Under the pieces are notes generated by a model. That model did no database searches and was not told where the DNA came from. It saw nothing but the letters and a program-made list of their open reading frames with translations. Below, piece by piece: positions 1-64,000 of a stretch of DNA of 64,000 bases. Source of the stretch: an uncultured Opitutia bacterium (GTDB taxonomy: Bacteria > Verrucomicrobiota > Verrucomicrobiia > Opitutales > Opitutaceae). Positions within the stretch are counted from its first letter, which is position 1; the number at the start of each line of letters is the position of its first letter. The position numbers were made by a program, and so were the translations under genes. The stretch is from NCBI GenBank assembly GCA_903840415.1, contig CAIMFY010000022.1, forward strand, positions 1-64,000. Reading direction: 5' to 3'.

Positions 1-141
1 GCCCTCGGGGCCGGCGAGAATCAGCAGCACTTTGAACGGCGCTCGCTTCAACTCCACTTGAAGCTGCACGAGCGCATTGCGCAGCACCTGAGCGCGGGCT
101 TGGTAAGTCTTCTTCGACAGCCGCTGCTTTGCTTTCGCCAT
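1..141 (-). CDS. Polyphosphate kinase 2 family protein (polyphosphate:AMP phosphotransferase-like), N-terminal part
   Basis: Only the first 47 codons lie in the window; the gene runs off the left edge. Reading leftward from the ATG at 141, the peptide begins MAKAKQRLSKKTYQ and reaches FKVLLILAGPEG, which is the lead-in to the P-loop (GxxGAGKG) of PPK2-type enzymes. The LxKxxY...LRxxLxxxQ pattern before it is usual for the first domain of polyphosphate:AMP phosphotransferases, which transfer phosphate from polyphosphate to AMP in the cytosol. The P-loop itself is outside the window, so single-domain and two-domain PPK2 forms cannot be told apart. Confidence 0.6.
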   Translation of the reverse strand, partial: MAKAKQRLSKKTYQARAQVLRNALVQLQVELKRAPFKVLLILAGPEG

Positions 142-262
142 AAGCTTTGGAAGTTGGCCCGACCCCTAACGTTGTCGAGCCGGAGATGCCGCGAGAAACC
201 AGCATAGTATACCAATTCCAATAGACCGCCCCGCCGCCGCCGACCGCCGCCGTGCTTCGCCA

Positions 263-682
263 ATGCACACGTTTGCTTGCAGCGAAAAGGAAACGCTGCT
301 GGTGTTCGCCTTCTCGCTGGTCAACGCGATGATCGCCGACATCTGCGACGAAGACGAACTGCACACCAGTGTCCACCGCGAAGGTATCTACTTCGCTGTC
401 TACAACTGGTGGTGGAAGGTCGCCGTCTCGATCGCCTCCGTCATCAGCGGCTATCTGCAACGCTACACCGGTTTCGTCGAAGGAGCGCCCACGCAGAGCG
501 AATCGACGCTCTTCTGGCTCCGCGCGTGGGAGATCAGTCTGCCCGCGGCCCTGTGCCTCGGCAGCGTCTGGCTGATGGTCAAATATCCTCTGACTGAGGA
601 TCGCGTCTACGAGATCAAGGCCCTCCTTGAGGCACGCAAAGCCCGCATCCCGACCCCGGCCGATCCGTCTATCCCGGTGTGA
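263..682 (+). pseudogene. 3' remnant of a GPH-family (MFS) sugar transporter
   Basis: The 139-residue product matches only the C-terminal part of a glycoside-pentoside-hexuronide:cation symporter. It carries the DICDEDELHT...REGIYFAVYNWWWK region that precedes the last transmembrane helices, then two hydrophobic helices and a hydrophilic tail. Full GPH transporters are about 450 residues with 12 helices, so roughly the first two thirds are missing. Nothing of the missing part is visible between this gene and the divergent PPK2 gene at 141. I infer a deletion or rearrangement that left a 3' fragment. It lies directly upstream of a glucan hydrolase pair whose products such a transporter could have imported. 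Confidence 0.55.
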
Positions 683-738
683 GGCCCGCCGTGCACCCAC
701 CCCGCTCCGTTCATCCCCACTAAATCAGGAATCTCCCC

Positions 739-2973
739 ATGCATCCGCACCAACCCAATTGTTCCGCCATCGCGAGCTGGTTCCGCCCCGCGACTTTCGT
801 CGCGCTCGCTCTGCTCGGCGCGATCGCAGCTGGGGCCGCCGTGCCCTACGAACAACATGTCCTCTTCGTCAACGCCCCGGCAGACGGCGGCTATTCGCAC
901 AGCTCGGGCAACGTCATCGGCCCGAGCACCCTCGAATTGGCCGGCACCCGTTTCCCGATCGATACGCAGCACTATTTCAGTCCGCCGAACGCCCTCCGCC
1001 TGCACTGGAAATCCGCTCCGGGCGGGGACTGGCAGATGCGACTCCAAGCGATCGATCGCGACACCAAAAAAACTCCCCTCGTCGGCGACACGCTCGCGTT
1101 CTGGTGCTACGCCGACACGGAAATCACCGCCGCCAATTCGCCCCGCGTCTACGCCACCGATCGCACCAACCACGGATCTGTCGCCGTCACGCTCGTGCAA
1201 GGCGCCGCCCGCATTCCGGCCGGCCGCTGGGTGCGGCTCACGCTCGATTTTACCGACCCGAAAGTTCTCTACCAAAGCACTGACGATCGGATCTTCTCCC
1301 TACGCGACATCGTCGGCGTGACGTTCATGCAGGGGCTCGATGACGGCATGGCGCACACTCTCTACCTCGACGATTTCATGCTGGTCGACCATCCCGTGCC
1401 GGATGCTGTTCCACCCCCGACACCGGCTGGCCTCGCGGTTCGCGGCTACGAGCGGCACTGCGATCTCACGTGGCAACCCAGCGACGCCGCCGATCTTTTC
1501 GCCTACCGGATTTACCGCTCGTGGGATGGCAAAGAGTTCACGGCCGTCGGCACCCAGCAAAGCACCTGGACCCGTTACGAAGATTTCACCGGCGAGCCGG
1601 GCCGCACCGCCTATTACCGGATCAGTGCCGTCGATCTTGCCGGCAACGAGTCCACGCCCTCTGCGACGGCCAGTGCGACCACGCATCCGATGAACGATGA
1701 GCAACTCCTCGAGATGGTGCAGGAGGGCTGTTTCCGCTATTACTGGGAGGCCGGTCATCCGAATGCCGGGCTCGCACCGGAAATCACGCCCGGCGATCCC
1801 AACCTGATGGCGGTCGGCGGCAACGGCTTCGGTGTCATGGCTCTGCTCGCCGCCACCGAACGGCAGTTCGTCACGCGCGACGCCGGCGCAGCGCGGATGC
1901 TCAAGATCGTGCGGTTTCTCGCGCAGGCCGATCGTTTTCATGGCGCCTGGCCGCATTTCCTCGACGGTCGCAGCGGCAAAACCCTAGCGTATTTCGGCCC
2001 CTACGACGACGGCGGCGATCTGGTGGAGACGGCGTTCATGATCCAGGGCCTACTCGCCGCCCGCCAGTATTTCGATCGCGACACCCCGGCCGAACGCGAG
2101 ATTCGCGCCACCACCACCCGACTTTGGCGTGAAGTCGAATGGGACTGGTATCGGAAGACGCCTGACAGCGACCTGCTCTACTGGCACTGGTCGCCCGATC
2201 ACGGCTTCCACATCAGTCATCCGCTCATCGGCTGGAACGAGACCATGATTATTTATCTACTCGCCATCGCCTCACCCACTCATCCCGTGCCCGCCAGCCT
2301 GTGGCACACCGGCTGGGCCGGGCAGTCCGAACTCCATGTCAACTACCGGCAGAGTTGGAGCCGCACGACCGAAGGCGATCATTTCACCAACGGCCACAGC
2401 TACTACGGAATCAAGCTGGAGGTTGGCGAAGGCAACGGCGCCGAGCTGTTCTTCACGCATTTCTCCTTCATGGGATTCGATCCGCGTGGGCTGCGCGATC
2501 GCTACACGAACTATTTCACAAATAACCGCGCCATCGCGCTCATCCAGCAGCGGTATGCCATCGAAAATCCGCTGAAATTCGCGGGCTACGGCGCGGACTG
2601 CTGGGGCCGCTCCGCCGGCGTCAATGCTGGCGGTGGCCGCGCTCTCCCGCGCGACGACAACGGCACGATCAACATCATGGCCTCGCTCGCTTCGATGCCT
2701 TACACGCCCGCCGAATCCCTCGCCGCGCTCCGGCATTTTTATCGCAATCTCGGCGCGAAAACGTGGGGACCCTTCGGTTTCCACGACGGCTTCAACGAAA
2801 AGGAAAACTGGTTCGACGAAGTCTACATGGCGCTGAACCAGGCACCGATTGTCGTCATGATCGAGAACCAGCGTTCCGCGCTCGTCTGGAAAAATTTCAT
2901 GGCCAACCCCGAAATCAAACCGGCGCTCGACGCGATCGGATTCAAGCCCGATCCCACCGGCCTCGCGCCCTAA
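739..2973 (+). CDS. GH144-type (glucoamylase-family) endo-beta-1,2-glucanase with FN3 domain, secreted
   Basis: A 744-residue protein. An N-terminal hydrophobic segment (about residues 22-36, ending near AAGAAVP) is a likely signal peptide. A beta-rich region of about 190 residues follows, then a fibronectin type III domain (about 225-315), then the catalytic domain from about residue 318 to the end, with EGCFRYYWEAGHP, GFGVMALLAA, WPHFLDG and HPLIGWNETM, which are typical of the PF10091 glucoamylase family. That family contains the GH144 endo-beta-1,2-glucanases. I infer cleavage of beta-1,2-glucan or a related glucan in the periplasm or outside the cell. The GH3 gene follows after 9 bp, so the two are probably one transcript. 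The exact substrate cannot be read from sequence. Confidence 0.85.
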   Translation: MHPHQPNCSAIASWFRPATFVALALLGAIAAGAAVPYEQHVLFVNAPADGGYSHSSGNVIGPSTLELAGTRFPIDTQHYFSPPNALRLHWKSAPGGDWQMRLQAIDRDTKKTPLVGDTLAFWCYADTEITAANSPRVYATDRTNHGSVAVTLVQGAARIPAGRWVRLTLDFTDPKVLYQSTDDRIFSLRDIVGVTFMQGLDDGMAHTLYLDDFMLVDHPVPDAVPPPTPAGLAVRGYERHCDLTWQPSDAADLFAYRIYRSWDGKEFTAVGTQQSTWTRYEDFTGEPGRTAYYRISAVDLAGNESTPSATASATTHPMNDEQLLEMVQEGCFRYYWEAGHPNAGLAPEITPGDPNLMAVGGNGFGVMALLAATERQFVTRDAGAARMLKIVRFLAQADRFHGAWPHFLDGRSGKTLAYFGPYDDGGDLVETAFMIQGLLAARQYFDRDTPAEREIRATTTRLWREVEWDWYRKTPDSDLLYWHWSPDHGFHISHPLIGWNETMIIYLLAIASPTHPVPASLWHTGWAGQSELHVNYRQSWSRTTEGDHFTNGHSYYGIKLEVGEGNGAELFFTHFSFMGFDPRGLRDRYTNYFTNNRAIALIQQRYAIENPLKFAGYGADCWGRSAGVNAGGGRALPRDDNGTINIMASLASMPYTPAESLAALRHFYRNLGAKTWGPFGFHDGFNEKENWFDEVYMALNQAPIVVMIENQRSALVWKNFMANPEIKPALDAIGFKPDPTGLAP

Positions 2974-2982
2974 TTCCTAATC

Positions 2983-5256
2983 ATGTTTGCCTCGCCTGTA
3001 GCTCAGTCGACCAAAACTCGACGCCGCCGCCTCATTCTTCTCCTCGCCGTGTGTAGCCTGGGGCCAACCCTGCCGGCCCAGCCCGCTCCACCCGAGGATC
3101 GCGTGCACGCCCTGCTCAGTCGCATGACGCTGGAGGAGAAGATCGGGCAACTCGTCCAATACTCCTCGCGCAGCGACATGACGGGTCCCGCCTCGTCGGC
3201 GGCGCTCGCTCCGTTGATCCGCGCCGGCGGCGTTGGCAGCCTGCTCAACATCATCGGCGCGGCAGAGACGCGAAAATGGCAGCGCCTCGCCGTCGAATCT
3301 TCGCGCTTCCATCTCCCGCTCCTCTTCGGCCTCGATGTCGTGCACGGCTACCGCACGATCTTTCCGATCCCGCTCGCCACCGCCGCCTCGTGGGACCTCG
3401 CGCGGATCGAAGCCGCCGAGCGGATCGCTGCCGCCGAGGCCGCCGCCGCCGGTATCAATTGGACCTTTGCTCCGATGGTAGACATCGCTCGCGATCCGCG
3501 CTGGGGTCGCATCTCCGAAGGCGCCGGCGAAGATCCGTTTCTGGGATCGGCCGTCGCCCGCGCTCGCGTAATCGGGTTTCAAGGCGATGGCCGGTTCGCC
3601 ACGCCCGAGTCTATTCTTGCCTGCGCCAAACATTTTGCGGCCTATGGCGCCGTCCAGGCGGGGCGCGATTATTTCACGACCGACGTGACGGAACGCACGT
3701 TGCGCGAAGTCTATCTACCGCCGTTCCGCGCCGCCGTCGAAGCCGGCGTCGGCACGATCATGGCGGCATTCAACGACCTTGATGGCACTCCGTGCACCGC
3801 GAACGCCTTCCTGCTCGATCGCGTGCTTCGGCGCGAGTGGGGCTTTCGTGGATTCGTGGTTTCCGATTGGGCGGCCATCGAGGAACTCCGGGCCCATGGC
3901 ACCGCCGCCGATCTGCGTGACGCCGCACGGCAGGCGGTGGTCGCCGGCCTCGACATGGACATGGAAAGTGAGGCCTACGGGCCGCACCTCGCTGAATTGG
4001 TGCGCTCCGGTGCCGTGCCCGAGGCGCGAATCGAGGCCGCTGCCGGCGCCATTCTCGTCGCAAAATTCCGCCTCGGCCTCGTCGACGATCCTTACCGCTA
4101 CTGCGATGAGGCCCGCGAGAAAACCGCCTGGCTACGGCCCGAATCGCTCGCAGCTGCACGCGATCTCGCTCGCCGATCCTGCGTGTTGTTAAAGAACAAC
4201 GGGGCGCTCCCGATGAAACGCGACGGCATCACGGTCGCGCTCGTCGGTCCGTTGGCCGACTCGCCCCAACAGCAACTCGGCGCATGGTCAGGCCAGAGTC
4301 ACCGGGAAGATACGGTCACGATCCGGTCCGCGCTGGCCGAGTTTTTCCCGGGCACACGCCTGCGCTATGCTCCCGGCTGCACGGTGCGCGGCAGCGATAC
4401 ATCTGGTTTCAAAGCTGCGCGCGACGCCGCGGCCGGAGCCGATGTGATCGTCGCCGCCCTCGGGGAAGAGGCGGACCAAAGCGGCGAGGCCACGAGTCGC
4501 ACGTCGCTCGATCTTTCCGGACCGCAATTGGCGTTGCTCCGGGAACTGCGAGCCACTGGTAAACCGGTGATTCTCCTGCTGCTCACGGGACGGCCGCTCA
4601 CGATCGAGCCGGCCGAGCCACTGGCTGACGCGATTCTCCTCGCCTGGCATCCGGGCACGATGGGCGGCCCCGCCATCGCCGATGTCCTCACTGGCGCCTA
4701 TAATCCCTCCGGCCATTTGCCTGTCACCTGGCCGAGAAACGTCGGGCAAATTCCGATCTTCTACGCGCACAAAAACTCCGGCCGGCCAGCTCCGCACGTC
4801 GGTGAACCGGAAGACCGCTACTATTCGCACTACATCGATGCGCCCAACACGCCGCTTTATTCGTTCGGATTTGGGTTGAGTTACACGACGTTCGCCTTCG
4901 AAGGGGTTCGGCTCAACTCGCCCGTGCTGCGCGCCGACGGCGCCCCGTTGGTCGTCACCGTGCGGGTCAGCAACACCGGATCACGCAGCGGTGAAACCGT
5001 TGTGCAACTTTACGTCCGCGACCGCGTCGGCTCCGTCACGCGACCGGTGCGCGAGTTGAAAGGCTTCGCCAAAATCGCGCTCAATGTCGGCGAGTCGCGT
5101 GAGATCGAATTCAAGCTCACGCCGAACGATCTCGCCTTCTGGCGGGCCGACATGACGTTCGGGCCGGAACCCGGTCAGTTTGATCTCTTCATTGGTGGCG
5201 ACTCCACGGCAACGCTCTCCACGTCGTTCACGTTTGAAACCACTCCACGTAATTAA
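2983..5256 (+). CDS. bglX: GH3 family beta-glucosidase, exported
   Basis: A 757-residue enzyme of the usual length for BglX-type GH3 glucosidases. It has a basic then hydrophobic N-terminus (about residues 9-30, signal peptide), an (alpha/beta)8 domain starting at RVHALLSRMTLEEKIGQLVQ, an (alpha/beta)6 sandwich domain from about residue 400, and a C-terminal fibronectin-like domain from about 640 (TVRVSNTGSRSGETVVQLYV). The catalytic nucleophile is expected to be Asp295 in GFVVSDW. CAKHFAAYG and IMAAFND are other conserved GH3 stretches. It would release glucose from beta-linked oligosaccharides made by the neighbouring GH144 enzyme; several GH144 loci are paired with GH3 enzymes acting on beta-1,2-glucooligosaccharides. 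The gene symbol is by family resemblance only. Confidence 0.9.
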   Translation: MFASPVAQSTKTRRRRLILLLAVCSLGPTLPAQPAPPEDRVHALLSRMTLEEKIGQLVQYSSRSDMTGPASSAALAPLIRAGGVGSLLNIIGAAETRKWQRLAVESSRFHLPLLFGLDVVHGYRTIFPIPLATAASWDLARIEAAERIAAAEAAAAGINWTFAPMVDIARDPRWGRISEGAGEDPFLGSAVARARVIGFQGDGRFATPESILACAKHFAAYGAVQAGRDYFTTDVTERTLREVYLPPFRAAVEAGVGTIMAAFNDLDGTPCTANAFLLDRVLRREWGFRGFVVSDWAAIEELRAHGTAADLRDAARQAVVAGLDMDMESEAYGPHLAELVRSGAVPEARIEAAAGAILVAKFRLGLVDDPYRYCDEAREKTAWLRPESLAAARDLARRSCVLLKNNGALPMKRDGITVALVGPLADSPQQQLGAWSGQSHREDTVTIRSALAEFFPGTRLRYAPGCTVRGSDTSGFKAARDAAAGADVIVAALGEEADQSGEATSRTSLDLSGPQLALLRELRATGKPVILLLLTGRPLTIEPAEPLADAILLAWHPGTMGGPAIADVLTGAYNPSGHLPVTWPRNVGQIPIFYAHKNSGRPAPHVGEPEDRYYSHYIDAPNTPLYSFGFGLSYTTFAFEGVRLNSPVLRADGAPLVVTVRVSNTGSRSGETVVQLYVRDRVGSVTRPVRELKGFAKIALNVGESREIEFKLTPNDLAFWRADMTFGPEPGQFDLFIGGDSTATLSTSFTFETTPRN

Positions 5257-5324
5257 ATACGGCTGTTCGCGTAGTATGGGCTGGCCTCCAGTATTCGCAG
5301 CTGCAGCGAGCTTTGGAGAACAAA

Positions 5325-5351
5325 TGGCGGGATGGACGGGACTCGAACCCG
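5325..5351. repeat. Outer copy of the tRNA-Asp 3' end (oldest attachment-site remnant)
   Basis: These 27 bp, from the CCA end (read as tgg on the plus strand) into the T-arm, are identical to positions 7719-7745 and differ at two positions from the 3' end of the intact tRNA-Asp at 25556. Beyond 5351 the match stops. It marks the far-left boundary of the tRNA-Asp insertion array, just after the GH3 gene. The sequence further left is ordinary chromosome. Confidence 0.7.
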
Positions 5352-5398
5352 TCGTTTTTAAGGCACATCTCCTAGGGAGGCTCTCGCTTTTTTACATT

Positions 5399-5423
5399 TA
5401 GTGGCTCTTTGGTGGCTCGTAAA
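5399..5423 (+). repeat. Subterminal repeat of the Fic-carrying element, left copy
   Basis: A 25-bp sequence containing two GTGGCT boxes 12 bp apart (TAGTGGCT...GGTGGCTCG). It matches 7582-7606 at 21 of 25 positions in the same orientation. Each copy lies just inside one end of the small element bounded by the tRNA copies at 5325 and 7719. Such paired boxes near attachment sites are typical of integrase arm-type sites; that role is inferred. Confidence 0.45.
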
Positions 5424-5477
5424 CCGACCTTTTTAATTTTTGCCATCCACCTTACACGGATAGTTGACCGGATTGTG

Positions 5478-7043
5478 TCATGGCGTGCGCCGCGCGACCC
5501 TGAAGAGCTTTAGTTTAGCCGAGGCCTTCATTTCCTCCGCCACAAATTTTGTGAAGTCGCCAATCTCGCCTTGGACGGAAGCCTTTTCCAAGGCGGCCAT
5601 GTATTCGCGCCGCCGCTCAAGCCGGATGACCGCCCAGTTGTAGCCGCCAGATGCGAGCATGAGGTTCATCAGGAATCGTCCGATGCGGCCATTGCCGTCG
5701 GCATAGGGATGGATGAACACAAAGACAAAATGGCCGAGCACCGCACGGACGGCGGGCTCAGGTTCGCGGCTGAGCGCTCCGAACAGCGCCTCCATCAAGA
5801 CAGGGACAGCCTCAATCGCGGGAGGAACATGCTCCGAGCCCCGGATGAAGACCCGGCGCTCGCGGTAGCCGGCGAGCGCAGACGCAGGCAAGATATTCGC
5901 CTGCACAGACGGGCTGAAGAGGGCGCGATACCAACCTTGAAGGTCGCGATCCACAACTTTGCCCGGCAGTCGACCGCGCCAGATCTCACCGAGACTGGCC
6001 AGAACCCCGTTGAACGCTTCGCGGTAGCCCTTCGCGGCCATCGCATTGATCTGTGCTTGGTCCTGCGGATTATCGATCGGATTCCAAGCACCGTCGGCGA
6101 TGCGCTGGATCAGTTCCGGCGTAACCTGGTATCCTTCGATTGAGAGCGAATTGTAGGCGTCATGCGTATAGATTTCATTCAGACGTTGCAGGTAACGGGC
6201 TTGATCGGGCATAGCCCGGGGAGGCGCCGGGAAATGCGCCAGCACGTCTGGCCGCAAGTGCGACCACATTGCCTCGATTCGACCGGCGTAGGGTGACTGC
6301 AAGACGGCCCCGACCGGAAGGCGGGGCGGTTCTTCGAAGGGATTCTGCGGCTTGATCGCAATGCCGGCGGCGAGCAAGTCCGCTTCCAACCGGGCGGCGG
6401 AGTCAGTGAGTCCGAGATGCCGCATTCCGCCCACGACACGACTGGCGGCGGAGACATTGACGTCGCCGGCTAGGATAGCGCGGGAGAGTTCCTCGACTCG
6501 CACCATGCGCAGCGCCAGTTCCGCATTGGTCGCCGACCGGGTAAAATAGCTCGGAGTCGTGCGGGTGAGAGCGAGTGCCAGCGGCATGACCTGCACTCCC
6601 TGTTTCAGTTCGGTCGATGCGGGGATGCCCTTGCGGTTGGGATAAAGCAAAATCGAACTATTGTTCGGCAGCTTTAGGGTGAAAACGCCGCCGCGGGCGG
6701 TGAGCACGATTAACTGCTTCGGGGTTTGCGTGCCGGCGGTCCAGAGGTCGAGGGAATGCTCTGGCGAAAGGCAGTAACGCTGACCGTAACGTGCCTGAAG
6801 GTAGGCCGAGACGAAGGCCCAGAAGTGGAGATGCCAAAAAGTGGTGTCTCCGGGACGGGCTTGCGGCGTCGTCAGGGCATACCAACCCTTGATGATCTCG
6901 ACTAGGAACCCGCGCTGTTGCAGTAGGGTGCGGTCCCGCCGCGGCAGTAGTCCGGTGCGCAAGATGTGCGAGGGGGCCGCGGCCTGCGCGCGGCGCAGGG
7001 CCTCAGAGAGGTCGCGTTGCGGGTTCACCGGCATGGATGACAT
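5478..7043 (-). CDS. Fic domain protein with N-terminal AbiEi-like domain
   Basis: A 521-residue protein. The C-terminal half is a Fic domain with the full catalytic motif HPYADGNGRIGR at residues 445-456, so AMP transfer (or another nucleotidyl transfer) to a target protein is expected. An inhibitory-helix motif SLSIEG (299-304, pattern [ST]xxxE[GN]) lies before the Fic core, so it looks like a self-inhibited class II Fic protein. Residues about 20-180 resemble the winged-helix AbiEi-type antitoxin region (ILRTGLLPRRDR, GWYALT, HLHFWAFVSAYL, LSPEHSLDL), which would bind DNA. It is the main gene of a small tRNA-Asp insertion without a visible integrase. Three 23-bp repeats sit just upstream and may be its operator. 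Fic fold and motif are certain; the N-terminal assignment is by resemblance. Confidence 0.85.
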   Translation of the reverse strand: MSSMPVNPQRDLSEALRRAQAAAPSHILRTGLLPRRDRTLLQQRGFLVEIIKGWYALTTPQARPGDTTFWHLHFWAFVSAYLQARYGQRYCLSPEHSLDLWTAGTQTPKQLIVLTARGGVFTLKLPNNSSILLYPNRKGIPASTELKQGVQVMPLALALTRTTPSYFTRSATNAELALRMVRVEELSRAILAGDVNVSAASRVVGGMRHLGLTDSAARLEADLLAAGIAIKPQNPFEEPPRLPVGAVLQSPYAGRIEAMWSHLRPDVLAHFPAPPRAMPDQARYLQRLNEIYTHDAYNSLSIEGYQVTPELIQRIADGAWNPIDNPQDQAQINAMAAKGYREAFNGVLASLGEIWRGRLPGKVVDRDLQGWYRALFSPSVQANILPASALAGYRERRVFIRGSEHVPPAIEAVPVLMEALFGALSREPEPAVRAVLGHFVFVFIHPYADGNGRIGRFLMNLMLASGGYNWAVIRLERRREYMAALEKASVQGEIGDFTKFVAEEMKASAKLKLFRVARRTP

Positions 7044-7053
7044 CTGTTACTTA

Positions 7054-7106
7054 CTTTGGTTTCGTGTCAAAACTTACTTTGGTATTCTGCTGCACCCTGC
7101 TTTGGT
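7054..7106 (-). promoter_or_regulatory. Three 23-bp-spaced direct repeats upstream of the Fic gene
   Basis: CTTTGGT occurs at 7054, 7077 and 7100, exactly 23 bp apart; the first two copies share the longer ACTTACTTTGGT, and the last two share CTTTGGTATT. On the coding (minus) strand the boxes read ACCAAAG. They lie 11-63 bp upstream of the start codon, with a TTGACA hexamer between boxes, so they probably form the promoter/operator of this gene. AbiEi-like antitoxins are known to repress their own promoters, so autoregulation through these boxes is a reasonable inference. Confidence 0.5.
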
Positions 7107-7215
7107 ATTTTGTCCGATTGGAGCGATAACCACCGTGATCTCGGCCTCCGCACTTTCCCCAAAAAGCCGCTCCAGTTCTCCTGTTTGGCGGCTCTCCCGC
7201 TTTGCTTGCACGGGA

Positions 7216-7548
7216 CTAAGCTATTTTCAATTCAGCGGTGGGGAACTTCACCGATCTCCCGTTGGGAATCTCGACGATTCCGCCGAGCATCTCAGGATCG
7301 TCTGCGATCTCCATGTCGAAAAGCACGTCCGGGCGTTTGTGCTTACCAATCCAGCGGGCAAGAAATTCAGTTGAAAATGCGATCGCTGCGTAGTCACGCC
7401 CACTCGACCGCCACGTTATGTCGAGAATCGACCCGGTTTCTTGGTCCCAAACCCAGGCATGCTCGGCGACGAGGCCAACCGTCACGCGTTCCGACAGTCC
7501 TCCATTGCGTTTCTTCACTCTGTCTAGAAATGGGCCGGTGATTTCCAT
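7216..7548 (-). CDS. Uncharacterised protein of the Fic-carrying element
   Basis: A 110-residue protein starting MEITGPFLDRVKKR. The reading frame stays open upstream into the tRNA fragment, but that part translates only tRNA sequence, so the ATG at 7548 is preferred. The protein contains HAWVWDQETGSILDITW, reminiscent of small proteins with a His-Trp...Asp-x-Thr core such as transglutaminase-like folds, but no catalytic Cys is seen. It has no recognised family. It lies upstream of the Fic gene in the same orientation, about 110 bp from the Fic operator repeats. Confidence 0.5.
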   Translation of the reverse strand: MEITGPFLDRVKKRNGGLSERVTVGLVAEHAWVWDQETGSILDITWRSSGRDYAAIAFSTEFLARWIGKHKRPDVLFDMEIADDPEMLGGIVEIPNGRSVKFPTAELKIA

Positions 7549-7581
7549 GGGATTCGTCGCTCGGTGATTGAAGCTAAATCC

Positions 7582-7606
7582 TAGTGGCTTTCCGGTGGCT
7601 CGAAAA
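7582..7606 (+). repeat. Subterminal repeat of the Fic-carrying element, right copy
   Basis: Matches 5399-5423 at 21 of 25 positions, again with two GTGGCT boxes 12 bp apart (here AGTGGCT and GGTGGCT). It lies 113 bp left of the second tRNA-Asp 3'-end copy. It probably marks the right inner end of the first inserted element. Confidence 0.45.
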
Positions 7607-7677
7607 GCCTCAAATGATGCCGAAGCCGGCAGAATGTCGCTGAACGCTGCTGATCGCCTAAAGTGATGGTCATTAAA

Positions 7678-7714
7678 TAAAAAGGCCCGTTTCGGAGCGA
7701 AACGGGTCTTTTTT
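7678..7714. terminator. Bidirectional intrinsic terminator beside the second tRNA-Asp end
   Basis: A 10-bp stem (GGCCCGTTTC / GAAACGGGTC, 7684-7708) is flanked by an A-run on the left and TTTTTT on the right, so it works on paper in both directions. It lies 5 bp from the tRNA 3'-end copy at 7719 and on the side where a tRNA-Asp transcript would end. It was probably the tRNA terminator before the second element inserted. Confidence 0.75.
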
Positions 7715-7718
7715 GAAT

Positions 7719-7770
7719 TGGCGGGATGGACGGGACTCGAACCCGCGACCTTCTGCGTGACAGGCAGACG
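7719..7770. repeat. Attachment site copy (attL) of the integrative element in tRNA-Asp
   Basis: These 52 bp repeat the 3' portion of tRNA-Asp at 25556-25607, from the CCA end to the anticodon loop, with two mismatches; the 26 bp around the anticodon arm are identical. The next bases no longer match the tRNA, so the copy stops at the anticodon loop, a common crossover region for tyrosine integrases. The integrase gene starts to the right, 41 bp from its stop codon. This defines the left end of the large element. Confidence 0.85.
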
Positions 7771-7811
7771 ACCTCCACTATGAAAGCAAAAAGCCAAGTG
7801 TCAGGAAATTG

Positions 7812-9029
7812 TCAGAGGCCGAAGCTGGCGGGCTTCAGGCTCCAGAACTCCGCCACCTGGCGCGGGTCGCTGATCTGTGCCAGGTAGTTCTTCTCGATCA
7901 TCTTTACTGAGGTGCCGCACTGGGCCGCCACGTCGCCCACAGAGTAAAGCGGACCAGATGGCCCCCTAAGCTTCACCAGATTAGAGATGGCCGTATGCCT
8001 GAGGATGTCCTGCACGTCGGCCTTGCCAGGGAAAGCGGCGTCCCAGAGTGGGCGCTGGTGGCAGCGAGAGTAACGCGGGTACAGCCCATGGGCCTTAAAA
8101 TACACCAGCCACTCCACCAGGTTGGGTTGGAGAACCATGGAGCGGGTCTTTCCGCCAAGCTTTGAGCTGGTGATGATGACGCGACGCTCGTCCAAATCGA
8201 CCTGCGCCCAGGCCGCATCAGCCTTGGCCCTTTCCGCCGCAGCCTGCTGCACCCTGGTGGCACGCTTGGGTTTCGGGACATGCCACATGTGTTTTGCCTC
8301 AGCCTCGGGCCTAGAGCCTGTGAACAGTCCCCAGACGACCCACGCCAGCTGGTCCGTGCCTATGGCGGCAGTGATTAGCTTCTTAACCTCGGCGATGTAC
8401 AGGATAGTTATGTGGCCAGACTTGGCGTCGGCGGGACGCTCAATGTGGATAAACGGCGACCTATCCAGTGGGAAGTCAGGGAGGGCTGCCAGGCGCTTAC
8501 TCTTGCCAGCCAGCCAGTCGAACAGACCACGCAGGACCTTGTCCCTGTGGAAGCGGCTGGTGTTGGTGGCCAGGTACCGCTCGATGGCCTTAAACGTGAT
8601 TTCTGACGGCTTCTGGTGGCCGAACAGGGCCACAAACGGCTCCAAGTACACCTTGATCTCTTTGAGAGTCTTCTTCGCCTTTCCCTTGGCCTTTTTGCGG
8701 GCCTGGTAGTCGGCGGCATACTCCGCGAGGGTCAACTCCACTGTGCGCCTAGAAGTGGCTAGAAAGTGGGTAGCAACCTTGGTTAGCGGTGCTGTCACCC
8801 CTGCTGCTTTCAACACGTAAAGTGCCTCTTGGGCGTCCAGCAGTTCGGCCTTGGTCATGCCCCCGCCGTCGCCAAATTGCTTCAGCAGGGCCAGGCGGTG
8901 CACCTCGGCCTCCCGCTTGGTGGGGAAACGGCTGCGGTCCCTGGCCCCGTCTGGCAAGGTCACGTTGAAACCCCACCAGAGCTTACCCGATGGATACTTA
9001 CCTGCCAGAACTGGAGGGTCGAAGCTCAT
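7812..9029 (-). CDS. int: Tyrosine recombinase (integrase) of the tRNA-Asp element
   Basis: A 405-residue site-specific recombinase next to attL, as expected. An N-terminal arm-binding region (about 1-60) and a SAM-like core-binding region (LAEYAADYQARKKAKGKA, about 100-190) precede the catalytic domain. Visible catalytic residues are the first Arg in FTGSRPEA, Lys in SSKLGGKTR, the Arg-His of DILRHTAIS, and the nucleophile Tyr in IEKNYLAQ. The usual first His of box II is Asp here. The start codon overlaps the stop codon of the upstream HTH gene (ATGA, 9026-9029), so the two are translationally coupled. It would integrate and, with the HTH protein, excise the element. Confidence 0.93.
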   Translation of the reverse strand: MSFDPPVLAGKYPSGKLWWGFNVTLPDGARDRSRFPTKREAEVHRLALLKQFGDGGGMTKAELLDAQEALYVLKAAGVTAPLTKVATHFLATSRRTVELTLAEYAADYQARKKAKGKAKKTLKEIKVYLEPFVALFGHQKPSEITFKAIERYLATNTSRFHRDKVLRGLFDWLAGKSKRLAALPDFPLDRSPFIHIERPADAKSGHITILYIAEVKKLITAAIGTDQLAWVVWGLFTGSRPEAEAKHMWHVPKPKRATRVQQAAAERAKADAAWAQVDLDERRVIITSSKLGGKTRSMVLQPNLVEWLVYFKAHGLYPRYSRCHQRPLWDAAFPGKADVQDILRHTAISNLVKLRGPSGPLYSVGDVAAQCGTSVKMIEKNYLAQISDPRQVAEFWSLKPASFGL

Positions 9030-9050
9030 GCAGCTCTGCCCTTCAACGCC
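9001..9050. repeat. 50-bp direct repeat, copy 1 (int/xis junction)
   Basis: An exact 50-bp match to 24891-24940, 15.9 kb away in the same orientation; the match breaks on both sides. This copy spans the end of the excisionase-like gene and the start of the integrase gene. Confidence 0.9.
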
Positions 9051-9313
9051 TGCAAGACCTCCCAGAGGTCATAACGCAGGAATGACTTGCCCTTCTTGCC
9101 CTGGGTGCCTGGCGGGCGGAGGCCTGTGATGAGACCCGTGGCGTCCCAGTTACCAATAGTGCGGCGCTTAACCTCCAAGAGGCTGGCCAGCTCATCAGCT
9201 TTGACGATGACTTGGTTCGGGCCCGTTACTGGAGGAAGCTGTTTCACCAACATATATATCCGATGTGGAAACAAGGCGGAAGACGATTTTGTGATTTTTT
9301 TCGGCCTACCCAC
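9026..9313 (-). CDS. Small MerR/AlpA-like HTH protein, candidate excisionase
   Basis: A 95-residue basic protein. The segment VIVKADELASLLEVKRRTIGNW is an HTH of the MerR/excisionase type, followed by a wing-like stretch (GKSFLRYDLWEVLQAL). Its stop overlaps the integrase start, and such proteins beside integrases commonly direct excision and repress the integrase promoter. It overlaps the upstream gene by 8 bp. An origin as a general transcription factor cannot be excluded. Confidence 0.7.
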   Translation of the reverse strand: MGRPKKITKSSSALFPHRIYMLVKQLPPVTGPNQVIVKADELASLLEVKRRTIGNWDATGLITGLRPPGTQGKKGKSFLRYDLWEVLQALKGRAA

Positions 9314-9539
9314 CGAAATCGATTTTCACGAAGCCAAATTCCTTAGCCACCTTGGGATCATTGGTTTCGAGGAAAACGTAATCGTCCTCCATAGGAGCAC
9401 GCAGGGTTACTCCTGCGGCTTCTAGCTCGGCCAGAAAGCCGATCTGTCCAGTGAGAGCAGAGATCATCTCGGAAATGGTGGTTGAGCCGTCGCAAGTCCA
9501 TTTAGCGCGCCAGCAAAGTTCGTATTTCTTGATTTTCAT
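9306..9539 (-). CDS. Small uncharacterised protein
   Basis: A 77-residue acidic protein beginning MKIKKYELCWRAKWTCDG, with predicted short strands and one helix (STTISEMISALTGQIGFLAELEAAG). No family recognised. Its 3' end overlaps the HTH gene by 8 bp, so it belongs to the leftward integrase operon. The 111 bp upstream (9540-9650) hold no gene I can support. Confidence 0.6.
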   Translation of the reverse strand: MKIKKYELCWRAKWTCDGSTTISEMISALTGQIGFLAELEAAGVTLRAPMEDDYVFLETNDPKVAKEFGFVKIDFGG

Positions 9540-9650
9540 GGTCGAATTGAGATTGCTAGGCAGCTGAGTACCAGGCCCGCAGCGAATGCCCAGGGGCGGT
9601 CCGCCAGGCCTACGAGCAGCAGGCTTGCCCCGCCCACGGCTAGCGTCGTC

Positions 9651-9968
9651 TTAGATAGCTTTTGTGGTCTTGGGAGCACGGCGGGATACCCGATAGAATG
9701 TGCCCTCGGCGATTTGGACAGGCTCAGGGCTTATCACCCATGCTTCCAGCGCGTCGGGGGCATACGCGCGTGCCATGTGCAGCACCTTTTCGGAAATGAA
9801 AAACCCCTGGCGGGCGGGAGTCCGATTCCTCCACCTGCACACAATCGTAATGTTCTCCGACAGGCTATAGAGCAGCAGCTGGTAGTGATACTCCCCGTCC
9901 CAAACATTAAGCGGAAGGGCAAGCCCTGGACTAGGAATCTCTTGGTGTATCGCTGGTGGTGGTGTCAT
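9651..9968 (-). CDS. Small uncharacterised protein
   Basis: A 105-residue protein with a beta-rich centre (YHYQLLLYSLSENITIVCRW) and a C-terminal basic tail. No family recognised. Its start lies inside the 3' end of the upstream HNH-like gene (38-bp overlap), so translation is probably coupled; an inner start is possible. Confidence 0.5.
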   Translation of the reverse strand: MTPPPAIHQEIPSPGLALPLNVWDGEYHYQLLLYSLSENITIVCRWRNRTPARQGFFISEKVLHMARAYAPDALEAWVISPEPVQIAEGTFYRVSRRAPKTTKAI

Positions 9969-10353
9969 TAAAAATTGTCTCGGGACCCGTCAGTTCAGGG
10001 ACGCCGCTGTTGGCAACGGTATCAGGGTTATGCTGCGGGGAATCCGCAGATTTCGCGTTGGTCCCGAGACAAATTTTAGTTTTGGCGTGGATAGCCTCGT
10101 GCAGCGGACGGGCTATACAGAGGCACTGGCAGAGCTCCCGATAAAACGCCGACCGACTGCGTGCGTAGCGGCTCATATTCATGCTCTTTTTCGCTGGGTC
10201 TATATGATGCCAGTGAAGTTGCTCCACGGGCAGTTTTTGCCCTGTGATTTCGCATCCAAGGGCCAGCTTAAGTGCGTCACTGAGTGCCTGATTCTCCCTA
10301 GAGAGTCGCAGCTGGCGGGCAGTCTCACGCCTGATTTTACCCTCTGAGCTCAA
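9931..10353 (-). CDS. HNH-like protein
   Basis: A 140-residue protein. Residues 32-100 contain GCEITGQKL, LHWHHIDPAKKSMNMS and, later, CIARPLHEAIH. This follows the His-His...Asn...His layout of HNH nucleases (WHHIDPxxKxxNxS then xxLHxxIH). The second CxxC zinc pair usual in many HNH proteins is not obvious, so activity is uncertain. The C-terminal 50 residues are low-complexity and polar. It overlaps its neighbours on both sides within the leftward operon. Confidence 0.6.
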   Translation of the reverse strand: MSSEGKIRRETARQLRLSRENQALSDALKLALGCEITGQKLPVEQLHWHHIDPAKKSMNMSRYARSRSAFYRELCQCLCIARPLHEAIHAKTKICLGTNAKSADSPQHNPDTVANSGVPELTGPETIFNDTTTSDTPRDS

Positions 10354-10711
10354 GTTCCACCTCCTTTTCTATCCAGGCCTCGAATGACCTGACGGCTATG
10401 TGCATCTGCCAGTCCATGGCACCGTGCTGGACATAATGTCCGAGAAGAGTGCAGCCTTGCATGCGGCACAGTTGCTCCACCGATAGGCCTACGGGGAGCC
10501 TGGGAGGCCGCCAGTGAGCGCCGATTGGCTCGGTGGTATGTTCCAGCAGGTCGTCCAGAAGGACGCTTCCTGGGGCATCTACAGTCGATTCTATGAACTC
10601 CCTGGCATGCCAGGTATCGAGTAGGCCTAGGGCCAGCAAATGCCAGTTACTGTAACCCTCTGTACAGGGCGTGGTGGCAAAGGTGCTGGGGCGAATGGTA
10701 AGCCTGTTCAT
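10337..10711 (-). CDS. Uncharacterised protein downstream of the PcfJ-like gene
   Basis: A 124-residue protein starting MNRLTIRPSTF. The frame is open further upstream, but that part is the shadow of the PcfJ-like gene; the ATG at 10711 overlaps the PcfJ-like stop as ATGA, which decides the start. The sequence contains SNWHLLALGLLDTWHAREFIES and LLGHYVQHGAMDWQMHIAVRSFEAW, mostly helical. No family recognised. Confidence 0.65.
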   Translation of the reverse strand: MNRLTIRPSTFATTPCTEGYSNWHLLALGLLDTWHAREFIESTVDAPGSVLLDDLLEHTTEPIGAHWRPPRLPVGLSVEQLCRMQGCTLLGHYVQHGAMDWQMHIAVRSFEAWIEKEVELELRG

Positions 10712-11874
10712 ATTGGGAAATCCCACTCTCCTGGCCCTTCGTCCTCGCCCAGCCTTGAGCCAGGCCTGAAGTCTCCGTCTTCGTCCCAGGCTTCGTCGCA
10801 GTCGATGGGCGGGATCTCCATCAACAGCTTTGGCTCTACCAGCGGGAACTCCGAGCGCAGATAGCCCATCACTTCTTCCACGCACTGGTCGCTGGGCTGG
10901 GAATTGCCCCAAGCGCGCAGCTCAGTGGCTTTCCAGAAGCCCTCAGGGTCTCGCTCCAACATCAGGGTAGCCCTACACTTGGGTCGCTTCACCCTGAAAA
11001 AGTAAGCTCGTCCCTCCTGGATCGCCTGCTGGAAACCATAGCAACAATTCTGTTGTTTCCGTCCCTCGCTGAACAGCTCGGCCAGTGTCCTGATGGGCTG
11101 GATGGTCTCAGTGCCTGGTAGGGGTGGAGGTGCAAACGGAATGTGGCTGTGCCTCCGCAAGTGCAGGCGGTGCACGGCGGGGTGCAGCTGCTCATACACC
11201 AGCCCCTTGAACGGCCAGGGCTCCAGCGACTGTTTCCTGTCGGTGCAGTAGAGCCTCCACTCAATTTCGAGCATATCGATGGCATGGGAGACATCCTGCT
11301 CCTGGGCAGGGCTCACGCTCGCACGTTCTACCAGCTGCCAATTGAGGTGCCCCGTGGGGTGATCCAGCGTCTCGATCAGGTCTTTGTTTATTACCTTCAC
11401 GTGATAGAGCCACCGCCTCTTCCGTGGGTCTTGCCAGTGTTGGCCCAACTTGCGGAGAGCATCTTTGCTCCAGGCATCGCCCGTGGCCTTATCCAGGGCA
11501 TTGAGAAACCCATTCTCGGCTGGATAGCCCACGGCCCGCAGGATGTCTCTGTCTCTGCCCTTAAAGGCCTGGCGGATGATGCCTATGAAGGACCGCACGC
11601 TGCTGGGGCATTCCTTGGCCAGCAGTACCAGGAGCGCAGGATTGCGCCGCCAGATTTGCTCGGCTCGGGGCCCGCCGTAGTGGAAAATATAGGGAGAGGC
11701 CCAGCCCAGCACCTGGCTAGCCTCGCGCACCACCCTGGGGATATCGCCACCAGGCTCATTCAGCAGGACCTCCATAAGCAGCCTGGCGGAGTGGCAGAAC
11801 GGCTTCATCCTGGGCGGCCATGCAATGGCACGGGCGGGGTGACCACCTGCGTAGGTAACGGCCCAGTCGCTCAT
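10708..11874 (-). CDS. PcfJ-like protein
   Basis: A 388-residue protein. The C-terminal third carries the signature of the PcfJ family: LFSEGRKQQNCCYGFQQAI, then a beta region (YFFRVKRPKCRATLMLER) and ELRAWGNSQPSDQC, matching the usual 'EGxxxxNCvxxY...aTlxi...qixgxxN' layout. PcfJ-like proteins are found on conjugative plasmids and integrative elements but their biochemical role is not settled. Residues 1-230 are helical and unassigned. It is translationally coupled on both sides (ATGA overlaps at 10708-10711 and 11871-11874). Confidence 0.75.
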   Translation of the reverse strand: MSDWAVTYAGGHPARAIAWPPRMKPFCHSARLLMEVLLNEPGGDIPRVVREASQVLGWASPYIFHYGGPRAEQIWRRNPALLVLLAKECPSSVRSFIGIIRQAFKGRDRDILRAVGYPAENGFLNALDKATGDAWSKDALRKLGQHWQDPRKRRWLYHVKVINKDLIETLDHPTGHLNWQLVERASVSPAQEQDVSHAIDMLEIEWRLYCTDRKQSLEPWPFKGLVYEQLHPAVHRLHLRRHSHIPFAPPPLPGTETIQPIRTLAELFSEGRKQQNCCYGFQQAIQEGRAYFFRVKRPKCRATLMLERDPEGFWKATELRAWGNSQPSDQCVEEVMGYLRSEFPLVEPKLLMEIPPIDCDEAWDEDGDFRPGSRLGEDEGPGEWDFPI

Positions 11875-12101
11875 ACCATGGCCCCCCGTGAGATGACGAT
11901 CCGCCCGATCTCCTGCTGAACCGCAGGTGAGATGGCGTCGCCGATAAACTGGATTGGCTGGCAGACCGTCCCAGCTGCATCCGTGAGCATGAGGCGGGCG
12001 CGAACAACGCCGTCCTCGGAAATCTCTACAAGGTGCCCTCCCGATTGTAGCGGTAGCACGCGGGAGTGAACTCCCGAATTAAAGCGACTGTGATTAGGCA
12101 A
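11871..12101 (-). CDS. Small uncharacterised protein
   Basis: A 76-residue protein, beta-rich (VLPLQSGGHLVEISEDGVV), starting MPNHSRFNSG. No family recognised. Its stop overlaps the PcfJ-like start by 4 bp. The 181 bp upstream are the only real gap in this leftward gene chain. Confidence 0.6.
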   Translation of the reverse strand: MPNHSRFNSGVHSRVLPLQSGGHLVEISEDGVVRARLMLTDAAGTVCQPIQFIGDAISPAVQQEIGRIVISRGAMV

Positions 12102-12117
12102 TTACATCTTTGTTGTC

Positions 12118-12146
12118 CTTTGAACTGAAGATTTTTCAGTTTCAAG
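12118..12146. promoter_or_regulatory. Inverted repeat in the only large gap of the leftward operon
   Basis: AACTGAA (12123-12129), a GATTT loop and TTCAGTT (12135-12141) form a perfect 7-bp inverted repeat that extends imperfectly to 12 bp. It lies about 20-40 bp upstream of the start at 12101. It could be an operator or a weak hairpin terminator for the upstream genes; no long T-run follows on either strand, which favours a binding site or processing hairpin. The rest of 12142-12282 shows nothing I can assign. Confidence 0.4.
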
Positions 12147-12282
12147 AACTACCTATTCACAGGCTATTCCGTCTCCAGCAGAACTAGCTCTCGTGCAGCA
12201 ACTGCTCAGTGAACCTACCAGCTAATAATCTCTCATCACGTCGCCTATGAAGGCAGGGTAGAGGCACCTACACAACAGGCAG

Positions 12283-12561
12283 TCATAGCTCAGTGCTGAA
12301 TCCACCAGACTCTCTAGGCTGGCTATCCACCATAGCCTGCACCACCTGCCCGACTTGCCCAGCCCAGCCGCTAGCCTCCAGCACGCGTACGCACTCATCA
12401 GCGTCCAGGCTACCATTGGCTACGTGCCAGAGCATTGTGTTCCTGCCATCCACTATCTGCTTCATCTGCTCCAGTGACTCAGCAGGATGGGACCAATACA
12501 CCGTGCGGCCCTGGTCTTGCAGGTGACTGAGCAGGGCGCTGACCTCGGCCTGTGAGTTCAC
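12283..12561 (-). CDS. Small uncharacterised protein
   Basis: A 92-residue mostly helical protein (MNSQAEVSALLSHLQDQG...). The region EQMKQIVDGRNTMLWHVANGSLDADECVRVLEASG looks like a small helical fold. No family recognised. Overlaps the upstream gene by 4 bp (ATGA). Confidence 0.6.
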   Translation of the reverse strand: MNSQAEVSALLSHLQDQGRTVYWSHPAESLEQMKQIVDGRNTMLWHVANGSLDADECVRVLEASGWAGQVGQVVQAMVDSQPRESGGFSTEL

Positions 12562-12863
12562 AGGTCGAACGTGAAACCCCTATCTGGGACGGTGCTTCGC
12601 TTGGTCTTTGGCTCACCAGCAATCGCCCTCTCCAACGCGCGAGCTATGGCCAAAGACTGCTGCACGCTGTAGCTGTGCTGGTATGGGGTTGGGTAGAGCC
12701 GCAGACGCATGCCGCTAGAACCCTTAGACCAGGTCGTAACGAATGTAGGTTTTATATCAAAGGCGTGCGATATGCGAGTGCTGCCCTTCGCCCGTAGCTT
12801 AGCCAGGACCTCGGAGCCAACCCGCATTTCCATGTCGGAGCTCTTGTAGAATACGACCCTCAC
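12558..12863 (-). CDS. Small protein, paralogue of the next gene upstream
   Basis: A 101-residue protein beginning MRVVFYKSSDMEMRVGSEVL. The first 25 residues share the pattern MRxVxYKxxxxExxVxxxVxxxLR with the neighbouring protein encoded at 12860-13219, and both contain a W-rich strand near residue 45 followed by an ALxxAxxG helix. The two genes probably arose by tandem duplication. Function unknown. Coupled by ATGA overlaps on both sides. Confidence 0.6.
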   Translation of the reverse strand: MRVVFYKSSDMEMRVGSEVLAKLRAKGSTRISHAFDIKPTFVTTWSKGSSGMRLRLYPTPYQHSYSVQQSLAIARALERAIAGEPKTKRSTVPDRGFTFDL

Positions 12864-13219
12864 ATTAGCTCTTCCACGTCCGCCAATGGCTTCACTGGCC
12901 CTTTGGGCTTGGCTACTGGCTTGGGCTTAGTTGGTCTAGTAGCCTTAATGGGCTTGGTGATGGGCACCCCGCTAAGCGCAGCCGTCACAGCAGCTCTTAG
13001 CACCTTTTTACGGGCCCAGGTAAGCGGCTCGGGAATGGTCGGCGTTATAGGAAACTCCCATGCCCAGCCCTTCCCATCGGATACAAACACCAGGTAATGC
13101 GGCCCTTCTGGCTCTATCATCTCGACCGTGAGCTTGTGCCTGTGACGCCTGAGCCTTTTTATGACCCTGTCTGAGACGGCGACCTCGCTGTGGCGGCCCT
13201 TGTAGAGTACGAGTCTCAC
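12860..13219 (-). CDS. Small protein with Lys/Pro-rich tail, paralogue of its neighbour
   Basis: A 119-residue protein beginning MRLVLYKGRHSEVAVSDRVI. The N-terminal 85 residues resemble the downstream protein (12558-12863). The tail is a Lys-Pro-Thr-rich segment (KATRPTKPKPVAKPK) ending in an acidic ELM, which could bind nucleic acid or be flexible. No family recognised. Confidence 0.6.
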   Translation of the reverse strand: MRLVLYKGRHSEVAVSDRVIKRLRRHRHKLTVEMIEPEGPHYLVFVSDGKGWAWEFPITPTIPEPLTWARKKVLRAAVTAALSGVPITKPIKATRPTKPKPVAKPKGPVKPLADVEELM

Positions 13220-13557
13220 TTGGTGCCGCCTGCCAGTTTAAACACCGTGTTCTCGGCCACTTTATAGCGAGTGGCGATGGTCTTGGCAGTCTCGCCCTCT
13301 TTGCGCGATTTGTAGGCCTGGATGATGGCCTTCTTCTCAGCGTCTGTGAGGTTAGGCCTGCGCTTGCGTGGTGCAGGTGCAGCCTTGGATGGCTTTGCCG
13401 TATCTGGAGCACTGCCCATCGACGCGAGCATCTGGCGAGGGTCAGCATAGCCGAGCTTCTTAGCGGTTTCAGCAATGGTGGACTTAGCCTGCGCCTCGAT
13501 CTGCCCGATTTCTGCCAGCCGCTTCAGCAGCTGAGCCTTCTCTTGTTGGAGGTTCAT
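13216..13557 (-). CDS. Coiled-coil plus HTH DNA-binding protein
   Basis: A 113-residue basic protein. Residues 1-40 form a helix or coiled coil (MNLQQEKAQLLKRLAEIGQI). After a Lys/Pro linker, residues 70-113 form a helix-turn-helix (LTDAEKKAIIQAYKSRKEGE, then IATRYKVAENTVFKL). It resembles small transposase-type or H-NS-like regulators in layout. It may control the leftward operon or bind the repeat array at 13.9 kb. Its start overlaps the stop at 13554 by 4 bp. Confidence 0.65.
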   Translation of the reverse strand: MNLQQEKAQLLKRLAEIGQIEAQAKSTIAETAKKLGYADPRQMLASMGSAPDTAKPSKAAPAPRKRRPNLTDAEKKAIIQAYKSRKEGETAKTIATRYKVAENTVFKLAGGTK

Positions 13558-13838
13558 GGCCAGCGGGTGTAGACCACTGGATGGGCACTTGTCCAGCCTA
13601 AGCCTCTAGATAGCCACCTCACAAAGGAAGCGACCACGCCCAGCCTTGTGGTGAATCTCCTGGGCGAGCCTGGGCTGACCGTGGTTGAGGCTGCCCGCCA
13701 GGCATATTTCGCACAGACGGTGGCTCGCCAGGTAGGCGTGTCGCAGGTCGAGGTAACGCTCACTCTCGGAGGCTCTCTTGGGCGACCTGGAGCGGATACG
13801 GGTGCGCTGTATACCCCAGGGCTGGCCGTCAAAATCAT
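13554..13838 (-). pseudogene. HNH endonuclease gene with displaced reading frame
   Basis: The open frame from the ATG at 13838 to the TGA at 13554 gives an unlikely Arg/Thr/Ser-rich protein. The alternative frame on the same strand, open from 13914 to a TAG at 13606, reads a clear phage-type HNH core: GIQRTRIRSRSPKRA, then LCEIC and QEIHHKAGRGR. That frame has no ATG, GTG or TTG before the core. The end of the first frame (RWLSRGL...SAHP) resembles the usual HNH tail. A lost G in the GGGG run near 13813 and an extra base near 13620 would join start, core and tail into one HNH protein of about 94 residues. Its stop overlaps the next start (ATGA), as expected for an intact gene. Either compensating mutations or base-calling errors fit. 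Confidence 0.55.
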
Positions 13839-13876
13839 GCGGCTGACTTACTGGGCGAAGCCCTGCTTTTCCCCTC

Positions 13877-14026
13877 TGCGAGCATATCCTTTCTAGGGCC
13901 AGCTCGCACCCCCTCTAAACCCTGCTCGCAATCCAGCCTATTATCCTGCTCGCACCCCTTCCTGCGACCTAGCCAACCCAGCCCCAAAATATTCTCGCAG
14001 CACCTATTCCCTTTTCCGATGCGAGC
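13877..14026. promoter_or_regulatory. Iteron-like array of GCTCGCA boxes between divergent gene blocks
   Basis: GCTCGCA occurs at 13902, 13924 and 13948 in direct orientation, with a near copy (TCTCGCA) at 13993 and two inverted copies (TGCGAGC) at 13877 and 14020. The three direct copies are 22 and 24 bp apart, about two helical turns. The array fills the intergenic space between the leftward operon and the rightward gene at 14076. It could be a replication origin for the Rep protein at 15973-17220, a transfer origin, or the operator of the element's main regulator. Confidence 0.6.
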
Positions 14027-14075
14027 AGGGTATCATGGACTGTATAGGTTAATCGCAGCCAACCAAATCAACACC

Positions 14076-15683
14076 ATGAAAACCGCCAACCACTCACTTT
14101 CCTCCGCAGCCTCCCGTAAGCACCTCCGCCCCGACCACAGCGACGGCGGGAGGCTCAAGGACTACACCACCAGCCTCCAGCTCTCCAAGCTCTACCTCAA
14201 GGGCACAGACCTGGACATTGCCAAGGTTAGGGAAGACTTTGGTTTCGCCAATCTGCAGATCGGGACTGGCTCACCTGGTTTTTGTCATGCCTACCCCTCA
14301 GGCCAGCTCATCCCGTACGAAGACTGGCCTAAGTTTCAGAAAGCCATCCTCGACGCCAACCCTGCCTACATGAGCAGGGGCAAGGTGAAGCGGCTGGTGT
14401 ACCCTGACCCCAACAAATCTTGCGAGGTCCTGGCAGTCACCTTGCGCCCTGACCATGTGCTGACCCTTAAGCTGGCTGGTGAGCCTGTCCGCAATGAGGC
14501 CCTGATTCATGAGCTTGGAGTTCTATGTGCCAAGACAATGGAGGCCTGGCACCCCGTGGTCTGCCCAGTAGTTCCTGGCTGGTGCGCCCACATGCTGGAC
14601 TCGATGCCGCACCTGCACATGCTCTACCAGGACATTAAGGAGCAGAAGCTACTCTGGCCGACCCATCTCGAAAAAGGTGGCTACCGTCTCCTGCTTCCTG
14701 ACCAAGTGGCCCCAGTCCGCCTGACACGGGCAGGCCTCTACTCCATGGACCCCTACGCCAAGTCCTGGCTGGCGGCCAACTGCCAGGGTCAGAAGTCAGC
14801 GTCAGGCATGGCGCTGGACTTGGAGCTGGCCTTCAAGGTCGATGACCACGTCCAGGCCTACATCGAGTCTGACCCCAAGCTCAGCGGCGCTTATGGGCGG
14901 GTTCGTGAGGCATACAAGGCCTACTTGGACTACAAGACCGAGCACAGTCCCCGTAACGTGGCAGCGGCCAACGCCAGGCTGAAGAAGGAGCTGGCCGACC
15001 AGAAGGACATCATCGCCAAGCTGGCTGCTCAGGTGGAGGCCATGGCTAATGCCAGGTCAGCCCCTGTCGCCGAGAAACAGCATGGCCAACCCGCGTTGGT
15101 CATCGACGGCGAGAAGGTGGTGGTCTTGAGCCTCTACCGTGGCGCTCCTTATGGCATGCCCAGCGAGGGTGAACAGTGGCTGGCCAAGCCTGGCCTCACT
15201 GCCGTTGTGAAGGCTTCCGACAAGGTGGAGTTCAGCCGAGAGGATGCAGACAAGGTTTTCGCAGCTGCAATGACCCTGGAGCCCCTGGATCCTGCCCCAC
15301 CGCCAGTTGACCCTGAGAAGGAAGCACGCTGGAAGGCCGCCTGCGAACGCTTTAGCGCCCACTATGTAACAGTGGTGGCTGCACCAGCTGCCCCTTCTCC
15401 AGTAAAGCCCGTGGATGAGCGTGAGGCGGTCGGTATGGAGATTGCCCCGCCAAAAGCCACGCCGCAGCCCGTTCCTGCCCCTTCCAAGGCACCTGAGCCC
15501 GAGGTGGTATCCAAGGCCCCAAAATGGCCAGAGGTCAGGAAACCAGCCCAGGAAGCGATTCTAGTCCCCGAGGCGATTATTGAGGTGGTACAGCCAACGC
15601 AGGCCTTTAAGCGAAAAAAGCTGCCCAGTGAAATGACTAAGGAAGAGCAGCTGGAAGACCTGCTCGCCGAACTGTCTATCTAG
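14076..15683 (+). CDS. Large element protein with a weak relaxase-like (HUH) motif
   Basis: A 535-residue protein; the ATG at 14076 is preferred over an upstream start that would run through the repeat array. Residues about 115-185 have a strand, a helix and a strand ending HMLDSMPHLHMLY, with His179-Leu-His181. This resembles motif III of MobV-type relaxases (HxDExxPHxH), but the acidic pair is not conserved. Residues 305-345 are a coiled coil (ARLKKELADQKDIIAKLAAQ). Residues 400-535 are Pro/Ala-rich and end with LEDLLAELSI. Position beside an iteron array supports a DNA-processing role, but no family is certain. It is the only large rightward gene in this half of the element. Confidence 0.7.
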   Translation: MKTANHSLSSAASRKHLRPDHSDGGRLKDYTTSLQLSKLYLKGTDLDIAKVREDFGFANLQIGTGSPGFCHAYPSGQLIPYEDWPKFQKAILDANPAYMSRGKVKRLVYPDPNKSCEVLAVTLRPDHVLTLKLAGEPVRNEALIHELGVLCAKTMEAWHPVVCPVVPGWCAHMLDSMPHLHMLYQDIKEQKLLWPTHLEKGGYRLLLPDQVAPVRLTRAGLYSMDPYAKSWLAANCQGQKSASGMALDLELAFKVDDHVQAYIESDPKLSGAYGRVREAYKAYLDYKTEHSPRNVAAANARLKKELADQKDIIAKLAAQVEAMANARSAPVAEKQHGQPALVIDGEKVVVLSLYRGAPYGMPSEGEQWLAKPGLTAVVKASDKVEFSREDADKVFAAAMTLEPLDPAPPPVDPEKEARWKAACERFSAHYVTVVAAPAAPSPVKPVDEREAVGMEIAPPKATPQPVPAPSKAPEPEVVSKAPKWPEVRKPAQEAILVPEAIIEVVQPTQAFKRKKLPSEMTKEEQLEDLLAELSI

Positions 15684-15919
15684 TCACCTGATTTATTTAG
15701 TAGCGACTCTTTGGGTGGAGCGGTGCCCCCAACCTCAGCTTGGTCAAGTAGGGTTTTGATGTGCTCCCGTGAGATCAGCACACGACGGCCCAGTTTGTAG
15801 TGAGGCAGCCGACGCTCTCTGAGGCGTGCATCGACCCAGCTAAGACTTACCAGCAGCGTCTGGGCCACGTCACGCTTGCTCATCAGGTCAACGGGGAGTG
15901 AGGTGCTGATTTCGTTCAT
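15680..15919 (-). CDS. AlpA-like HTH regulator
   Basis: A 79-residue protein using the ATG at 15919. MSKRDVAQTLLVSLSWVDAR followed by RLPHYKLGRRVLISREHIK is the MerR-like HTH_17/AlpA layout used by excisionase-type and replication-control proteins. It lies 53 bp downstream of the Rep gene in the same orientation, so it may control replication or excision. Its stop overlaps the convergent gene's stop at 15680-15683. Confidence 0.75.
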   Translation of the reverse strand: MNEISTSLPVDLMSKRDVAQTLLVSLSWVDARLRERRLPHYKLGRRVLISREHIKTLLDQAEVGGTAPPKESLLNKSGD

Positions 15920-15972
15920 TCCCCATTCTAGCCATAATTCACAGGAGAGGTAAGAGTTCTTTTGCAGCACCC

Positions 15973-17220
15973 TTAGATTCTTAGCTCAATCACATCTATT
16001 CGCCGCAGCAGGTCCCGAACAAGGCGCGATTCAGCCTTCCAATCAGAGGCAGAAACGTCGGGTGGCCTGGCCCGACTTGGCTGCAGGAGGCTGTTGAGGT
16101 ATGTTTGTTGGACAGGGAATCCCGTGTCACCCAACTCCGCGTAGCTTAGCCAGACCTTCCTGTAGGAGTTTCGAAATGCAGTGGACCTGTCTGGCAGTGG
16201 ATTGAAACGAACCTTTTTCACAACTCGCTCATACAGCCTTCGCTGGACTTCGACCCTCAGTGCCTGCTCGGCCACGTGCTTTGAGGTAGGACTAGGAGGC
16301 AGCACACTGGATAACATAGTCCTAGCTGACCTACTGGATAACCTCTCTATGTTGGGACATAAAGATAAAGATGGAGCCGTCCGTGCAATGGACAGGAAAT
16401 CAAGGCGCTTCGTGGCGCTGTAAATACTGGCAGCCTGAGCTGCGGTAAGCCGTGCGGCTACGCCCAGTGTAGCGAGGTTCCCTTTTTCACTTTTGCTCCA
16501 ACGGAGGCTTAGCGGGTGCTTCAGGAAATAGCCTGTAATTCCACGATGCCAGTCGTGTACCGAACCAAACTTAAACCCAGTTAGCCGAGCGGCACGTCGG
16601 CTGAGCGACTTAACCTTGATGGAGCTGACGTGCTTGGGCACCGCAATGAGCACATGGGCATGGGTGTAGGTGGCGAGGTTTGGCTGGGTCGGATCAACCA
16701 CTAACTCGTACTTGATACTCAGTATCTTAGCCCCACTTTGCTTCCAAGATTCCAACTTGTTTACCTGCTTCAAACGGACCTTCGCTATCGCGATGATCCG
16801 TTTCACCTCTGTGATTGCGACCTTCGCTCGGTCGATTTGAACGTAAGTCCAGTAGAGGCTGTGGGTCGCGCTGCACGAGCCAATTAGGCTCTCCAGTCGC
16901 CTGGTGCGGGCTCGGCGGCGCAACTCCCAGGAGTAAGGTAAAAAGTTACTCCGCGAGACATCCAGTAATAAACTTTCCTTAGCGGCACTGCGTGTCTGTT
17001 CCAACTGGACAGACCAGCGAATTGCATTCGTAACGCCCTGGCTACGTATCAACTGGGCCAAATAGATGGTGGCTGGCAGTGTCACCTTATCCAGGCCATT
17101 GCTTGGCATTCTTCCGATTTCCCTTTCAGACAGATCCCCAGACTGGAAGTACCGAACGAAGTCGCCAGGCGACTCAACGAGGACGCTCCAAACTGACGGC
17201 GAAATGGGGACGGACATCAA
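15973..17220 (-). CDS. Rolling-circle-type replication initiator (HUH Rep)
   Basis: A 415-residue basic protein. Motif II is THAHVLIAV with His187-Ala-His189 after a strand SIKYELVVDP, and motif III is ITGYFLKHP with Tyr231 and Lys234 (YxxK). This spacing and order are those of HUH replication initiators that nick an origin and start rolling-circle replication. A possible motif I strand is YWTYVQI at about 123-129. The C-terminal 170 residues are basic and unassigned. The AlpA-like gene follows it. An autonomous replication phase of the element after excision is inferred. Confidence 0.75.
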   Translation of the reverse strand: MMSVPISPSVWSVLVESPGDFVRYFQSGDLSEREIGRMPSNGLDKVTLPATIYLAQLIRSQGVTNAIRWSVQLEQTRSAAKESLLLDVSRSNFLPYSWELRRRARTRRLESLIGSCSATHSLYWTYVQIDRAKVAITEVKRIIAIAKVRLKQVNKLESWKQSGAKILSIKYELVVDPTQPNLATYTHAHVLIAVPKHVSSIKVKSLSRRAARLTGFKFGSVHDWHRGITGYFLKHPLSLRWSKSEKGNLATLGVAARLTAAQAASIYSATKRLDFLSIARTAPSLSLCPNIERLSSRSARTMLSSVLPPSPTSKHVAEQALRVEVQRRLYERVVKKVRFNPLPDRSTAFRNSYRKVWLSYAELGDTGFPVQQTYLNSLLQPSRARPPDVSASDWKAESRLVRDLLRRIDVIELRI

Positions 17221-17258
17221 GCATTCTAGCGTCCCCTCAGACGTGTGTTAACGTGTTT

Positions 17259-17630
17259 CTACATGTCTTTCTGGACGGCTATAGTGGCTTCGCCACTAAT
17301 ATAGTCATTCGCAGCAGTTTTAGCTACGGCCTGATCTTGAGCCAAACGGGCGCTGATTTGCTTAGCGCGCCACGCAGCGCTCGCCACCTCTTGTTGGCCT
17401 CGCTTGCCAAGCGCAGCCCGTCTCTCCGCTAGGATTCCTGCCTTCGTGAGCAGATCCAGGAGCGGAGCAGAGACGCTCTCATTACGGACGTGCCCAGGAT
17501 ACTTAGCTGCCAAGGCAATCCACACGGGCTGGCGAAGATCACGGACGCTCCAACACGCTTGGTATTTGGTGGGTTGGGCAAGTTCAGGTAGTGCTGCGAT
17601 AGCCTGCAGGTATTTGTCGGTATGGCTCAT
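17259..17630 (-). CDS. Small uncharacterised protein
   Basis: A 123-residue mostly helical protein starting MSHTDKYLQAIAALPEL. Residues 45-110 (KYPGHVRNESVSAPLLDLL, then Ala/Gln-rich helices) look alpha-helical. No family recognised. It is upstream of the Rep gene in the same direction, 38 bp away, and may be cotranscribed. Confidence 0.55.
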   Translation of the reverse strand: MSHTDKYLQAIAALPELAQPTKYQACWSVRDLRQPVWIALAAKYPGHVRNESVSAPLLDLLTKAGILAERRAALGKRGQQEVASAAWRAKQISARLAQDQAVAKTAANDYISGEATIAVQKDM

Positions 17631-17770
17631 GTCAGGGATAGCTTAGCTCAATTCTGCAAGAGCGAATGATGATTCTTCGATATGGCTCATCCTGAATCGC
17701 GCACGGTTTACCTGACGATGCGCCAGTCCATCCTTGTCGCTCACATCTTAAGGACGTAAATGATCCCCGC

Positions 17771-18082
17771 ATGGAGCAGCCACATCCCTCCCCGCATATG
17801 CACCCGCTAAATCAGACGGCCGAATTGCTCCTGACGAAGATCACGGTCAATGGGCAGATTGAGGGCGACATGGCGGTAGTCCGCCTGGCCTTCGCCGCAA
17901 GGTCCGCCAGCTCAGAGATGAGTTCGGGCCAGAAACAGTCACTTCTTCGCTGGGAGGCGGAGCCAAAGTGGCAGAGATTGGCACTGCTGGCGCTTGAGAA
18001 AACGTTGACCCCGCAGTCGCTGTTAATGATGCGCCCAATTGAGGCAGGAGCAGCAATCGCGCACGTATTGGGCGAGGAATAA
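17771..18082 (+). CDS. Small uncharacterised protein
   Basis: A 103-residue helical protein starting MEQPHPSPHMHPLNQ. No family recognised. Its stop codon abuts the stop of the convergent DCL-HNH gene. The region 17631-17770 before it has no other gene and presumably holds its promoter and that of the leftward 17630 gene. Confidence 0.5.
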   Translation: MEQPHPSPHMHPLNQTAELLLTKITVNGQIEGDMAVVRLAFAARSASSEMSSGQKQSLLRWEAEPKWQRLALLALEKTLTPQSLLMMRPIEAGAAIAHVLGEE

Positions 18083-18775
18083 CTACGTTTTCAGCCTAGC
18101 GACCGATAAATTCTCGCCTGGGTGAATCAACCTCAGCTTTGCGTTAGCCAGGTGATATCGTGACCAACTGGCGGCGAGATCACGGTCGGCGAAGGCATTT
18201 TCTACACCAAGATCGGCGACTTCGATGTCCTGCAGGGACAGACCTTCCTGGGTCAGCCAATCAGCCAAGAGACGGTCGAGTGTATCTGGTGCGATATGAT
18301 CAACGTGGCCTGAAAACAGAGGTTTGGAGCAGATTGGGCATTCGGTGCCTCTTAGTCGTTCGAAAACCGCACGCGTCTGATCGGCCACTTCCTTTCTGGC
18401 TGCTAGCGCCACGTCCTTTTTGGCTGTGCTTTTGCCCCCAGCCTGGAGCGGGGTAACCCAGGAGATATCCACCTCGGTGGCGTCGGCGCGTATGAGCCAC
18501 AACCCACGAGTAGCGGTGCCAAATCCAGGCGGAGGGTTCAAGCGAACGACGACTGATACAACCCCTTCCCCTTGCTTCGCCAGCCAGTCATGGTGACGGC
18601 GCAACACTTCGACCAAGAACGCTCTGCTCGGGTCGCCCAATGGGACATCAAACTCGGAGCGAGCAATTATCTCTCGGATGCGCAGCTTGAGCGCGTGCTG
18701 GGTGGGGAAGATTTCTCCAAGAACACCCTCGGTTTTCCACCATTTTGGAGCGTACGGGATCGCAGATAATATCAT
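18083..18775 (-). CDS. DCL-type (DUF3223) domain fused to HNH nuclease
   Basis: A 230-residue protein. Residues 1-100 resemble the DCL/DUF3223 domain first described in a plant plastid protein (ILSAIPYAPKWWKTEG, then LKLRIREII, LGDPSRAFLVEVLRRHHDW). Residues 143-225 are an HNH nuclease: CPIC at 146-149, HVDHIAPDT at 157-165, and a C-terminal NAKLRLIHPGENLS that supplies the final His. The usual second CxxC is not visible. The fusion places a putative nucleic-acid recognition domain ahead of a nuclease. First gene of the cargo block; compositionally more AT-rich than the chromosome. Role in defence is inferred from the neighbourhood. Confidence 0.7.
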   Translation of the reverse strand: MILSAIPYAPKWWKTEGVLGEIFPTQHALKLRIREIIARSEFDVPLGDPSRAFLVEVLRRHHDWLAKQGEGVVSVVVRLNPPPGFGTATRGLWLIRADATEVDISWVTPLQAGGKSTAKKDVALAARKEVADQTRAVFERLRGTECPICSKPLFSGHVDHIAPDTLDRLLADWLTQEGLSLQDIEVADLGVENAFADRDLAASWSRYHLANAKLRLIHPGENLSVARLKT

Positions 18776-18818
18776 TTAGCTCAAAGGCGAGAGGCTCCGT
18801 GGCGTGGAGCCGTTACGG

Positions 18819-19640
18819 TCAATTCTTGTTATAGCCGTTCGGCACCCTCGAACGCAGGACATTCTTCCAGTATCCTTCCCTCTGGATCACGACATTGTCG
18901 TCTGTTTTCATCGTTCGATGTTCGAGGAGAGCGAAGCGAAAATTCAAGCGTGCGTAGTCGATACCGTTCGCAGTGATAAGCTGCGTAAGTTCGTCGTTGT
19001 ATCCGTGCCCAGTCCCAACGTAACAGCCCCATCGCGACCATAGTCCAGTTGTCCCGTAAGCTGACCCGACATATCGCTTCCCGTTGCTGGTATCAGTGAT
19101 CAGATAAACCCCTTTCGCATTTTCGAGAGCTGCCTTCCAGTCGGCACGCTGGATCGCATAAACGGTTTCCAGCATGGCGAAGGAGACATCGATATTGTCG
19201 TAGCCACAAAAAGCTTCACCTGTGTAGCAGCGAGGCAGGATTTCGGAAACCGTGAGCTTTTGATAGCGGTCCTCGAAATTTACGACTCTGGCTCGCCCAG
19301 GACGTTTAAGGCTGAGCTTTAGGCGCCCGATGAGTGGCTGCCCCTCCGTGGTGAGCTCAACCGTGTAGCTGTGGGCTTGGTTGACAGGCCTTCTCGCCAC
19401 AACCCGATAGATGCCCCCAAATAGCCACTGATCCTTCTCGGGCCAGAAATCCATCAGCGCGAAGATGAACTCGCGATTGAAGTCGTCGCGATGAGACCGC
19501 CAGGTATTCCAATCGTCCCATTGTGCGCGGTTCCTAACGAAAACATCCAACGGTTGATTGTGGCCGTTCCAACATGCCAGGTGGAGCTTGTATGCCCCTG
19601 GCATGGCGATGGGTAAGATTGAAGCCAATGAGATTTCCAT
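18819..19640 (-). CDS. GIY-YIG nuclease family protein with large N-terminal domain
   Basis: A 273-residue protein. The C-terminal part from about residue 175 is a GIY-YIG nuclease: GVYLITD (177-183), KRYVGSAYG (188-196), and LWSRWGCYVG with the expected Arg. A later E in VIQREGYWK fits the catalytic Glu. Residues 1-170 are an unassigned domain (PGAYKLHLACWNG, FNREFIFALMDFWPEKDQW, VNFEDRYQKLTV). GIY-YIG enzymes with such N-termini occur near other nucleases on mobile islands; a restriction role is inferred. An independent transcription unit is likely, as 43 bp separate it from the DCL-HNH gene. Confidence 0.8.
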   Translation of the reverse strand: MEISLASILPIAMPGAYKLHLACWNGHNQPLDVFVRNRAQWDDWNTWRSHRDDFNREFIFALMDFWPEKDQWLFGGIYRVVARRPVNQAHSYTVELTTEGQPLIGRLKLSLKRPGRARVVNFEDRYQKLTVSEILPRCYTGEAFCGYDNIDVSFAMLETVYAIQRADWKAALENAKGVYLITDTSNGKRYVGSAYGTTGLWSRWGCYVGTGHGYNDELTQLITANGIDYARLNFRFALLEHRTMKTDDNVVIQREGYWKNVLRSRVPNGYNKN

Positions 19641-19688
19641 GATCTTGGAGCGGCAACGTCAGCGTCAAAGTGGGTATATATAAGTGTC

Positions 19689-21041
19689 CTATTTTCTAGC
19701 GCGCAGATCTAAAAGATACTGCGACGGTTCCACCGTGAGGTGGCCTTTCTCAACATACCCATGCGGATTCGTCAGGACCTCTATCGCTGGGGAGCCGAAC
19801 ACATCTGTGACGAGGTAAATATGGTAGGCCTTTCTGTGCGAACTATGAGAGGCGATTCTCCATTCGTTCGCCGTGAGCTCGACGGAAGAGATCACCTTAC
19901 CAGATGAAGCCTTCACTTCAACGAAGCGTTGTGCTTCGTTCGATTCAAAGGAAAGGATGTCGTATCCAGGTGTGAGTCCCTTCGCTGCCACATGCTCGAT
20001 TTTTGCTGCCAGATCTGAGCGGCCTGCCGCCTGAAGCCTTTTTCGTTCTGCGTCCAAAACGATCAGCTCACCGAAATTTCCGACTTTTTTTGACTCAGTT
20101 GAGCGACGGCCACGCGAGGCTCCCTTGGTCTTCCCTTTTTTCTTTTTCGGGGGACGTATTTCAAAGGAATGAACAGGGACGCCGTCTGGCTCATGTGACA
20201 ATTTCCCAAGCAGTTCATCAACGGTCTGTTTTCCGAACTGTATCTGCCTTACTAGCCCCAGAAAATAGGATGTGCAGAAGTATGCCGCCCGCGAGTTGCG
20301 GAAAGGAGCCGAGTTGAAAGAGGGCTTCCTGTTGAAAACTGCGACGTACCTCAGGAGCACTTCCCGACTAAGGTTTTCCGTGCGTTTGCCGTTGGCGATG
20401 ATGAACCTAATCCCATCGCCCTCGGGTAACACCGAGAATTTTGTGTTTCCCGCCGCAGTCGGATATTCGCCAGGTTGCTCGTTCACAAAGGCGATGATCT
20501 CCTCCGCCGTTATCGCTTTGAGCTTTATGCTGGGCATCGAGCGACGGCGTTGTTTGGTCGAAGCCGCTTGCTTGCTGGTCCCTGGCGTTCTTTTGCCCAA
20601 CCGAACTTTGAAGAACTTCAGCGTGAACGCCTCGCAATCGTCTGACAGAATTGGCCAAGCCTGCGTGTTGACCAGGTGCTTGTCTGAGAGCCCCTTCTTT
20701 CTTAGCGCTTTTTCATAGGCCAATAGTGGTCCTTGAATCGGACAAATTGTATCTAGGTCTACAACGAAATGGGCGTTCCTCCCAGGACGGTGGATTATAC
20801 CACTAGCAGCACGCGCGAGAAACATGCATTCCGTCTCGTAAGAAAAGACCAACAACGTCCCCTTCTTTATCCCAGTGAGGTTCTCCTTCGCCTCCGTCAG
20901 GCCAAACCTGCCCGCTCGCGACTTTACCTGGAGCTTCTGAGTGAAGAACGAAACCACGTCGGCTCTCGTTTCCATCTCGTCGTCGTCTGGGCTTAGCTTA
21001 ATGACTCTCATGGGGGCGATTGCTGGGGTTAGAAGTCGCAT
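19689..21041 (-). CDS. DUF3883-type PD-(D/E)XK nuclease domain protein
   Basis: About 450 residues from the ATG at 21041 (the frame is open to 21119, leaving a second choice). The C-terminal domain (about 320-430) matches the DUF3883 nuclease fold: NFGELIVLDAERKRLQAAG, then GLTPGYDILSFES and RFVEVKAS, with the GYD aspartate and the E-x-K pair as metal ligands, and ELTANEWRIA after it. The middle of the protein (170-290) is unassigned, with a basic linker (PPKKKKGKTKGA). DUF3883 domains are common in restriction and anti-phage proteins. It is divergent from the HNH gene at 21146. Confidence 0.75.
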   Translation of the reverse strand: MRLLTPAIAPMRVIKLSPDDDEMETRADVVSFFTQKLQVKSRAGRFGLTEAKENLTGIKKGTLLVFSYETECMFLARAASGIIHRPGRNAHFVVDLDTICPIQGPLLAYEKALRKKGLSDKHLVNTQAWPILSDDCEAFTLKFFKVRLGKRTPGTSKQAASTKQRRRSMPSIKLKAITAEEIIAFVNEQPGEYPTAAGNTKFSVLPEGDGIRFIIANGKRTENLSREVLLRYVAVFNRKPSFNSAPFRNSRAAYFCTSYFLGLVRQIQFGKQTVDELLGKLSHEPDGVPVHSFEIRPPKKKKGKTKGASRGRRSTESKKVGNFGELIVLDAERKRLQAAGRSDLAAKIEHVAAKGLTPGYDILSFESNEAQRFVEVKASSGKVISSVELTANEWRIASHSSHRKAYHIYLVTDVFGSPAIEVLTNPHGYVEKGHLTVEPSQYLLDLRARK

Positions 21042-21145
21042 GCTGAACTTACGGTGGCATTGGTTCAACCTTTGAACGCGACTGCTGACGGTTTTCGATT
21101 TCCTTCCCTCCGAAAGCACGACACACTTGCAACCTTACTTACTGC

Positions 21146-22132
21146 ATGAGCCGAAGCTTTCGCACCCAAGAAAGTTACACCGCTGAGCGCACGACCCGCG
21201 ACATGCTCGTCGCGTTCTTGCAGGAGCGTGGGTTCACCGAGATTGAGGACGCTCGGAAGTCATTTGGGCAAACCCAGTCGCAGGTGCTGCACGCCACTGA
21301 TGAGTCGGGTCGCCGCGTTTCGATGTGGGTTCGGCTATGTTGGCGACGGGAACACGACGGCGGTGAAATATCCCGCTCGGCGGCCCAACTTTTATCCAGG
21401 ATTAATGGCGATGACTGGGTGGGGACACTGACCGCAATGATAGAGCGAGAGCGTGCCCAAGGAATTTCGCATCTCCTGGTCGTACAGCGGGCAGGCAATG
21501 CCGTCGTCTCGGCCGCATCTATCCCGCTAGATTCGGTTGTGCCCATATGGGTTGCTCAGAGAGATATCAGCAAGGCACTGATAAAGAGCGGTGCCTTAGG
21601 TAGGCGGTCCAAGAATCATGCAATGAATGGATCGAGCCCAACGATCTGGCTTCGGGACGACAAAGCTCCTACTGTGGCCGAAGCACTATGGGGGCATAGG
21701 GGAGTGCGGGACCTGGCTAAATTGGCACCGACGGAAGCGGGTATAGGTGGCTCGGGCAACGACGACTCAATGGACGACCTTCCTGGCGTCAATTACGCCT
21801 CTCTTGGCAGCGATGGAGCAGCGCGGGTGCAAAGGATCAGCTCAGGCGTAAAACGTGACCCTAGGGTTCGCCAAGCGGTCTTCGAGAGGAGCAGGGGCAT
21901 CTGTGAGCGTAACGGATGCGGTGCGCAGCGCGACTTCACTGGCTTCTTCGATGTGCATCACATACTCGGGGCTGAAAAAAGTGACCGCGTTTGGAACTGC
22001 GTCACCCTGTGTCCGAACTGCCATCGAGAGGCCCATGCTTCACCAGAGCGCGACGCCATCAACGCGAGCCTTTTGGAGTTTGCGCGAGGATTTAAACCAA
22101 ACGGGTCTATCGTTTCCACAATGAGCCCTTAG
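21146..22132 (+). CDS. HNH endonuclease
   Basis: A 328-residue protein with a C-terminal zinc-type HNH nuclease: CERNGC, then FDVHHILGAEKSD, a central Asn in RVWNCVTLCPNCHREAH. All four zinc Cys and the HH-N-H residues are present. Residues 1-110 (YTAERTTRDMLVAFLQERGF, then VSMWVRLCWRR) are a beta-alpha domain that could recognise DNA; a further linker region lies between. It starts 105 bp from the divergent DUF3883 nuclease gene and is followed after 6 bp by the DUF2971 gene, so it is probably cotranscribed with that one. Confidence 0.85.
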   Translation: MSRSFRTQESYTAERTTRDMLVAFLQERGFTEIEDARKSFGQTQSQVLHATDESGRRVSMWVRLCWRREHDGGEISRSAAQLLSRINGDDWVGTLTAMIERERAQGISHLLVVQRAGNAVVSAASIPLDSVVPIWVAQRDISKALIKSGALGRRSKNHAMNGSSPTIWLRDDKAPTVAEALWGHRGVRDLAKLAPTEAGIGGSGNDDSMDDLPGVNYASLGSDGAARVQRISSGVKRDPRVRQAVFERSRGICERNGCGAQRDFTGFFDVHHILGAEKSDRVWNCVTLCPNCHREAHASPERDAINASLLEFARGFKPNGSIVSTMSP

Positions 22133-22138
22133 AATCGC

Positions 22139-22936
22139 TTGGAAATGGAAGAGACTTATTATGGCGAAGCCAACCCCGTGTTTTTATACCGCTACCGCCC
22201 ACTTACCGAGGACGGTGGCAGAGACGTTGTTCGGGATGAGCTCGATCTCATTAAGAACGGCTTCATTTGGCTTTCTACCCCCAAGGTCCTAAATGATCCC
22301 TTTGATTGCCGCCCTATCTGTACTGCCGCACAAGAAGGGAGACTCGATCAACTTTTGGCGAAATTTCTTGTCGGCTGCATGTCGGCGATCCCGCCAAACG
22401 CCGTGGATGCGAGCCCAATGTGGAGTTACTACGCAGACAGTCACCGAGGAATCTGCATTGAATTTCCATTCGACAGGGCGCGTGCAGCGATGGGATTGCC
22501 TATAGAGCGTGTCCGCTACTCAAACACGCGACTCGACATACGCAGTCTCGATCACACGAGGATGCGGATCACTTCCCCAAGGCGTTTAGGAGTTGTGGTC
22601 GCCCAAGAAGAAGTGAGTGACCCCATCAACAATATAGAAATTCTGGAACTTTCGCGAAAATCAGAAGCTTGGCGGCATGAACAGGAATGGCGTTTTATAT
22701 GGTCCCAAAACCACGAGAGACCACCTGAGGCAATCGCCAGAGAGATAGCGGAACATGGAGCAATGGCGGGCCACAAAGCTTTCGTTTCCCGCCCGAGTCG
22801 CGTTATCTTCGGTGCCAATATGGATGCTGCAAGAAAGTGCTGTTTAGCCAACCTTTGTAGGGATATCGGTGTTTCTACTGTTGAAGCATATCGCTCCGAG
22901 GCCGAATACCGAATCGAATACCGCCCGAAGGAATGA
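22139..22936 (+). CDS. DUF2971 family protein
   Basis: A 265-residue protein with the family signature: YRYRPL (17-22), LNDPFDC (51-57), MWSYYADSHRGICIEF (94-109) and a later W-x-x-E-Q-E-W-R segment. DUF2971 proteins are found often in defence islands and beside nucleases; their activity is not established. It follows the HNH gene after 6 bp, and the base composition here is clearly lower in GC than the surrounding chromosome, pointing to recent transfer. Confidence 0.8.
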   Translation: MEMEETYYGEANPVFLYRYRPLTEDGGRDVVRDELDLIKNGFIWLSTPKVLNDPFDCRPICTAAQEGRLDQLLAKFLVGCMSAIPPNAVDASPMWSYYADSHRGICIEFPFDRARAAMGLPIERVRYSNTRLDIRSLDHTRMRITSPRRLGVVVAQEEVSDPINNIEILELSRKSEAWRHEQEWRFIWSQNHERPPEAIAREIAEHGAMAGHKAFVSRPSRVIFGANMDAARKCCLANLCRDIGVSTVEAYRSEAEYRIEYRPKE

Positions 22937-23001
22937 GATGAAATCTGTCCTGAAATGCGAAGTAAGCGCTCTAACCTGCTCGACGGAGTTACGCGCCAGA
23001 T

Positions 23002-23898
23002 TTACTCTGGATCGTAGGTCAGGAGCAGACGATCAGAGACATTAAAGTTTTCAAGGCTCTCGCCCTCCATCTGAAAGCGGCGGAGCATGCACCGCCCGTT
23101 GTCGATGAGCAGCTCGCGCTCGAACAGGCCTGGCGGGATGGGCAGCGGGAGTAGGTTCTCGGCCTCACTCTGCTTGCTGCCGTCGATGCTGAGGGCAACC
23201 CTAGCCCCACGCGCCTTTGCCTCTGCAATGGCCACGAATAGGTCCTGCAAGCGGAAGTCCTGGGCACCGTAGATAATCGCCTGGGTGTGGGTGTAAGGAG
23301 GGTCGCAGTAGATCATGTCGCCCTGGCCTGCCCTGGCAATGGACTCACGATAGTCCATGTGGTCGAACTGGCAGTGAGACAGGCGGGCATGCCAGGCGTC
23401 CACCCTCAGGTTAAACTTCACAGCAGGCATTGGCTTGTGGATGCCGCAGGGCGTGGACATGTAGCCGTCGCCTTTTCTGAACCGCACCACGCCACCGTAG
23501 CAGGTACGGGAAAGGAACAGTAGATCAGCCGCATTGGCCTGGCCGTTGTAGGCTGCCTTTACCTGCTCATACACAGCCACCTTGTTGCCATAGTCGGGAT
23601 CGATGAGGTTACGGCGGGCAGCGTACCAGTCCTTAACGAGCTGAGGGTCCGTCACCAGGGTCTGGAAGATTTGTACTAGGGGTAGGAACACATCCGACCC
23701 GAACCCGTGCGGCGGTCTTACGGTGGCAATGACGGCACCGCTGCCCAGGAACGGCTCATAGAAGCTGTTAAACGTGGCAGGGAAGAACTCGGCTATCTGG
23801 GCCGCGAATCGTTGCTTGTTGCCGATCCACTTGAGCAGCTGCCCTGGTGGAGCTTCAAAGCGTGGTGCGGGAATGAGAAAGTCTACCTGCTGCTGCAT
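23002..23898 (-). CDS. Dam-type (D12 class) DNA adenine methyltransferase
   Basis: About 298 residues from the ATG at 23898 (a TTG at 23946 would add 16). It has LKWIGNKQRF near residue 22, the SAM-binding FLGSGAV (50-56) and the catalytic DPPY (199-202), in the order of the alpha-class N6-adenine methyltransferases. Its target site cannot be read, but this class includes GATC methylases. The divergent gene starting almost at the same point encodes a restriction endonuclease-like protein, so this is the modification half of a type II system. An orphan phage-type methylase is the alternative. Confidence 0.88.
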   Translation of the reverse strand: MQQQVDFLIPAPRFEAPPGQLLKWIGNKQRFAAQIAEFFPATFNSFYEPFLGSGAVIATVRPPHGFGSDVFLPLVQIFQTLVTDPQLVKDWYAARRNLIDPDYGNKVAVYEQVKAAYNGQANAADLLFLSRTCYGGVVRFRKGDGYMSTPCGIHKPMPAVKFNLRVDAWHARLSHCQFDHMDYRESIARAGQGDMIYCDPPYTHTQAIIYGAQDFRLQDLFVAIAEAKARGARVALSIDGSKQSEAENLLPLPIPPGLFERELLIDNGRCMLRRFQMEGESLENFNVSDRLLLTYDPE

Positions 23899-23900
23899 CG

Positions 23901-24863
23901 GTGTGGGTTTATGGGCTCGGGTTGGCACGGTCAAATCAGCGTTCAACTATTTTAGTTTGCGGCGCAGATCGCGCTGCCGCACAAGCTTGGGGCTTGAAAC
24001 CAGACCCCCGTTTCCTGAAACAACCCAAGGCATTCTGGGCACACGTCCGCAGCATCAGCCAAGCCGTGGGCTATACCGTCAGGGGAGCAGGAGAAATTAA
24101 GGTGCCCTCACGGATTGAGATCCTGGCGGCAATGGCTGAGCTGGGGCTCAAGTCGGACCATCTCTTCAGTCACGGCGAGCACACGCCCCTGGGAGGTCTG
24201 CTGATGGATTACTTCACTTATCGAGCCAAGGCCCTCAACGAGGTGGTGCGGCCCAACCTGATGGACAAGGACTCGGCGAAGGCCCTGTTCGAAGAGGTGC
24301 ACGCTCGCCTCGACTACAAGGGCGACATTCCCATGAACAAGCAGAAGGCCGAGAAGAAGGCACCTGCGTTCCTGACGGGCTTAGTCCAAATGCTGGTGAG
24401 CGAGAGTATCGGCCAACATCCGTGCAATTTCGACCCGCGCCACCTTACCTCTGTCACGGTGAATGGCCTACCAATTCGGACGCTCGCCCGCCGTGTGGAC
24501 GGTGCCTTTCCCAGCGTCATTAACCCCGTCGCCATCTGGGAAATCAAAGAGTACTACTACACCACCACGTTCGGCAGCCGTGTCGCTGATGGCGTCTACG
24601 AGACCCTGCTAGACGGCATGGAGCTGGAAGAGCTGCAGGCCAGCGAGAAAATCGAGGTGAAGCACTACCTGTTCCTCGATGACCGCTACACCTGGTGGGA
24701 CTGCGGGCGCTCATACCTCTGCCGCATCGTGGACATGATGCACATGGGCTACGTGGATGAAGCTATTTTCGGGCGCGAGGTGGTGACAGCCATTCCCCGC
24801 ATCACGAAGGATTGGTTGGAGAAGCTGGCCGCGAAGACGGAGCCGACGCCGCCTACGGCCTAG
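23901..24863 (+). CDS. Type II restriction endonuclease-like protein
   Basis: Up to 320 residues from the GTG at 23901; a TTG at 23922 is another start. The segment PVAIWEIKEYYYTTTFGSR, after an Asp in RVDGAFPS, has the D...ExK layout of PD-(D/E)XK nucleases and is typical of restriction enzymes paired with Dam-type methylases. FLKQPKAFWAHVRSISQ near the N-terminus is also a recognisable family feature. Back-to-back with the methylase, the start codons being only about 2 bp apart, so the two promoters must overlap the opposite genes, an arrangement that would let methylase level control nuclease expression. Specificity is unknown. Confidence 0.75.
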   Translation: MWVYGLGLARSNQRSTILVCGADRAAAQAWGLKPDPRFLKQPKAFWAHVRSISQAVGYTVRGAGEIKVPSRIEILAAMAELGLKSDHLFSHGEHTPLGGLLMDYFTYRAKALNEVVRPNLMDKDSAKALFEEVHARLDYKGDIPMNKQKAEKKAPAFLTGLVQMLVSESIGQHPCNFDPRHLTSVTVNGLPIRTLARRVDGAFPSVINPVAIWEIKEYYYTTTFGSRVADGVYETLLDGMELEELQASEKIEVKHYLFLDDRYTWWDCGRSYLCRIVDMMHMGYVDEAIFGREVVTAIPRITKDWLEKLAAKTEPTPPTA

Positions 24864-24890
24864 TCCTCCACGGCCCGCCAGATATCCTTT

Positions 24891-24940
24891 CCTGCCAGAA
24901 CTGGAGGGTCGAAGCTCATGCAGCTCTGCCCTTCAACGCC
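24891..24940. repeat. 50-bp direct repeat, copy 2 (right side of cargo)
   Basis: Identical to 9001-9050. It lies 27 bp after the restriction gene and marks the start of the short right-end segment of the element. It carries the end of the excisionase-like gene and the first bases of the integrase gene but neither gene continues, so it is a relic and not a functional copy. Confidence 0.9.
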
Positions 24941-25043
24941 GATATGGATCGCTGACTTAGCCGCTGCTGAGTATTTTGGGTTCTACCGCCTGAACGCCGA
25001 GGGAGAACTGGTGACGCTGCCGCCTGGTAATGGGCAGCTCTAG
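24918..25043 (+). CDS. Possible small protein starting in the repeat
   Basis: An ATG inside copy 2 of the repeat opens a 41-residue frame: MQLCPSTPIWIADLAAAEYF, then GFYRLNAEGELVTLPPG. The second half looks like genuine protein C-terminal sequence. It is probably the 3' end of a lost gene that now borrows a start from the repeat. The stop overlaps the convergent gene's stop by 4 bp. Weak support. Confidence 0.3.
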   Translation: MQLCPSTPIWIADLAAAEYFGFYRLNAEGELVTLPPGNGQL

Positions 25044-25234
25044 TCTGGCTCCTCGATGGCGTAGAGCACCTCGTCCGACTCCAAATTGTGCGTGCGAGGA
25101 ATGCCCGAATCGCAATCGCGGCCCTGCGCAACCACAACCTGTTGTGGTGTTGCCCCGATAATCCGCTCGGCTTCCATCTCGGAGATCAACAGGCGGTGAT
25201 GCTGGCGGAGGTAGTCGATTAAGCGGTGGGTCAT
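25040..25234 (-). CDS. Small uncharacterised protein
   Basis: A 64-residue protein, MTHRLIDYLRQHHRLLISEM..., with a helix-rich N-terminus and an acidic C-terminus. Its start overlaps the stop of the upstream small gene by 4 bp (ATGA), which supports it as real. No family recognised. Confidence 0.5.
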   Translation of the reverse strand: MTHRLIDYLRQHHRLLISEMEAERIIGATPQQVVVAQGRDCDSGIPRTHNLESDEVLYAIEEPD

Positions 25235-25407
25235 GAGTTGGGCAGCCAGTGCGGCGGCGGCTTGCTCCCCTGGACAAACTGTTTCACCCGCCCGTCAGGG
25301 AAATACTGGCAGGTGATCCGCCTGAGCTGAATGAGCTCGGGTGTTAGCTCGAACACGTAGTAAGTCAGGCCGTTGATGGTGAGAATCTGTCCTTCCTTGA
25401 GCTCCAT
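25231..25407 (-). CDS. Small uncharacterised protein (58 aa)
   Basis: Starts MELKEGQILTINGLTYYVFE and continues with two more predicted strands (LIQLRRITCQYFPDGRV), ending HWLPNS. The beta pattern resembles a small barrel. The ATGA overlap with the next gene suggests a two-gene unit at the right end of the element. No family recognised. Confidence 0.5.
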   Translation of the reverse strand: MELKEGQILTINGLTYYVFELTPELIQLRRITCQYFPDGRVKQFVQGSKPPPHWLPNS

Positions 25408-25515
25408 GATTTTTAGTTTCCCTCGGGGAAAATTGTCAGGGAATTGTCACGGGCTTTCCATTTTGTGCCATTTACTGCCACTTACGGCATTTGTCGGACT
25501 TTTGCACCAAGACAC

Positions 25516-25550
25516 AAAAAAGCCCGTAAGTCGTGAGACCTACGGGCATT
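25516..25550 (-). terminator. Intrinsic terminator of tRNA-Asp
   Basis: On the minus strand, GCCCGTA...TACGGGC (25522-25547) is followed by a TTTTTT tract (25516-25521). It lies 8 bp past the tRNA 3' end and would end its transcript. It belongs to the inserted element, since the tRNA's older terminator is at 7678-7714. Confidence 0.75.
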
Positions 25551-25555
25551 TAAAC

Positions 25556-25607
25556 TGGCGGGATGGACGAGACTCGAACTCGCGACCTTCTGCGTGACAG
25601 GCAGACG
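25556..25607. repeat. Attachment site (attR) within tRNA-Asp
   Basis: The 52 bp from the tRNA CCA end to the anticodon loop match attL at 7719-7770 with two differences, both in the T-arm and forming no loss of pairing on either side. The element supplies this 3' half, so the tRNA remains functional after integration. Confidence 0.85.
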
Positions 25608-25632
25608 CTCTAACCAACTGAGCTACCACCCC
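25556..25632 (-). tRNA. tRNA-Asp (GTC)
   Basis: A 77-nt cloverleaf: acceptor GGGGTGG pairs with CCATCCC (one G-U), discriminator G and encoded CCA at 25556-25558, TAGCTCAG D-arm, anticodon loop CTGTCAC giving anticodon GTC, and TTCGAGT in the T-loop. It is the insertion target of the whole 5.3-25.6 kb accessory region; its 3' portion (25556-25607) doubles as attR. Confidence 0.93.
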
Positions 25633-25809
25633 GTGAAACGGGAAAGAGTGCGGAACGTAGGTTTGGCGACAGGCGAGTCAAGTGTGGTTTTACCATCGTT
25701 GCATTTCCCGGTTACCGGCACGCGCGTTCGCGCAAGAATGGTGCGGCGTCCAAAGAGCCAACGCAGCAAGATTTTGATCTGATAAACTATGGCAGCCGTG
25801 AGTTTGCTT

Positions 25810-26265
25810 TCACCGTTGATTCATCAATTTGGCGATCCGTGCGTTGGCTTCTTCGTCGATTTTCTTTCGTTCATTCTGGACGGCGAGGACTCGTTCTTGG
25901 GCGAACTCGCCGTAGGTCTTCCCGTCAACCCGCCGAAGATCGGTGATGAAAGTGCATAGCACACACGTCGGGCACTGCCATTGGTTTCCATTGGTCCACC
26001 AATGCGCCACCTCGATCTTGCAGTTCTTGCATATGAACTTTTCGCCGTTGGCATGGATGGCGTCTGCGGCCGCTAGGGCGGCGGCCTTGTTGGCCAAACG
26101 ATCCGCATCGGTGTCGGGGTTGAGAAGGTCGAGGCACTGTTTTCGCCATGCGTTGATGCGGTCAATATCAGCGGCGGATTTCGCATCCGGAGGTTTCGGA
26201 AGCCTGCTGTCCTTGGCTTCAGTGGAGTCCTTGACTGAGGAGGCTTGGATGAGGCTCCGAAAATA
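25810..26265 (-). pseudogene. 5'-truncated zinc-ribbon-like gene
   Basis: The frame is open from 26265 to the stop at 25810 (151 residues) and reads like real protein throughout (DIDRINAWRKQCLDLLNPDT, then ICKNCKIEVAHWW and WQCPTCVLC). The two CxxC pairs suggest a zinc ribbon. No ATG, GTG or TTG occurs in the first 55 codons; the first usable start is a TTG at 26097 inside what appears to be conserved sequence. I infer loss of the 5' end, possibly during rearrangements between tRNA-Asp and tRNA-Arg. Alternatively a shorter 95-residue protein starts at 26097. Confidence 0.4.
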
Positions 26266-26523
26266 CTAGGAAGAATTTAAAGGTAACGTGCTAATCGGCA
26301 ACGATACTGCTTGCCGACCCTTTTCACCAAGCCATAGGTAAACTCGTAACGATGTTCGCCGGTTTATACATTCACCCATCCGCTAACCCTCGCCTTTATC
26401 CTAACTCGGTCGGGCTGAGGTCTAGACCGGGTTAAAATGTGGAAATCACGGGGTGACTAATGAGGTTACAACGAGTATTTTCCGCAGGACTAATGTATCG
26501 CACTCACTAATCTAAGCCAATTA
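26266..26523. other. Intergenic region without identified gene
   Basis: No open frame or hairpin that I can support lies between the truncated gene and tRNA-Arg. The sequence is more AT-rich than the chromosome around it and may be leftover mobile DNA. The tRNA-Arg promoter should lie in its right end. Confidence 0.4.
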
Positions 26524-26600
26524 GCGGTGGTAGCTCAGCTGGATAGAGCAGCGGTTTTCTAAACCGCCGGTCGGGTGTTCGAGTCACCTCCACCGCGCCA
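26524..26600 (+). tRNA. tRNA-Arg (TCT)
   Basis: A 77-nt cloverleaf: acceptor GCGGTGG pairs fully with CCACCGC, discriminator G and encoded CCA, D-arm TAGCTCAG, anticodon loop TTTCTAA giving TCT, T-loop TTCGAGT. Confidence 0.93.
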
Positions 26601-26618
26601 ATTTCCCCACGTCGGTCG

Positions 26619-27194
26619 TCACTGACCGGCGTTTTTCATCGCCGTGCACCACAGCTCAACCTCGCCAAAGTGTCCATGCGCACCGAGCGCAGCGCATATC
26701 TCCTCGATCGTCGGTTCGGTGATGCGGTGCCGCGGGTCACAAGGCCAATCCGGCCGGATGGCACGGGTTAGCGCCCAACAAGCCCATGCCCGCCAGCGCC
26801 GCTGCTCACGGCGAGGTGCGTTCATGCGTCCGGCGAAATGCTGAAAATGCACGCGCGGATTACCCACGAACACTTCCGTCGGCGCGTGCGCAATGATCCA
26901 AGCCATCGCCGCGTAGGGCAGTGGCCACGACGTGAGCACGGGTTCCCGTTCGGCTAAATCGGCGCCGAGCGCGCGGTCGAGGCAAAGAATGGCGCGGGCG
27001 GCGAGACCTCGTTGCCAGAGCGCGTGGCCATACTCAAGGCAGTCTAGATAAAACTTCGCGCCTCGCGGCGCATCGCGATGCGCATGGAGCGATCGCCAGT
27101 CGAGTCCTGCCCGCGGCGCGGGCAGGTACGGACACGGCGGGAGCGCAAGCATCGGCAGTTTGGTGGCATGGATGCCGCTTAACGTCAATCGCAC
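26619..27194 (-). CDS. Conserved hypothetical protein
   Basis: A 191-residue protein. It opens with a Pro-rich stretch (LALPPCPYLPAPRAGLDW) and continues with helices containing AKFYLDCLEYGHALWQRGLA, ARAILCLDRAL, then RRWRAWACWALTRAI and PTIEEICAALG. The helical hairpins suggest a TPR-like fold. It resembles proteins seen only in this lineage, but I cannot name a family. It is divergent from the acyltransferase gene, with a gap of only 15-36 bp depending on start choice. Confidence 0.6.
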   Translation of the reverse strand: MRLTLSGIHATKLPMLALPPCPYLPAPRAGLDWRSLHAHRDAPRGAKFYLDCLEYGHALWQRGLAARAILCLDRALGADLAEREPVLTSWPLPYAAMAWIIAHAPTEVFVGNPRVHFQHFAGRMNAPRREQRRWRAWACWALTRAIRPDWPCDPRHRITEPTIEEICAALGAHGHFGEVELWCTAMKNAGQ

Positions 27195-27230
27195 GGCGCG
27201 ACTCTTCGCTTGGCGGCGCGCAAGGTTTCA

Positions 27231-27923
27231 GTGAAAACAATTGTAGTGAACAAGCCCGCTACTCCTTCCTCCGCACCGGCCATCTCTGCCGAGGTGCACG
27301 AAATTTTGGGCTGGCAGCGCCTGCTGTTATGGCCGCTCGGCCTGCTGCTGAGACTCTGGGGCCGCACGCTACGCTTCGAACTCACCCCGGAAGACCTTGC
27401 GAACTACACGAAGAACAACCAACCCGTCGCGATCGTGCTGTGGCATAACCGGCTTTTTATCGCTGCAGAAATTGTGCGTCGTTTCCGCCAAGGCCGACCG
27501 GCTTACGCCTTGGTGAGCGCGAGCCAGGACGGTGCATGGTTGACGGCGTTTTTCTCCCTCGCCGGTTTGCGCACAGTGCGAGGTTCGAGCAGCCGACTCG
27601 GTCGCGAAGCGGCAACAGCGCTCGTCGACACCCTGCGCGCCGGTCACGACGTAGGTATCACGCCAGACGGTCCCCGCGGACCCTGCTATGAATTGAAGCC
27701 TGGCAGCGTGATTGTCGCTCGGCGGACGAACGCCCCCGTGTTACTTGTCGGTGGAGAGTTTACCTCTTCGTGGCGGCTGCGCAGCTGGGATCGGTTTTAC
27801 GTGCCGAAACCGTTTTCGCGCGTGCGAATGCGTTGCGAGTTGCTCATGCCCGAGCAACTCGCCGATCGCGATGCCGGCCTAGTTCTGATGCGCAAGCGGT
27901 TGCTCGCGATCAATCCCGATTGA
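27231..27923 (+). CDS. Lysophospholipid acyltransferase-like protein (DUF374)
   Basis: About 230 residues from the GTG at 27231 (a TTG at 27210 is possible). The DUF374 acyltransferase pattern is clear: LWHNRLF supplies the HxxxxD-like block, followed by SASQDGAW, GSSSRLGREA and ITPDGPRGPCYELKPG. An N-terminal hydrophobic segment (LLLWPLGLLLRLWG) anchors it in the inner membrane. Members are thought to acylate lipid A or phospholipid precursors. It is monocistronic. Confidence 0.8.
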   Translation: MKTIVVNKPATPSSAPAISAEVHEILGWQRLLLWPLGLLLRLWGRTLRFELTPEDLANYTKNNQPVAIVLWHNRLFIAAEIVRRFRQGRPAYALVSASQDGAWLTAFFSLAGLRTVRGSSSRLGREAATALVDTLRAGHDVGITPDGPRGPCYELKPGSVIVARRTNAPVLLVGGEFTSSWRLRSWDRFYVPKPFSRVRMRCELLMPEQLADRDAGLVLMRKRLLAINPD

Positions 27924-27934
27924 AGATTTTCGGC

Positions 27935-28321
27935 TTAGAACGTCGGCGTGAGGGATACTGAAGCACCAGGCACCACCGTGTAATCCTCACCCGCGCTCCA
28001 CGAGAGATCGTTGACGAGAAATTTTAACACGATCGGGCGCGCCGACTCCGCGAACACGATCTGCCACAGGTTGTCGGACACGCAATTCATCAAGACCCCG
28101 CGATCCCAGCTCAGGCCGGGGCCTTCGCCGCGAATGTAAAGCGCGTTGCCGAAGCCAATGTCGATTTGCGCAGAAATCGTGGTGGTGACGACGCGCGTGA
28201 CGACGGCCTTGACCGCGATTTTCTTGACTGCAGGTTGCACCGGTTTGGCGACGGCTGCAGGTTTTTTCGCAGGGGCGGGCGAAGTTGGTTTCTTAGTCGT
28301 GGACTTTTTCATAGCGGACAT
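27935..28321 (-). CDS. Small protein with starch-binding-like domain
   Basis: A 128-residue protein with a Lys/Pro/Ala-rich N-terminus (about 1-45) and a C-terminal beta domain (NALYIRGEGPGLSWDRG, then FLVNDLSWSAGEDYTV). The pattern of an aromatic WDRG turn followed by KxLxND and WSxGxxY is that of CBM20/CBM48-type carbohydrate-binding modules. It may bind glycogen or a similar glucan inside the cell. The basic tail could bind DNA or be flexible. Function is not known. Confidence 0.6.
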   Translation of the reverse strand: MSAMKKSTTKKPTSPAPAKKPAAVAKPVQPAVKKIAVKAVVTRVVTTTISAQIDIGFGNALYIRGEGPGLSWDRGVLMNCVSDNLWQIVFAESARPIVLKFLVNDLSWSAGEDYTVVPGASVSLTPTF

Positions 28322-28714
28322 AGTTGGTTCAAAATCAGGAGTCTCGGTTACTCAGGAATCAACGCCTACCCTAGCAAGTCGGGAGCCAATCCACCAGAGC
28401 CGTCTTGCGAAATTTACTGTCATCTCTGGCCAACTGACATAACAAATTGTATTTCTTATATTTGCGTCGCAGATGCTCCTTCATCGCATTGCTTTGGTGG
28501 ACATTGGGCCAAGATGCACGTGTTCGTTCAAGTGTAAGCGAAACAGCTAGTGCAGCTGTGCCGAGGCTCGTCTTAGATGCTGAAGCCACTGCTTCGAATC
28601 GTGCTGCAATCCGTTGGAGCGGTTCGGGCACTCAAACGAGGTGAGGCGATTCGAACCGATGCTTCGCCTACTAAAGGAACCGCTTAACCATTGCAGTGTA
28701 GCAACTTATTCAGA
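28322..28714. other. Intergenic region without supported gene
   Basis: About 390 bp between a small leftward gene and tRNA-Val. One 86-codon leftward frame (28371-28631) has no recognisable features and unusual amino-acid use, so I do not call it. No hairpin or repeat stands out. Confidence 0.4.
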
Positions 28715-28791
28715 TGGTGGACCTTACTGGACTCGAACCAGTGACCTTTTCCATGTCAAGGAAACGCTCTAACCAACTGAGCTAAAGGTCC
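28715..28791 (-). tRNA. tRNA-Val (GAC)
   Basis: A 77-nt cloverleaf: acceptor GGACCTT pairs fully with AAGGTCC, discriminator A and encoded CCA, D-arm TAGCTCAG, anticodon loop TTGACAT giving GAC, T-loop TTCGAGT. Confidence 0.93.
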
Positions 28792-28997
28792 GAAAACTGA
28801 GTTGGCGAGTAACGCCACCCCAGCGCGTCAGCGCAAGGAAAAATCTATCGCATGCACTGCCAGTGTCCTCGCCGCGTCACGGAGGCTCCTCCGATCCCAA
28901 CTCCAACGGACGCCATGAGCGGGAAGCCGAGACGATTCTCGAATTCGGAATGTCGTGTGATGCGCTACGGTCGCCAGCCAATCAGTTTCTCGCGTCC

Positions 28998-29933
28998 TCA
29001 GCTTTGAGCGAGGGCCCTAGCACAGTCGCGTTCGATCTGCGCGCGGAGTTCATCCAAGTTGGAGAATTTTTTTTCCGGCCGCAGGAAACGCAGCCACTCC
29101 ACGGTGATTTCGTCGCCCGCGTCGATTGGACAGGACCCGAGCACGTGCGACTCCAGTCGCGGCTCGGTGGCCTGTTCAACGGTCGGACGGAGACCGTAGT
29201 TCGCGACCGACGGTAACGGATCGGGTGACTTTGCGCTGATTACACGCACCACGTAAACTCCGTAGCGAGGTCGCAGCTCCGGCGCCCACGCGAGATTAAG
29301 TGTCGGAAATCCCAACCCGCGCCCGAGTTGCTTACCCTGCTTGACGACTCCAGTGGAAAAATACGTGCGGCCGAGCAGCGTGTTCGCTGTGGTTATCTCA
29401 CCGGCCACGAGCAAACTGCGAATGCGCGTGCTACTAATCGGTTCGCCGTCGAGGTTCACGCGCGGTGCGCTGAAAACGGTCACGCCCAGCTTGCGTGCCG
29501 AGGCGATCAATTGAACCACATCACCGCGTCGGCCTTGGCCGAATCGAAAATTTTCGCCAACGTATACGGCCGCCAGCATCGGTAAGCGCTGCTGCAGCCA
29601 AGCCAAAAAATCCGGCGCCGCGACGCCCGCCAACTCACGAGTGAACGGCTGCGTGACAACCGCTTCGACGCCGAGGCTGAGCAATACGCACGCTTTCGTT
29701 GCCGAGTCCTGAATCAGCCGCGTTGGATCTTCCGGTCGAAAGAGCGCGCTCGGATGCGGCCAGAACGTCAGCACGACAGCGAGTCCGCCGCTGCGCCGGG
29801 CCGATTGCACCGCGGCTTCGATGACCGAGCGATGCCCAAGGTGCACGCCGTCAAACATCCCGATTGCGAGGTGCACCGGTCGCGAGGGCAGCGCGACGTT
29901 TTCCAATCCGTCGATTTTCGTCGGCAGGTTCAC
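28998..29933 (-). CDS. ribF: Bifunctional riboflavin kinase / FAD synthetase
   Basis: A 311-residue protein of normal length. The N-terminal nucleotidyltransferase (about 15-180) has [11 protein letters not shown] and [10 protein letters not shown]; the C-terminal flavokinase (about 185-310) has [10 protein letters not shown] and [11 protein letters not shown]. It phosphorylates riboflavin to FMN and adenylates it to FAD in the cytosol. Last gene of the leftward nusA cluster; its start overlaps the truB stop by 4 bp, a conserved pairing in many bacteria. Confidence 0.95.
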
Positions 29934-30655
29934 CGCACAAAACTCGGCACCGCATCTCGCGCCGGAATCAACCGCTTTTCGATCTCCGGCAGCGATAGCG
30001 CCTGAAGTTGATCCAGCGTGAGCGCCTGCGCCACGTTGAACTTGTCCGTCGCCGTCCGCCGCAGTGCCGAGAGGTGTGCGCCACAGCCCAATTTTTGTCC
30101 AAGGTCGTGCGCCAGCGTGCGCACATAGGTGCCTTTCGTGCAGCGCAGGCGAAAATCAATCTGCGGCGGAGCAAAGCGCAGGATGTCCCAGCTCATCACG
30201 CGGATAAACCGCGGTTCGCGGACGATTTCCTCGCCCTTGCGCGCGCTTTTGTAGAGCGGCACGCCAGCAATCTTGATCGCGGAATACATCGGCGGCGTCT
30301 GGTATTGATCGCCGAGAAAAGTCTTAATCGCCGCCTGCACGTCGGTCTCCGTCAGTGGTGGGATCGGCCGCGTCTCCATCACCTCGCCGTCAGCGTCCTG
30401 TGTGTCGGTGACTTTGCCGAGCTCGATTGTGCCCTCGTATTCCTTATCGAGGCTGATGAGGTATTGGGAGACGCTGGTCGCCTTGCCGACGAGAATAATC
30501 AACAATCCAGTCGCCATCGGATCAAGCGTGCCGGCGTGACCGATCCTGCGCATCTTCAATTTACCGCGCAGGCGCGCCACGACGTCGTGCGAAGTATGAT
30601 CACCCGGCTTGTCGACGAGCAATACGCCCTCCATTTCCCGTGGCGGCATGAGCAT
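29930..30655 (-). CDS. truB: tRNA pseudouridine-55 synthase
   Basis: A 241-residue enzyme. It has the entry motif [14 protein letters not shown] and the catalytic Asp in [13 protein letters not shown], then [17 protein letters not shown]. It makes pseudouridine at position 55 in the T-loop of tRNAs. Overlaps ribF and follows the DHH gene by 3 bp, so all three are cotranslated. Confidence 0.95.
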
Positions 30656-30658
30656 GTC

Positions 30659-31678
30659 TCAACCTTTCTTTGCCGCATCAACTGCGGCCATCCGTTTTGT
30701 CAGTGCCGCCACGAGGCGCGGATAGAAATCGGCGGAGCCAGATTTGAGGTTCAGCCCAGCGGCACACGCGTGGCCGCCGCCATTAAATTCCGCCGCGATC
30801 AAATCGACCCGGTAAACAGGATCCTTAGCCCGCAAGCTCGCTTTCACGGTTCCATCGGAGCGTTCCTCGATGAGTGCTCCGACTTCCACACCGTCGATGC
30901 TGCGCGCGTAGTCGACCAGACCCTCGGTGTCTTCCGCGTTCGACCCGGTCGAGGCAAAGACGCCGTCTCGCAAAATCCCGATGCAGACGCGACCGCCGCA
31001 TTCCAAGTGGAGCGACGACAGAAAATTTTGCAGCAGCCGCAGTTTTCCGACGGACTCACGCTCGTAAAGTTCGAAGCCCGCCTGGGCCGGCTGCGCGCCA
31101 CGCGCGACCAACTCTCCCGCGAGCAGGAAACAGCGCCGGGAGGTCGCGTTGAACCGAAATTGCCCGGTGTCGGTCAGAATGCCGGCGTAGAGCGCCTGCG
31201 CCGTCTGCGCGTCGACCTCCAACCCATTGTCGAAAAATACTCCGGCGAGAATCTCGCAGGTCGCCGCGGAAGCGCTGTCGACCAGATTGGCCGCACCAAA
31301 GCCGACGTTGGACAAATGATGGTCGATTACCGCCACCGGCGCGGGATACTTCACCTTGAGCCGTTCGCCCGCGCGCGCGTGATCGGCGCAATCGACGAAG
31401 ATCGCCGCGCGATCGTCGGGCAATTTGAGCGCTTCGTCGGTGCGGAGAAACGTCATGCCGCCAACGAGAAACTGCAGGCGACGCGGCATGGCATCGGCGT
31501 TCACACAGATGACATCGAGGCCGCGACTCGCCAGCACCAGCGCCAGCGCTACCTGCGAGCCGATGCAGTCACCATCCGGCCGCGCGTGCCCAATGACGAC
31601 AATCTTCCGGCCCTCGAGGCTGACGAGCAGCCGGGCAAACTGGGCCGACAAATCGGGATAGAATTTTTCGACGATCAT
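30659..31678 (-). CDS. nrnA: DHH/DHHA1 phosphoesterase (NrnA-like)
   Basis: A 339-residue protein. The DHH motifs are visible: GHARPDGDCIGSQVAL (about 35), VDCADHA, and DHHLSN; a DHHA1 domain with FNGGGHACAAG closes the protein. NrnA enzymes degrade nano-RNAs and dephosphorylate pAp. It lies between rbfA and truB, a common bacterial position. Its start overlaps the rbfA stop by 4 bp. Confidence 0.9.
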   Translation of the reverse strand: MIVEKFYPDLSAQFARLLVSLEGRKIVVIGHARPDGDCIGSQVALALVLASRGLDVICVNADAMPRRLQFLVGGMTFLRTDEALKLPDDRAAIFVDCADHARAGERLKVKYPAPVAVIDHHLSNVGFGAANLVDSASAATCEILAGVFFDNGLEVDAQTAQALYAGILTDTGQFRFNATSRRCFLLAGELVARGAQPAQAGFELYERESVGKLRLLQNFLSSLHLECGGRVCIGILRDGVFASTGSNAEDTEGLVDYARSIDGVEVGALIEERSDGTVKASLRAKDPVYRVDLIAAEFNGGGHACAAGLNLKSGSADFYPRLVAALTKRMAAVDAAKKG

Positions 31679-32046
31679 GATGGCTCCACAGGATCGGTTT
31701 CCGTTGTGGCCGCCGGCCCCATGTCGTCGAGCAGCCGCTGCATGCGAGTGCTGCGCTCGGTCGATTCGTCGAGGCGGTATTCGAACTTGGGCAAGAATTT
31801 CAGGACGATACGCCGGCCCACTTCCTGGCGAATGTCCGTCGCTTTCGTTCGCAACCAGCGGAGTTTTTGGATCGCGGTATCCTCGTCGCCAATGACCGAC
31901 ACGAAGACGCGCGCATCGCGCAGATCGGGCGAGACGCGCACCTCGGTAATCGTCACCGCGACGGTTTCGCTCTGGTAGCGCTGGCGCAAGATCGCGCTCA
32001 GCTCGCGCTGCACGAGTTCATTGACGCGAACGGTGCGGTTGCTCAT
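31675..32046 (-). CDS. rbfA: Ribosome-binding factor A
   Basis: A 123-residue KH-type protein (VNELVQRELSAILRQR, then VTITEVRVSPDLRDARVFVS and KFLPKFEYRLDES). It helps mature the 30S subunit and 16S rRNA 5' end. It is located between infB and nrnA, the usual place. Confidence 0.95.
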   Translation of the reverse strand: MSNRTVRVNELVQRELSAILRQRYQSETVAVTITEVRVSPDLRDARVFVSVIGDEDTAIQKLRWLRTKATDIRQEVGRRIVLKFLPKFEYRLDESTERSTRMQRLLDDMGPAATTETDPVEPS

Positions 32047-32103
32047 CGGGATTGCGGATTGGGAATACCGGAGACCGGGATCTCGGGCTATCGCCGGCCG
32101 AAA

Positions 32104-34662
32104 TTACAGCGCGGCGCGCACCTTCTGCACTTCGTAGCACTCGATGACATCGCCGGCCACGTAGCCGTTGAAGTCGTCGAGCTTGATGCCGCATTCGAGG
32201 CCGGCGCGGACTTCGTTGGCGTCGTCCTTGAAGCGCTTGAGCGTGCCGATCTTGCCCTCGTGGACGATTTCGCGACCGCGGCGAAGGCGCGCGGAGGCGT
32301 TGCGGTTGATTTTGCCCTCGGTGACGAGGCAGCCGGCGACGAATCCTTTCGCCAGCGGGAACACTTGCCTGACTTCGGCGGCGCCAGTCTTCGTTTCCTT
32401 GAGATCAGGATCGAGCAGGTCGGCCATCATCTCGCGGACCTTGTCGCCCATCTCGTAAATAATTTCGTAGGTCTCGACGCGCACGCCATGGTGCTTCGCG
32501 AGCGGCGTGACGCCGTTCTCCAGCTTCGTGTGAAAACCGATGATCACGGAACCGGCGGCACCGGCCATGAGCACGTCGTTCTTCGTCACGAGGCCGACCT
32601 CGATCGAGACGATTTCCAAGGAGACCTTGGTGCTCTTGATGCCTTCGAGGATGTTGCGCACCGCCTCCGACGAGCCAAACACGTCGGTCTTGACGATGAC
32701 CTTGAGCACCTTCGCCTGGGTTGCGGCGATGTTGGCGAAAAGTTTCTCGACCGAAGTTTCCTTCGGCACCGCAGCGGCCGTGGTGGCGTCCTTCTTGAGG
32801 CGCAACTGCTCTTCTTCGGCGATTTTTTCAGCCTCGCGGACGTTCTTCACGACCTTGAACGCGATGCCGCTGTCCGGCGTGCCGGTCCAACCGATCACCC
32901 GCACCGGAGTGCCCGGGGGCGCCTCTTTGACGTTGTCGCCTTTGTCGTCGAACATCGCTCGCACCTTCGCGAAATTCGGACCGCACACAATGGCATCACC
33001 GACGCGCAACGTGCCGCGCTGGACAATCACCGTCGCGAGCGGACCCCGCCCAAAATCGATCTCGGACTCAATGATAACACCGCTCGCCTCGGCCTTCGGA
33101 TTGGCTTTGAGCTCCAGCACGTCGGCCTGAAGCAGAATCATTTCGAGCAACTCGTCGACGCCCGTGCCCTTGATCGCAGAGACCGGCACGGTAACGGTTT
33201 CGCCACCCCAGTCTTCTGGCGCGATGTTGCGTTGCTGCATCTGGGCTTTCACCTGATCGAGATTGGCGCCCTTGACGTCCATCTTGTTGACCGCGACGAG
33301 CAGCGTGACTTTCGCATCCTGCGCGTGCTTCAACGCCTCGTCGGTCTGCGGCATGAAGCCGTCATCGGCAGCGACGACGAGCACCGCGATGTCGGTGACA
33401 TTGGCACCGCGCGCGCGCATTTTCGAAAACGCGGCGTGGCCCGGCGTGTCGAGGAACGTGAGCTTGCGGTTGTTAAATTCGATTTGATATGCGCCGATGT
33501 GCTGCGTGATGCCACCCGCCTCGCCCGCGGCGACGTTGGCCTTCCGGATCGCGTCGAGCAACGAGGTCTTGCCGTGATCGACGTGACCGAGAATGCAGAC
33601 GACCGGCGGACGCGGCATGAGGAACTTGGACTCATCCTCTTCCGGCTTCTTGTCCTTCTTTTCCTTCTGCGCCAGCAGCAGCGCTGGATCACCGCGGTGT
33701 TTGATCTCGAGCAGGAAACCGTATTTCTCCGCGACTTTCTGCGCGACCGTCTCTTCCACCGTCGAATTCATCGCGGCGAAACCGACAAGTTGGTTGAGTT
33801 CGGAAATGAGTTTGAACGGCTTCAAACCAAGCGCGATGGCGAAGTCGCGCACGACGATCGGCGGCTTGAGATGGAGCACTTTCACCTCGCCCTGCATCGT
33901 GATCACGGCCGCAGTCGGAGGCGCCGGAGGCGTGACTAGCACTGGCGAAGATCCGGGCAATGGCGGCGGCTTCGGCGCCATGACGGCGACGCGTGCCGGC
34001 GGCGGCGGCGGGGCCATGGGCGTCTTCAGCACCGGCGGAGCCGAGACCGAGGGCGGAACGGCTACGGGCAGAGGACGCAACACCACGGGCGGCGGCGGCG
34101 GAGCCGAAACCGGCGCGGAAGGCTTCGCAACCGGAACCAGTGGTGGACTCGTGGGGCGCGGAATCGGCGGAGGCAACGTCGGCGAGCGCGCATTCGACAC
34201 CGGCGGCGCGACTGGGCGAGGCGGCAACGGAACAGGTGCCGAAACCGGCTTCGGCACGCTCGGAGCGAGCACGACGGGCGCAACGGCCTTGAGTGCGGCG
34301 GCCTTCGCGGCGGCGGCGACTTCCCTTTCGCGATCGATATCCAGTTTCGACTTCACGAACACCCCCGTCGGGATGTGGACCTTCGGCGCGGTTCCTGGCG
34401 TCTCGGCCGCAATGATCGCGGCATCCGCCGGCCGATCGAGCGTCGGAGCGGGGGCCGGGGCGGCGGCAGCCGCTACGGCCGCTGCGGTGGCTTTCACCTT
34501 GTCAGCAAACTCCTCCAACAGCGCCGAGGCGTTGATGTTGTCGACCGTACTTGAGACCGATTTCACATCCTGCGGGATGATCTTTCGCTCCTTGAGGAGC
34601 GCCATCATCTCCTTGTTATCCAGACCGAGTTCCTCGGCTAGTTTGTGGATGCGAATGCTCAT
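32104..34662 (-). CDS. infB: Translation initiation factor IF-2
   Basis: An 852-residue GTPase. An IF2_N domain at 1-60 ([20 protein letters not shown]) is followed by a long Pro/Ala/Val-rich linker (about 60-250), a second IF2_N-like region, and the G domain at about 350-520 with GHVDHGKT (near 358-365), DTPGHAAF and NKMD. Domains II-IV complete the factor, which places initiator tRNA on the ribosome. The plus strand over the linker has long open frames, caused by GC bias; they are not genes. Confidence 0.97.
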
Positions 34663-34694
34663 GCAGCGGTCAACGAATAAAGTGCGGTGAAAAT

Positions 34695-35918
34695 TTACTT
34701 GGTGGCGCGGGCGATGATGTCCGCGGCTTCCTCGGCCGAAAATCCGGCGCCCACGAGATCGTCGGCCTCGACGCCCTCGAACAACTCCAGCGAGACAAAG
34801 CCCGCCTTGACCAAACGGAGCGCAACGTCTTCGCCAATGCCCAATGCGGCGACGAGTTTGCGCTTCGCATCGCCCTCCGGATCGGCGCCGACCGCACGGA
34901 ATTCCTCGATATCGAGCCGCCAGCCAATCAGGCGGGAAGTGAGGCGCGCGTTCTGGCCCTTGCGCCCGATCGCGATGGCGAGATCGTCGGTCGCGACTTT
35001 CAGGAGAATGCGGTGCGTCTTGTCATCGAGCGTAATTTCGCGCGGCACGGCTGGCTTGAGTGCCTCGATGATCATTTCCCGCGGATCGGCGTAGTATTTG
35101 ATGATGTCGATCTTCTCGCCGTTAAGTTCGCGGACGATTGTCTTCACGCGCGCACCGCGGGCCCCGACGCAGGCGCCTACGGGATCGACTTTCGAATCGT
35201 TGCTGGTGACCGCGATCTTTGTGCGGTAACCCGGCTCACGAGCAAACGCTTCGATCTTCACGGTGCCGTCGGCGACCTCGGTGACTTCGAGCTCGAAAAG
35301 GCGGCGAACAAACTTCGGACTGGAGCGACTCAGGATGATCTCGGGCCCGCGAGGTGTGCTCTGTATTTCCACCAGCAGGCAGCGGATGCGTTCACCCGGA
35401 GCGTATTCTTCGCCGGGGACCTGTTCCTTGCCGGGCATCACGGCCTCCGCCTTGCCGAGATCAACATAAAGATCGTTGCGCTCGCGGCGGCGGACGGTGC
35501 CGGTGACGATGTTACCCACCTGATCCTTGAAGTCGTCGTAAATGCGGTCTTTTTCGAACTGGCGGAGGCGCTGCATGACGGCCTGGCGGGCGGTCTGTGC
35601 GGCGATACGCCCGAGCGTGGACGGGTCGATTTCCTTTTCGATCAATTCACCCAGCACAGCGCCGGGCTTCACGGCCTGGGCTTTCTCAACGTGGATTTCG
35701 GTCTTCGGATTGCTGATCGAATCGACGACTTTCATCATCGCCCAGGCGTGGAGTTGCCCGTTTTTGGGATTAATGTCGATTTTGAGCTCCTGGCCGGAAT
35801 TCACGCCCTTTTGCGCGGCCGTCTTCAGCGCGTTCGTGATCGTGGAGATCATGTCGGCGCGCGGGATGCCCTTCTCCTTCTCCATGTATTCGAGGACGGA
35901 AAGAATTTCGCTGCTCAT
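34695..35918 (-). CDS. nusA: Transcription termination/antitermination factor NusA
   Basis: About 407 residues from the ATG at 35918; upstream frame includes a terminator hairpin, so the inner ATG is chosen. NusA N-terminal domain ([16 protein letters not shown]), S1 domain around residue 135 ([16 protein letters not shown]), two KH domains ([15 protein letters not shown] and [11 protein letters not shown]), and a C-terminal helix-hairpin-helix. It regulates pausing, termination and antitermination. First gene of the cluster; rimP, usually just upstream, is not here. No Shine-Dalgarno sequence precedes the ATG. Confidence 0.95.
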
Positions 35919-35935
35919 GTGGTTTGTTAGATGGG

Positions 35936-35963
35936 AAAAAAAAAGCGGGCCGGACGGCCCACT
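35936..35963 (-). terminator. Hairpin plus T-tract in the nusA leader (possible attenuator)
   Basis: On the minus strand, GGGCC-GTCC-GGCCC with flanking pairs makes an 8-bp stem, followed by nine T residues (35936-35944). It ends 17 nt before the nusA ATG. The plus strand also has TTTTTT after the hairpin. Leftward transcripts entering nusA from any promoter upstream would have to pass it, so it may act as an attenuator sensitive to NusA, or simply end transcripts from the DUF2851 gene. Confidence 0.7.
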
Positions 35964-36084
35964 TTTTTGAAAGTGGTTGTTTGAGAACCTGCGAACGTAT
36001 CGTGCCGCGGGAAATCTTGTCAAGCCCCTCGCCTTTCCAGCGGTCGCGCAGAGCTGCTCCAGAGCCGACGGTCACGCCAAATCC

Positions 36085-37307
36085 CTACTGATGCGCTTCG
36101 AAAGCAAGCCACCAGCTGAGCAAACCTTGCGCAAGGCCATGCGTGAGAGGGGAAGAACGCGCGCCACACACGCCGAGTTCCCTCAACCCGCTCGCGAGTC
36201 GCGGCGGCAGGTCACCGGGAAACCAACGCCGCCACACTGCTTGTGCCGCGCTCTCGCGTTCGGTATGAGCGGCGAGGAGCGGCAGGAAACCATCGCCGAC
36301 GAGGTTTTCGAGTCGCGTGCCGCCGATCGAGTTGCCGGTGAGCGCCGTGTATTTCTTGCGGAGCGCGGCGAATCTATGACAACGCCGCGCATCACGCGTC
36401 GAGGCCGTGGACGGAATCTCCGGCAGGATCTTCGCCACCGCCGCAAGTTGCGCTGGCCAGTCGAAGCACGACTGGGTCCACGGGGCGTATTGTCGCAGCC
36501 GCGTCCGTGGATGATTGGCGGGGCGCATCCCCTGTAACTGCCATGCCCCTGCTTCCATCTCGAACATCTCGCCCGGATCGACAGCGCCTCTCACCCACTC
36601 ACGCAGCGGAAACGGCCCGCCAGTCGCAGCATCGGCGCGGAGTTGAATCGGTAGCCCAAAATCTCCAGCACCGCGTGATGACACGCGTTCTCCCAGCCGA
36701 GTCGCTGCAGGCGGAGCCGCGCGAAGTGAACTTTCTGCCGCCAGCGGTCCGCGGCATGGGCATGCAATAGCCCCACCAACTCCGCCGGCTCGAGTCTGAA
36801 GAGTTCCTCGGGCAAACGCTGCGCGGTGCGACCGGCCAGCGATTCGACCGCCTCCACCGCCGCGAATTCCTCGAGATCGTGGTGCAACAGCGGCAGCAAC
36901 GCGAGCACCGGGATCGCAAGGCCATCCGCGCGCAACGTCTCGTGCTCACGCGGCGGTGGGAAGAGCGCGACGTGCAGTACGACGCCGTCGTAGGAGCGAT
37001 CGCCCGCATGAGCGTGCGCCGCCCAGTCAGCTGCGTGGAGGTGCAATTCGACGTCGCCCGTGATCTCCGGTCCCGCCCCGATCGCCAGTCGCGCGCCGCG
37101 AAAATCCGGCCCACCGAGGATATTCCATTTACCCGGATGCCGCACGGCGATCCGGCAACCATCGACCAGCGTGGCGGCGGCGCGATCAAAATCGCCGCGC
37201 AGCCAGATTTTCTGGAGTAGTTTTTCGGGAAACGAAAATGGCCCGTAGAGTCCCTGCATTTCCTCGACGCTGCCGTCCGGCGGTGGGCACTGGGGTGTCG
37301 GGACCAC
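36085..37307 (-). pseudogene. DUF2851 family gene with one frameshift
   Basis: The first part, 37307 to about 36615, encodes the N-terminal 230 residues (GPFSFPEKLLQKIWLRGDFD, then GDVELHLHAADW and HHAVLEILGYRFNSAPM). The second part, in the next frame from about 36620 to 36085, continues directly with GPFPLREWVRGAVDPGEMFE and RPANHPRTRLRQYAPW. Together they make the usual 400-420 residues of a DUF2851 protein. The break is within GGGCC at 36614-36619; one extra G would restore the frame. Function of the family is unknown. A base-calling error is as likely as a real mutation. Confidence 0.7.
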
Positions 37308-37379
37308 GGAGCCAGCGTGGGACGGCGAAGAAAGCTCGACAAGCTTTGCGTTTCGGGGAGCGTTTTCTCTCCCGTCGCC

Positions 37380-37469
37380 GGAGAGGTGGCAGAGTGGTCT
37401 ATTGCGGAAGTCTTGAAAACTTCTGTGGGCGCAAGCTCACCGGGGGTTCGAATCCCTCCCTCTCCGCCA
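37380..37469 (+). tRNA. tRNA-Ser (TGA)
   Basis: A 90-nt tRNA with the long variable arm of serine tRNAs. Acceptor GGAGAGG pairs with CCTCTCC, discriminator G, encoded CCA; anticodon loop CTTGAAA gives TGA. Confidence 0.95.
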
Positions 37470-37782
37470 TTTCCTCGTTAGCGCCGCTCTGGCCATAGGT
37501 CGCCAGAGCCACCGTGTTACCTGCTAAAATCAGCGTTTCGGCGGCAGCGGCCGACATGTCGTTTGGGATAAGTTTCCTCATCCTTGGACTCAAATCGCAA
37601 GAATTTGGGGAAGCTATCGTGGCAGGTAAGACCTGCATGCAGCTTTCCCGCTTCATCAAAACAGAGGAACACAAATCGTGTCCGTGTAGGTAGTCGTAGA
37701 AAGCCGGAGGTCGTATTGCGCATCAACTCCATGACGACGCGCGGAGGCACACTGTGCCCTACCACGGCACATCGTCGGTGCA
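37470..37782. other. Intergenic region, no supported gene
   Basis: About 310 bp after tRNA-Ser. A leftward 112-codon frame (37517-37855) covers it and overlaps the porin gene start, but its sequence shows no clear family and overlaps an evident signal-peptide region on the other strand, so it is not called. Confidence 0.4.
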
Positions 37783-38919
37783 TTGCACTTGTTAAAACTA
37801 GAATCTTGCTGCTTCCCTTTTTGCGCTCTCGTGATCCGCCCCTATCATTTTTCACGGTTTACTCTTGGGATTATGGTCGTCGTCGCGACCGCACGACTTA
37901 TGGCGCTCGAATCCACTGCTGACCCCTCCCGGGGCTACGACTGGATAGTTAAGCTCCATTCGTCGACAGTCGCGCAAAACTTAAGTCGGACTTCGGTGGG
38001 GCCCAGCGCGCTGATTACCACCTATTATCAGTTCGAGGGTATGTGGATTTTTCGGCGATGGCTTGGAGTGCAGACCGAGATCGAGGGTGGACAGGTAATT
38101 GGCGAAAACCAAGACACCCAACTCGGAGTGAACTTGGGAAGCCAATGGAAAACGAACGAGATGCAGGAGGCTTCTCGCCACTATGTTCCGGTTCTCGCGC
38201 TGATCGGATCTACTCCCGCGAAACTCCTTAGCTGGAAGATTGGGAAGATTTCATCTGAGTCCTTCTTCGATGACAACCGAGGCGCGCGCGCCAAGCGGAC
38301 CAAGTTTCTTTCGACGCCATTGAGTAAGACGGCGGCGGTTTCCTTCGGCCCGAAAGGTCTCGGCGGCTCGTTAACATGGAGCCCGAACCAGCACACGTCA
38401 GTGACCGTGCTAGGGAGTGATGCCAATGCGCGGGAGACGTTGACAGGATTCGCTACCTGGCGCGGTGAATGGTTCACTGCTGCCGAAGTCACCCTGCGAC
38501 CCAGTTCAAATCCTGAGCACGCTGCGGTTCGCATCCTCGGCTGGTCTACGACACGACACGGCGTCCACGATGGTGGATGCAGCATCAGCGCCGACTACGA
38601 AATGGCCCCAAAGTTGGTTGGCTTTGCACGCTTGGGCACCGGCTCAAGTGCATTCGCCCGGACGAGCAATCTTCTGTCTGGTGGGATTGGTTGGGAGGCA
38701 CCTTTCGGCCGCAAGGCTGATTTTTTTGGAGCAGGGGTCACCTGGGGCGAGCCAGTGAAACATAACGCCAGAATCGAGGTGCTGTCCGAAATTGTGTATC
38801 GCTGGCAATTGACCCAACATCTGGCGCTCTCACCGGACTTGCAGCTAGTTCACCATCCGGCGAACTCGAACGTCTCCTCGGCTGTCGTCACTGGTCTTCG
38901 TTGTGCAATCGCTTACTGA
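37783..38919 (+). CDS. OprB-like carbohydrate-selective porin
   Basis: Up to 378 residues; the likely true start is an inner one such as the ATG at 37873 (MVVVATARLMALEST, signal-peptide-like). The rest has a beta-barrel alternation with TTYYQFEGMWIFRRW, TLRPSSNPEHAAV and the C-terminal EIVYRWQLTQHLALSPDLQL, the hallmark of OprB porins that ends with VTGLRCAIAY. It would let sugars cross the outer membrane. Location near GH28 suggests service of that pathway. Confidence 0.75.
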   Translation: MHLLKLESCCFPFCALVIRPYHFSRFTLGIMVVVATARLMALESTADPSRGYDWIVKLHSSTVAQNLSRTSVGPSALITTYYQFEGMWIFRRWLGVQTEIEGGQVIGENQDTQLGVNLGSQWKTNEMQEASRHYVPVLALIGSTPAKLLSWKIGKISSESFFDDNRGARAKRTKFLSTPLSKTAAVSFGPKGLGGSLTWSPNQHTSVTVLGSDANARETLTGFATWRGEWFTAAEVTLRPSSNPEHAAVRILGWSTTRHGVHDGGCSISADYEMAPKLVGFARLGTGSSAFARTSNLLSGGIGWEAPFGRKADFFGAGVTWGEPVKHNARIEVLSEIVYRWQLTQHLALSPDLQLVHHPANSNVSSAVVTGLRCAIAY

Positions 38920-38997
38920 CCGAATCACAGCGTGACCTAAGACGATTTTTTTCGTGCCTTGCACAATGTCTGTTCTCGGGAGCACCGCCGAATCCCC

Positions 38998-39093
38998 ATG
39001 ATGTTCCTAGTCGATCAGAACGGGAAAATCGTCTTGACCGAGGCGAGAGGCCCTCAACTCGAAACCGAAGTCAAACGGATGCTCAAGCTCTGA
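38998..39093 (+). pseudogene. 3' fragment of a thioredoxin-like (TlpA/AhpC-type) gene
   Basis: The 31 codons MMFLVDQNGKIVLTEARGPQ...EVKRMLKL match the C-terminal beta strands and helix of TlpA/AhpC-type thioredoxin-fold proteins, whose pattern is P-x-x-F-L-I/V-D-x-x-G-K-I-V...RG. The codons before it (RRIP) also fit, but the CxxC domain is absent. It is a short relic between the porin and the GH28 gene. Confidence 0.5.
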
Positions 39094-39166
39094 GCCGGGC
39101 CCATGGTAATGGATGGACAGGCTCACGCAACGGTGTGTTTCAAACGAGATCTGAGCAACGCGGAGT

Positions 39167-40906
39167 GTGGCTAAAATCGACGCAGCTGTCCCGACCAGGA
39201 CTCTTTCCTTGGCTTGGGCGCCGCAGTCATCCTATGTTAGACGTCCACCCAAAGTCATTCCGGCATTCTACCTCGAAAGAACAAGAGCATCCATACGCAC
39301 GAAATTCTTCCCTAGTCGCTGGCTGACCGCAGCATTGATGCTGTGTCTCGGCACGAAGGCGTGGTGAGCCACGCCTTGCTTCAACATCCTCGACTACGGC
39401 GCGCGCAATGACGGTTCCGCCCCGGCCACCGAAGCCTTCCGCGCCGCGATTTTGGCGGCCAAGACCGCCGGTGGTGGCACCGTCTTCGTTCCTGCCGGCC
39501 ACTACGTGACCGGTCCGATTGAAATGATTAGCAACCTCGTGCTAGGTTTCGACGCCGGCGCCGTCGTGCGATTTCCTGCCATGCATCTGCCCTTCACGAA
39601 GGGCCGGGAACAGGGGATCGAATGCTTAACTCCCGTTCCCTTGATTGGCGGTCACGACTTGGAGAACGTGACCATCACGGGTCGCGGCCTACTTACAACG
39701 GACAACGCCGACTGGCTGAAAATCATGGACCGGTCCCGCGGCTCCGCCAACGATCCCGGCTCGGCCTTCGGCGCCGCAAGGGAAAACCTGTTGCACTCGC
39801 TCGAAACGAAGACGCCGGCCTCCGAAGCAGACTATCTCAAGGTCGCCCCCGAACTGCGCCCGTCGTTCGTGCGATTCATGGAATGCATGAACGTCCTCGT
39901 CGAGGGCGTCCACTTCGTGGGCTCGTCGATGTGGACGGTTCATCTACTCTACACCGACAACGCCGTCGTCCGCGATGTCATCATCGAAACCTATCCCGGC
40001 GTGCACACCGACGGGATCGGCATCGACTCGAGCCGCAACGTGCGCGTGTCGGGCTGCTACATCGACACCGGCGACGACGGCATGGTCATCAAATCTGGCA
40101 AGGACGCTGACGGGCTTCGCGTCAATCGCCCCACCGAAAACATCTCGATCACCAACTGCATCGTGCACCGCGCCCACGGTGCCGTCGCGATTGGCAGCGA
40201 GACCTCCGGCTCCATCCGCAATGTTGTCGCGAGCAACATCACCTGTGACGGCACGCAGATGGGCGTGCGAATCAAGAGCCGCCGTGGACGCGGCGGGGTC
40301 GTCGAGAACCTGCAGTTCGACAACTCGACGATGGAAAACGTCGGCCAGGCGATCAACGTCACCAACTATTACATGATGGAGGGCGAGGTGCCGTCGGCCG
40401 ACGAGCCCGTCTCGAAGCGCACCCAGATTTTCCGCAACATCGCCATCAGCAACATGACGATCAACCACGCACGCGTGGTGATCGATGTGGAGGGTCTGCC
40501 GGAAATGCCGTTCTCCGGCTTGCGCATCTCGGATGTGATCGCGACCGGCCAGATTGGCATGAAGGCCTGCCACACCGTCGGCCTTGAGCTGCACAACGTG
40601 CAAATCAACGCCGAATCCGGCCCCGCGTTTCTCGTGCGGGATTCGCAGGACCTTGACCTTGATATGATCGCCACACGCCGGCCGCTCGCCGGTGTCCAAG
40701 TCGTGCGTCTCGACCACTGCCCCGGCGCCATTGTCCGTAACAGCCGCGCTTTCCCCGGCACCGGCACTTTTCTGCCAGTGGCCCCGGGCCAGCTGAAAGA
40801 CACGGTGAACATCAATAACGTCCTGGGCTCGGCCCAGAAACCGATGGAAGAGTCGACCGCAGATATTTGGCACGCGGCTGAGCTGCCGACTGAAAAAGGA
40901 ACCTGA
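39167..40906 (+). pseudogene. GH28 polygalacturonase gene with stop in the signal peptide
   Basis: The GH28 catalytic region (from FNILDYGARNDG, 39380 on) is complete: HTDGIGIDSS (the NTD-type motif), DTGDDGMVIKSG, a HGAVAIGSE (GHG-type) block and VRIKSRRGRGG (RIK), in the family's order. Just before it the same frame encodes a signal peptide (FFPSRWLTAALMLCLGTKAW) that ends in TGA at 39365-39367, followed by ATPCFNIL. The TGA falls near the expected cleavage site. No ATG starts the signal peptide either: an ATA is found where it would be expected. The first start after the TGA is a TTG at 39452, giving an unexported protein of 484 residues. Pectin hydrolysis outside the cell is probably lost. 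Confidence 0.75.
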
Positions 40907-41285
40907 CCGACCCCGGCGAAAACGTCGCTCACGTTTTGTCGCGGAATTTTTCACGACGGACGAAGACGGTTTCGTCAAGAATTCCTAAATGCCTGGAATC
41001 ATTAGCAAAATCCCCGGGATCATTCCGGGGAGATAATTTTGGCAGCTTTGCAAGTGAAGATCGAACCGTGCGAATCTGGCCGTCGGTCGGTTGCTCGCTA
41101 CTGTCCCGCGTCGATCAAATTTTTCATTTCAACCGAAGAAGCCATTCGGCGCTTAGGCAGGGATGCGTGCCGGAATCCATGATACTCGGCGTAAATAGCT
41201 GCAAGAATTCTCAACCAACGCATCCGGATAGCGGTCCAAGAATTGACATCCTTTTAGAGAACTTCTACCCAAAAGACACCCCCTG
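40907..41285. other. Intergenic region with one hairpin
   Basis: The region holds no gene. CCCCGG...CCGGGG at 41012-41030 forms an 8-bp hairpin with a 3-nt loop, perhaps a terminator for the GH28 transcript, though only a weak T-run follows. The promoter of the histidine kinase should lie between 41031 and 41285. Confidence 0.45.
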
Positions 41286-43613
41286 ATGTCTCACGACGCG
41301 CCTCCCATTCCCGAGGATTCGGTTACGAATTATATTCCCAAGGGAGCAACAGGCCAGGTCCAAAACGAGGGCGAGCGAAAATACCAGAGGATTTTCGAAA
41401 ACACCAAGACGGGTATCGTCGATACGACGCAGTCCGGGACAATCGTTACAGCGAATCTGGCGGTCGCACGGATTTTTGGCTATGAGTCGGCCGATGAACT
41501 TCTGCGCACGGCCCCGAGCATTTTAAGCCGATACGCTAACGCTGAAGACCGCACCACTTTGCTTCGCCAGCTCGAGGACGCCGAAATCATCGTTGATTAT
41601 GAAGTTCAAATGCTTCGGAAGGATGGCTCTGTAATGTGGGCCTGCCTCAATACCCATCTCGTTCGGGAGACATACAGCGAGCCACACTATCACAGCACCG
41701 TTGAGGATATCACGGCTCACAAAAATGCCGAGGCCGTGGTGGAGGAAGCCGCCGTCCATATCTTGCGCCAGCGACGGCTGACCATCACCACGGAGCTCGT
41801 CGTCATCGCCGGGCTAACGGCTGTCGTCTTTGGACTGTCGGGCTACTTCCATTGGTTTGAAGCCTTCACCACTTGGATTACGCAGCATCGAGGTCCCGCT
41901 CAGATTGATGAATTGGTTGTCACGTCAGTTTTTCTGGTGATGGCGCTTTTGGTTTTTTCCTTTCGGCGCTGGCGCGAATCCGAAATAGAAATCACGTCCC
42001 AGCGACCGGTGCAGGAGGCGTTGCGAGTGCTGCGCGCTGATCTGGAAATGCGCGTCAAACAACGAACCAACGAATTGCGCGCAACCAATGAAGCCCTGCG
42101 GCAAGGCGAGGAGCGCTATCGGATGTTATTCGATCGCAACCCGCTGCCGATGTGGCTCAGCGAGCCGGAGAGTTTGAAATTCATGGCCGTCAATGAGGCG
42201 GCAACGAAGCAATATGGTTACACGCGGGAGGAATTTCTCGCGATGAAAGTCACAGACATTCGCCCCCAAGAGGACGTTCCTCAGTTGCTGCGCTTTATCA
42301 CCGGAGACGGTGCCGAACGCAACCGGACCGGCGAATGGCGGCATCTCCGAAAAGATGGCTCGATCATTCAGGTCGAGATTTATTCTCGACCACTGACTTT
42401 CAACCATCGACCAGCGCGCTTGGTGCTCGCCGTGGACGTGACGGAGAAAAAGTTGATGGCAGAGAAATTGATCCACGGGCAGCGGATTGAAAGCCTTGGG
42501 ATGCTCGCCGGTGGCATCGCGCATGATCTGAATAACATCCTTTCGCCAATTACGATGATGGCGGGTATGCTGCAGGAGAAGTTAACGGATCCGGAAGACC
42601 GCGAGTTGTTGACCATGATGCATGCGGGCGCCCGCCGTGGGGCCGATATTATCAAGCAACTGCTGACGTTCAGCCGCGGCCAGAACGGCGAGCGCACGGA
42701 TGTGCAGCCTAAGCACTTGATTAACGAATTAGTGCAGTTGATGCGCGTAACTTTCCCGCGGGAAATCGACCTGCGGAAGCAGGTGCCAACCTCGCTCTGG
42801 TTGGTCAGCGCAGATCCGACCCAGCTGCATCAAGTCCTCCTGAATCTGTGCGTGAACGCCCGCGATGCGATGCCAACTGGTGGCAGTCTGACGCTCGCGG
42901 CGACCAACGTCATTTTGTCGGAGGCAGACACCAAGGTGTCGCCGCGTGCTAAGCCCGGACCTTATGTCGTCATCGAAATCCGCGACACGGGCCACGGGAT
43001 TCCGCCAGACATCAAACACCGAGTGTTCGACCCTTTTTTTACCACCAAACCGTTCGGAAAGGGCACCGGCTTGGGTTTGTCGACCGTGCTCGGAATCGTG
43101 CAAAGCCACGGCGGCTTTGTCGACGTTGATTCGGTTACAAACCAAGGCAGCACATTCAAAATCTACCTCCCGGCCATCACGGATGGCGTCGAAACGACTA
43201 CGGTGACTCAAGTTCCAGCGACTAACGCGATCGCTCAAAAATTGACCATCTTGGTGGTAGACGATGAACGCGTCATCCGCGATACTACGCGGGTTTTGCT
43301 GGAGCGAAAAAACTACGAAGTAATTACCGCCGTGCACGGCCAGGATGCATTGGAACAATATCTCCAACATCGCGGAGACGTGAGTTTAGTGCTGACCGAC
43401 CTCATGATGCCGGTGATGAACGGCGAGGCTCTAATCCGTGCGCTCCGGCACCAAGATCCCGCGCTTAAAATCATCGCCATGAGCGGACTCTCCGAAACGG
43501 ACCAAACTGAAGGATTGGCCGCCATCGGCGTGCCAGTCGAGCTAAAGAAGCCTTTTGATGGACCCATGCTACTCGCCACGATCGATCGAGTGCTGACTCC
43601 AGTCGGAGAGTGA
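41286..43613 (+). CDS. Hybrid sensor histidine kinase (PAS-TM-PAS-HisKA-HATPase-REC)
   Basis: A 775-residue protein. PAS domain 1 is at about 28-150 (YQRIFENTKTGIVDTTQSG), two transmembrane helices at about 163-186 and 208-231, a coiled coil (LRADLEMRVKQRTNELRATN), PAS domain 2 at about 275-395, HisKA with His413 in GGIAHDLNNILSP, HATPase with DTGHGIPP and GTGLGLS, and a receiver domain with Asp705 in LTDLMMP. PAS 1 precedes the membrane anchor, so it is cytoplasmic, which is unusual. It is isolated, with no partner response regulator gene beside it. Confidence 0.93.
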   Translation: MSHDAPPIPEDSVTNYIPKGATGQVQNEGERKYQRIFENTKTGIVDTTQSGTIVTANLAVARIFGYESADELLRTAPSILSRYANAEDRTTLLRQLEDAEIIVDYEVQMLRKDGSVMWACLNTHLVRETYSEPHYHSTVEDITAHKNAEAVVEEAAVHILRQRRLTITTELVVIAGLTAVVFGLSGYFHWFEAFTTWITQHRGPAQIDELVVTSVFLVMALLVFSFRRWRESEIEITSQRPVQEALRVLRADLEMRVKQRTNELRATNEALRQGEERYRMLFDRNPLPMWLSEPESLKFMAVNEAATKQYGYTREEFLAMKVTDIRPQEDVPQLLRFITGDGAERNRTGEWRHLRKDGSIIQVEIYSRPLTFNHRPARLVLAVDVTEKKLMAEKLIHGQRIESLGMLAGGIAHDLNNILSPITMMAGMLQEKLTDPEDRELLTMMHAGARRGADIIKQLLTFSRGQNGERTDVQPKHLINELVQLMRVTFPREIDLRKQVPTSLWLVSADPTQLHQVLLNLCVNARDAMPTGGSLTLAATNVILSEADTKVSPRAKPGPYVVIEIRDTGHGIPPDIKHRVFDPFFTTKPFGKGTGLGLSTVLGIVQSHGGFVDVDSVTNQGSTFKIYLPAITDGVETTTVTQVPATNAIAQKLTILVVDDERVIRDTTRVLLERKNYEVITAVHGQDALEQYLQHRGDVSLVLTDLMMPVMNGEALIRALRHQDPALKIIAMSGLSETDQTEGLAAIGVPVELKKPFDGPMLLATIDRVLTPVGE

Positions 43614-43777
43614 TGGCACGATGGGATTGAGAAGCAGTCGGATTGGAAATTCCCATGCACTTGTCGGTGCCGCCTAAGATTAGTGGCCGATCCAAACTTC
43701 GCAAAAAAAATTTGCACTTACATTCAAGGCGCGACGACTGGTGCGAAAAGTCCTGTCCTACAGGTGTTCTGCCCTCA

Positions 43778-46447
43778 CTACTCTCGCCACGGGTGGCCGG
43801 AGCGATAGGCGGTCAGGCAGGATTCGGCTTTTTTCAACAAGGCCTCGTTCCGGCTTGAACGAGCGGCGGCAACGGCCCGAGTGGCAATGTCCGCCGCTTC
43901 CCGGAAGCGTCCGCACTCGGCGAGCGCGGCTGCGTAGCCGCTCAGCGACAGATAATCGGAATGGTCGCGGACAATCAGCTCGGCAACCTGGAGCGCTTCG
44001 GACCCGTTGCGGGCTTGGTCGTCGGAACTCGTCGCGAGAATCCAGATCAGATTGTTTGCAGTCGTGAGATCGAACTGAACGGCTAGGGAGCGCCGGTAAA
44101 GCTCCGCCGCGGCGACGCGCGCGCCGGCTTGATACAGCCGAACCGCTTCGGCACCATACAACGGATACCGTTGGGCGGGACTCGCGCAGGCGATGGCTTT
44201 GGCTTCCGCCTTCACCGCCTCATTGCCGTCGTTGCGCGCGAGCAGCAAGTGAGCCTTGATCAACCAGAACTCCGCTGACTGCGGCGCAAGATCAAGTGCT
44301 TGATCGAGTTTCGCCTCACCTGGGCCCAGGCGCCCGGCGTTGATGTCAGCCGCCGCCGCCTCGTAGAGCGCCTCCGCCTCCGGTTCACTGAATCGGGTCG
44401 CAAACACCGACAAGCGAATCCCGTGGAGCGGCACGTCCGGCGGAGATTCATACGGGATCGGCGTCAGCCAGATCGGAGCCGGCTGGCCGACCAGCAACGC
44501 GTAGCCGAAGGTGGCGCGCAGGGCCTCCGCTCCGGCGCCGGGGTGCAGCAGGTCGAAATATTCCGCCAGGAAATTCGTGTCCGAGATCATGACGACGTGC
44601 GTCACGCCCCGCTGCCGGATCAGCCGGCGGGCTTCGGTTTCGTCCGATGCGGAGAACATTTCCGCCGCGGCTTTGGCGCCCGCCAGATTTTCCCAATAGA
44701 GCGTGCCGATCGACTTGAACCCGCCGTAATAACTGATCCCGGCAGACGCGTTCGGGCTGGCGAGTAAAACGACGGCTCCGGTCGGTTGAGCGGCACGGAT
44801 CGCGGACGCGATGTCACGATACAACGGCTGCAGCGCGTCATCGGGAGCGATCGCGCCGGCGCGATTCGCGGCGACTTGCGCATAAATGCGACCGACGATC
44901 GCCGGGGCGCAGAGTAGAACGACGATGCCGGCAACGCAGTTCCACCGCGTCGCGGGCTTCCGTCCTGAGACCAAGGCCGCGTAGCCCACAAGGATTAGCA
45001 CGATCATCGCAGCGCTGGCGCTTGGCCACCAGCGAGCCTGAGCGACGCTCAGACTCAGCAGGGCGGCGCAGAGTGCGGTCGCGAATGCGGCGATGATTCG
45101 ATCGGCCGATCGACCACGCCACAGGAGGACAATCGAGGCCAAAAGGGTTGCGACGAACCACGGCACTTTCGCGATGATCGTGCCCCAGCCGAACAGTCGG
45201 ATGGTTTCGGGCAGCGAGAGTCCCTCGGAGACGTAGGCCGAAAGCCGGGCGATAAACGGATCGAATACGACGAACACCCGCTCGCGCCAAACTCCAATGA
45301 CCACCGGTGCCGCGGCGACCGCAAGGACCGCCGCAAACAGGGCGAGGCGTCCCCACCAAGCGACGGATCGGATCCCAGCGCGAGGTGAGACGCGGTCGCC
45401 GCTCAGCTTCGACGCGCCACGTGTTATTGCGCCCTGATGAGGAACGCCGGAGCGCCCCTCGCCGATTTGTGCGATGATTTCGGCACCTCCCCTCCACGCC
45501 AGCGCGTAAAGCGGATGATTTACTTCGAGGCGGAAGCCAAGATGGTGCGGAGCATATTCCAGCAGGTAAAACGCGAAGCTGAGCGCCGCGCCCACCTTCC
45601 CCCACAGCCGCCACAGCCCGGGTTCGAACCGGACGTTTTGCGCCGCGGTGTTCCGACCGCAGCCGAGAATCACGATCGCTGCGATTGCGCCCGTCAGCGC
45701 AATCGCGGGGATCAGCGTTGCGGCGCTGATCCACATTCCGACTGCGCCGCAGACTGCGGAGAAGATTGCGGCTGATCGCGCGCCCGGGACCGACGATGGC
45801 AGGAGCGTCAACGACGAGCTTGGGACAGCGCGGAATCCGAGACCCATGAAAACGGCACCGAGCACCAGTCCAAGCGTCGCTGCCGCGAGCAGACCGTGGT
45901 GATCGACATAGTTGGGGCTAAACCCGGCGTAAAAGTCGGGGTTGCCGACCATCAGGAGCGCGAGGAGCACACCCGCTCCGAAGCCCGCGCGGCGGCTCAC
46001 GCAGGCCGAGAACAGAACCACGACCCCGAGCAGCAGCGGCAAATTGAACCAGGCCAGCGACCGTTCCATCGCCTGCGGTTGTGGTTCACCGGTGACAGCG
46101 TGGCGCAACCACCCGGCGCCAGCGATCGTCCACGCGAAACCACTGTTCCAATGCACTTCACGACCGTAGGGCGCGTTGTCGGTATCCGTGCGGCGGAGCT
46201 GGGGACCTACACCATCCGCCAGCGCCAGCGCGTGTCGAACCCATGCTTCCGCGTCGGCAAAGCCGGTCGGACAGATCCGTTGCATTGGGGTGGACGCGAC
46301 CGGCGCGCCGCGCAGTCCGAGCCGACTGATACGATCCACATAGTCGCGGACCACAGTGGCGTGCAGATACAGCACGCCGGCGAGGAGCACCCATACGAAG
46401 GGAAGACCAATCCACCGGGTGCGCTTAGTTTCTGCAGTCACTTCCAT
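43778..46447 (-). CDS. STT3-like GT-C membrane glycosyltransferase with C-terminal TPRs
   Basis: An 889-residue protein with about 11 hydrophobic segments in residues 1-560. The first periplasmic loop contains LRRTDTDNAPYGREVHWNSG, and a later loop has GFSPNYVDHHGL, both like the acceptor and metal sites of oligosaccharyltransferases (STT3/PglB). The C-terminal 200 residues have TPR-like helices (EAEALYEAAAADINAGRLG, then LWLIKAHLLLARNDGNEA). It could transfer sugar chains from a lipid carrier to protein in the periplasm; this is inferred. It ends convergent with the kinase gene after a 164-bp gap. Confidence 0.65.
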   Translation of the reverse strand: MEVTAETKRTRWIGLPFVWVLLAGVLYLHATVVRDYVDRISRLGLRGAPVASTPMQRICPTGFADAEAWVRHALALADGVGPQLRRTDTDNAPYGREVHWNSGFAWTIAGAGWLRHAVTGEPQPQAMERSLAWFNLPLLLGVVVLFSACVSRRAGFGAGVLLALLMVGNPDFYAGFSPNYVDHHGLLAAATLGLVLGAVFMGLGFRAVPSSSLTLLPSSVPGARSAAIFSAVCGAVGMWISAATLIPAIALTGAIAAIVILGCGRNTAAQNVRFEPGLWRLWGKVGAALSFAFYLLEYAPHHLGFRLEVNHPLYALAWRGGAEIIAQIGEGRSGVPHQGAITRGASKLSGDRVSPRAGIRSVAWWGRLALFAAVLAVAAAPVVIGVWRERVFVVFDPFIARLSAYVSEGLSLPETIRLFGWGTIIAKVPWFVATLLASIVLLWRGRSADRIIAAFATALCAALLSLSVAQARWWPSASAAMIVLILVGYAALVSGRKPATRWNCVAGIVVLLCAPAIVGRIYAQVAANRAGAIAPDDALQPLYRDIASAIRAAQPTGAVVLLASPNASAGISYYGGFKSIGTLYWENLAGAKAAAEMFSASDETEARRLIRQRGVTHVVMISDTNFLAEYFDLLHPGAGAEALRATFGYALLVGQPAPIWLTPIPYESPPDVPLHGIRLSVFATRFSEPEAEALYEAAAADINAGRLGPGEAKLDQALDLAPQSAEFWLIKAHLLLARNDGNEAVKAEAKAIACASPAQRYPLYGAEAVRLYQAGARVAAAELYRRSLAVQFDLTTANNLIWILATSSDDQARNGSEALQVAELIVRDHSDYLSLSGYAAALAECGRFREAADIATRAVAAARSSRNEALLKKAESCLTAYRSGHPWRE

Positions 46448-46868
46448 CCGGCTCGTAGCTGGCTGGAAAAACGCGCGCTTGCCGAGTCCATTCAGCGAAC
46501 AACGAACGCTTCTGCGAGCGGGATACAGCGGCTTGCCCCCGGCCGCGAGAGTATCGGAGCTACGCTTACCGTCGCTCGCATCCGCGCCGCCAAGTAGTCG
46601 GCCAGAACTGCGGGCTTTGTGTTATCCTCCCGTGACTGCAATGCATGGAGTTCTCTTCACTCTGGGCTCTTAACCTGCCGCCCTCTTCCGTTGGCATCTT
46701 GCTCCCTCGCCTTGCGTATGCTGGCGGACGCCACCAAGGAATCGGCCGTCACACCGCGCGATGACCGGGTCAAATCGGAGGCGTTGTTGGGGCCGCGATG
46801 CGCGATCTCTGCGTGATGTTAGACTTGCCACAGGATTAGGCGCGCGGTCTCGTCCCATCGAATCAACG
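46448..46868. other. Divergent intergenic region, nothing identified
   Basis: About 420 bp between the divergent STT3-like and MDR genes. Several short frames exist but none resembles a protein. It must hold the promoters of both genes. Confidence 0.4.
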
Positions 46869-47828
46869 ATGAAAGTCATTGCCGCAGCAGGATACGGTCC
46901 TCTTGAGCGAATGGCGCAGGTCGAAGCGCCACTGCCAGAACCTGCGGGCGGCGAGGTTCGCGTGCGCGTGGTGGCCTCTGCACTGAACCCGGCGGACTAC
47001 AAGGTCATCCTGGGAACAATGAAGTTCCTACATGGGCGCAGGCGGCCTCTCGTCGTCGGCTACGACTTCTCCGGAACCGTCGACGCCATCGGTCCCGCGG
47101 TGACCGGCGTTGCGCCGGGCGACGACGTGTTTGGCTTTCTGCCCTACGGCCCGTTCAACCAACAGGGAGCGTTTGCCGAGGCGCTGATCGCGAAATGCGA
47201 TGCAATCGCGAAGAAGCCGGCGAGCGTCCCGCACGAGCGCGCCGCCGCCGCCGTCACCACGGGATTGACCGCTTTGCAGGCGATCCGCGACGTCGGGCAA
47301 CTTCCCGCTACAGGGCGGCCGCAGGTGCTCGTCACCGGCGTTTCTGGCGGAGTGGGCTCGATGGCGATCGCCGTCGCGCAGCGACTGGGCGCGACCGTAA
47401 CGGCCGTTGGTTCCGGACGAGGGCTGGAGATTGCCCGGAGGCTCGGCGCCGCGGCTGTCATTGACCGCACGAAGCAGTCCGTTCCAGGCCACTTGAGCGC
47501 ACAGTTCGACGTGGTCTTCGACGCGGCAGCCGCTTACCGTTGGCGCGAATGGCGCGGCGCGCTGAAGCCCAACGGAACCTACGTGACTACACTACCCTCG
47601 CTTGCTTTCGTCGTCGACAAGTTTCGCAGCCTTTTGGCCGGGTCGCGCGTCGGTTTCGTCAACGTCAAGTCGCGTGCGACCGACCTGCGTCTGCTCGCCT
47701 CGTGGCTCGAGGATGGACTCGACGTGTCTGTGCTTTCCACGATTCCGGTTCGGGAAGTGCCCGCGGGACTGCGCCGGTTAAAGGAGGGCGGCGGCCGGAT
47801 AGCCGTGCGGGTTGCGGACGGATTCTAA
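46869..47828 (+). CDS. Medium-chain dehydrogenase/reductase (quinone oxidoreductase-like)
   Basis: A 319-residue protein starting at the ATG at 46869; the open frame upstream is not protein-like. It has the GroES-like domain (EVRVRVVASALNPADYK, GYDFSGTVDAIG), and a Rossmann domain with VLVTGVSGGVGSMAIAVAQ. No structural zinc cysteines are seen, so it is of the zinc-free quinone oxidoreductase type and would use NADPH. Substrate unknown. Confidence 0.85.
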   Translation: MKVIAAAGYGPLERMAQVEAPLPEPAGGEVRVRVVASALNPADYKVILGTMKFLHGRRRPLVVGYDFSGTVDAIGPAVTGVAPGDDVFGFLPYGPFNQQGAFAEALIAKCDAIAKKPASVPHERAAAAVTTGLTALQAIRDVGQLPATGRPQVLVTGVSGGVGSMAIAVAQRLGATVTAVGSGRGLEIARRLGAAAVIDRTKQSVPGHLSAQFDVVFDAAAAYRWREWRGALKPNGTYVTTLPSLAFVVDKFRSLLAGSRVGFVNVKSRATDLRLLASWLEDGLDVSVLSTIPVREVPAGLRRLKEGGGRIAVRVADGF

Positions 47829-48082
47829 CCGGCGATCCCGGCTTGAACGCGCCCTCTTCAAGCTCTGCAAGTGCTAGGCGCACCGTGTCGCCGGTGGCCT
47901 TCACGATTGGCACCCGATCGCCAGACACTGATTTTCGCCCGATTCCAAAAGCATGCCCACAGAAACAACGCAGATTGTAGCGTGTTGGTTTTCGGGTCTT
48001 GCCAGCTGAACCACATGGTCCGACGGCTAGTGCTCGCATAATTTTGCCAACAGTGATCTAATTTTTTCTCATCAATAAAATA

Positions 48083-48322
48083 ATGAACACTCCAGTCATT
48101 GCTCAAAAATCCCCGTATGCAGTCAACGTTGAAGCCGGCAAGACCTATGCGTGGTGCGCCTGCGGCCTTAGCAAGAACCAGCCATTTTGCGACGGCTCGC
48201 ACAAAGGCACCGGACTTGCTCCCAAAATGTTCAAAGCGGACAAGGCTGAAACAGTCTATTTTTGCGGCTGCAAGCATTCGAAGACAGGTGCGACCTGCGA
48301 CGGCTCGCACAAGAGTCTGTAA
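48083..48322 (+). CDS. Two-motif CDGSH iron-sulfur protein
   Basis: A 79-residue protein with two CDGSH centres: [16 protein letters not shown] and [16 protein letters not shown]. Each binds a 2Fe-2S cluster through three Cys and one His. Proteins of this size and duplicated layout are common in bacteria; the role in redox or cluster transfer is not defined. Confidence 0.9.
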
Positions 48323-48433
48323 AGCAAAGTGGAATCTCTTCGGCCGGGCGACACCGCTTCCCGTTAACCGTGCCTGCGGAGTGGAGCGCGGGTTTTGTAC
48401 TGCTCCGAAAACGAACAGTCTGGAAACGCGCTT

Positions 48434-48937
48434 CTAAAGCAGACAGCCCGCGAGCGCGGCCAAGACCAAAATCAGAACGACAGGGACCCGCTGGCTAAGA
48501 GCTAACACCAATGCTCCGACTGCGATCAGAGAACCACTCCAATCACGGATTAGGGAGACCGCGAGACCGCCGGCGATCGCAAGCGTCAGACCGACTACAC
48601 CTAAGCCGAGACCCCGACTTAGATCCTGCACCGCCTGTAGCTTTTCTACACGAAGGTGGATCGCCGAAACGGCCAAGGCGAGCAGAGGCGGCAGGCTCAG
48701 GGCGATGAGCGCTAAGCCTGCGCCCCACCAACCAAAGGTGAGATAGCCCAAGCTAATGCTCCAGAGGCCAGTGGGACCGGGACTGACCTGACCGACCGCA
48801 ATCGCCGTGACGAAGTCTGTGTCCTTGGCCCAGCCGACCGCAGTGAGATCCTTCTGAAGAAAGGGCAAGTTACCGAGACCTCCCGTGGAAAACAGCGAGG
48901 CCTTCAGGAACAGCCAGAAATAATTAAACGGATTCAT
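48434..48937 (-). CDS. chrA: Chromate transporter, C-terminal-half subunit (CHR)
   Basis: A 167-residue membrane protein with the CHR signature FLKASLFSTGGLGNLPFL and VGQVSPGPTGLWSISLGYL. It pairs with the preceding gene, encoding the other half of a ChrA-type exporter. Start overlaps the partner stop by 4 bp. The pair equals one full-length ChrA (about 380 residues). Confidence 0.88.
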   Translation of the reverse strand: MNPFNYFWLFLKASLFSTGGLGNLPFLQKDLTAVGWAKDTDFVTAIAVGQVSPGPTGLWSISLGYLTFGWWGAGLALIALSLPPLLALAVSAIHLRVEKLQAVQDLSRGLGLGVVGLTLAIAGGLAVSLIRDWSGSLIAVGALVLALSQRVPVVLILVLAALAGCLL

Positions 48938-49551
48938 GAGCGATCAGTTTTTAACGCGCGGGGGGGCTCAATCGGGATCAGCAGTGACAGCACCGCAGTA
49001 GCGATCCCCGCGAGCAGAAGAATAAACAGCGGCGAAAGGCTGGTCACGGACATGAGCAGAGCGGCCCCACTGGCTACACCAACATTCGCGCTCAATCGGA
49101 GCCGGCCCTCATTGCGAGCTTGGGTCAAGAGCGGTAGGCCCATTCTGACTCCGTTCGCCAAACTCAGGCCGATGGTGGCCGGCAAGATTCCTCGCATCGC
49201 GGCTTGGACCAGCGGAAATCCGCGGATGACGGAGAAACCGGCCGTCATCAGGACCGTCACCGTGGCACTCGGAATGAGGAGACCGGCCATTGTCGTCACC
49301 ACCCCAGGCCAACCTCGCAATTTGTAACCGATCAATGCCGTGAGTTTGACGAGATTAATGCCAGGCGAAATCTGCGCGAGCGCCCAAGTTTGCAAAAATT
49401 CCGATTCCGTCATCCACCCCCTTTCAATCGAGGCCTTGTGGATGAGATAAAAAGTCGAAGATCCTCCGCCAAAAGATTGGGCGCCCAAGGTAATCCACAC
49501 CAGAAGCAGTTCCCCGATTCTTGGCTGTTGCGGCTTCATTGTGGACGTCAT
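48934..49551 (-). CDS. chrA: Chromate transporter, N-terminal-half subunit (CHR)
   Basis: About 205 residues from the ATG at 49551 (the frame is open to 49572). It has LLLVWITLGAQSFGGGSSTF and LAQISPGINLVKLTALIGYK, the N-half counterpart of the CHR signature, and five hydrophobic segments. It exports or imports chromate/sulfate through the inner membrane together with its partner; splitting into two short chains is a known CHR arrangement. Confidence 0.88.
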   Translation of the reverse strand: MTSTMKPQQPRIGELLLVWITLGAQSFGGGSSTFYLIHKASIERGWMTESEFLQTWALAQISPGINLVKLTALIGYKLRGWPGVVTTMAGLLIPSATVTVLMTAGFSVIRGFPLVQAAMRGILPATIGLSLANGVRMGLPLLTQARNEGRLRLSANVGVASGAALLMSVTSLSPLFILLLAGIATAVLSLLIPIEPPRALKTDRS

Positions 49552-49676
49552 GATAACTAATCTATAACACACTCAACGTGTGTCCGAATTATCGGGGAAG
49601 CTCAGCAAACTGCTGTCCTTCATGGTTCAGCATTCGGACTTTAGCATGACGCTGTCAGTGCGCAGTGCCTTCAAGA

Positions 49677-49752
49677 TGGTGGACCAGAGGAGGATCAAAC
49701 TCCTGACCTCGTCGTTGCGAACGACGCGCTCTATCAACTGAGCTACTGGCCC
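49677..49752 (-). tRNA. tRNA-Ala (CGC)
   Basis: A 76-nt cloverleaf: acceptor GGGCCAG pairs with CTGGTCC (one G-U), discriminator A, encoded CCA, D-arm TAGCTCAG, anticodon loop TTCGCAA giving CGC, T-loop TTTGATC. Confidence 0.93.
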
Positions 49753-49870
49753 GTAAGGAACGTGACGTATTGGGAAATCGGCGCCCGCAAGTAAACACCT
49801 AATTTCGTCCCCTCACCTGGGCGCGACATCTACCCCGGGATGAGCGGCATTTTGCTGCATTCCGCCACCC

Positions 49871-50884
49871 TTACTCCGCTTCACCGACGCGCCGAGCAAA
49901 GATCATCTTGCCACCTGCCGTCGGCAGCACGCTCACAATCTCCGCCTGCACCCGATGACCGACGTAATTGCGGGAATCGCCCACGACCACCATGGATCCG
50001 TCCTCTACAAAACCGATCGCCTGGCCCTCTTCCTTGCCCTGCTTCACGAGATCGATCTCGAGCCGTTCGCCGATCATCAGTTCGGACCGGAGCGACCGCG
50101 CGAGGGTGTTGAGGTTGAGCCAGTGCACACCCTGAAACTCGGCCATCTTCGCGAGATTGTAGTCCGTCGTCAGCAGCTTCGCCCCCATCGACTGCGCCAG
50201 GAACACCAGCTTGGCATCCACGTCCTCCCGACGGGCGACTTCGCTCTCAGTGATGCGAATGTCGAGATTCTTGATCTTGCGCAGCTCGTTGAGCACCTCG
50301 AGCCCCCGCCGGCCGCGCGCCTGTTTGTGCGGATCGCCAGAGTCGGCGATGGCGCTAAGTTCGTTGAGCACGAAGCGCGGAATCACGAGGGCCGCGATGA
50401 GAAAACCCGATTCGCAAACGCGCGCGATGCGTCCGTCGATGAGCACGCTCGTGTCGACGACCACCAGCGGCACATCCACCTCGTGCGACACGAAGCGCAT
50501 GTAGGGAATCACGAGGTTGAACTCATCCTTGCCGCGCAACGCGATTACAGTCGCGAGATACGGGCAGACCACGAACAGGCCGAGCCGCACGAGATAGACG
50601 GTCGCCGGATCCAGCGTGCCAAACTCCAGGAGCGGCGACGTGCCGACCATGTGAGCAATCAACAAGCCGACGCCGATGCCAAACGTGAGGGCGGATAATC
50701 CGCGAATAGAAAATCCCCGCAGGAGAATGTCCACGAGCACGATGAGCATGCCGATGCCCAAACCCACACCGATCGCGAGCCAGCGATTGTGATCGCCCGC
50801 CAGAATCGTCGCCGACACAAGCCAGCCGGCTGCTGCGCACAGGGCGATAAAGACGATGCGGATAGGCAGGAGGGTTTTGTTCAT
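49871..50884 (-). CDS. PIN/TRAM domain membrane protein (YacL-like)
   Basis: About 337 residues from the ATG at 50884. Four transmembrane helices occupy about residues 1-120, then a PIN nuclease domain with VVDTSVLIDGRIA, ELRKIKNLDIRITESEV and LTTDYNL, and a C-terminal TRAM domain (AIGFVEDGSMVVVGDSRNYVG). It resembles Bacillus YacL; PIN domains are metal-dependent RNases. Its role in the cell is not defined. Upstream is a small membrane protein gene in the same direction. Confidence 0.85.
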   Translation of the reverse strand: MNKTLLPIRIVFIALCAAAGWLVSATILAGDHNRWLAIGVGLGIGMLIVLVDILLRGFSIRGLSALTFGIGVGLLIAHMVGTSPLLEFGTLDPATVYLVRLGLFVVCPYLATVIALRGKDEFNLVIPYMRFVSHEVDVPLVVVDTSVLIDGRIARVCESGFLIAALVIPRFVLNELSAIADSGDPHKQARGRRGLEVLNELRKIKNLDIRITESEVARREDVDAKLVFLAQSMGAKLLTTDYNLAKMAEFQGVHWLNLNTLARSLRSELMIGERLEIDLVKQGKEEGQAIGFVEDGSMVVVGDSRNYVGHRVQAEIVSVLPTAGGKMIFARRVGEAE

Positions 50885-50906
50885 GCGGCGGAATTCACCC
50901 GGCCTC

Positions 50907-51023
50907 TCAGCGCGAGCGCAACAAGAAGATAACCAGCGGCGCGAACACCATGACAATCATGATCGCATAGAGAAGCCATTGGGCGCGTTCGCCTTTTGCT
51001 TTTTCGGCCTCGGTCGGTTTCAT
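50907..51023 (-). CDS. Small single-pass membrane protein (38 aa)
   Basis: Starts MKPTEAEKAKGERAQW and continues with one hydrophobic helix (LLYAIMIVMVFAPLVIFLL) and a short basic end. The preceding part of the open frame is not protein-like. It is in the same direction as the PIN/TRAM gene, 22 bp upstream. Its role is unknown. Confidence 0.55.
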   Translation of the reverse strand: MKPTEAEKAKGERAQWLLYAIMIVMVFAPLVIFLLRSR

Positions 51024-51052
51024 TTCGTTCAGCGCACCAAACCCGCCACTGC

Positions 51053-51469
51053 ATGACAACGCAATATTGGTTAGTGAAATCCGAACCCAGCACCTACGCA
51101 TGGACCGATCTCGTCCGAGATGGACACACCGACTGGACGGGTGTGCGCAACTACGCGGCGCGGCTTCATCTCAAGGCCATGCGCCCCGGCGATCGCGTGT
51201 TTTTCTATGAAAGCATGGGGCCAAAGTCCGTCGTCGGTATCGCCCAAGTCACGCGCGCCGCGTTTCCCGATCCGACGGTGGACGAGGTGGACGGCTGGAT
51301 GGCGGTCGAACTGAAGGCCGTCAAACCGTTGCCGAAACCCGTCACGCTCATGCAAATCAAAGCGGATCGCTCGCTCGCGGACATCGCGCTGCTGCGCCAA
51401 AGCCGCTTGTCGGTGCAACCGCTCTCGTTTGCTGCCTTTTCCCGCATCGCCAAACTCGGCGGCGCGTAG
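51053..51469 (+). CDS. EVE domain protein
   Basis: A 138-residue protein that is essentially one EVE domain: YWLVKSEPSTYAW, the GVRNYAAR loop, MRPGDRVFFYES and VVGIAQVTRAAFPDPT. EVE domains bind modified bases in DNA or RNA. Proteins of this size resemble human THYN1. No modification enzyme lies beside it here. Confidence 0.93.
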   Translation: MTTQYWLVKSEPSTYAWTDLVRDGHTDWTGVRNYAARLHLKAMRPGDRVFFYESMGPKSVVGIAQVTRAAFPDPTVDEVDGWMAVELKAVKPLPKPVTLMQIKADRSLADIALLRQSRLSVQPLSFAAFSRIAKLGGA

Positions 51470-51479
51470 TTTCCTAAGT

Positions 51480-53213
51480 TTAACGCTCTGCCGGTTCGAC
51501 GACGATGCGAAACCCGATGTGTCGCGCTCGCTCGTGTTTGTCCATCGGCGTCATGGGCAGGCCGCCGGCGAGCTCCGCGGTTGAGTCGAGGTAAGTGCCG
51601 CCGGCGACTGGCACCAGATCGCTCGCAGAGTTCGCCGGCTGCAACCACTCGGCGAGGTTGCCGGCCAGATCGTGAAAACCGGCCGCGTTCGCCGGGGCTT
51701 TTCCCGTTTCATGGCTGTGCCCGCCGCTCGTGTCGGCCGACCATGATTCACTTTTTGCCGAAAACGCGGCGCGCATCTCGGCTTCGGTCGGCAGCCGCAC
51801 GCGTGCGCCGAGCAGCCACGAGAGCCGCTGACAAAACTCCTGCGCCTCAAGCCAGTTCACTGAATCGACTGGCAACGCGCGGCCGGGGTTGCGGCTCGGG
51901 TTCGTGTTCATCACGCGCCCAAAAATATCCTGCGCTATTTCAGAGCGCAGCATCTGCACCCGGCTCCCGCCCGGCACTGGCACGAGTTGGTCGTAGATTT
52001 CACGCTGCAACGCCTCGAGATCACCCTGCCGCAGCGCCAGGAACCCCAATTTGAGTTGCAACGCTCGATCCAGCGCGCGACTCCGCGGATAATCGCTCGC
52101 GGCTTTATCGATCAGGGCCGCGGCTTCGGTAATCTTGTCTCGTGCGGCCACAGTCTGGCGGCGCGCGAGCGCCACCGCGATCTCGCGATCCAAGTGCGCC
52201 GCACGCTCGGTTAGAGCGGCTGCGAGCACGGTGTCGCGTTTTGCGTTGAGGGCGTCAGCGCGGCTCGCCGAGAAGAAACGGCTCCGTGGAAAATTTGCGT
52301 TTAACTGTCGCTGCGATTCCACCGCCGCCGCGTAGCTCGCGGCGGCCTCCTGCGAGCGTCCCGCCGCCGCTGCGGCATCGCCGTTATGTTCACGCGCAGT
52401 CGTCGCAGCCGCCACGCCCGCCGCCTGCAACGAGGCAATCTCTGCATCGATCGAATCGAGGTCGGCGAAGACGGCATAGCGCGTCGTCGGATGACTCTGA
52501 TTGATCGCCGCCTGTGCGGTGCGCGCCTCGGTGTAGGCCTTCAGAGCATCATCCCAATGCTCCTGCGCCGCGGCGGCATGGGCGAGCGCGAGCGCCTCCT
52601 CCACAGTGGCGTGCAAGGGTTCCGTCGCCGCCTGTTCGATCGTTTGCGCGAGCCGCACCTCGCGGGGAAAATTCTGCGCGTCCGCCGCCGTTGCGCTGGC
52701 GTTGGCCTCGCGCTGCAGTCGCAGCGCCTCGCGCCATTTGCCTGCGGCCTCGGCGCCTTGGCCGGCCTGCTGCGCCGCTTGCGCTTCCTTTTCGAGCACT
52801 TCGCTCTGCGCCGCGGCGGCCCGCGCTTTCGAACTCGATCGCAGCGCCTCGAGCCGCGCCAGTCGGGTGGTCTGCTCCGGGTCCACCCCTGGATCGATCA
52901 GGAGTCGTTCGCGCTGTTTCGCAATCGCCCGATCGAGCAACACCGTCGCCTCGGCGACCGCACCGGACTCAAGCGCGCGTTGCCGTGTCTTTTCCAAAGT
53001 GTCCACGTCCGCCGACAACCGCGCCTGCGCCGCCATGCGGGCGTCGGTATCTTGATTCGGAGCCGCGCTGGATTTCGTCGGCTCGGACGACCGCCACTGG
53101 TGCCACACCACCCATCCCGTTAGCACTACCACCATGAGCGCGGCGATCGCCGGCAACGCGTAGGGCTTCGCGTCCTCGATCCGCTCTTTCCAACTGGGGA
53201 CATACGGCGTCAC
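51480..53213 (-). CDS. Membrane-anchored SUMF1-like (formylglycine-generating enzyme fold) protein
   Basis: A 577-residue protein: one transmembrane helix (about 18-37, ALPAIAALMVVVLTGWVVW), a long Ala/Gln/Glu-rich coiled region (about 50-390), and a C-terminal SUMF1-like domain (about 395-570) with LVPVPGGS, NWLEAQEFCQRLS, VRLPTEAEM and AGNLAEWL. The catalytic Cys pair of true formylglycine-generating enzymes is not evident, so it is more likely a binding or scaffold version of the fold. It is divergent from tyrA. Confidence 0.75.
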   Translation of the reverse strand: MTPYVPSWKERIEDAKPYALPAIAALMVVVLTGWVVWHQWRSSEPTKSSAAPNQDTDARMAAQARLSADVDTLEKTRQRALESGAVAEATVLLDRAIAKQRERLLIDPGVDPEQTTRLARLEALRSSSKARAAAAQSEVLEKEAQAAQQAGQGAEAAGKWREALRLQREANASATAADAQNFPREVRLAQTIEQAATEPLHATVEEALALAHAAAAQEHWDDALKAYTEARTAQAAINQSHPTTRYAVFADLDSIDAEIASLQAAGVAAATTAREHNGDAAAAAGRSQEAAASYAAAVESQRQLNANFPRSRFFSASRADALNAKRDTVLAAALTERAAHLDREIAVALARRQTVAARDKITEAAALIDKAASDYPRSRALDRALQLKLGFLALRQGDLEALQREIYDQLVPVPGGSRVQMLRSEIAQDIFGRVMNTNPSRNPGRALPVDSVNWLEAQEFCQRLSWLLGARVRLPTEAEMRAAFSAKSESWSADTSGGHSHETGKAPANAAGFHDLAGNLAEWLQPANSASDLVPVAGGTYLDSTAELAGGLPMTPMDKHERARHIGFRIVVEPAER

Positions 53214-53317
53214 GTCTTCAAAAAGGAGGCCCGGCCGAAAAACGCAACGCGATCCCCGCTCATCAGGCTTGCCGAAGGGCTCGACACGACGCGGGGATTT
53301 TGCGTTTTTGGCCCGTC

Positions 53318-54181
53318 ATGCCGGCTCTCGCCCAACTCACCATTCTCGCCCCCGGCCTGCTCGGTGGCTCGGTGGCGCGTGCGGCCCGGGCGCGCGGCGT
53401 GGCGACGCGCATCGTGCTCTGGGCGCGTCGCCCGGAAACGCGGCTCGCGTTGCGCGCGCAACCCTGGTGCGACGCAGTCGCCGACTCGCCCGAGGCCGCC
53501 GTGAAAAACGCCACCCTCGTCGTCATCGCCGCGCCCGTCGATCAAATCGTGGCGCTCGCGAAACAGATCGCGCCACATCTCGCGGCCGGTGCCATCGTGA
53601 CTGATGTCGGCAGCGTGAAGGCCGAAATTTCCCGCCTCGGCCACCTCGCGCTCGGCGCGCACGCACACTTCGTCGGCTCGCATCCGATGGCCGGCTCCGA
53701 AAAAACCGGCTGGGAACACAGCTCGGAAAAACTCTTCGATCACCGCCCCTGTTTCGTCACACCGCTCGATGGCACCGACGCCACCGGCACCGCCACGGTC
53801 GTCCGCTTCTGGCACGATCTCGGTGCCGAAGTCGTGACGGTCGCCCCCGACGCCCACGACGAAATCGTCGCACACATCAGTCATCTCCCGCAGGTGCTCG
53901 CCTCGACGCTCTGCTCGTTCCTCGCGCAAAAAAATCCCGCGTGGCGCCACCACGCCGGCGGCGGCCTCCGCGACACCACCCGCATCGCCGCGAGTGATCC
54001 GAAGATCTGGCGCGCGATCCTTGAGCAAAACCGCGACGAAGTGTTGCGCGCTTTGGGCCAGTTCGAGGATGAGCTGCACGGTTTCCGCACCGCGCTCGCC
54101 AATCGCGATTACGTCGAAGTCGCCGCTCGTCTCGGACGCGGCCAAGCCTACCGCGATCAATTCCGCCCGCCGCCCCCGTGA
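53318..54181 (+). CDS. tyrA: Prephenate dehydrogenase
   Basis: A 287-residue enzyme from the ATG at 53318. Rossmann motif LTILAPGLLGGSVARA (a Pro replaces the usual Gly in GxGLxGGS), IAAPVDQIVALAK, VGSHPMAGSEKTGWE and HDEIVAHISHLPQVLAS. It makes 4-hydroxyphenylpyruvate for tyrosine. First gene of a four-gene operon; its stop overlaps the aroA start (GTGA). Confidence 0.9.
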   Translation: MPALAQLTILAPGLLGGSVARAARARGVATRIVLWARRPETRLALRAQPWCDAVADSPEAAVKNATLVVIAAPVDQIVALAKQIAPHLAAGAIVTDVGSVKAEISRLGHLALGAHAHFVGSHPMAGSEKTGWEHSSEKLFDHRPCFVTPLDGTDATGTATVVRFWHDLGAEVVTVAPDAHDEIVAHISHLPQVLASTLCSFLAQKNPAWRHHAGGGLRDTTRIAASDPKIWRAILEQNRDEVLRALGQFEDELHGFRTALANRDYVEVAARLGRGQAYRDQFRPPPP

Positions 54182-55485
54182 CGCCTGCGCTGCCCGACAA
54201 GCTGCCGATCCAGCCCTTCACCCGCCCCGTCCGCGGCGAAGTCACGCTGCCCGGCTCGAAGAGCATTACGAACCGCGCGCTGCTACTCGCCGCCCTCTGC
54301 GATCAGCCCGTCACGCTCAACGGCGCGCTCTTTAGTGAAGACACGCAACTCATGGCCGAGGCACTGCGGAAACTCGGCTTCACCGTCACCGCAAACGAGC
54401 GCGCCCTCACGCTCCGCGTCGCCGATCAGGCGAACGGATTTCCGATTTCGACGAGTGCGAAGCCGGTGGAGCTTTTCGTGGGCCTCGCCGGAACCACCGC
54501 GCGTTTTCTTACCGCGCTTTGCTCTGCCGCGCCTGGCGGCACCTACCGGCTCGATGGCGTGCCGCAGATGCGCAAACGTCCGATGAAAGGTCTCATCGAC
54601 GCACTGCGCACCCTCGGCGCTGATCTTCGCTGCACGGGTGAGGAAGGATTTTTTCCGCTGGAAATTCATGCGTGCGGTCTGCGCGGCGGCCCAGTGACAA
54701 TCGATGCCAGCGAGAGCAGCCAGCTCCTCTCGGCTTTGCTGATGGTCGGGCCACTCGCTAGCGCGCCGATCGAGGTTTCATTGACCGGTGGTGTTCGGCG
54801 AACCTTCGTCGAAATGAGTTTTCGACTCATGCAGGAATTCGGCGCCAGCGTTTCAATTCCGGCGGAGAAATCCCGCTTCCTCGTGAGCAACGCCCGCTAT
54901 GTTTCGCCCCAGCGCTTCGCGATCGAGCCGGACGCCACCGCGGCGAGTTATTTTCTGGCGTTGCCGGTGGTCGCCGGCGGCCAGCTGGCGCTGCCGGGAC
55001 TCCGCGCGAACGGCGACGGTTTGCAGGGCGACTCCGCCTTCGCCGCCGTGCTCGCGCGTCGCCAGAAATTGGGCACCGCGGCACCGGAGGAGAATTTTCA
55101 CGAAATCTCCGATACCTTTCTCACTCTCGCCGCGCTCGCGCCGCTGCTCGACGGGCCAACGCGCATCACCGGTATCGCCCACACCCGCAAACAGGAAACC
55201 GATCGCGTCGGCGGCGCCGCCCGTGAATTAATCAAACTCGGTCAGGAGGTCGTCGAGGAGCACGATGCGCTCACAATCACGCCGCGTCCGCTGCGATCCG
55301 GCGTCGAAATCGACACTTACGGCGACCACCGCTTCGCGATGAGTTTCGGCATTCTTGGCTGCCACGATTTGCATGGCGACGGCCGGCCATGGCTCACGAT
55401 CAAGAATCCGGCGTGCTGCGCGAAAACATTTCCCAATTTTTTTGAGTTGCTCGCAACCGTGCGCGAAAACTCCTTGAAGCCGTGA
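54178..55485 (+). CDS. aroA: 3-phosphoshikimate 1-carboxyvinyltransferase (EPSP synthase)
   Basis: A 435-residue enzyme of normal length with a GTG start. It has the conserved PGSKSITNRALLLAALC, the LFVGLAGTTARFLTAL and MRKRPMKGLID blocks, DGDTAFAAV-type (GDSAFAAV) and TYGDHRFAMSF near the end. It condenses phosphoenolpyruvate with shikimate 3-phosphate in chorismate synthesis. Overlaps both tyrA and cmk by 4 bp. Confidence 0.95.
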   Translation: MTPALPDKLPIQPFTRPVRGEVTLPGSKSITNRALLLAALCDQPVTLNGALFSEDTQLMAEALRKLGFTVTANERALTLRVADQANGFPISTSAKPVELFVGLAGTTARFLTALCSAAPGGTYRLDGVPQMRKRPMKGLIDALRTLGADLRCTGEEGFFPLEIHACGLRGGPVTIDASESSQLLSALLMVGPLASAPIEVSLTGGVRRTFVEMSFRLMQEFGASVSIPAEKSRFLVSNARYVSPQRFAIEPDATAASYFLALPVVAGGQLALPGLRANGDGLQGDSAFAAVLARRQKLGTAAPEENFHEISDTFLTLAALAPLLDGPTRITGIAHTRKQETDRVGGAARELIKLGQEVVEEHDALTITPRPLRSGVEIDTYGDHRFAMSFGILGCHDLHGDGRPWLTIKNPACCAKTFPNFFELLATVRENSLKP

Positions 55486-56162
55486 CCGTTTCCGCCCCTC
55501 CCATCATCATCATCGCCATCGACGGCGGCGCGGCTTCCGGCAAGTCGACCAGCTCCAAGGTTCTCGCCGAACGATTCCACCTCCTACACGTCGACACGGG
55601 TTCGTTTTACCGTGGCGTCACGGCGGAATTTTTGCGGCTCGGCGTGAGCGCGACCGATGCGCCCGTGGTCGTCGCGGCGGCGGCGGCACTGCGCTTCGGC
55701 ACCAAGCTACACGGCCGCTCGGCCCAGATGGAAATCGGCGGCCGCGTCGTGCCCGACGCCGAGATCCGCAGCCGCATCGTCAATGAAAATGTCTCCCACT
55801 TCGCCGCCATTCCCGAGGTGCGAGCGGCACTGCTCGCCTACCAGCGCGGTCAGGTCGACGTGGCGCGCGCGCACCATTTTCGCGGTGTCGTCATGGAAGG
55901 CCGCGACATCGGATCGGTGATTTTCCCGGACGCCGACTTCCGCTTTTTCCTCCACGCCGATCCGACCGAGCGGGCCCGGCGGCGCGCCAATGAGGGCGGC
56001 CACGATTCGATCGCCGAACGCGACCGCATCGACTCTACGCGCAAGACCGCTCCGCTCTCCTGCCCCGTCGGCGCGGTGTCGATCGACACCACGCACCTCA
56101 CCGCTGCGCAAGTCGTCGAAACTCTCGCTGCGCCGGTCAGCGCACGACTCGCCGCCCGATGA
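55482..56162 (+). CDS. cmk: Cytidylate kinase
   Basis: A 226-residue kinase with P-loop IDGGAASGKSTSSK, the HVDTGSFYRGVT motif and FLHADPTERARRRANE; VMEGRDIGSVIFPDA is the (d)CMP-specific block. Phosphorylates CMP and dCMP. Overlap with aroA and plsC by 4 bp each. Confidence 0.95.
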   Translation: MTVSAPPIIIIAIDGGAASGKSTSSKVLAERFHLLHVDTGSFYRGVTAEFLRLGVSATDAPVVVAAAAALRFGTKLHGRSAQMEIGGRVVPDAEIRSRIVNENVSHFAAIPEVRAALLAYQRGQVDVARAHHFRGVVMEGRDIGSVIFPDADFRFFLHADPTERARRRANEGGHDSIAERDRIDSTRKTAPLSCPVGAVSIDTTHLTAAQVVETLAAPVSARLAAR

Positions 56163-56821
56163 CCTGCGCCTTTCCCCAAGTCGAGATGGAGCCGATCTAC
56201 GGGCTCTCGCATTACCTCGCGAACACCGTCTACGAAACGCTTTTTCGCGGCGATGTGGTCGGCCTCGAAAACCTGCCGCAGTCGGGCGGATTTCTCCTCG
56301 CCGCCAACCATGCGAGCCATCTTGATCCGTTTATCCTGGGTTCGCAGTTGCCGCGGCAGGTGACGTTTTTCGCGCGCAAAACCCTCTGGACGCCCGGCAT
56401 CCCCTCGTGGTGGCTGAACACCGTTGGTGTCATCCCCGTCGATCGCGACGGCGGTTCGGATGTCACCGCAATCAAGCGCGTGCTCCATGCGCTAAAGCTC
56501 CAAAAAACCATCATCATGTTTCCCGAAGGCACCCGGTCGCGCACCGGTTTGCTGCAGACGCCGAAGCCGGGCGTCGGCCTTTTCGCCTGCCGCGCACAAG
56601 TGCCAGTCGTGCCGGCACGAATTTTCGGATCCTTCGAGGCGCTCGGCAAAGGCGGCATGGTGCCGCGATTCGGCACGCGCGTGACGGTCGTTTACGGTTC
56701 GCCGCTCGCGCCAGCCGACTACGACGCACCCGACGCCGGCAAGGAACGCTACCAACTCGCCAGCGCCCGCATCATGGCGCGCATCGCTGCACTGCGACCG
56801 CCCGCGACGCCGGTCATCTGA
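56159..56821 (+). CDS. plsC: 1-acyl-sn-glycerol-3-phosphate acyltransferase
   Basis: A 220-residue acyltransferase with NHASHLDPFILGSQL (the HxxxxD block), FPEGTRSRTG and VVPARIFGSFEAL. Membrane-associated, adds the second acyl chain to make phosphatidate. The cmk-plsC pairing is found in several phyla. Convergent with trpS, with a 12-bp gap. Confidence 0.9.
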   Translation: MTCAFPQVEMEPIYGLSHYLANTVYETLFRGDVVGLENLPQSGGFLLAANHASHLDPFILGSQLPRQVTFFARKTLWTPGIPSWWLNTVGVIPVDRDGGSDVTAIKRVLHALKLQKTIIMFPEGTRSRTGLLQTPKPGVGLFACRAQVPVVPARIFGSFEALGKGGMVPRFGTRVTVVYGSPLAPADYDAPDAGKERYQLASARIMARIAALRPPATPVI

Positions 56822-56833
56822 CCGAGGCGGGGC

Positions 56834-57847
56834 TCACTCGATGCCGCTCGCCAGTCGTGCGCGTTTGAGCACGACGCTCGCCACGGCCCGGGCGCGGATC
56901 GCGCCGTCGCGAAGCACCGCCTCGACGTGATCGAGATTCGACAAAAGCTCGGTGCGTCGTGTGCGCGCGCTGGCGAAATAGTTCCAATAGTGCTCAAACA
57001 GCGCCTTTTTCAAATCGCCGTAGCCGAGGCCGCCGGCGCGGAGCCGAGTCTCGAAATCAGTCGCGACTTCCTTCGGCGCCACGAGCCGCAGCAGCTGGAT
57101 CGCGAGGTTTTGGTCGGCGTCGGGCTTCGGCTCGCCGGGCGAACGCGAGTCCATGACGATGCCCATGATTTTTTTGCGGAGGACTTTTTCGTCGCCGAAA
57201 ATCTCGATGGTGTTGCCGTAGCTCTTCGACATTTTCTGACCGTCGAGCCCCGGCACGATCGCGACTTCCTCGCCGATGATGGGCTCGGGCACGACGAGCG
57301 TCGGGCCGTAGGATTCGTTAAACTTGATCGCGATGTCGCGCGTCATCTCAAGGTGCTGCTTCTGGTCCTTGCCGACCGGCACGCGGTCGGTGTCGTAGAG
57401 CAGGATGTCCGCGGCCATCAACACCGGATAGGCAAAGAGGCCGAAGTTCGGCGAAATATTTTTCGCGGTCTTGTCCTTGTAACTGTGCGCACGTTCGAGG
57501 AGGCCCATCGGGGTGAGCGAACCGAGGAGCCAAGTCAGTTCGGTCACCTCGGGCACGTCGCTCTGGCGCCAGAACACGCTGATCGTCGGATCGAGGCCGC
57601 AGGCGAGCCAGTCGAGCGCAATGCCGAGGGTGTGGCGGCGGCGTTCGGCGGCATCGGTGACGACAGTCATCGAGTGATAGTTGGCGATGAAGTAATAACA
57701 GTCGCCCACCGTTTGCGCCTCGATGGCGGGGCGCATCGCGCCGAAATAGTTGCCGATGTGAAGCGTGCCCGAAGGCGTGATGCCGGTGAGTGTTCTCAAG
57801 ATTTTAGATTTTGGATCTCCGCTTTTCGATTGGGCAAGCGCGATCAA
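56834..57847 (-). CDS. trpS: Tryptophanyl-tRNA synthetase
   Basis: A 337-residue class I synthetase: GITPSGTLHIGNY (the HIGH-type motif), SLTPMGLLERAHSYKDK, VGKDQKQHLEMTRDIA and the KMSKS loop (GQKMSKSYGNTIE). Start appears to be a TTG at 57847, overlapping the preceding gene's stop (TTGA). A slightly different start cannot be excluded. Confidence 0.95.
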   Translation of the reverse strand: MIALAQSKSGDPKSKILRTLTGITPSGTLHIGNYFGAMRPAIEAQTVGDCYYFIANYHSMTVVTDAAERRRHTLGIALDWLACGLDPTISVFWRQSDVPEVTELTWLLGSLTPMGLLERAHSYKDKTAKNISPNFGLFAYPVLMAADILLYDTDRVPVGKDQKQHLEMTRDIAIKFNESYGPTLVVPEPIIGEEVAIVPGLDGQKMSKSYGNTIEIFGDEKVLRKKIMGIVMDSRSPGEPKPDADQNLAIQLLRLVAPKEVATDFETRLRAGGLGYGDLKKALFEHYWNYFASARTRRTELLSNLDHVEAVLRDGAIRARAVASVVLKRARLASGIE

Positions 57848-58542
57848 TCCCGCCGCGGGATCAATTTAATAGTCGGGCGAGCATGTGCTATGGTCGCCGG
57901 CGGCAGGTAGCCGGAAAACGCGAGTCCCGGCGAGACGAGCGCGCGCGGGCCGAGGAGCGTGCCGGGATTGAGCACGGCGTTGCAGCCGACCTCGGCCTCG
58001 TCGCCAAGGATGGCCCCGAGTTTTTTCAGGCCGGTCGCGAAAGTTTCGCGAGCGGTGCGGACGACAATCGGTTGTTGATCGAGGCGAAGGTTGGAGCAGA
58101 TCGCGCCGGCGCCGAGGTGCGCGCCGTTGCCGAGAATGGAGTCGCCAACGTAGCTGAAATGCGGCACCTGCACGCGATCGAGGAGCAGGCAATTTTTGAA
58201 CTCACACGCGTTGCCCAGCACGCAGCTCTCGCCGACGATGACGTGGCCACGAATAAACGCCCCCGGCCGAATATCCGTGCCTGCCCCGATCCAGGCCGGC
58301 CCGATGATCGTCGCATAGGCCGGCAGCTTGACGGTGGGGTGCAGCCAGACCGCGCCTTCAACGTGGACGCCGGCCGGAAGCTTCACGATTAATCCCGACG
58401 CGGGCAGACCAGCCAACGCAGTCCCGATGCGCTTTACCCATTCCCATGGTGGCAAATCAGCGGGAAAATGCGCGGCAAACGGCGCGAGCGACGCCGGCAA
58501 AGAAAAGAAGTCCGAAGCTTTCACGTCAGCGAACGTGAACAA
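57844..58542 (-). CDS. Left-handed beta-helix (hexapeptide) acyltransferase-like protein
   Basis: A 232-residue protein; residues 75-215 have the hexapeptide repeats of a left-handed beta helix (AYATIIGPAWIGAGTDIRPG, then GESCVLGNACEFKNCLL and GDEAEVGCNAVLNPGTLLG), as in the C-terminal half of GlmU. No nucleotidyltransferase domain is present. It may acetylate or acylate a sugar nucleotide. It begins just after a terminator and is followed by trpS with a 4-bp overlap. Confidence 0.8.
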   Translation of the reverse strand: MFTFADVKASDFFSLPASLAPFAAHFPADLPPWEWVKRIGTALAGLPASGLIVKLPAGVHVEGAVWLHPTVKLPAYATIIGPAWIGAGTDIRPGAFIRGHVIVGESCVLGNACEFKNCLLLDRVQVPHFSYVGDSILGNGAHLGAGAICSNLRLDQQPIVVRTARETFATGLKKLGAILGDEAEVGCNAVLNPGTLLGPRALVSPGLAFSGYLPPATIAHARPTIKLIPRRD

Positions 58543-58544
58543 AA

Positions 58545-58575
58545 AAGCCGTCGAGGAACAGCGGCTTTTTAACGC
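58545..58575. terminator. Bidirectional intrinsic terminator
   Basis: AAAAAAGCCGTCGAGG...CAGCGGCTTTTT forms a stem of GCCG/CGGC with flanking A/T tracts on both strands. It separates the saccharopine dehydrogenase gene from the hexapeptide gene on the minus strand. Confidence 0.75.
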
Positions 58576-58605
58576 AGACTCACCGCGCCATGGAGAGGCT
58601 CATCC

Positions 58606-59721
58606 TCATGGCGCTTTACGCGCGTCGTTTTGTGGCGCGTAAACCCGCCCGCCCCAGCGCGTGCTGAGAAAGCTGGCGAAGGGCACGGACTCCTGCGCGA
58701 CAAAACCCGGACCGATCTGCCGGCCCGAATAAAGTTCCAGCATCGCGACGGCACCGGCGGCCGTCGAAAGTTGAATCGCCGACAGCCGCTGGCCCCGCAC
58801 CTCCGTCGAATAAATTTTGTTGATGTAACTCGACTGGACCAGCCGGCCCGCATCGTGACCGATGACATTGACGTAGACGATCACCACGTCGTCGAAAGTC
58901 AGCGGCACTTCCTGGTCGAAGATTTGTGTGAGCAATTCCCGGCGATGGCTGAGCTGCAAGTCCTCGAGGAGGAATTTCATCAAGTCACGGTGGCCGGGGT
59001 AGCGGAGCGTCTTGTAGCTCAGGCCGCGCACCTTGCCAGCGAACGTCTCGCACATCGTCGCAACTCCACCCGAGGTGTTGAACGCCTCGTATTCGATCCC
59101 GTCGATGGTCAACCGCTCACAGCCATCGAGTGGAAATGTCGCCATGGGTTTGCCGTCGTAGAGCGCCTCGCCGGGCTGGCAATATTCGTTGATCAACCCG
59201 GCCGTGCTCCAACTCAGATAATATTTCATCTGGTTCCCTGCCGACAGCGGCAGGGCCCCGACCCGCATCTCGACCGTCCGCACGTCGTGCAATTGTCGCG
59301 CCAGCGCCCCGCCGATGATGTTGATCGCCCCCGGCGCCAACCCGCATTGCGGGACAAACGTTGCGCGGGACTTCGTCGCCAACTCGCGCACTTGCCGCGT
59401 CGTCACCACGTCTTCCGTCAGATCGAAATACGCGACGTCTTTCGCGGCGCACGCGGCGGCGATCGCCTGATTCAGGTAGTAAGGTGAGGCACTGAGAATC
59501 GCGTCGCACTCGGCGACAAAGCTCCGCAGCGCAGCCGCGTCCTTCACGTCCAGCGCGCGGAAGGTCGCCTTGGGCAGCGATCCGAGAAGGACCGGCTCGC
59601 GCAGATCGCCGAGCAGGACGTGGCTGCAGAACGCGCACTCCTCCAGCAGCAAAGCGATCGTGGCGCCGACTTTGCCAGCACCGATGATACCGATTTTAAG
59701 ACTGGAGGTGGGGTTATTCAT
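58606..59721 (-). CDS. Saccharopine dehydrogenase family protein
   Basis: A 371-residue protein from the ATG at 59721. Rossmann motif IGIIGAGKVGATIALLL, then DAILSASPYYLNQAIAAACA and FVPQCGLAPGAINIIGGAL; the latter stretch is conserved in saccharopine dehydrogenases and related lysine-pathway reductases. It would oxidise saccharopine, or a similar secondary amine, to aminoadipate semialdehyde and glutamate. The gene overlaps the start of its upstream neighbour by 8 bp and fits the aldehyde dehydrogenase gene nearby. Confidence 0.85.
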   Translation of the reverse strand: MNNPTSSLKIGIIGAGKVGATIALLLEECAFCSHVLLGDLREPVLLGSLPKATFRALDVKDAAALRSFVAECDAILSASPYYLNQAIAAACAAKDVAYFDLTEDVVTTRQVRELATKSRATFVPQCGLAPGAINIIGGALARQLHDVRTVEMRVGALPLSAGNQMKYYLSWSTAGLINEYCQPGEALYDGKPMATFPLDGCERLTIDGIEYEAFNTSGGVATMCETFAGKVRGLSYKTLRYPGHRDLMKFLLEDLQLSHRRELLTQIFDQEVPLTFDDVVIVYVNVIGHDAGRLVQSSYINKIYSTEVRGQRLSAIQLSTAAGAVAMLELYSGRQIGPGFVAQESVPFASFLSTRWGGRVYAPQNDARKAP

Positions 59722-61141
59722 GTGAAGAGCGCGAAGTCCGTGGGTCCGTCGCGGCGATGATCGCGCTGACAGATTTTTGATTGAATCCCTTGTAGCCGCC
59801 CTTGCGCTGGAGATTTTCCAAGTGGCTGCCGATCGCTCCGTCACGGCGAAACACCGCCGCCTCTTCGGCCGTGATCGAACCTTGGCGCTGCAATTGTTCC
59901 ACCCGCGCCGAATTCACCGGCCAGCGTTCGCCTTCCGTGAAGGCCTGCCGCAGGAACGCAAAATCCGAAAACGGCCGCATCGTTTTCACTCCGTGCTGTT
60001 CGAGTTGGTCGCGCAGGGCGGTAAACTCAAACCGCGCTTCCAAATGATGCATCCCGGCCTGGAGCAGGCTGTCGCCGTGCAAAGCGCACCACAGCCCGAC
60101 GGTTCCCAGCGTCGGCGCAGCGGGCAAGGGCTCGCGGGAAAAATCGAGACCCGTTTCTTCGGGCATCAAATCCACATCGGCAAATACCGTGATGCCGGTG
60201 TTGGCGTGCTCGGAGATCTGAGCTCCCCAGCCGGCTTCAGCTCCAGCGTAATACCGCTCGCGTTTCTCAAAACCGAAATTGACCAGGAACCGGATCAATT
60301 CCGCAAAGCACGGCCGCGAACAACGGAAGGTGTGGTGATCGTGATTCCCCCAGCCCAGCCCCAGCGCATCCTGCCGGCGCTTCTGGATTCGCGCCGCCGC
60401 GTTTCGCTGCTCCCAGACAGCGCGTTCGGCGGCAAAGAACAGCTCGCACGCGACATCGCCGCCGACCAATTGGATCGCCTTCGCCTGCACCTCGAACGCA
60501 TGGGCGATTCCGTCGGCATTTTCCAAAAAATCGCGCTGCCGCTCCCGCCAGAGTTTCTGCACGTTGAGCACAGCGGCGGCAAAATGCGGCGAGCCCTCGT
60601 CCAAGTGAAAACTCCGCTCCGCGAGCCGTTCGACTGCCATTAGCTCGTGCCCGCCTTCAGTGTGAATTTCGGCCTGCCGATATCGCGCGCCACACTGTCT
60701 GGTGATCGTCGCGTCCGGCCGATTCTTAGCCACGAAGTCCGTGATCGACTCCGGCCGCACCGCGAGCCGCACCGGAGCCCCGTCCCGCAATCCGTCTTGG
60801 ACCACGACGATCCGTGGTAGCATCGCCCGCGGATGCGATAGAATCGTCCAGCCCTCAGGTGCCACGACATTTTCCCGCTCAAAACCCAGCTGTGCGAATT
60901 CGATCGCCGCCCGCGGATCGACGGTGAAGTGATCGACCCAGTCGAAGAAATCCGTGCCCGTGTCCTCAGCCATGCGAGTGGCCAGCTCGCGCGCGACGGT
61001 GTTCCGGCCGAGAAACGCCTTGATGTAGCGCCGCACCCCACGCTCCGCACCATACTCAATCGGCCAGTCGAAGTCTTCCAAACGTTTTCCGTGTGGCGTG
61101 GGCAGCATCACACCCTGCAACAGAACCGAGTGGGGGCGCAT
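59714..61141 (-). CDS. Uncharacterised protein of a putative lysine-catabolism cluster
   Basis: A 475-residue protein (or 464 from the inner ATG at 61108). Strongly patterned conserved stretches include GWGNHDHHTFRCSR, YAGAEAGWGAQISEHANTG, VFADVDLMPEE, LWCALHGDSLLQAGMHHLEA and FLRQAFTEGERWPV. The His-rich repeats recall metal-binding vicinal-oxygen-chelate folds. I do not recognise the family. It is coupled with the saccharopine dehydrogenase gene, so a step in lysine or 2-aminoadipate breakdown, such as a dioxygenase, is a plausible but unproven role. Confidence 0.7.
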   Translation of the reverse strand: MRPHSVLLQGVMLPTPHGKRLEDFDWPIEYGAERGVRRYIKAFLGRNTVARELATRMAEDTGTDFFDWVDHFTVDPRAAIEFAQLGFERENVVAPEGWTILSHPRAMLPRIVVVQDGLRDGAPVRLAVRPESITDFVAKNRPDATITRQCGARYRQAEIHTEGGHELMAVERLAERSFHLDEGSPHFAAAVLNVQKLWRERQRDFLENADGIAHAFEVQAKAIQLVGGDVACELFFAAERAVWEQRNAAARIQKRRQDALGLGWGNHDHHTFRCSRPCFAELIRFLVNFGFEKRERYYAGAEAGWGAQISEHANTGITVFADVDLMPEETGLDFSREPLPAAPTLGTVGLWCALHGDSLLQAGMHHLEARFEFTALRDQLEQHGVKTMRPFSDFAFLRQAFTEGERWPVNSARVEQLQRQGSITAEEAAVFRRDGAIGSHLENLQRKGGYKGFNQKSVSAIIAATDPRTSRSSHE

Positions 61142-62423
61142 GGCGAACTATCAAAACTTGGGAAGTGACCGCAGACGGTTGCCAACCGAAGCGTCCGTCC
61201 CCATTTCTGACCGCGTGAGCCATGCCCCCAATGCCACCGTTGCCTCAGGCGCGCCGCGACCACGCGCCAGTCTGGCACGGCAAAGTCTGGACGACAGTGT
61301 CATCGCCGCGCTCCATCCAATCCATGTCGCGGCGACCGCGGAAAAGGTCTGGCAGGCTGTGCTCGTCTTTCTGCGCCCGCGCGTGCCGGACGAATTCATT
61401 GAGTTGCTGCTCCCGGGGCTCACCGGTCCGGACGCCAAGGATACGTTGCAACAATGGGATCGACTCTTTCCCGGTTACGTCCGCTCCCGCGGGGTCACGA
61501 TTTCCAAGAATTACCTGCAATCGCATCCGCAGGCCCGGCTCTATACTTTTTCGGAAATTCTTGAGACCGATCCGACTGCGGCCATCGAACTCGAAGTTGA
61601 AAACGGCGAGGCGCCTGCCCCGCGGTCGTTGGAGCCGCTGCCCAAGTGTCAGGATTTTGCGAACCTAGTTTTTTGGAGTCCACGCGGCCAGCTCCGCGCG
61701 ATGCTTTCGATCTGCCGGCGCAAGGAACACGGCCCCTTCACACCTCGGGACTATGCCATCCTGAGCGCCCTCTATTGGGCGGTGCATTCCGCGCTTGAGC
61801 GGGTCGCGCGCCAGCAACCGGAACGCGCCCGCCTGCATGTGGCCGAGCAATTCGTCGCGGCGCTGCCGCTCGCCACGTTGTTCCTCGGAGAGAGCGGTGA
61901 GGTCCACTTCGCCAACCATGCCGCCTACGACCTTTGCGCGATGTGGAACTTCGGCCCGCAGCGCGCCGTTTCCTACAACACCCGCGCCTGTTTCGCGCTG
62001 CCCGAGGCGATCCGCCAGGTGCTCACGCGGCTGGGCAGCGCTGCTCGCAATGACACCACTACGCCGCGCTCGACCACCATCGCGCACCCCGGAGTCCCCG
62101 GCTTGCGCGCCACGGTCCGGCGCGAAGACATGGATGAGGCCGGTCTGGCGTCGACGTGCTATGTCGTCTCGCTGGCCTACGTCGATTCCTTCCTCGGTGC
62201 CGACTCGGCGACGTCGCCCGCCGCTTACCCCACCCTGCAACTTCTGAGTCCGGCCGAGCGCCGCGTCGCCCTCCTCGCGCGCGAGGGGTGCAGCAACAAG
62301 GAAATCGCGCAGCGGCTCGGCCGCGCCGCCAGTTCGGTCGTATGGACGCTGCACACCATCTACCAAAAACTCGGCGTGAAAAACCGGACGCAACTGGCGC
62401 GCCTGCTGATCGGCGCGACCTAA
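61140..62423 (+). CDS. LuxR-type transcriptional regulator
   Basis: A 427-residue protein from the ATG at 61140. The C-terminal 60 residues are a LuxR/FixJ HTH (LSPAERRVALLAREGCSNKE, then LGRAASSVVWTLHTIYQKLG). The rest shows no known domain but has a PAS-like beta pattern in the middle (about 240-350). It is divergent from the cluster and upstream of the aldehyde dehydrogenase gene, so it probably controls lysine catabolism genes. Its ATG overlaps that of the divergent gene (CATG). Confidence 0.85.
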   Translation: MANYQNLGSDRRRLPTEASVPISDRVSHAPNATVASGAPRPRASLARQSLDDSVIAALHPIHVAATAEKVWQAVLVFLRPRVPDEFIELLLPGLTGPDAKDTLQQWDRLFPGYVRSRGVTISKNYLQSHPQARLYTFSEILETDPTAAIELEVENGEAPAPRSLEPLPKCQDFANLVFWSPRGQLRAMLSICRRKEHGPFTPRDYAILSALYWAVHSALERVARQQPERARLHVAEQFVAALPLATLFLGESGEVHFANHAAYDLCAMWNFGPQRAVSYNTRACFALPEAIRQVLTRLGSAARNDTTTPRSTTIAHPGVPGLRATVRREDMDEAGLASTCYVVSLAYVDSFLGADSATSPAAYPTLQLLSPAERRVALLAREGCSNKEIAQRLGRAASSVVWTLHTIYQKLGVKNRTQLARLLIGAT

Positions 62424-62486
62424 ATGCCAACTCGCGCACGACCGACGTTCGGTGTGACTCTCCTAAAAGCCTCCACGAAAAAATCC

Positions 62487-64000
62487 ATGCCCACCACCGC
62501 CTCTCTGAAAACGCTGTTCGCCTCGTTGGAACTGAAATCGCTGAATCTCGGCGCCTCCGATGGCTTGACGTGGTCCGGCAGTGGCACGACGATCGACGTG
62601 CGTAGCCCGATCGACGGCCAGCGCCTCGCCGCAATCCGGCAGGCCGGGCCGGAGGATTACGAGCGGGTGCTCGCGGCGGCGATGGCCGCGTTTGCCGTCT
62701 GGCGGTGCGTGCCCGCGCCGAAGCGCGGCGAGATCGTCCGCCAGTTCGGCGACGAGTTGAGAAAAAACAAAGACCTGCTGGGCCAGCTGGTGACGATCGA
62801 GATGGGCAAATCCGTCCAGGAAGGCTGGGGCGAGGTGCAGGAAATGATCGACATTTGCGACTACGCCTGCGGCCAGTCGCGCATGCTCTACGGCGTGCAG
62901 ACGCACAGCGAGCGGCCGAGCCACCGGCTGTTCGAGCAATGGCATCCGTTGGGCGTCGTGGGCATCGTTTCCGCCTTCAATTTTCCCGCGGCCGTCTGGA
63001 GCTGGAACCTCGCCCTCGCCCTCATCTGCGGCGATGTGTGCGTCTGGAAACCCGCCAGCGCCACGCCGCTCACCGCCAGCGCGTGCCAGAAAATCCTGGA
63101 AAAAATCCTGCGCCGCAACGCCCTGCCGGCCGGCATTTCCTCCCTGGTGATCGGCCCGGGTGCGGAGATCGGCGCGCGGCTAATATCGGATCGTCGGATA
63201 CCGCTCGTCAGCTACACCGGCTCCACGCTCACGGGCCGGCAAATCGCGAAGACCATCGCCGAACGTCTGGGCCGCTCCATTCTCGAACTAGGCGGCAACA
63301 ACGCCATCATCGTCACCGCCCGGGCCAATCTCGCGCTCGCTGCCCGCAACGTCTTTTTCGGCGCCGTCGGCACGGCCGGCCAGCGCTGCACGAGCACGCG
63401 TCGGGTGCTCATCGACGAGCGCGTTTATGCCGCGTTTCTCCGCCGGTTGCGCGCGCACTACGATCAGATCACCATCGGTAATCCGCTGGAGATCGAAAAC
63501 CAGATGGGGCCGCTGGTGAATCCCGCCGCGGTCAAAGTCATGATGGAGGCGCTCGCGACCATCCAGGCGCAGGGCGGAAAGATCCTGTGCGGCGGGCAGA
63601 AACTCACCGGCCGAAAATACCGCGGCGGCTGCTATGTCACGCCCGTCATAGCCGAAGTCCCGCCGTCGCTGCCCATGGTGCAGGAGGAAACGTTTGCGCC
63701 CATCCTCTACGTCATGAAATACCGCGGCGGCATCGACCGGGCGATCGCGTTGCAAAACGACGTCCCGCAGGGCCTGAGCTCGGCGATTTTCACCGACGAT
63801 CTCATCGAGGAGGAGACGTTCCTGAGCGCGCGCGGCTCGGATTGCGGCATCGCCAACGTCAATCTCGGCACCAGCGGCGCTGAGATCGGTCTGGCGTTCG
63901 GCGGCGAGAAAGAGACCGGTGGCGGTCGCGAGAGCGGTTCCGACGCCTGGAAAATATATATGCGGCGCCAGACCAACGCGATCAACTGGAGCCGCGAAGC
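62487..64000 (+). CDS. amaB: Antiquitin-type aldehyde dehydrogenase (ALDH7), 3' end cut by window
   Basis: A 504-residue partial protein, only a few codons short of the C-terminus. ALDH core: SAFNFPAAVWSWN, SYTGSTLTGRQIA, the Glu in LELGGNNA and catalytic Cys in AGQRCTSTRR. The C-terminal AEIGLAFGGEKETGGGRESG and DAWKIYMRRQTNAIN are hallmarks of antiquitin (ALDH7A1), which oxidises aminoadipate semialdehyde (piperideine-6-carboxylate) to aminoadipate. It fits the saccharopine dehydrogenase nearby. Confidence 0.92.
   Translation, partial: MPTTASLKTLFASLELKSLNLGASDGLTWSGSGTTIDVRSPIDGQRLAAIRQAGPEDYERVLAAAMAAFAVWRCVPAPKRGEIVRQFGDELRKNKDLLGQLVTIEMGKSVQEGWGEVQEMIDICDYACGQSRMLYGVQTHSERPSHRLFEQWHPLGVVGIVSAFNFPAAVWSWNLALALICGDVCVWKPASATPLTASACQKILEKILRRNALPAGISSLVIGPGAEIGARLISDRRIPLVSYTGSTLTGRQIAKTIAERLGRSILELGGNNAIIVTARANLALAARNVFFGAVGTAGQRCTSTRRVLIDERVYAAFLRRLRAHYDQITIGNPLEIENQMGPLVNPAAVKVMMEALATIQAQGGKILCGGQKLTGRKYRGGCYVTPVIAEVPPSLPMVQEETFAPILYVMKYRGGIDRAIALQNDVPQGLSSAIFTDDLIEEETFLSARGSDCGIANVNLGTSGAEIGLAFGGEKETGGGRESGSDAWKIYMRRQTNAINWSRE

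Follow-up and report, generated by a model that had tools for sequence, protein, structure and literature searches.

In streptococci, elements of IME_Class_10 are reported to combine a MobV relaxase, an RCR-type protein of PF02486 and a tyrosine integrase (PMC5357655); by analogy with this pairing of MobV and Rep_trans, an IME with a relaxase and a rolling-circle-type protein would be of a kind already known. Dual use of one protein, for transfer and for replication, is reported for MobT of ICEBs1 and Tn916 (PMC5704250). MobM of pMV158 is described as cutting DNA through a histidine, and MOBV1 oriTs as having inverted repeats (PMC5863519). In the literature searched, little was found on gene transfer by conjugation among Verrucomicrobiota; the titles listed named no IME study for this group, and no paper was found that joined Opitut- names and relaxase.

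The element described here was analysed in a stretch of 64,000 nucleotides from an uncultured Opitutia bacterium of the family Opitutaceae (contig CAIMFY010000022.1), referred to as the window. Like IME_Class_10, as far as that class is described in the source cited, it has a tyrosine integrase, a putative relaxase with a MobV-type motif III and a second, HUH-like protein of rolling-circle type. Unlike that class, both candidate nicking proteins lie outside named families, the Rep-like protein resembles Rep_1 and not Rep_trans, the host belongs to the Verrucomicrobiota and the target is tRNA-Asp. An IME with a relaxase and a possible rolling-circle Rep, carrying defence cargo, was considered the best reading, and one that is somewhat more likely than not.

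The mobile element comprises 17.9 kb (7719-25632) within tRNA-Asp and has a 52-bp repeat at each end (Table 1). The two att repeats (7719-7770 and 25556-25607) are identical in 50 of 52 positions (96%), and the displaced copy is identical in all 52 positions to the tRNA-Asp of a genome of the same genus (G401). In G401 the tRNA-Asp is without this element, and the att core occurs once in the 20 kb compared. Since the flank is not common to both genomes beyond approximately 60 bp, G401 does not form a clean before/after pair; when the two sequences were compared by tblastx, the matches listed were short, scattered and of low summed E-value, and were taken as noise. With the att pair, the G401 identity and the phrog_1 match of the integrase, the predicted integration was borne out: a tyrosine-integrase element has entered the 3' part of tRNA-Asp and duplicated 52 bp of it. 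An integrase of its own and att sites at a defined target are among the features of an IME, and the element has both.

Table 1. Features of the element, in positions of the window.
Feature	Position	Strand	Basis
Distal att site, displaced 3' part of tRNA-Asp	7719..7770	-	Repeat comparison
Tyrosine integrase adjoining distal att	7812..9029	-	phrog_1 integrase, E 1.6e-10; relatives found
HTH protein overlapping integrase start, excisionase-like at best	9026..9313	-	Weak, mixed matches
PcfJ-like protein	10708..11874	-	PF14284, E 2.4e-4, 21.4 bits, cut-off of 25 not reached
HTH (HTH_23-like) protein, divergent from relaxase-like gene	13216..13557	-	HTH_23, 6e-4, 20 bits, below cut-off of 24.6
Candidate oriT or operator: five GCTCGCA and one TCTCGCA, mixed orientation, hairpin-forming	13877..14026		
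Relaxase-like HUH protein, 554 aa	14019..15683	+	Family profile, motif, MobV/Relaxase similarity of family
AlpA-like excisionase/regulator, directly downstream of Rep-like gene	15680..15970	-	TIGR01764, phrog_1840
Rep-like HUH protein, 415 aa	15973..17220	-	HxH/YxxK motif; weak Rep_1-type profile similarity
Small ORF upstream of Rep-like gene	17259..17630	-	No significant family
Cargo, defence-like genes	18083..24863		Among others UzuA-like, HamC-like, NOV_C, HNH, PDC-S31-like
Type II methyltransferase/restriction enzyme pair	part of 18083..24863		
Intact tRNA-Asp, proximal att	25556..25632	-	ARAGORN and Rfam

The tyrosine integrase was recovered as predicted by its PHROGs match; in Pfam, only E-values of 0.22 and 0.23 were obtained. 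The AlpA-like regulator was likewise confirmed, with 29.6 bits for TIGR01764 'excise' (cut-off 28.8) and E 5.8e-9 for the excisionase phrog_1840; its score for Pfam HTH_17 was just under the cut-off (25.8 bits, cut-off 27). Of 150 genomes from the host family, 10 (the own genome counted) have a match to the PcfJ-like protein. The right-hand 7 kb of the element is defence cargo. Pfam gave no T4SS match for the 18 proteins of the element that were scanned (two more of the scanned proteins lie outside it), and none of the proteins scanned could be recognised as a coupling protein.

A second HUH-like protein of 554 aa, absent from the original prediction, is encoded at 14019-15683 (+). The alignment favours the ATG at 14076 as the start of its ORF, which would place the repeat cluster wholly upstream of the gene. 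When 252 genomes of the host family were searched with profile A1, 11 of them, including the own genome, had a match. In an alignment of 12 members (two fragments, L008 and L009, were omitted, as was a second copy of L061), an N-terminal His, H198, R234 and D267 are aligned in all rows. This alignment misplaces the first triad His of the window protein, and an earlier one (14 of 15 rows, some being pieces of one gene) was used for motif III. H191, H198 and H200 form the H-x6-H-x-H of MobV motif III, and the H-x6-H-x-[HDQ] spacing was found in 11 of 12 members, with a longer spacer in L061. The spacing of the motif III His residues resembles that of MOBV, the inverted repeats upstream of the gene resemble those described for MOBV1 oriTs, and the invariant N-terminal His (12/12) may be equivalent to the N-terminal catalytic His of MobM. 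Unlike in MOBV, 4 of the 12 members have Asp or Gln in place of the third His.

Among the family members scanned, matches to relaxase models were confined to L058 and L062. Pfam Relaxase was matched by two of 10 members scanned, L058 (1e-4, 23.0 bits, cut-off 24.6, at motif III) and L062 (0.13); in the genome search L058 scored 24.5 bits, or 24.9 bits with its neighbours, and was called over the cut-off of 24.6. Unlike MOBV proteins, only L058 among eight members scanned matched NCBIfam MobV, at motif III and far under the cut-off (E 0.0036, 17.4 bits, cut-off 100 bits). The 554-aa protein of the window had no relaxase model match in Pfam, PHROGs or NCBIfam, and NCBIfam MobV had no match in the own genome. 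Profile comparison with hhalign gave E 3.8e-4 for the family versus MobV (profile of five of six loci; L124 omitted, having no central frame with HxH), compared with a benchmark of E 0.001 for MobV versus canonical relaxases and controls of E 0.24 (Rep_1) and 0.63 (integrase). Versus canonical relaxases (profile of six of 10 loci, the four weakest omitted) the E-value was 0.023, and 0.12 without L131. Relatives were not found in the plasmids, phages and viral contigs searched. L006 and L007 were set aside as weak or interrupted matches, and five loci from a motif-pattern scan were rejected, none having a family match. Judged by motif and profile similarity, the 554-aa protein is probably a relaxase of a new MOB-type family that is related to MobV and nicks an oriT.

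A phrog_1 integrase was found near six relatives, and a tRNA gene within 3.3 kb of five. One relative has a 26-bp att repeat and a span of 7.0 kb, the only one of six tested in which att repeats were found. The set that recurs near tRNA genes consists of an integrase and a relaxase-like gene, in place of the Rep-AlpA-integrase set expected at other tRNA-Asp loci, which was not found. Because a relaxase-like family is present, the element is more readily seen as mobilisable than as a satellite, two options that the original prediction had left side by side; its statement that conjugation machinery is lacking was not quite right, a relaxase-like protein being present.

The repeat cluster had been described as an iteron-like array. 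Its repeats are of mixed orientation and hairpin-forming and lie upstream of the relaxase-like ORF, and approximately 1.9 kb separates them from the Rep-like gene at its 3' end, whereas an iteron origin would have several direct repeats beside the rep gene; an oriT suits the cluster better. In 2 of 100 Markov simulations a single 7-mer reached five copies inside 150 bp, and in the 520-bp region the observed count was reached by 4, 0 and 1 of 200 mononucleotide shuffles (7-, 8- and 9-mers, respectively). Over the whole window GCTCGCA is not in excess (28 observed versus 22.4 expected). The cluster word was absent upstream of all 10 relatives inspected. Four copies of another 7-mer are present upstream of L058 (reached by 4/200 shuffles) and an A-run upstream of L005 (9/200); the upstream repeats of the other relatives were reached by at least 21 of 200 shuffles. 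The pC194/pUB110-type nick-site word TCTTGATA does not occur in the element, and the published words CTTGATA, TACTACG[AC] and CTCT.ATA have one match each.

The ORF of the 415-aa protein is open throughout, and the predicted motifs are present at the residues claimed: HAHVL begins at residue 187 (HAH 187-189) and is followed by YFLK (231-234), which gives the pairs His187/His189 and Tyr231/Lys234. An HxH metal motif followed by YxxK is the arrangement of Rep-HUH proteins. Among 20,000 shuffled versions of the protein, 11 had a HUH..YxxK pair 30-70 aa apart, as did 5 of the 505 ORFs (at least 250 aa) taken from the loci compared. Three of these five are Rep_1 ORFs, representing two distinct proteins as one was counted twice (L073, L096), and two are one unrelated gene in overlapping loci.

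Family assignment was less clear, and the proposed search with Rep-HUH models returned weak similarity to Rep_1 with custom profiles. The 415-aa protein had no family match in Pfam, PHROGs or NCBIfam, none to the PF01446 (Rep_1) model at E up to 5, and nothing usable in PDB (best E 0.12); PF01446 had no match in the own genome at E 1. No usable relative was found in viral contigs, genome contigs, plasmids or phages, nor, besides the own genome, in 387 genomes of the phylum; L002 and L003 were rejected as short, stop-interrupted stretches. The protein aligns weakly to five Verrucomicrobiota Rep_1-type initiators (L073, L074, L097-L099), with HxH and YxxK in register. With a profile of these five it ranked first of 2001 (7.9 versus 7.0 bits), and in a further test none of 300 shuffles and none of 117 other ORFs (those of 150 drawn that yielded a score) was above it (26.9 versus 26.3 bits). 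With a two-sequence profile, a shuffle and an unrelated ORF scored higher than the protein, so that it was above all shuffles, narrowly, in two of three tests. Four PF01446 proteins had passed the cut-off, and the seeds L073 and L074 were picked from them by eye for likeness to the 415-aa protein (L071 and L072 were omitted), a choice that biases the tests towards a match. In hhalign the protein gave E 0.014 (probability 3%) against the Rep_1 type and E 0.15-0.85 against relaxase and integrase profiles; Rep_1 and relaxase profiles pair equally well with each other (E 0.0069-0.015), and the similarity may therefore reflect only kinship at the HUH level. A Foldseek search with the low-confidence AlphaFold model (mean pLDDT 39) gave no HUH protein among the 50 matches listed (best E 0.088). 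The protein is plausibly a Rep, and it is moderately likely that it is a Y1 HUH Rep driving rolling-circle replication of the excised circle. The predicted rolling-circle replication gains from the weak Rep_1-type similarity with both motifs in register and loses from the lack of a close homologue among the sequences searched.

Both HUH-like proteins are without a family match, and the model of the 554-aa protein has a mean pLDDT of 37, close to that of the Rep-like protein. A simple genomic island that holds an integrase and defence genes, in which the HUH-like motifs are due to chance or are fossils and neither autonomous replication nor mobilisation takes place, would account for this; it is quite unlikely, as the His, Arg and Asp positions are kept in all 12 divergent relaxase-like members and the Rep signature has a low chance rate. 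Recurrence of the relaxase-like family, set against a 415-aa protein that was found in no other genome searched, would also suit an element with one active HUH-like protein, the relaxase-like one serving transfer and replication as MobT does in the systems reported, and the 415-aa protein being decayed or an unrelated accessory. This is unlikely but less so, and the intact 415-aa ORF, which ends beside the AlpA-like gene and has HxH/YxxK in Rep-like spacing, speaks against it.

The five Rep_1-type relatives share with the 415-aa protein the motifs in register and a context of integrase and tRNA gene, which adjoin all five; two further PF01446 loci (L119 and L120) have neither. Unlike these initiators, the 415-aa protein has no Pfam Rep_1 match and its similarity is marginal. 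Two of these five loci look viral: L115 and L117 have SSB and packaging-ATPase-like genes, and L115 also a possible capsid gene. Vinavirales prophages are reported in Verrucomicrobia, and Rep_1 proteins in two Paremcibacter Vinavirales prophages (PMC9502842). That the element is what remains of a tailless provirus, or a satellite of one, with a Rep as in Rep_1 elements and packaging by a helper phage instead of conjugation, is very unlikely. The HTH protein at 9026-9313 does match the terminase small subunit phrog_57 (3.7e-4), but this match spans only an HTH; its other matches were BldC (0.0011), the excisionase phrog_7735 (0.0025) and MerR (0.029). No SSB, ATPase or capsid match was found among 18 element proteins (8 of them searched in Pfam only), and the relaxase-like family was in none of the seven Rep_1 loci scanned, which in this respect differ from the element.

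In the IME reading, the tyrosine integrase would insert the element in the 3' part of tRNA-Asp. After excision, in which the AlpA-like protein, probably on the same transcript as the 415-aa protein, may act if it does not serve in regulation, the 554-aa relaxase would nick an oriT, for which the mixed-orientation cluster directly before its gene is the likeliest place, and the nicked circle would be carried through the conjugation pore of a helper. The 415-aa Rep would nick an origin via Tyr231 and start rolling-circle replication of the excised circle. A broader proposal is put forward tentatively, at a little under an even chance: that the 554-aa protein is the first of a new relaxase family, with a MobV-like triad and probably a His nucleophile, which mobilises tRNA-targeting elements of Opitutaceae, and that the present element, with a divergent Y1 HUH Rep in addition, is an IME with defence cargo in which transfer and rolling-circle maintenance each have a nicking enzyme of their own.

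As the relaxase-like family mostly escapes Pfam, PHROGs and NCBIfam, mobility typing based on such models would miss it, and islands like this element may be classed as immobile. The element offers a testable route for the movement of defence genes in this lineage.

The insertion in tRNA-Asp put forward in the original prediction was confirmed. A copy of the 3' part of the gene lies at the distal end of the element, abutted by an integrase (phrog_1 match, E 1.6e-10). When both sequences were read, the two mismatches between the copies proved to be partners in a single T-stem base pair. The tRNA-Asp of G401, a genome of the same genus, was identical to the distal copy over 52 bp; compared with the intact gene, it shows the same two mismatches and an identical 5' part. 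The distal copy was therefore assigned as the displaced original tRNA-Asp end, and the present end of the intact gene as delivered with the element. The 20-kb G401 stretch contains the core once. Comparison of this stretch to the window (blastn, E 1e-8) gave no match except the tRNA regions with flanks of up to about 60 bp; since the wider flanks differ, G401 cannot be taken as a strict pre-insertion counterpart. The presence of an integrated element at tRNA-Asp is considered firm. A Fic-family protein is encoded just beyond the distal att, outside the element.

Features of the window and of related loci (L numbers, loci from other genomes, with positions in the respective locus)
Feature	Position	Strand	Remarks
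Fic-family protein	5478-7043		PF02661, 2e-14
Copy of tRNA-Asp 3' part	7719-7770		52 bp, 50/52 identical to intact gene
HTH protein	9026-9313		
Neighbour of PcfJ-like gene	9931-10353		
Inverted repeat	9969-9987 / 10060-10078		19 nt, 95% complementary, 72 nt between arms
PcfJ-like protein	10708-11874		
Array, [GT]CTCGCA x6	13877-14026	four +, two -	
Relaxase-like protein, 554 aa	14019-15683	+	likelier start ATG at 14076
Rep-like protein, 415 aa	15973-17220	-	
Defence-like cargo	18083-24863		UzuA-like (1.2e-45), HamC-like DUF3223, NOV_C
Further cargo	in 18083-24863		HNH (type IV restriction-like), PDC-S31-like, type II methyltransferase/restriction pair
tRNA-Asp, intact	25556-25632	-	
Rep_1 locus L114	6812-17337		
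Rep_1 locus L115	76-14419		
Rep_1 loci L116, L117			
Rep_1 locus L118	6061-11212		
Tandem relaxase-like ORFs, L061	8716-11081		
Recombinase/relaxase-like frame, L064	1193-3085		

Directly downstream of the Rep-like gene lies an AlpA/excisionase-like gene. Searching 150 family genomes for the PcfJ-like protein yielded matches in 10, the window's own among them, and its neighbour gene is conserved alongside in locus L035. An inverted repeat was observed in the left backbone.

The 554-aa protein, which the original prediction had passed over, itself had no family match in Pfam, PHROGs or NCBIfam. Homologues were detected in two other genomes, G128 (E 2.6e-8) and G274, and a profile built from both matched 11 of 252 host-family genomes, including the window's own. 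The host family was inferred to be Opitutaceae, as the contig holding one of these matches is named uncultured Opitutaceae. Twelve full-length members (11 from the host family, one from the order) were aligned. The N-terminal His, H198, R234 and D267 were aligned in 12/12, the third motif position was H in eight, D in three and Q in one, and the H-x6-H spacing was kept in 11/12, the spacer of L061 being longer. Pfam scanning of 10 members yielded Relaxase matches in L058 (1e-4; 23.0 bits, cut-off 24.6) and L062 (0.13), and NCBIfam scanning of eight a MobV match in L058 (0.0036); when genomes were searched, this L058 gene exceeded the Pfam Relaxase cut-off (24.9 bits with neighbours). In profile-profile comparison, the family scored E 3.8e-4 (36%) with five MobV relaxases from the phylum, against a benchmark of E 0.001 (21%) for MobV versus canonical relaxases; it matched canonical relaxases at E 0.023 (2%), and Rep_1 and integrase controls at E 0.24 and 0.63. 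Based on motif conservation and profile matches, the family would work like a relaxase of the MobV type and is probably kin to it, although the curated NCBIfam cut-off was not reached and, by that measure, it is not a MOBV member.

Among 10 neighbour ORFs scanned, phrog_1 integrases were found in L043, L056, L057, L058, L062 and L063, a ParB-like product in L061 and a primase/helicase-like one in L059; two had no match. A tRNA gene lies within 3.3 kb of the family member in G128 (tRNA-Asp), L057, L058, L062 and L063, and a doubtful one near that of L043; none was found in the stretches examined of L056, L059-L061 and L064. Exact tRNA-end repeats occurred in one of six relatives tested (L063, 26 bp, 6983 nt apart), where, like in the window, the integrase sits at the distal end. 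The five remaining relatives may have an imperfect repeat, or a distal end beyond the sequence examined. In L064, a single open frame combines a serine recombinase with a relaxase-like domain of the new family, as a fusion or two abutting genes, and in L061 the tandem pair, also of this family, has the ParB-like gene beside it.

The array is located directly upstream of the likelier relaxase-like start. Five copies of one 7-mer within 150 bp were reached in 2/100 simulations, so that it is above chance, not by much. The strand folded better than 200/200 shuffles (z -3.4), and the word was absent from 10 relatives examined. MOBV1 oriTs are described in the available text of PMC5863519 as having three inverted repeats with predicted mutually exclusive hairpins. 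An operator is a possible reading of the array; a candidate oriT is favoured.

The Rep-like ORF is open over its full 415 aa. The predicted HUH and YxxK motifs were recovered, with HAHVL starting at residue 187 and YFLK at 231. A pair spaced by 30-70 aa occurred in 11 of 20,000 shuffles of the protein and in five of 505 ORFs (at least 250 aa, loci examined): three Rep_1 proteins (two distinct, one counted twice) and one unrelated gene in two overlapping loci. Family-model searching gave nothing below E 0.07 in Pfam, PHROGs or NCBIfam. No match at E 1 was found in plasmids and phages, and neither a search of 387 phylum genomes nor a genome-contig scan sensitive to close relatives only yielded a relative; the closest PDB match had E 0.12. 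PF01446 (Rep_1) exceeded its cut-off in 4/240 phylum genomes and had no match at E 1 in the window's own genome. An HUH protein is expected to run strand-helix-strand-strand-helix, with HxH in the last strand and Tyr in the final helix. This order appeared in an AlphaFold model built without relatives (HAH in the last strand, Y231 in the helix), which is too poor to count (pLDDT 39; below 35 around Y231).

For a Rep_1 profile, two of the four PF01446 proteins above cut-off were picked as seeds by eye for likeness to the 415-aa protein; the seed-based search matched 4/223 order genomes (one a seed), and three relatives found with the seeds gave a five-sequence profile. Under the two-seed profile, one shuffle of the 415-aa protein and one ORF of the loci examined outscored it, which put it in second place both times (among 2001 sequences in the shuffle test); under the five-sequence profile it led all 2001 (7.9 vs 7.0 bits). 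By hhalign, it matched this profile at E 0.014 (probability 3%), and its score of 26.9 topped 300/300 shuffles (best 26.3) and 117/117 scored ORFs (best 25.7); E values elsewhere were 0.55 (MobV), 0.37 (relaxase), 0.85 (554-aa family) and 0.15 (integrases). In multiple alignment, its FLP stretch, HxH and YxxK were in register with Rep_1 members. Rep_1 and relaxase profiles also match one another (E 0.007-0.015), so the score may reflect HUH kinship only. From these comparisons, a Rep is plausible, if unproven.

The five Rep_1 profile members lie in loci L114-L118, in each of which an integrase match adjoins or overlaps a tRNA gene. Direct repeats of tRNA sequence (29-46 nt) bound 5.1-14.3 kb in three and are absent from two; integrase and tRNA are both missing in two further PF01446 loci, L119 (6.2 kb) and L120. 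L115 and L117 look viral, with matches to SSB (1.6e-26, 1.3e-34) and a phrog_2666-like, packaging-ATPase-like ATPase (7e-14, 1e-16), and a possible capsid protein in L115 (0.012). The integrase-tRNA Rep_1 loci may be tailless proviruses. Vinavirales prophages of Verrucomicrobia have been described, as have two from Paremcibacter that encode Rep_1 proteins (PMC9502842, in part). Among 18 element proteins scanned, no match to such viral genes was found save HTH-type and coiled-coil ones, namely that of the HTH protein to phrog_57, terminase small subunit (3.7e-4), and others all above 0.003.

The plan of the element is already known, as far as the sources' available text goes, from ten streptococcal IMEs (IME_Class_10) with MobV and a MobT/Rep_trans protein (PMC5357655) and from reviewed IMEs whose RCR proteins are believed to act in post-excision maintenance (PMC5704250); that text names neither this host group nor either nicking protein. 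In the literature collection searched, no paper named both Opitut- taxa and relaxase, and the three mentioning Verrucomicrobi-, rolling circle replication and integrase concern other matters, judged by their titles. The whole reading, an integrative mobilizable element with a relaxase-like protein and a possible rolling-circle Rep, is held slightly more probable than its contrary, tempered since the match between Rep_1 and relaxase profiles is about as good as that of the 415-aa protein to Rep_1. Judged from sequence, rolling-circle replication by the 415-aa protein is moderately likely, and mobilisation would likely be served by a new relaxase-like family.
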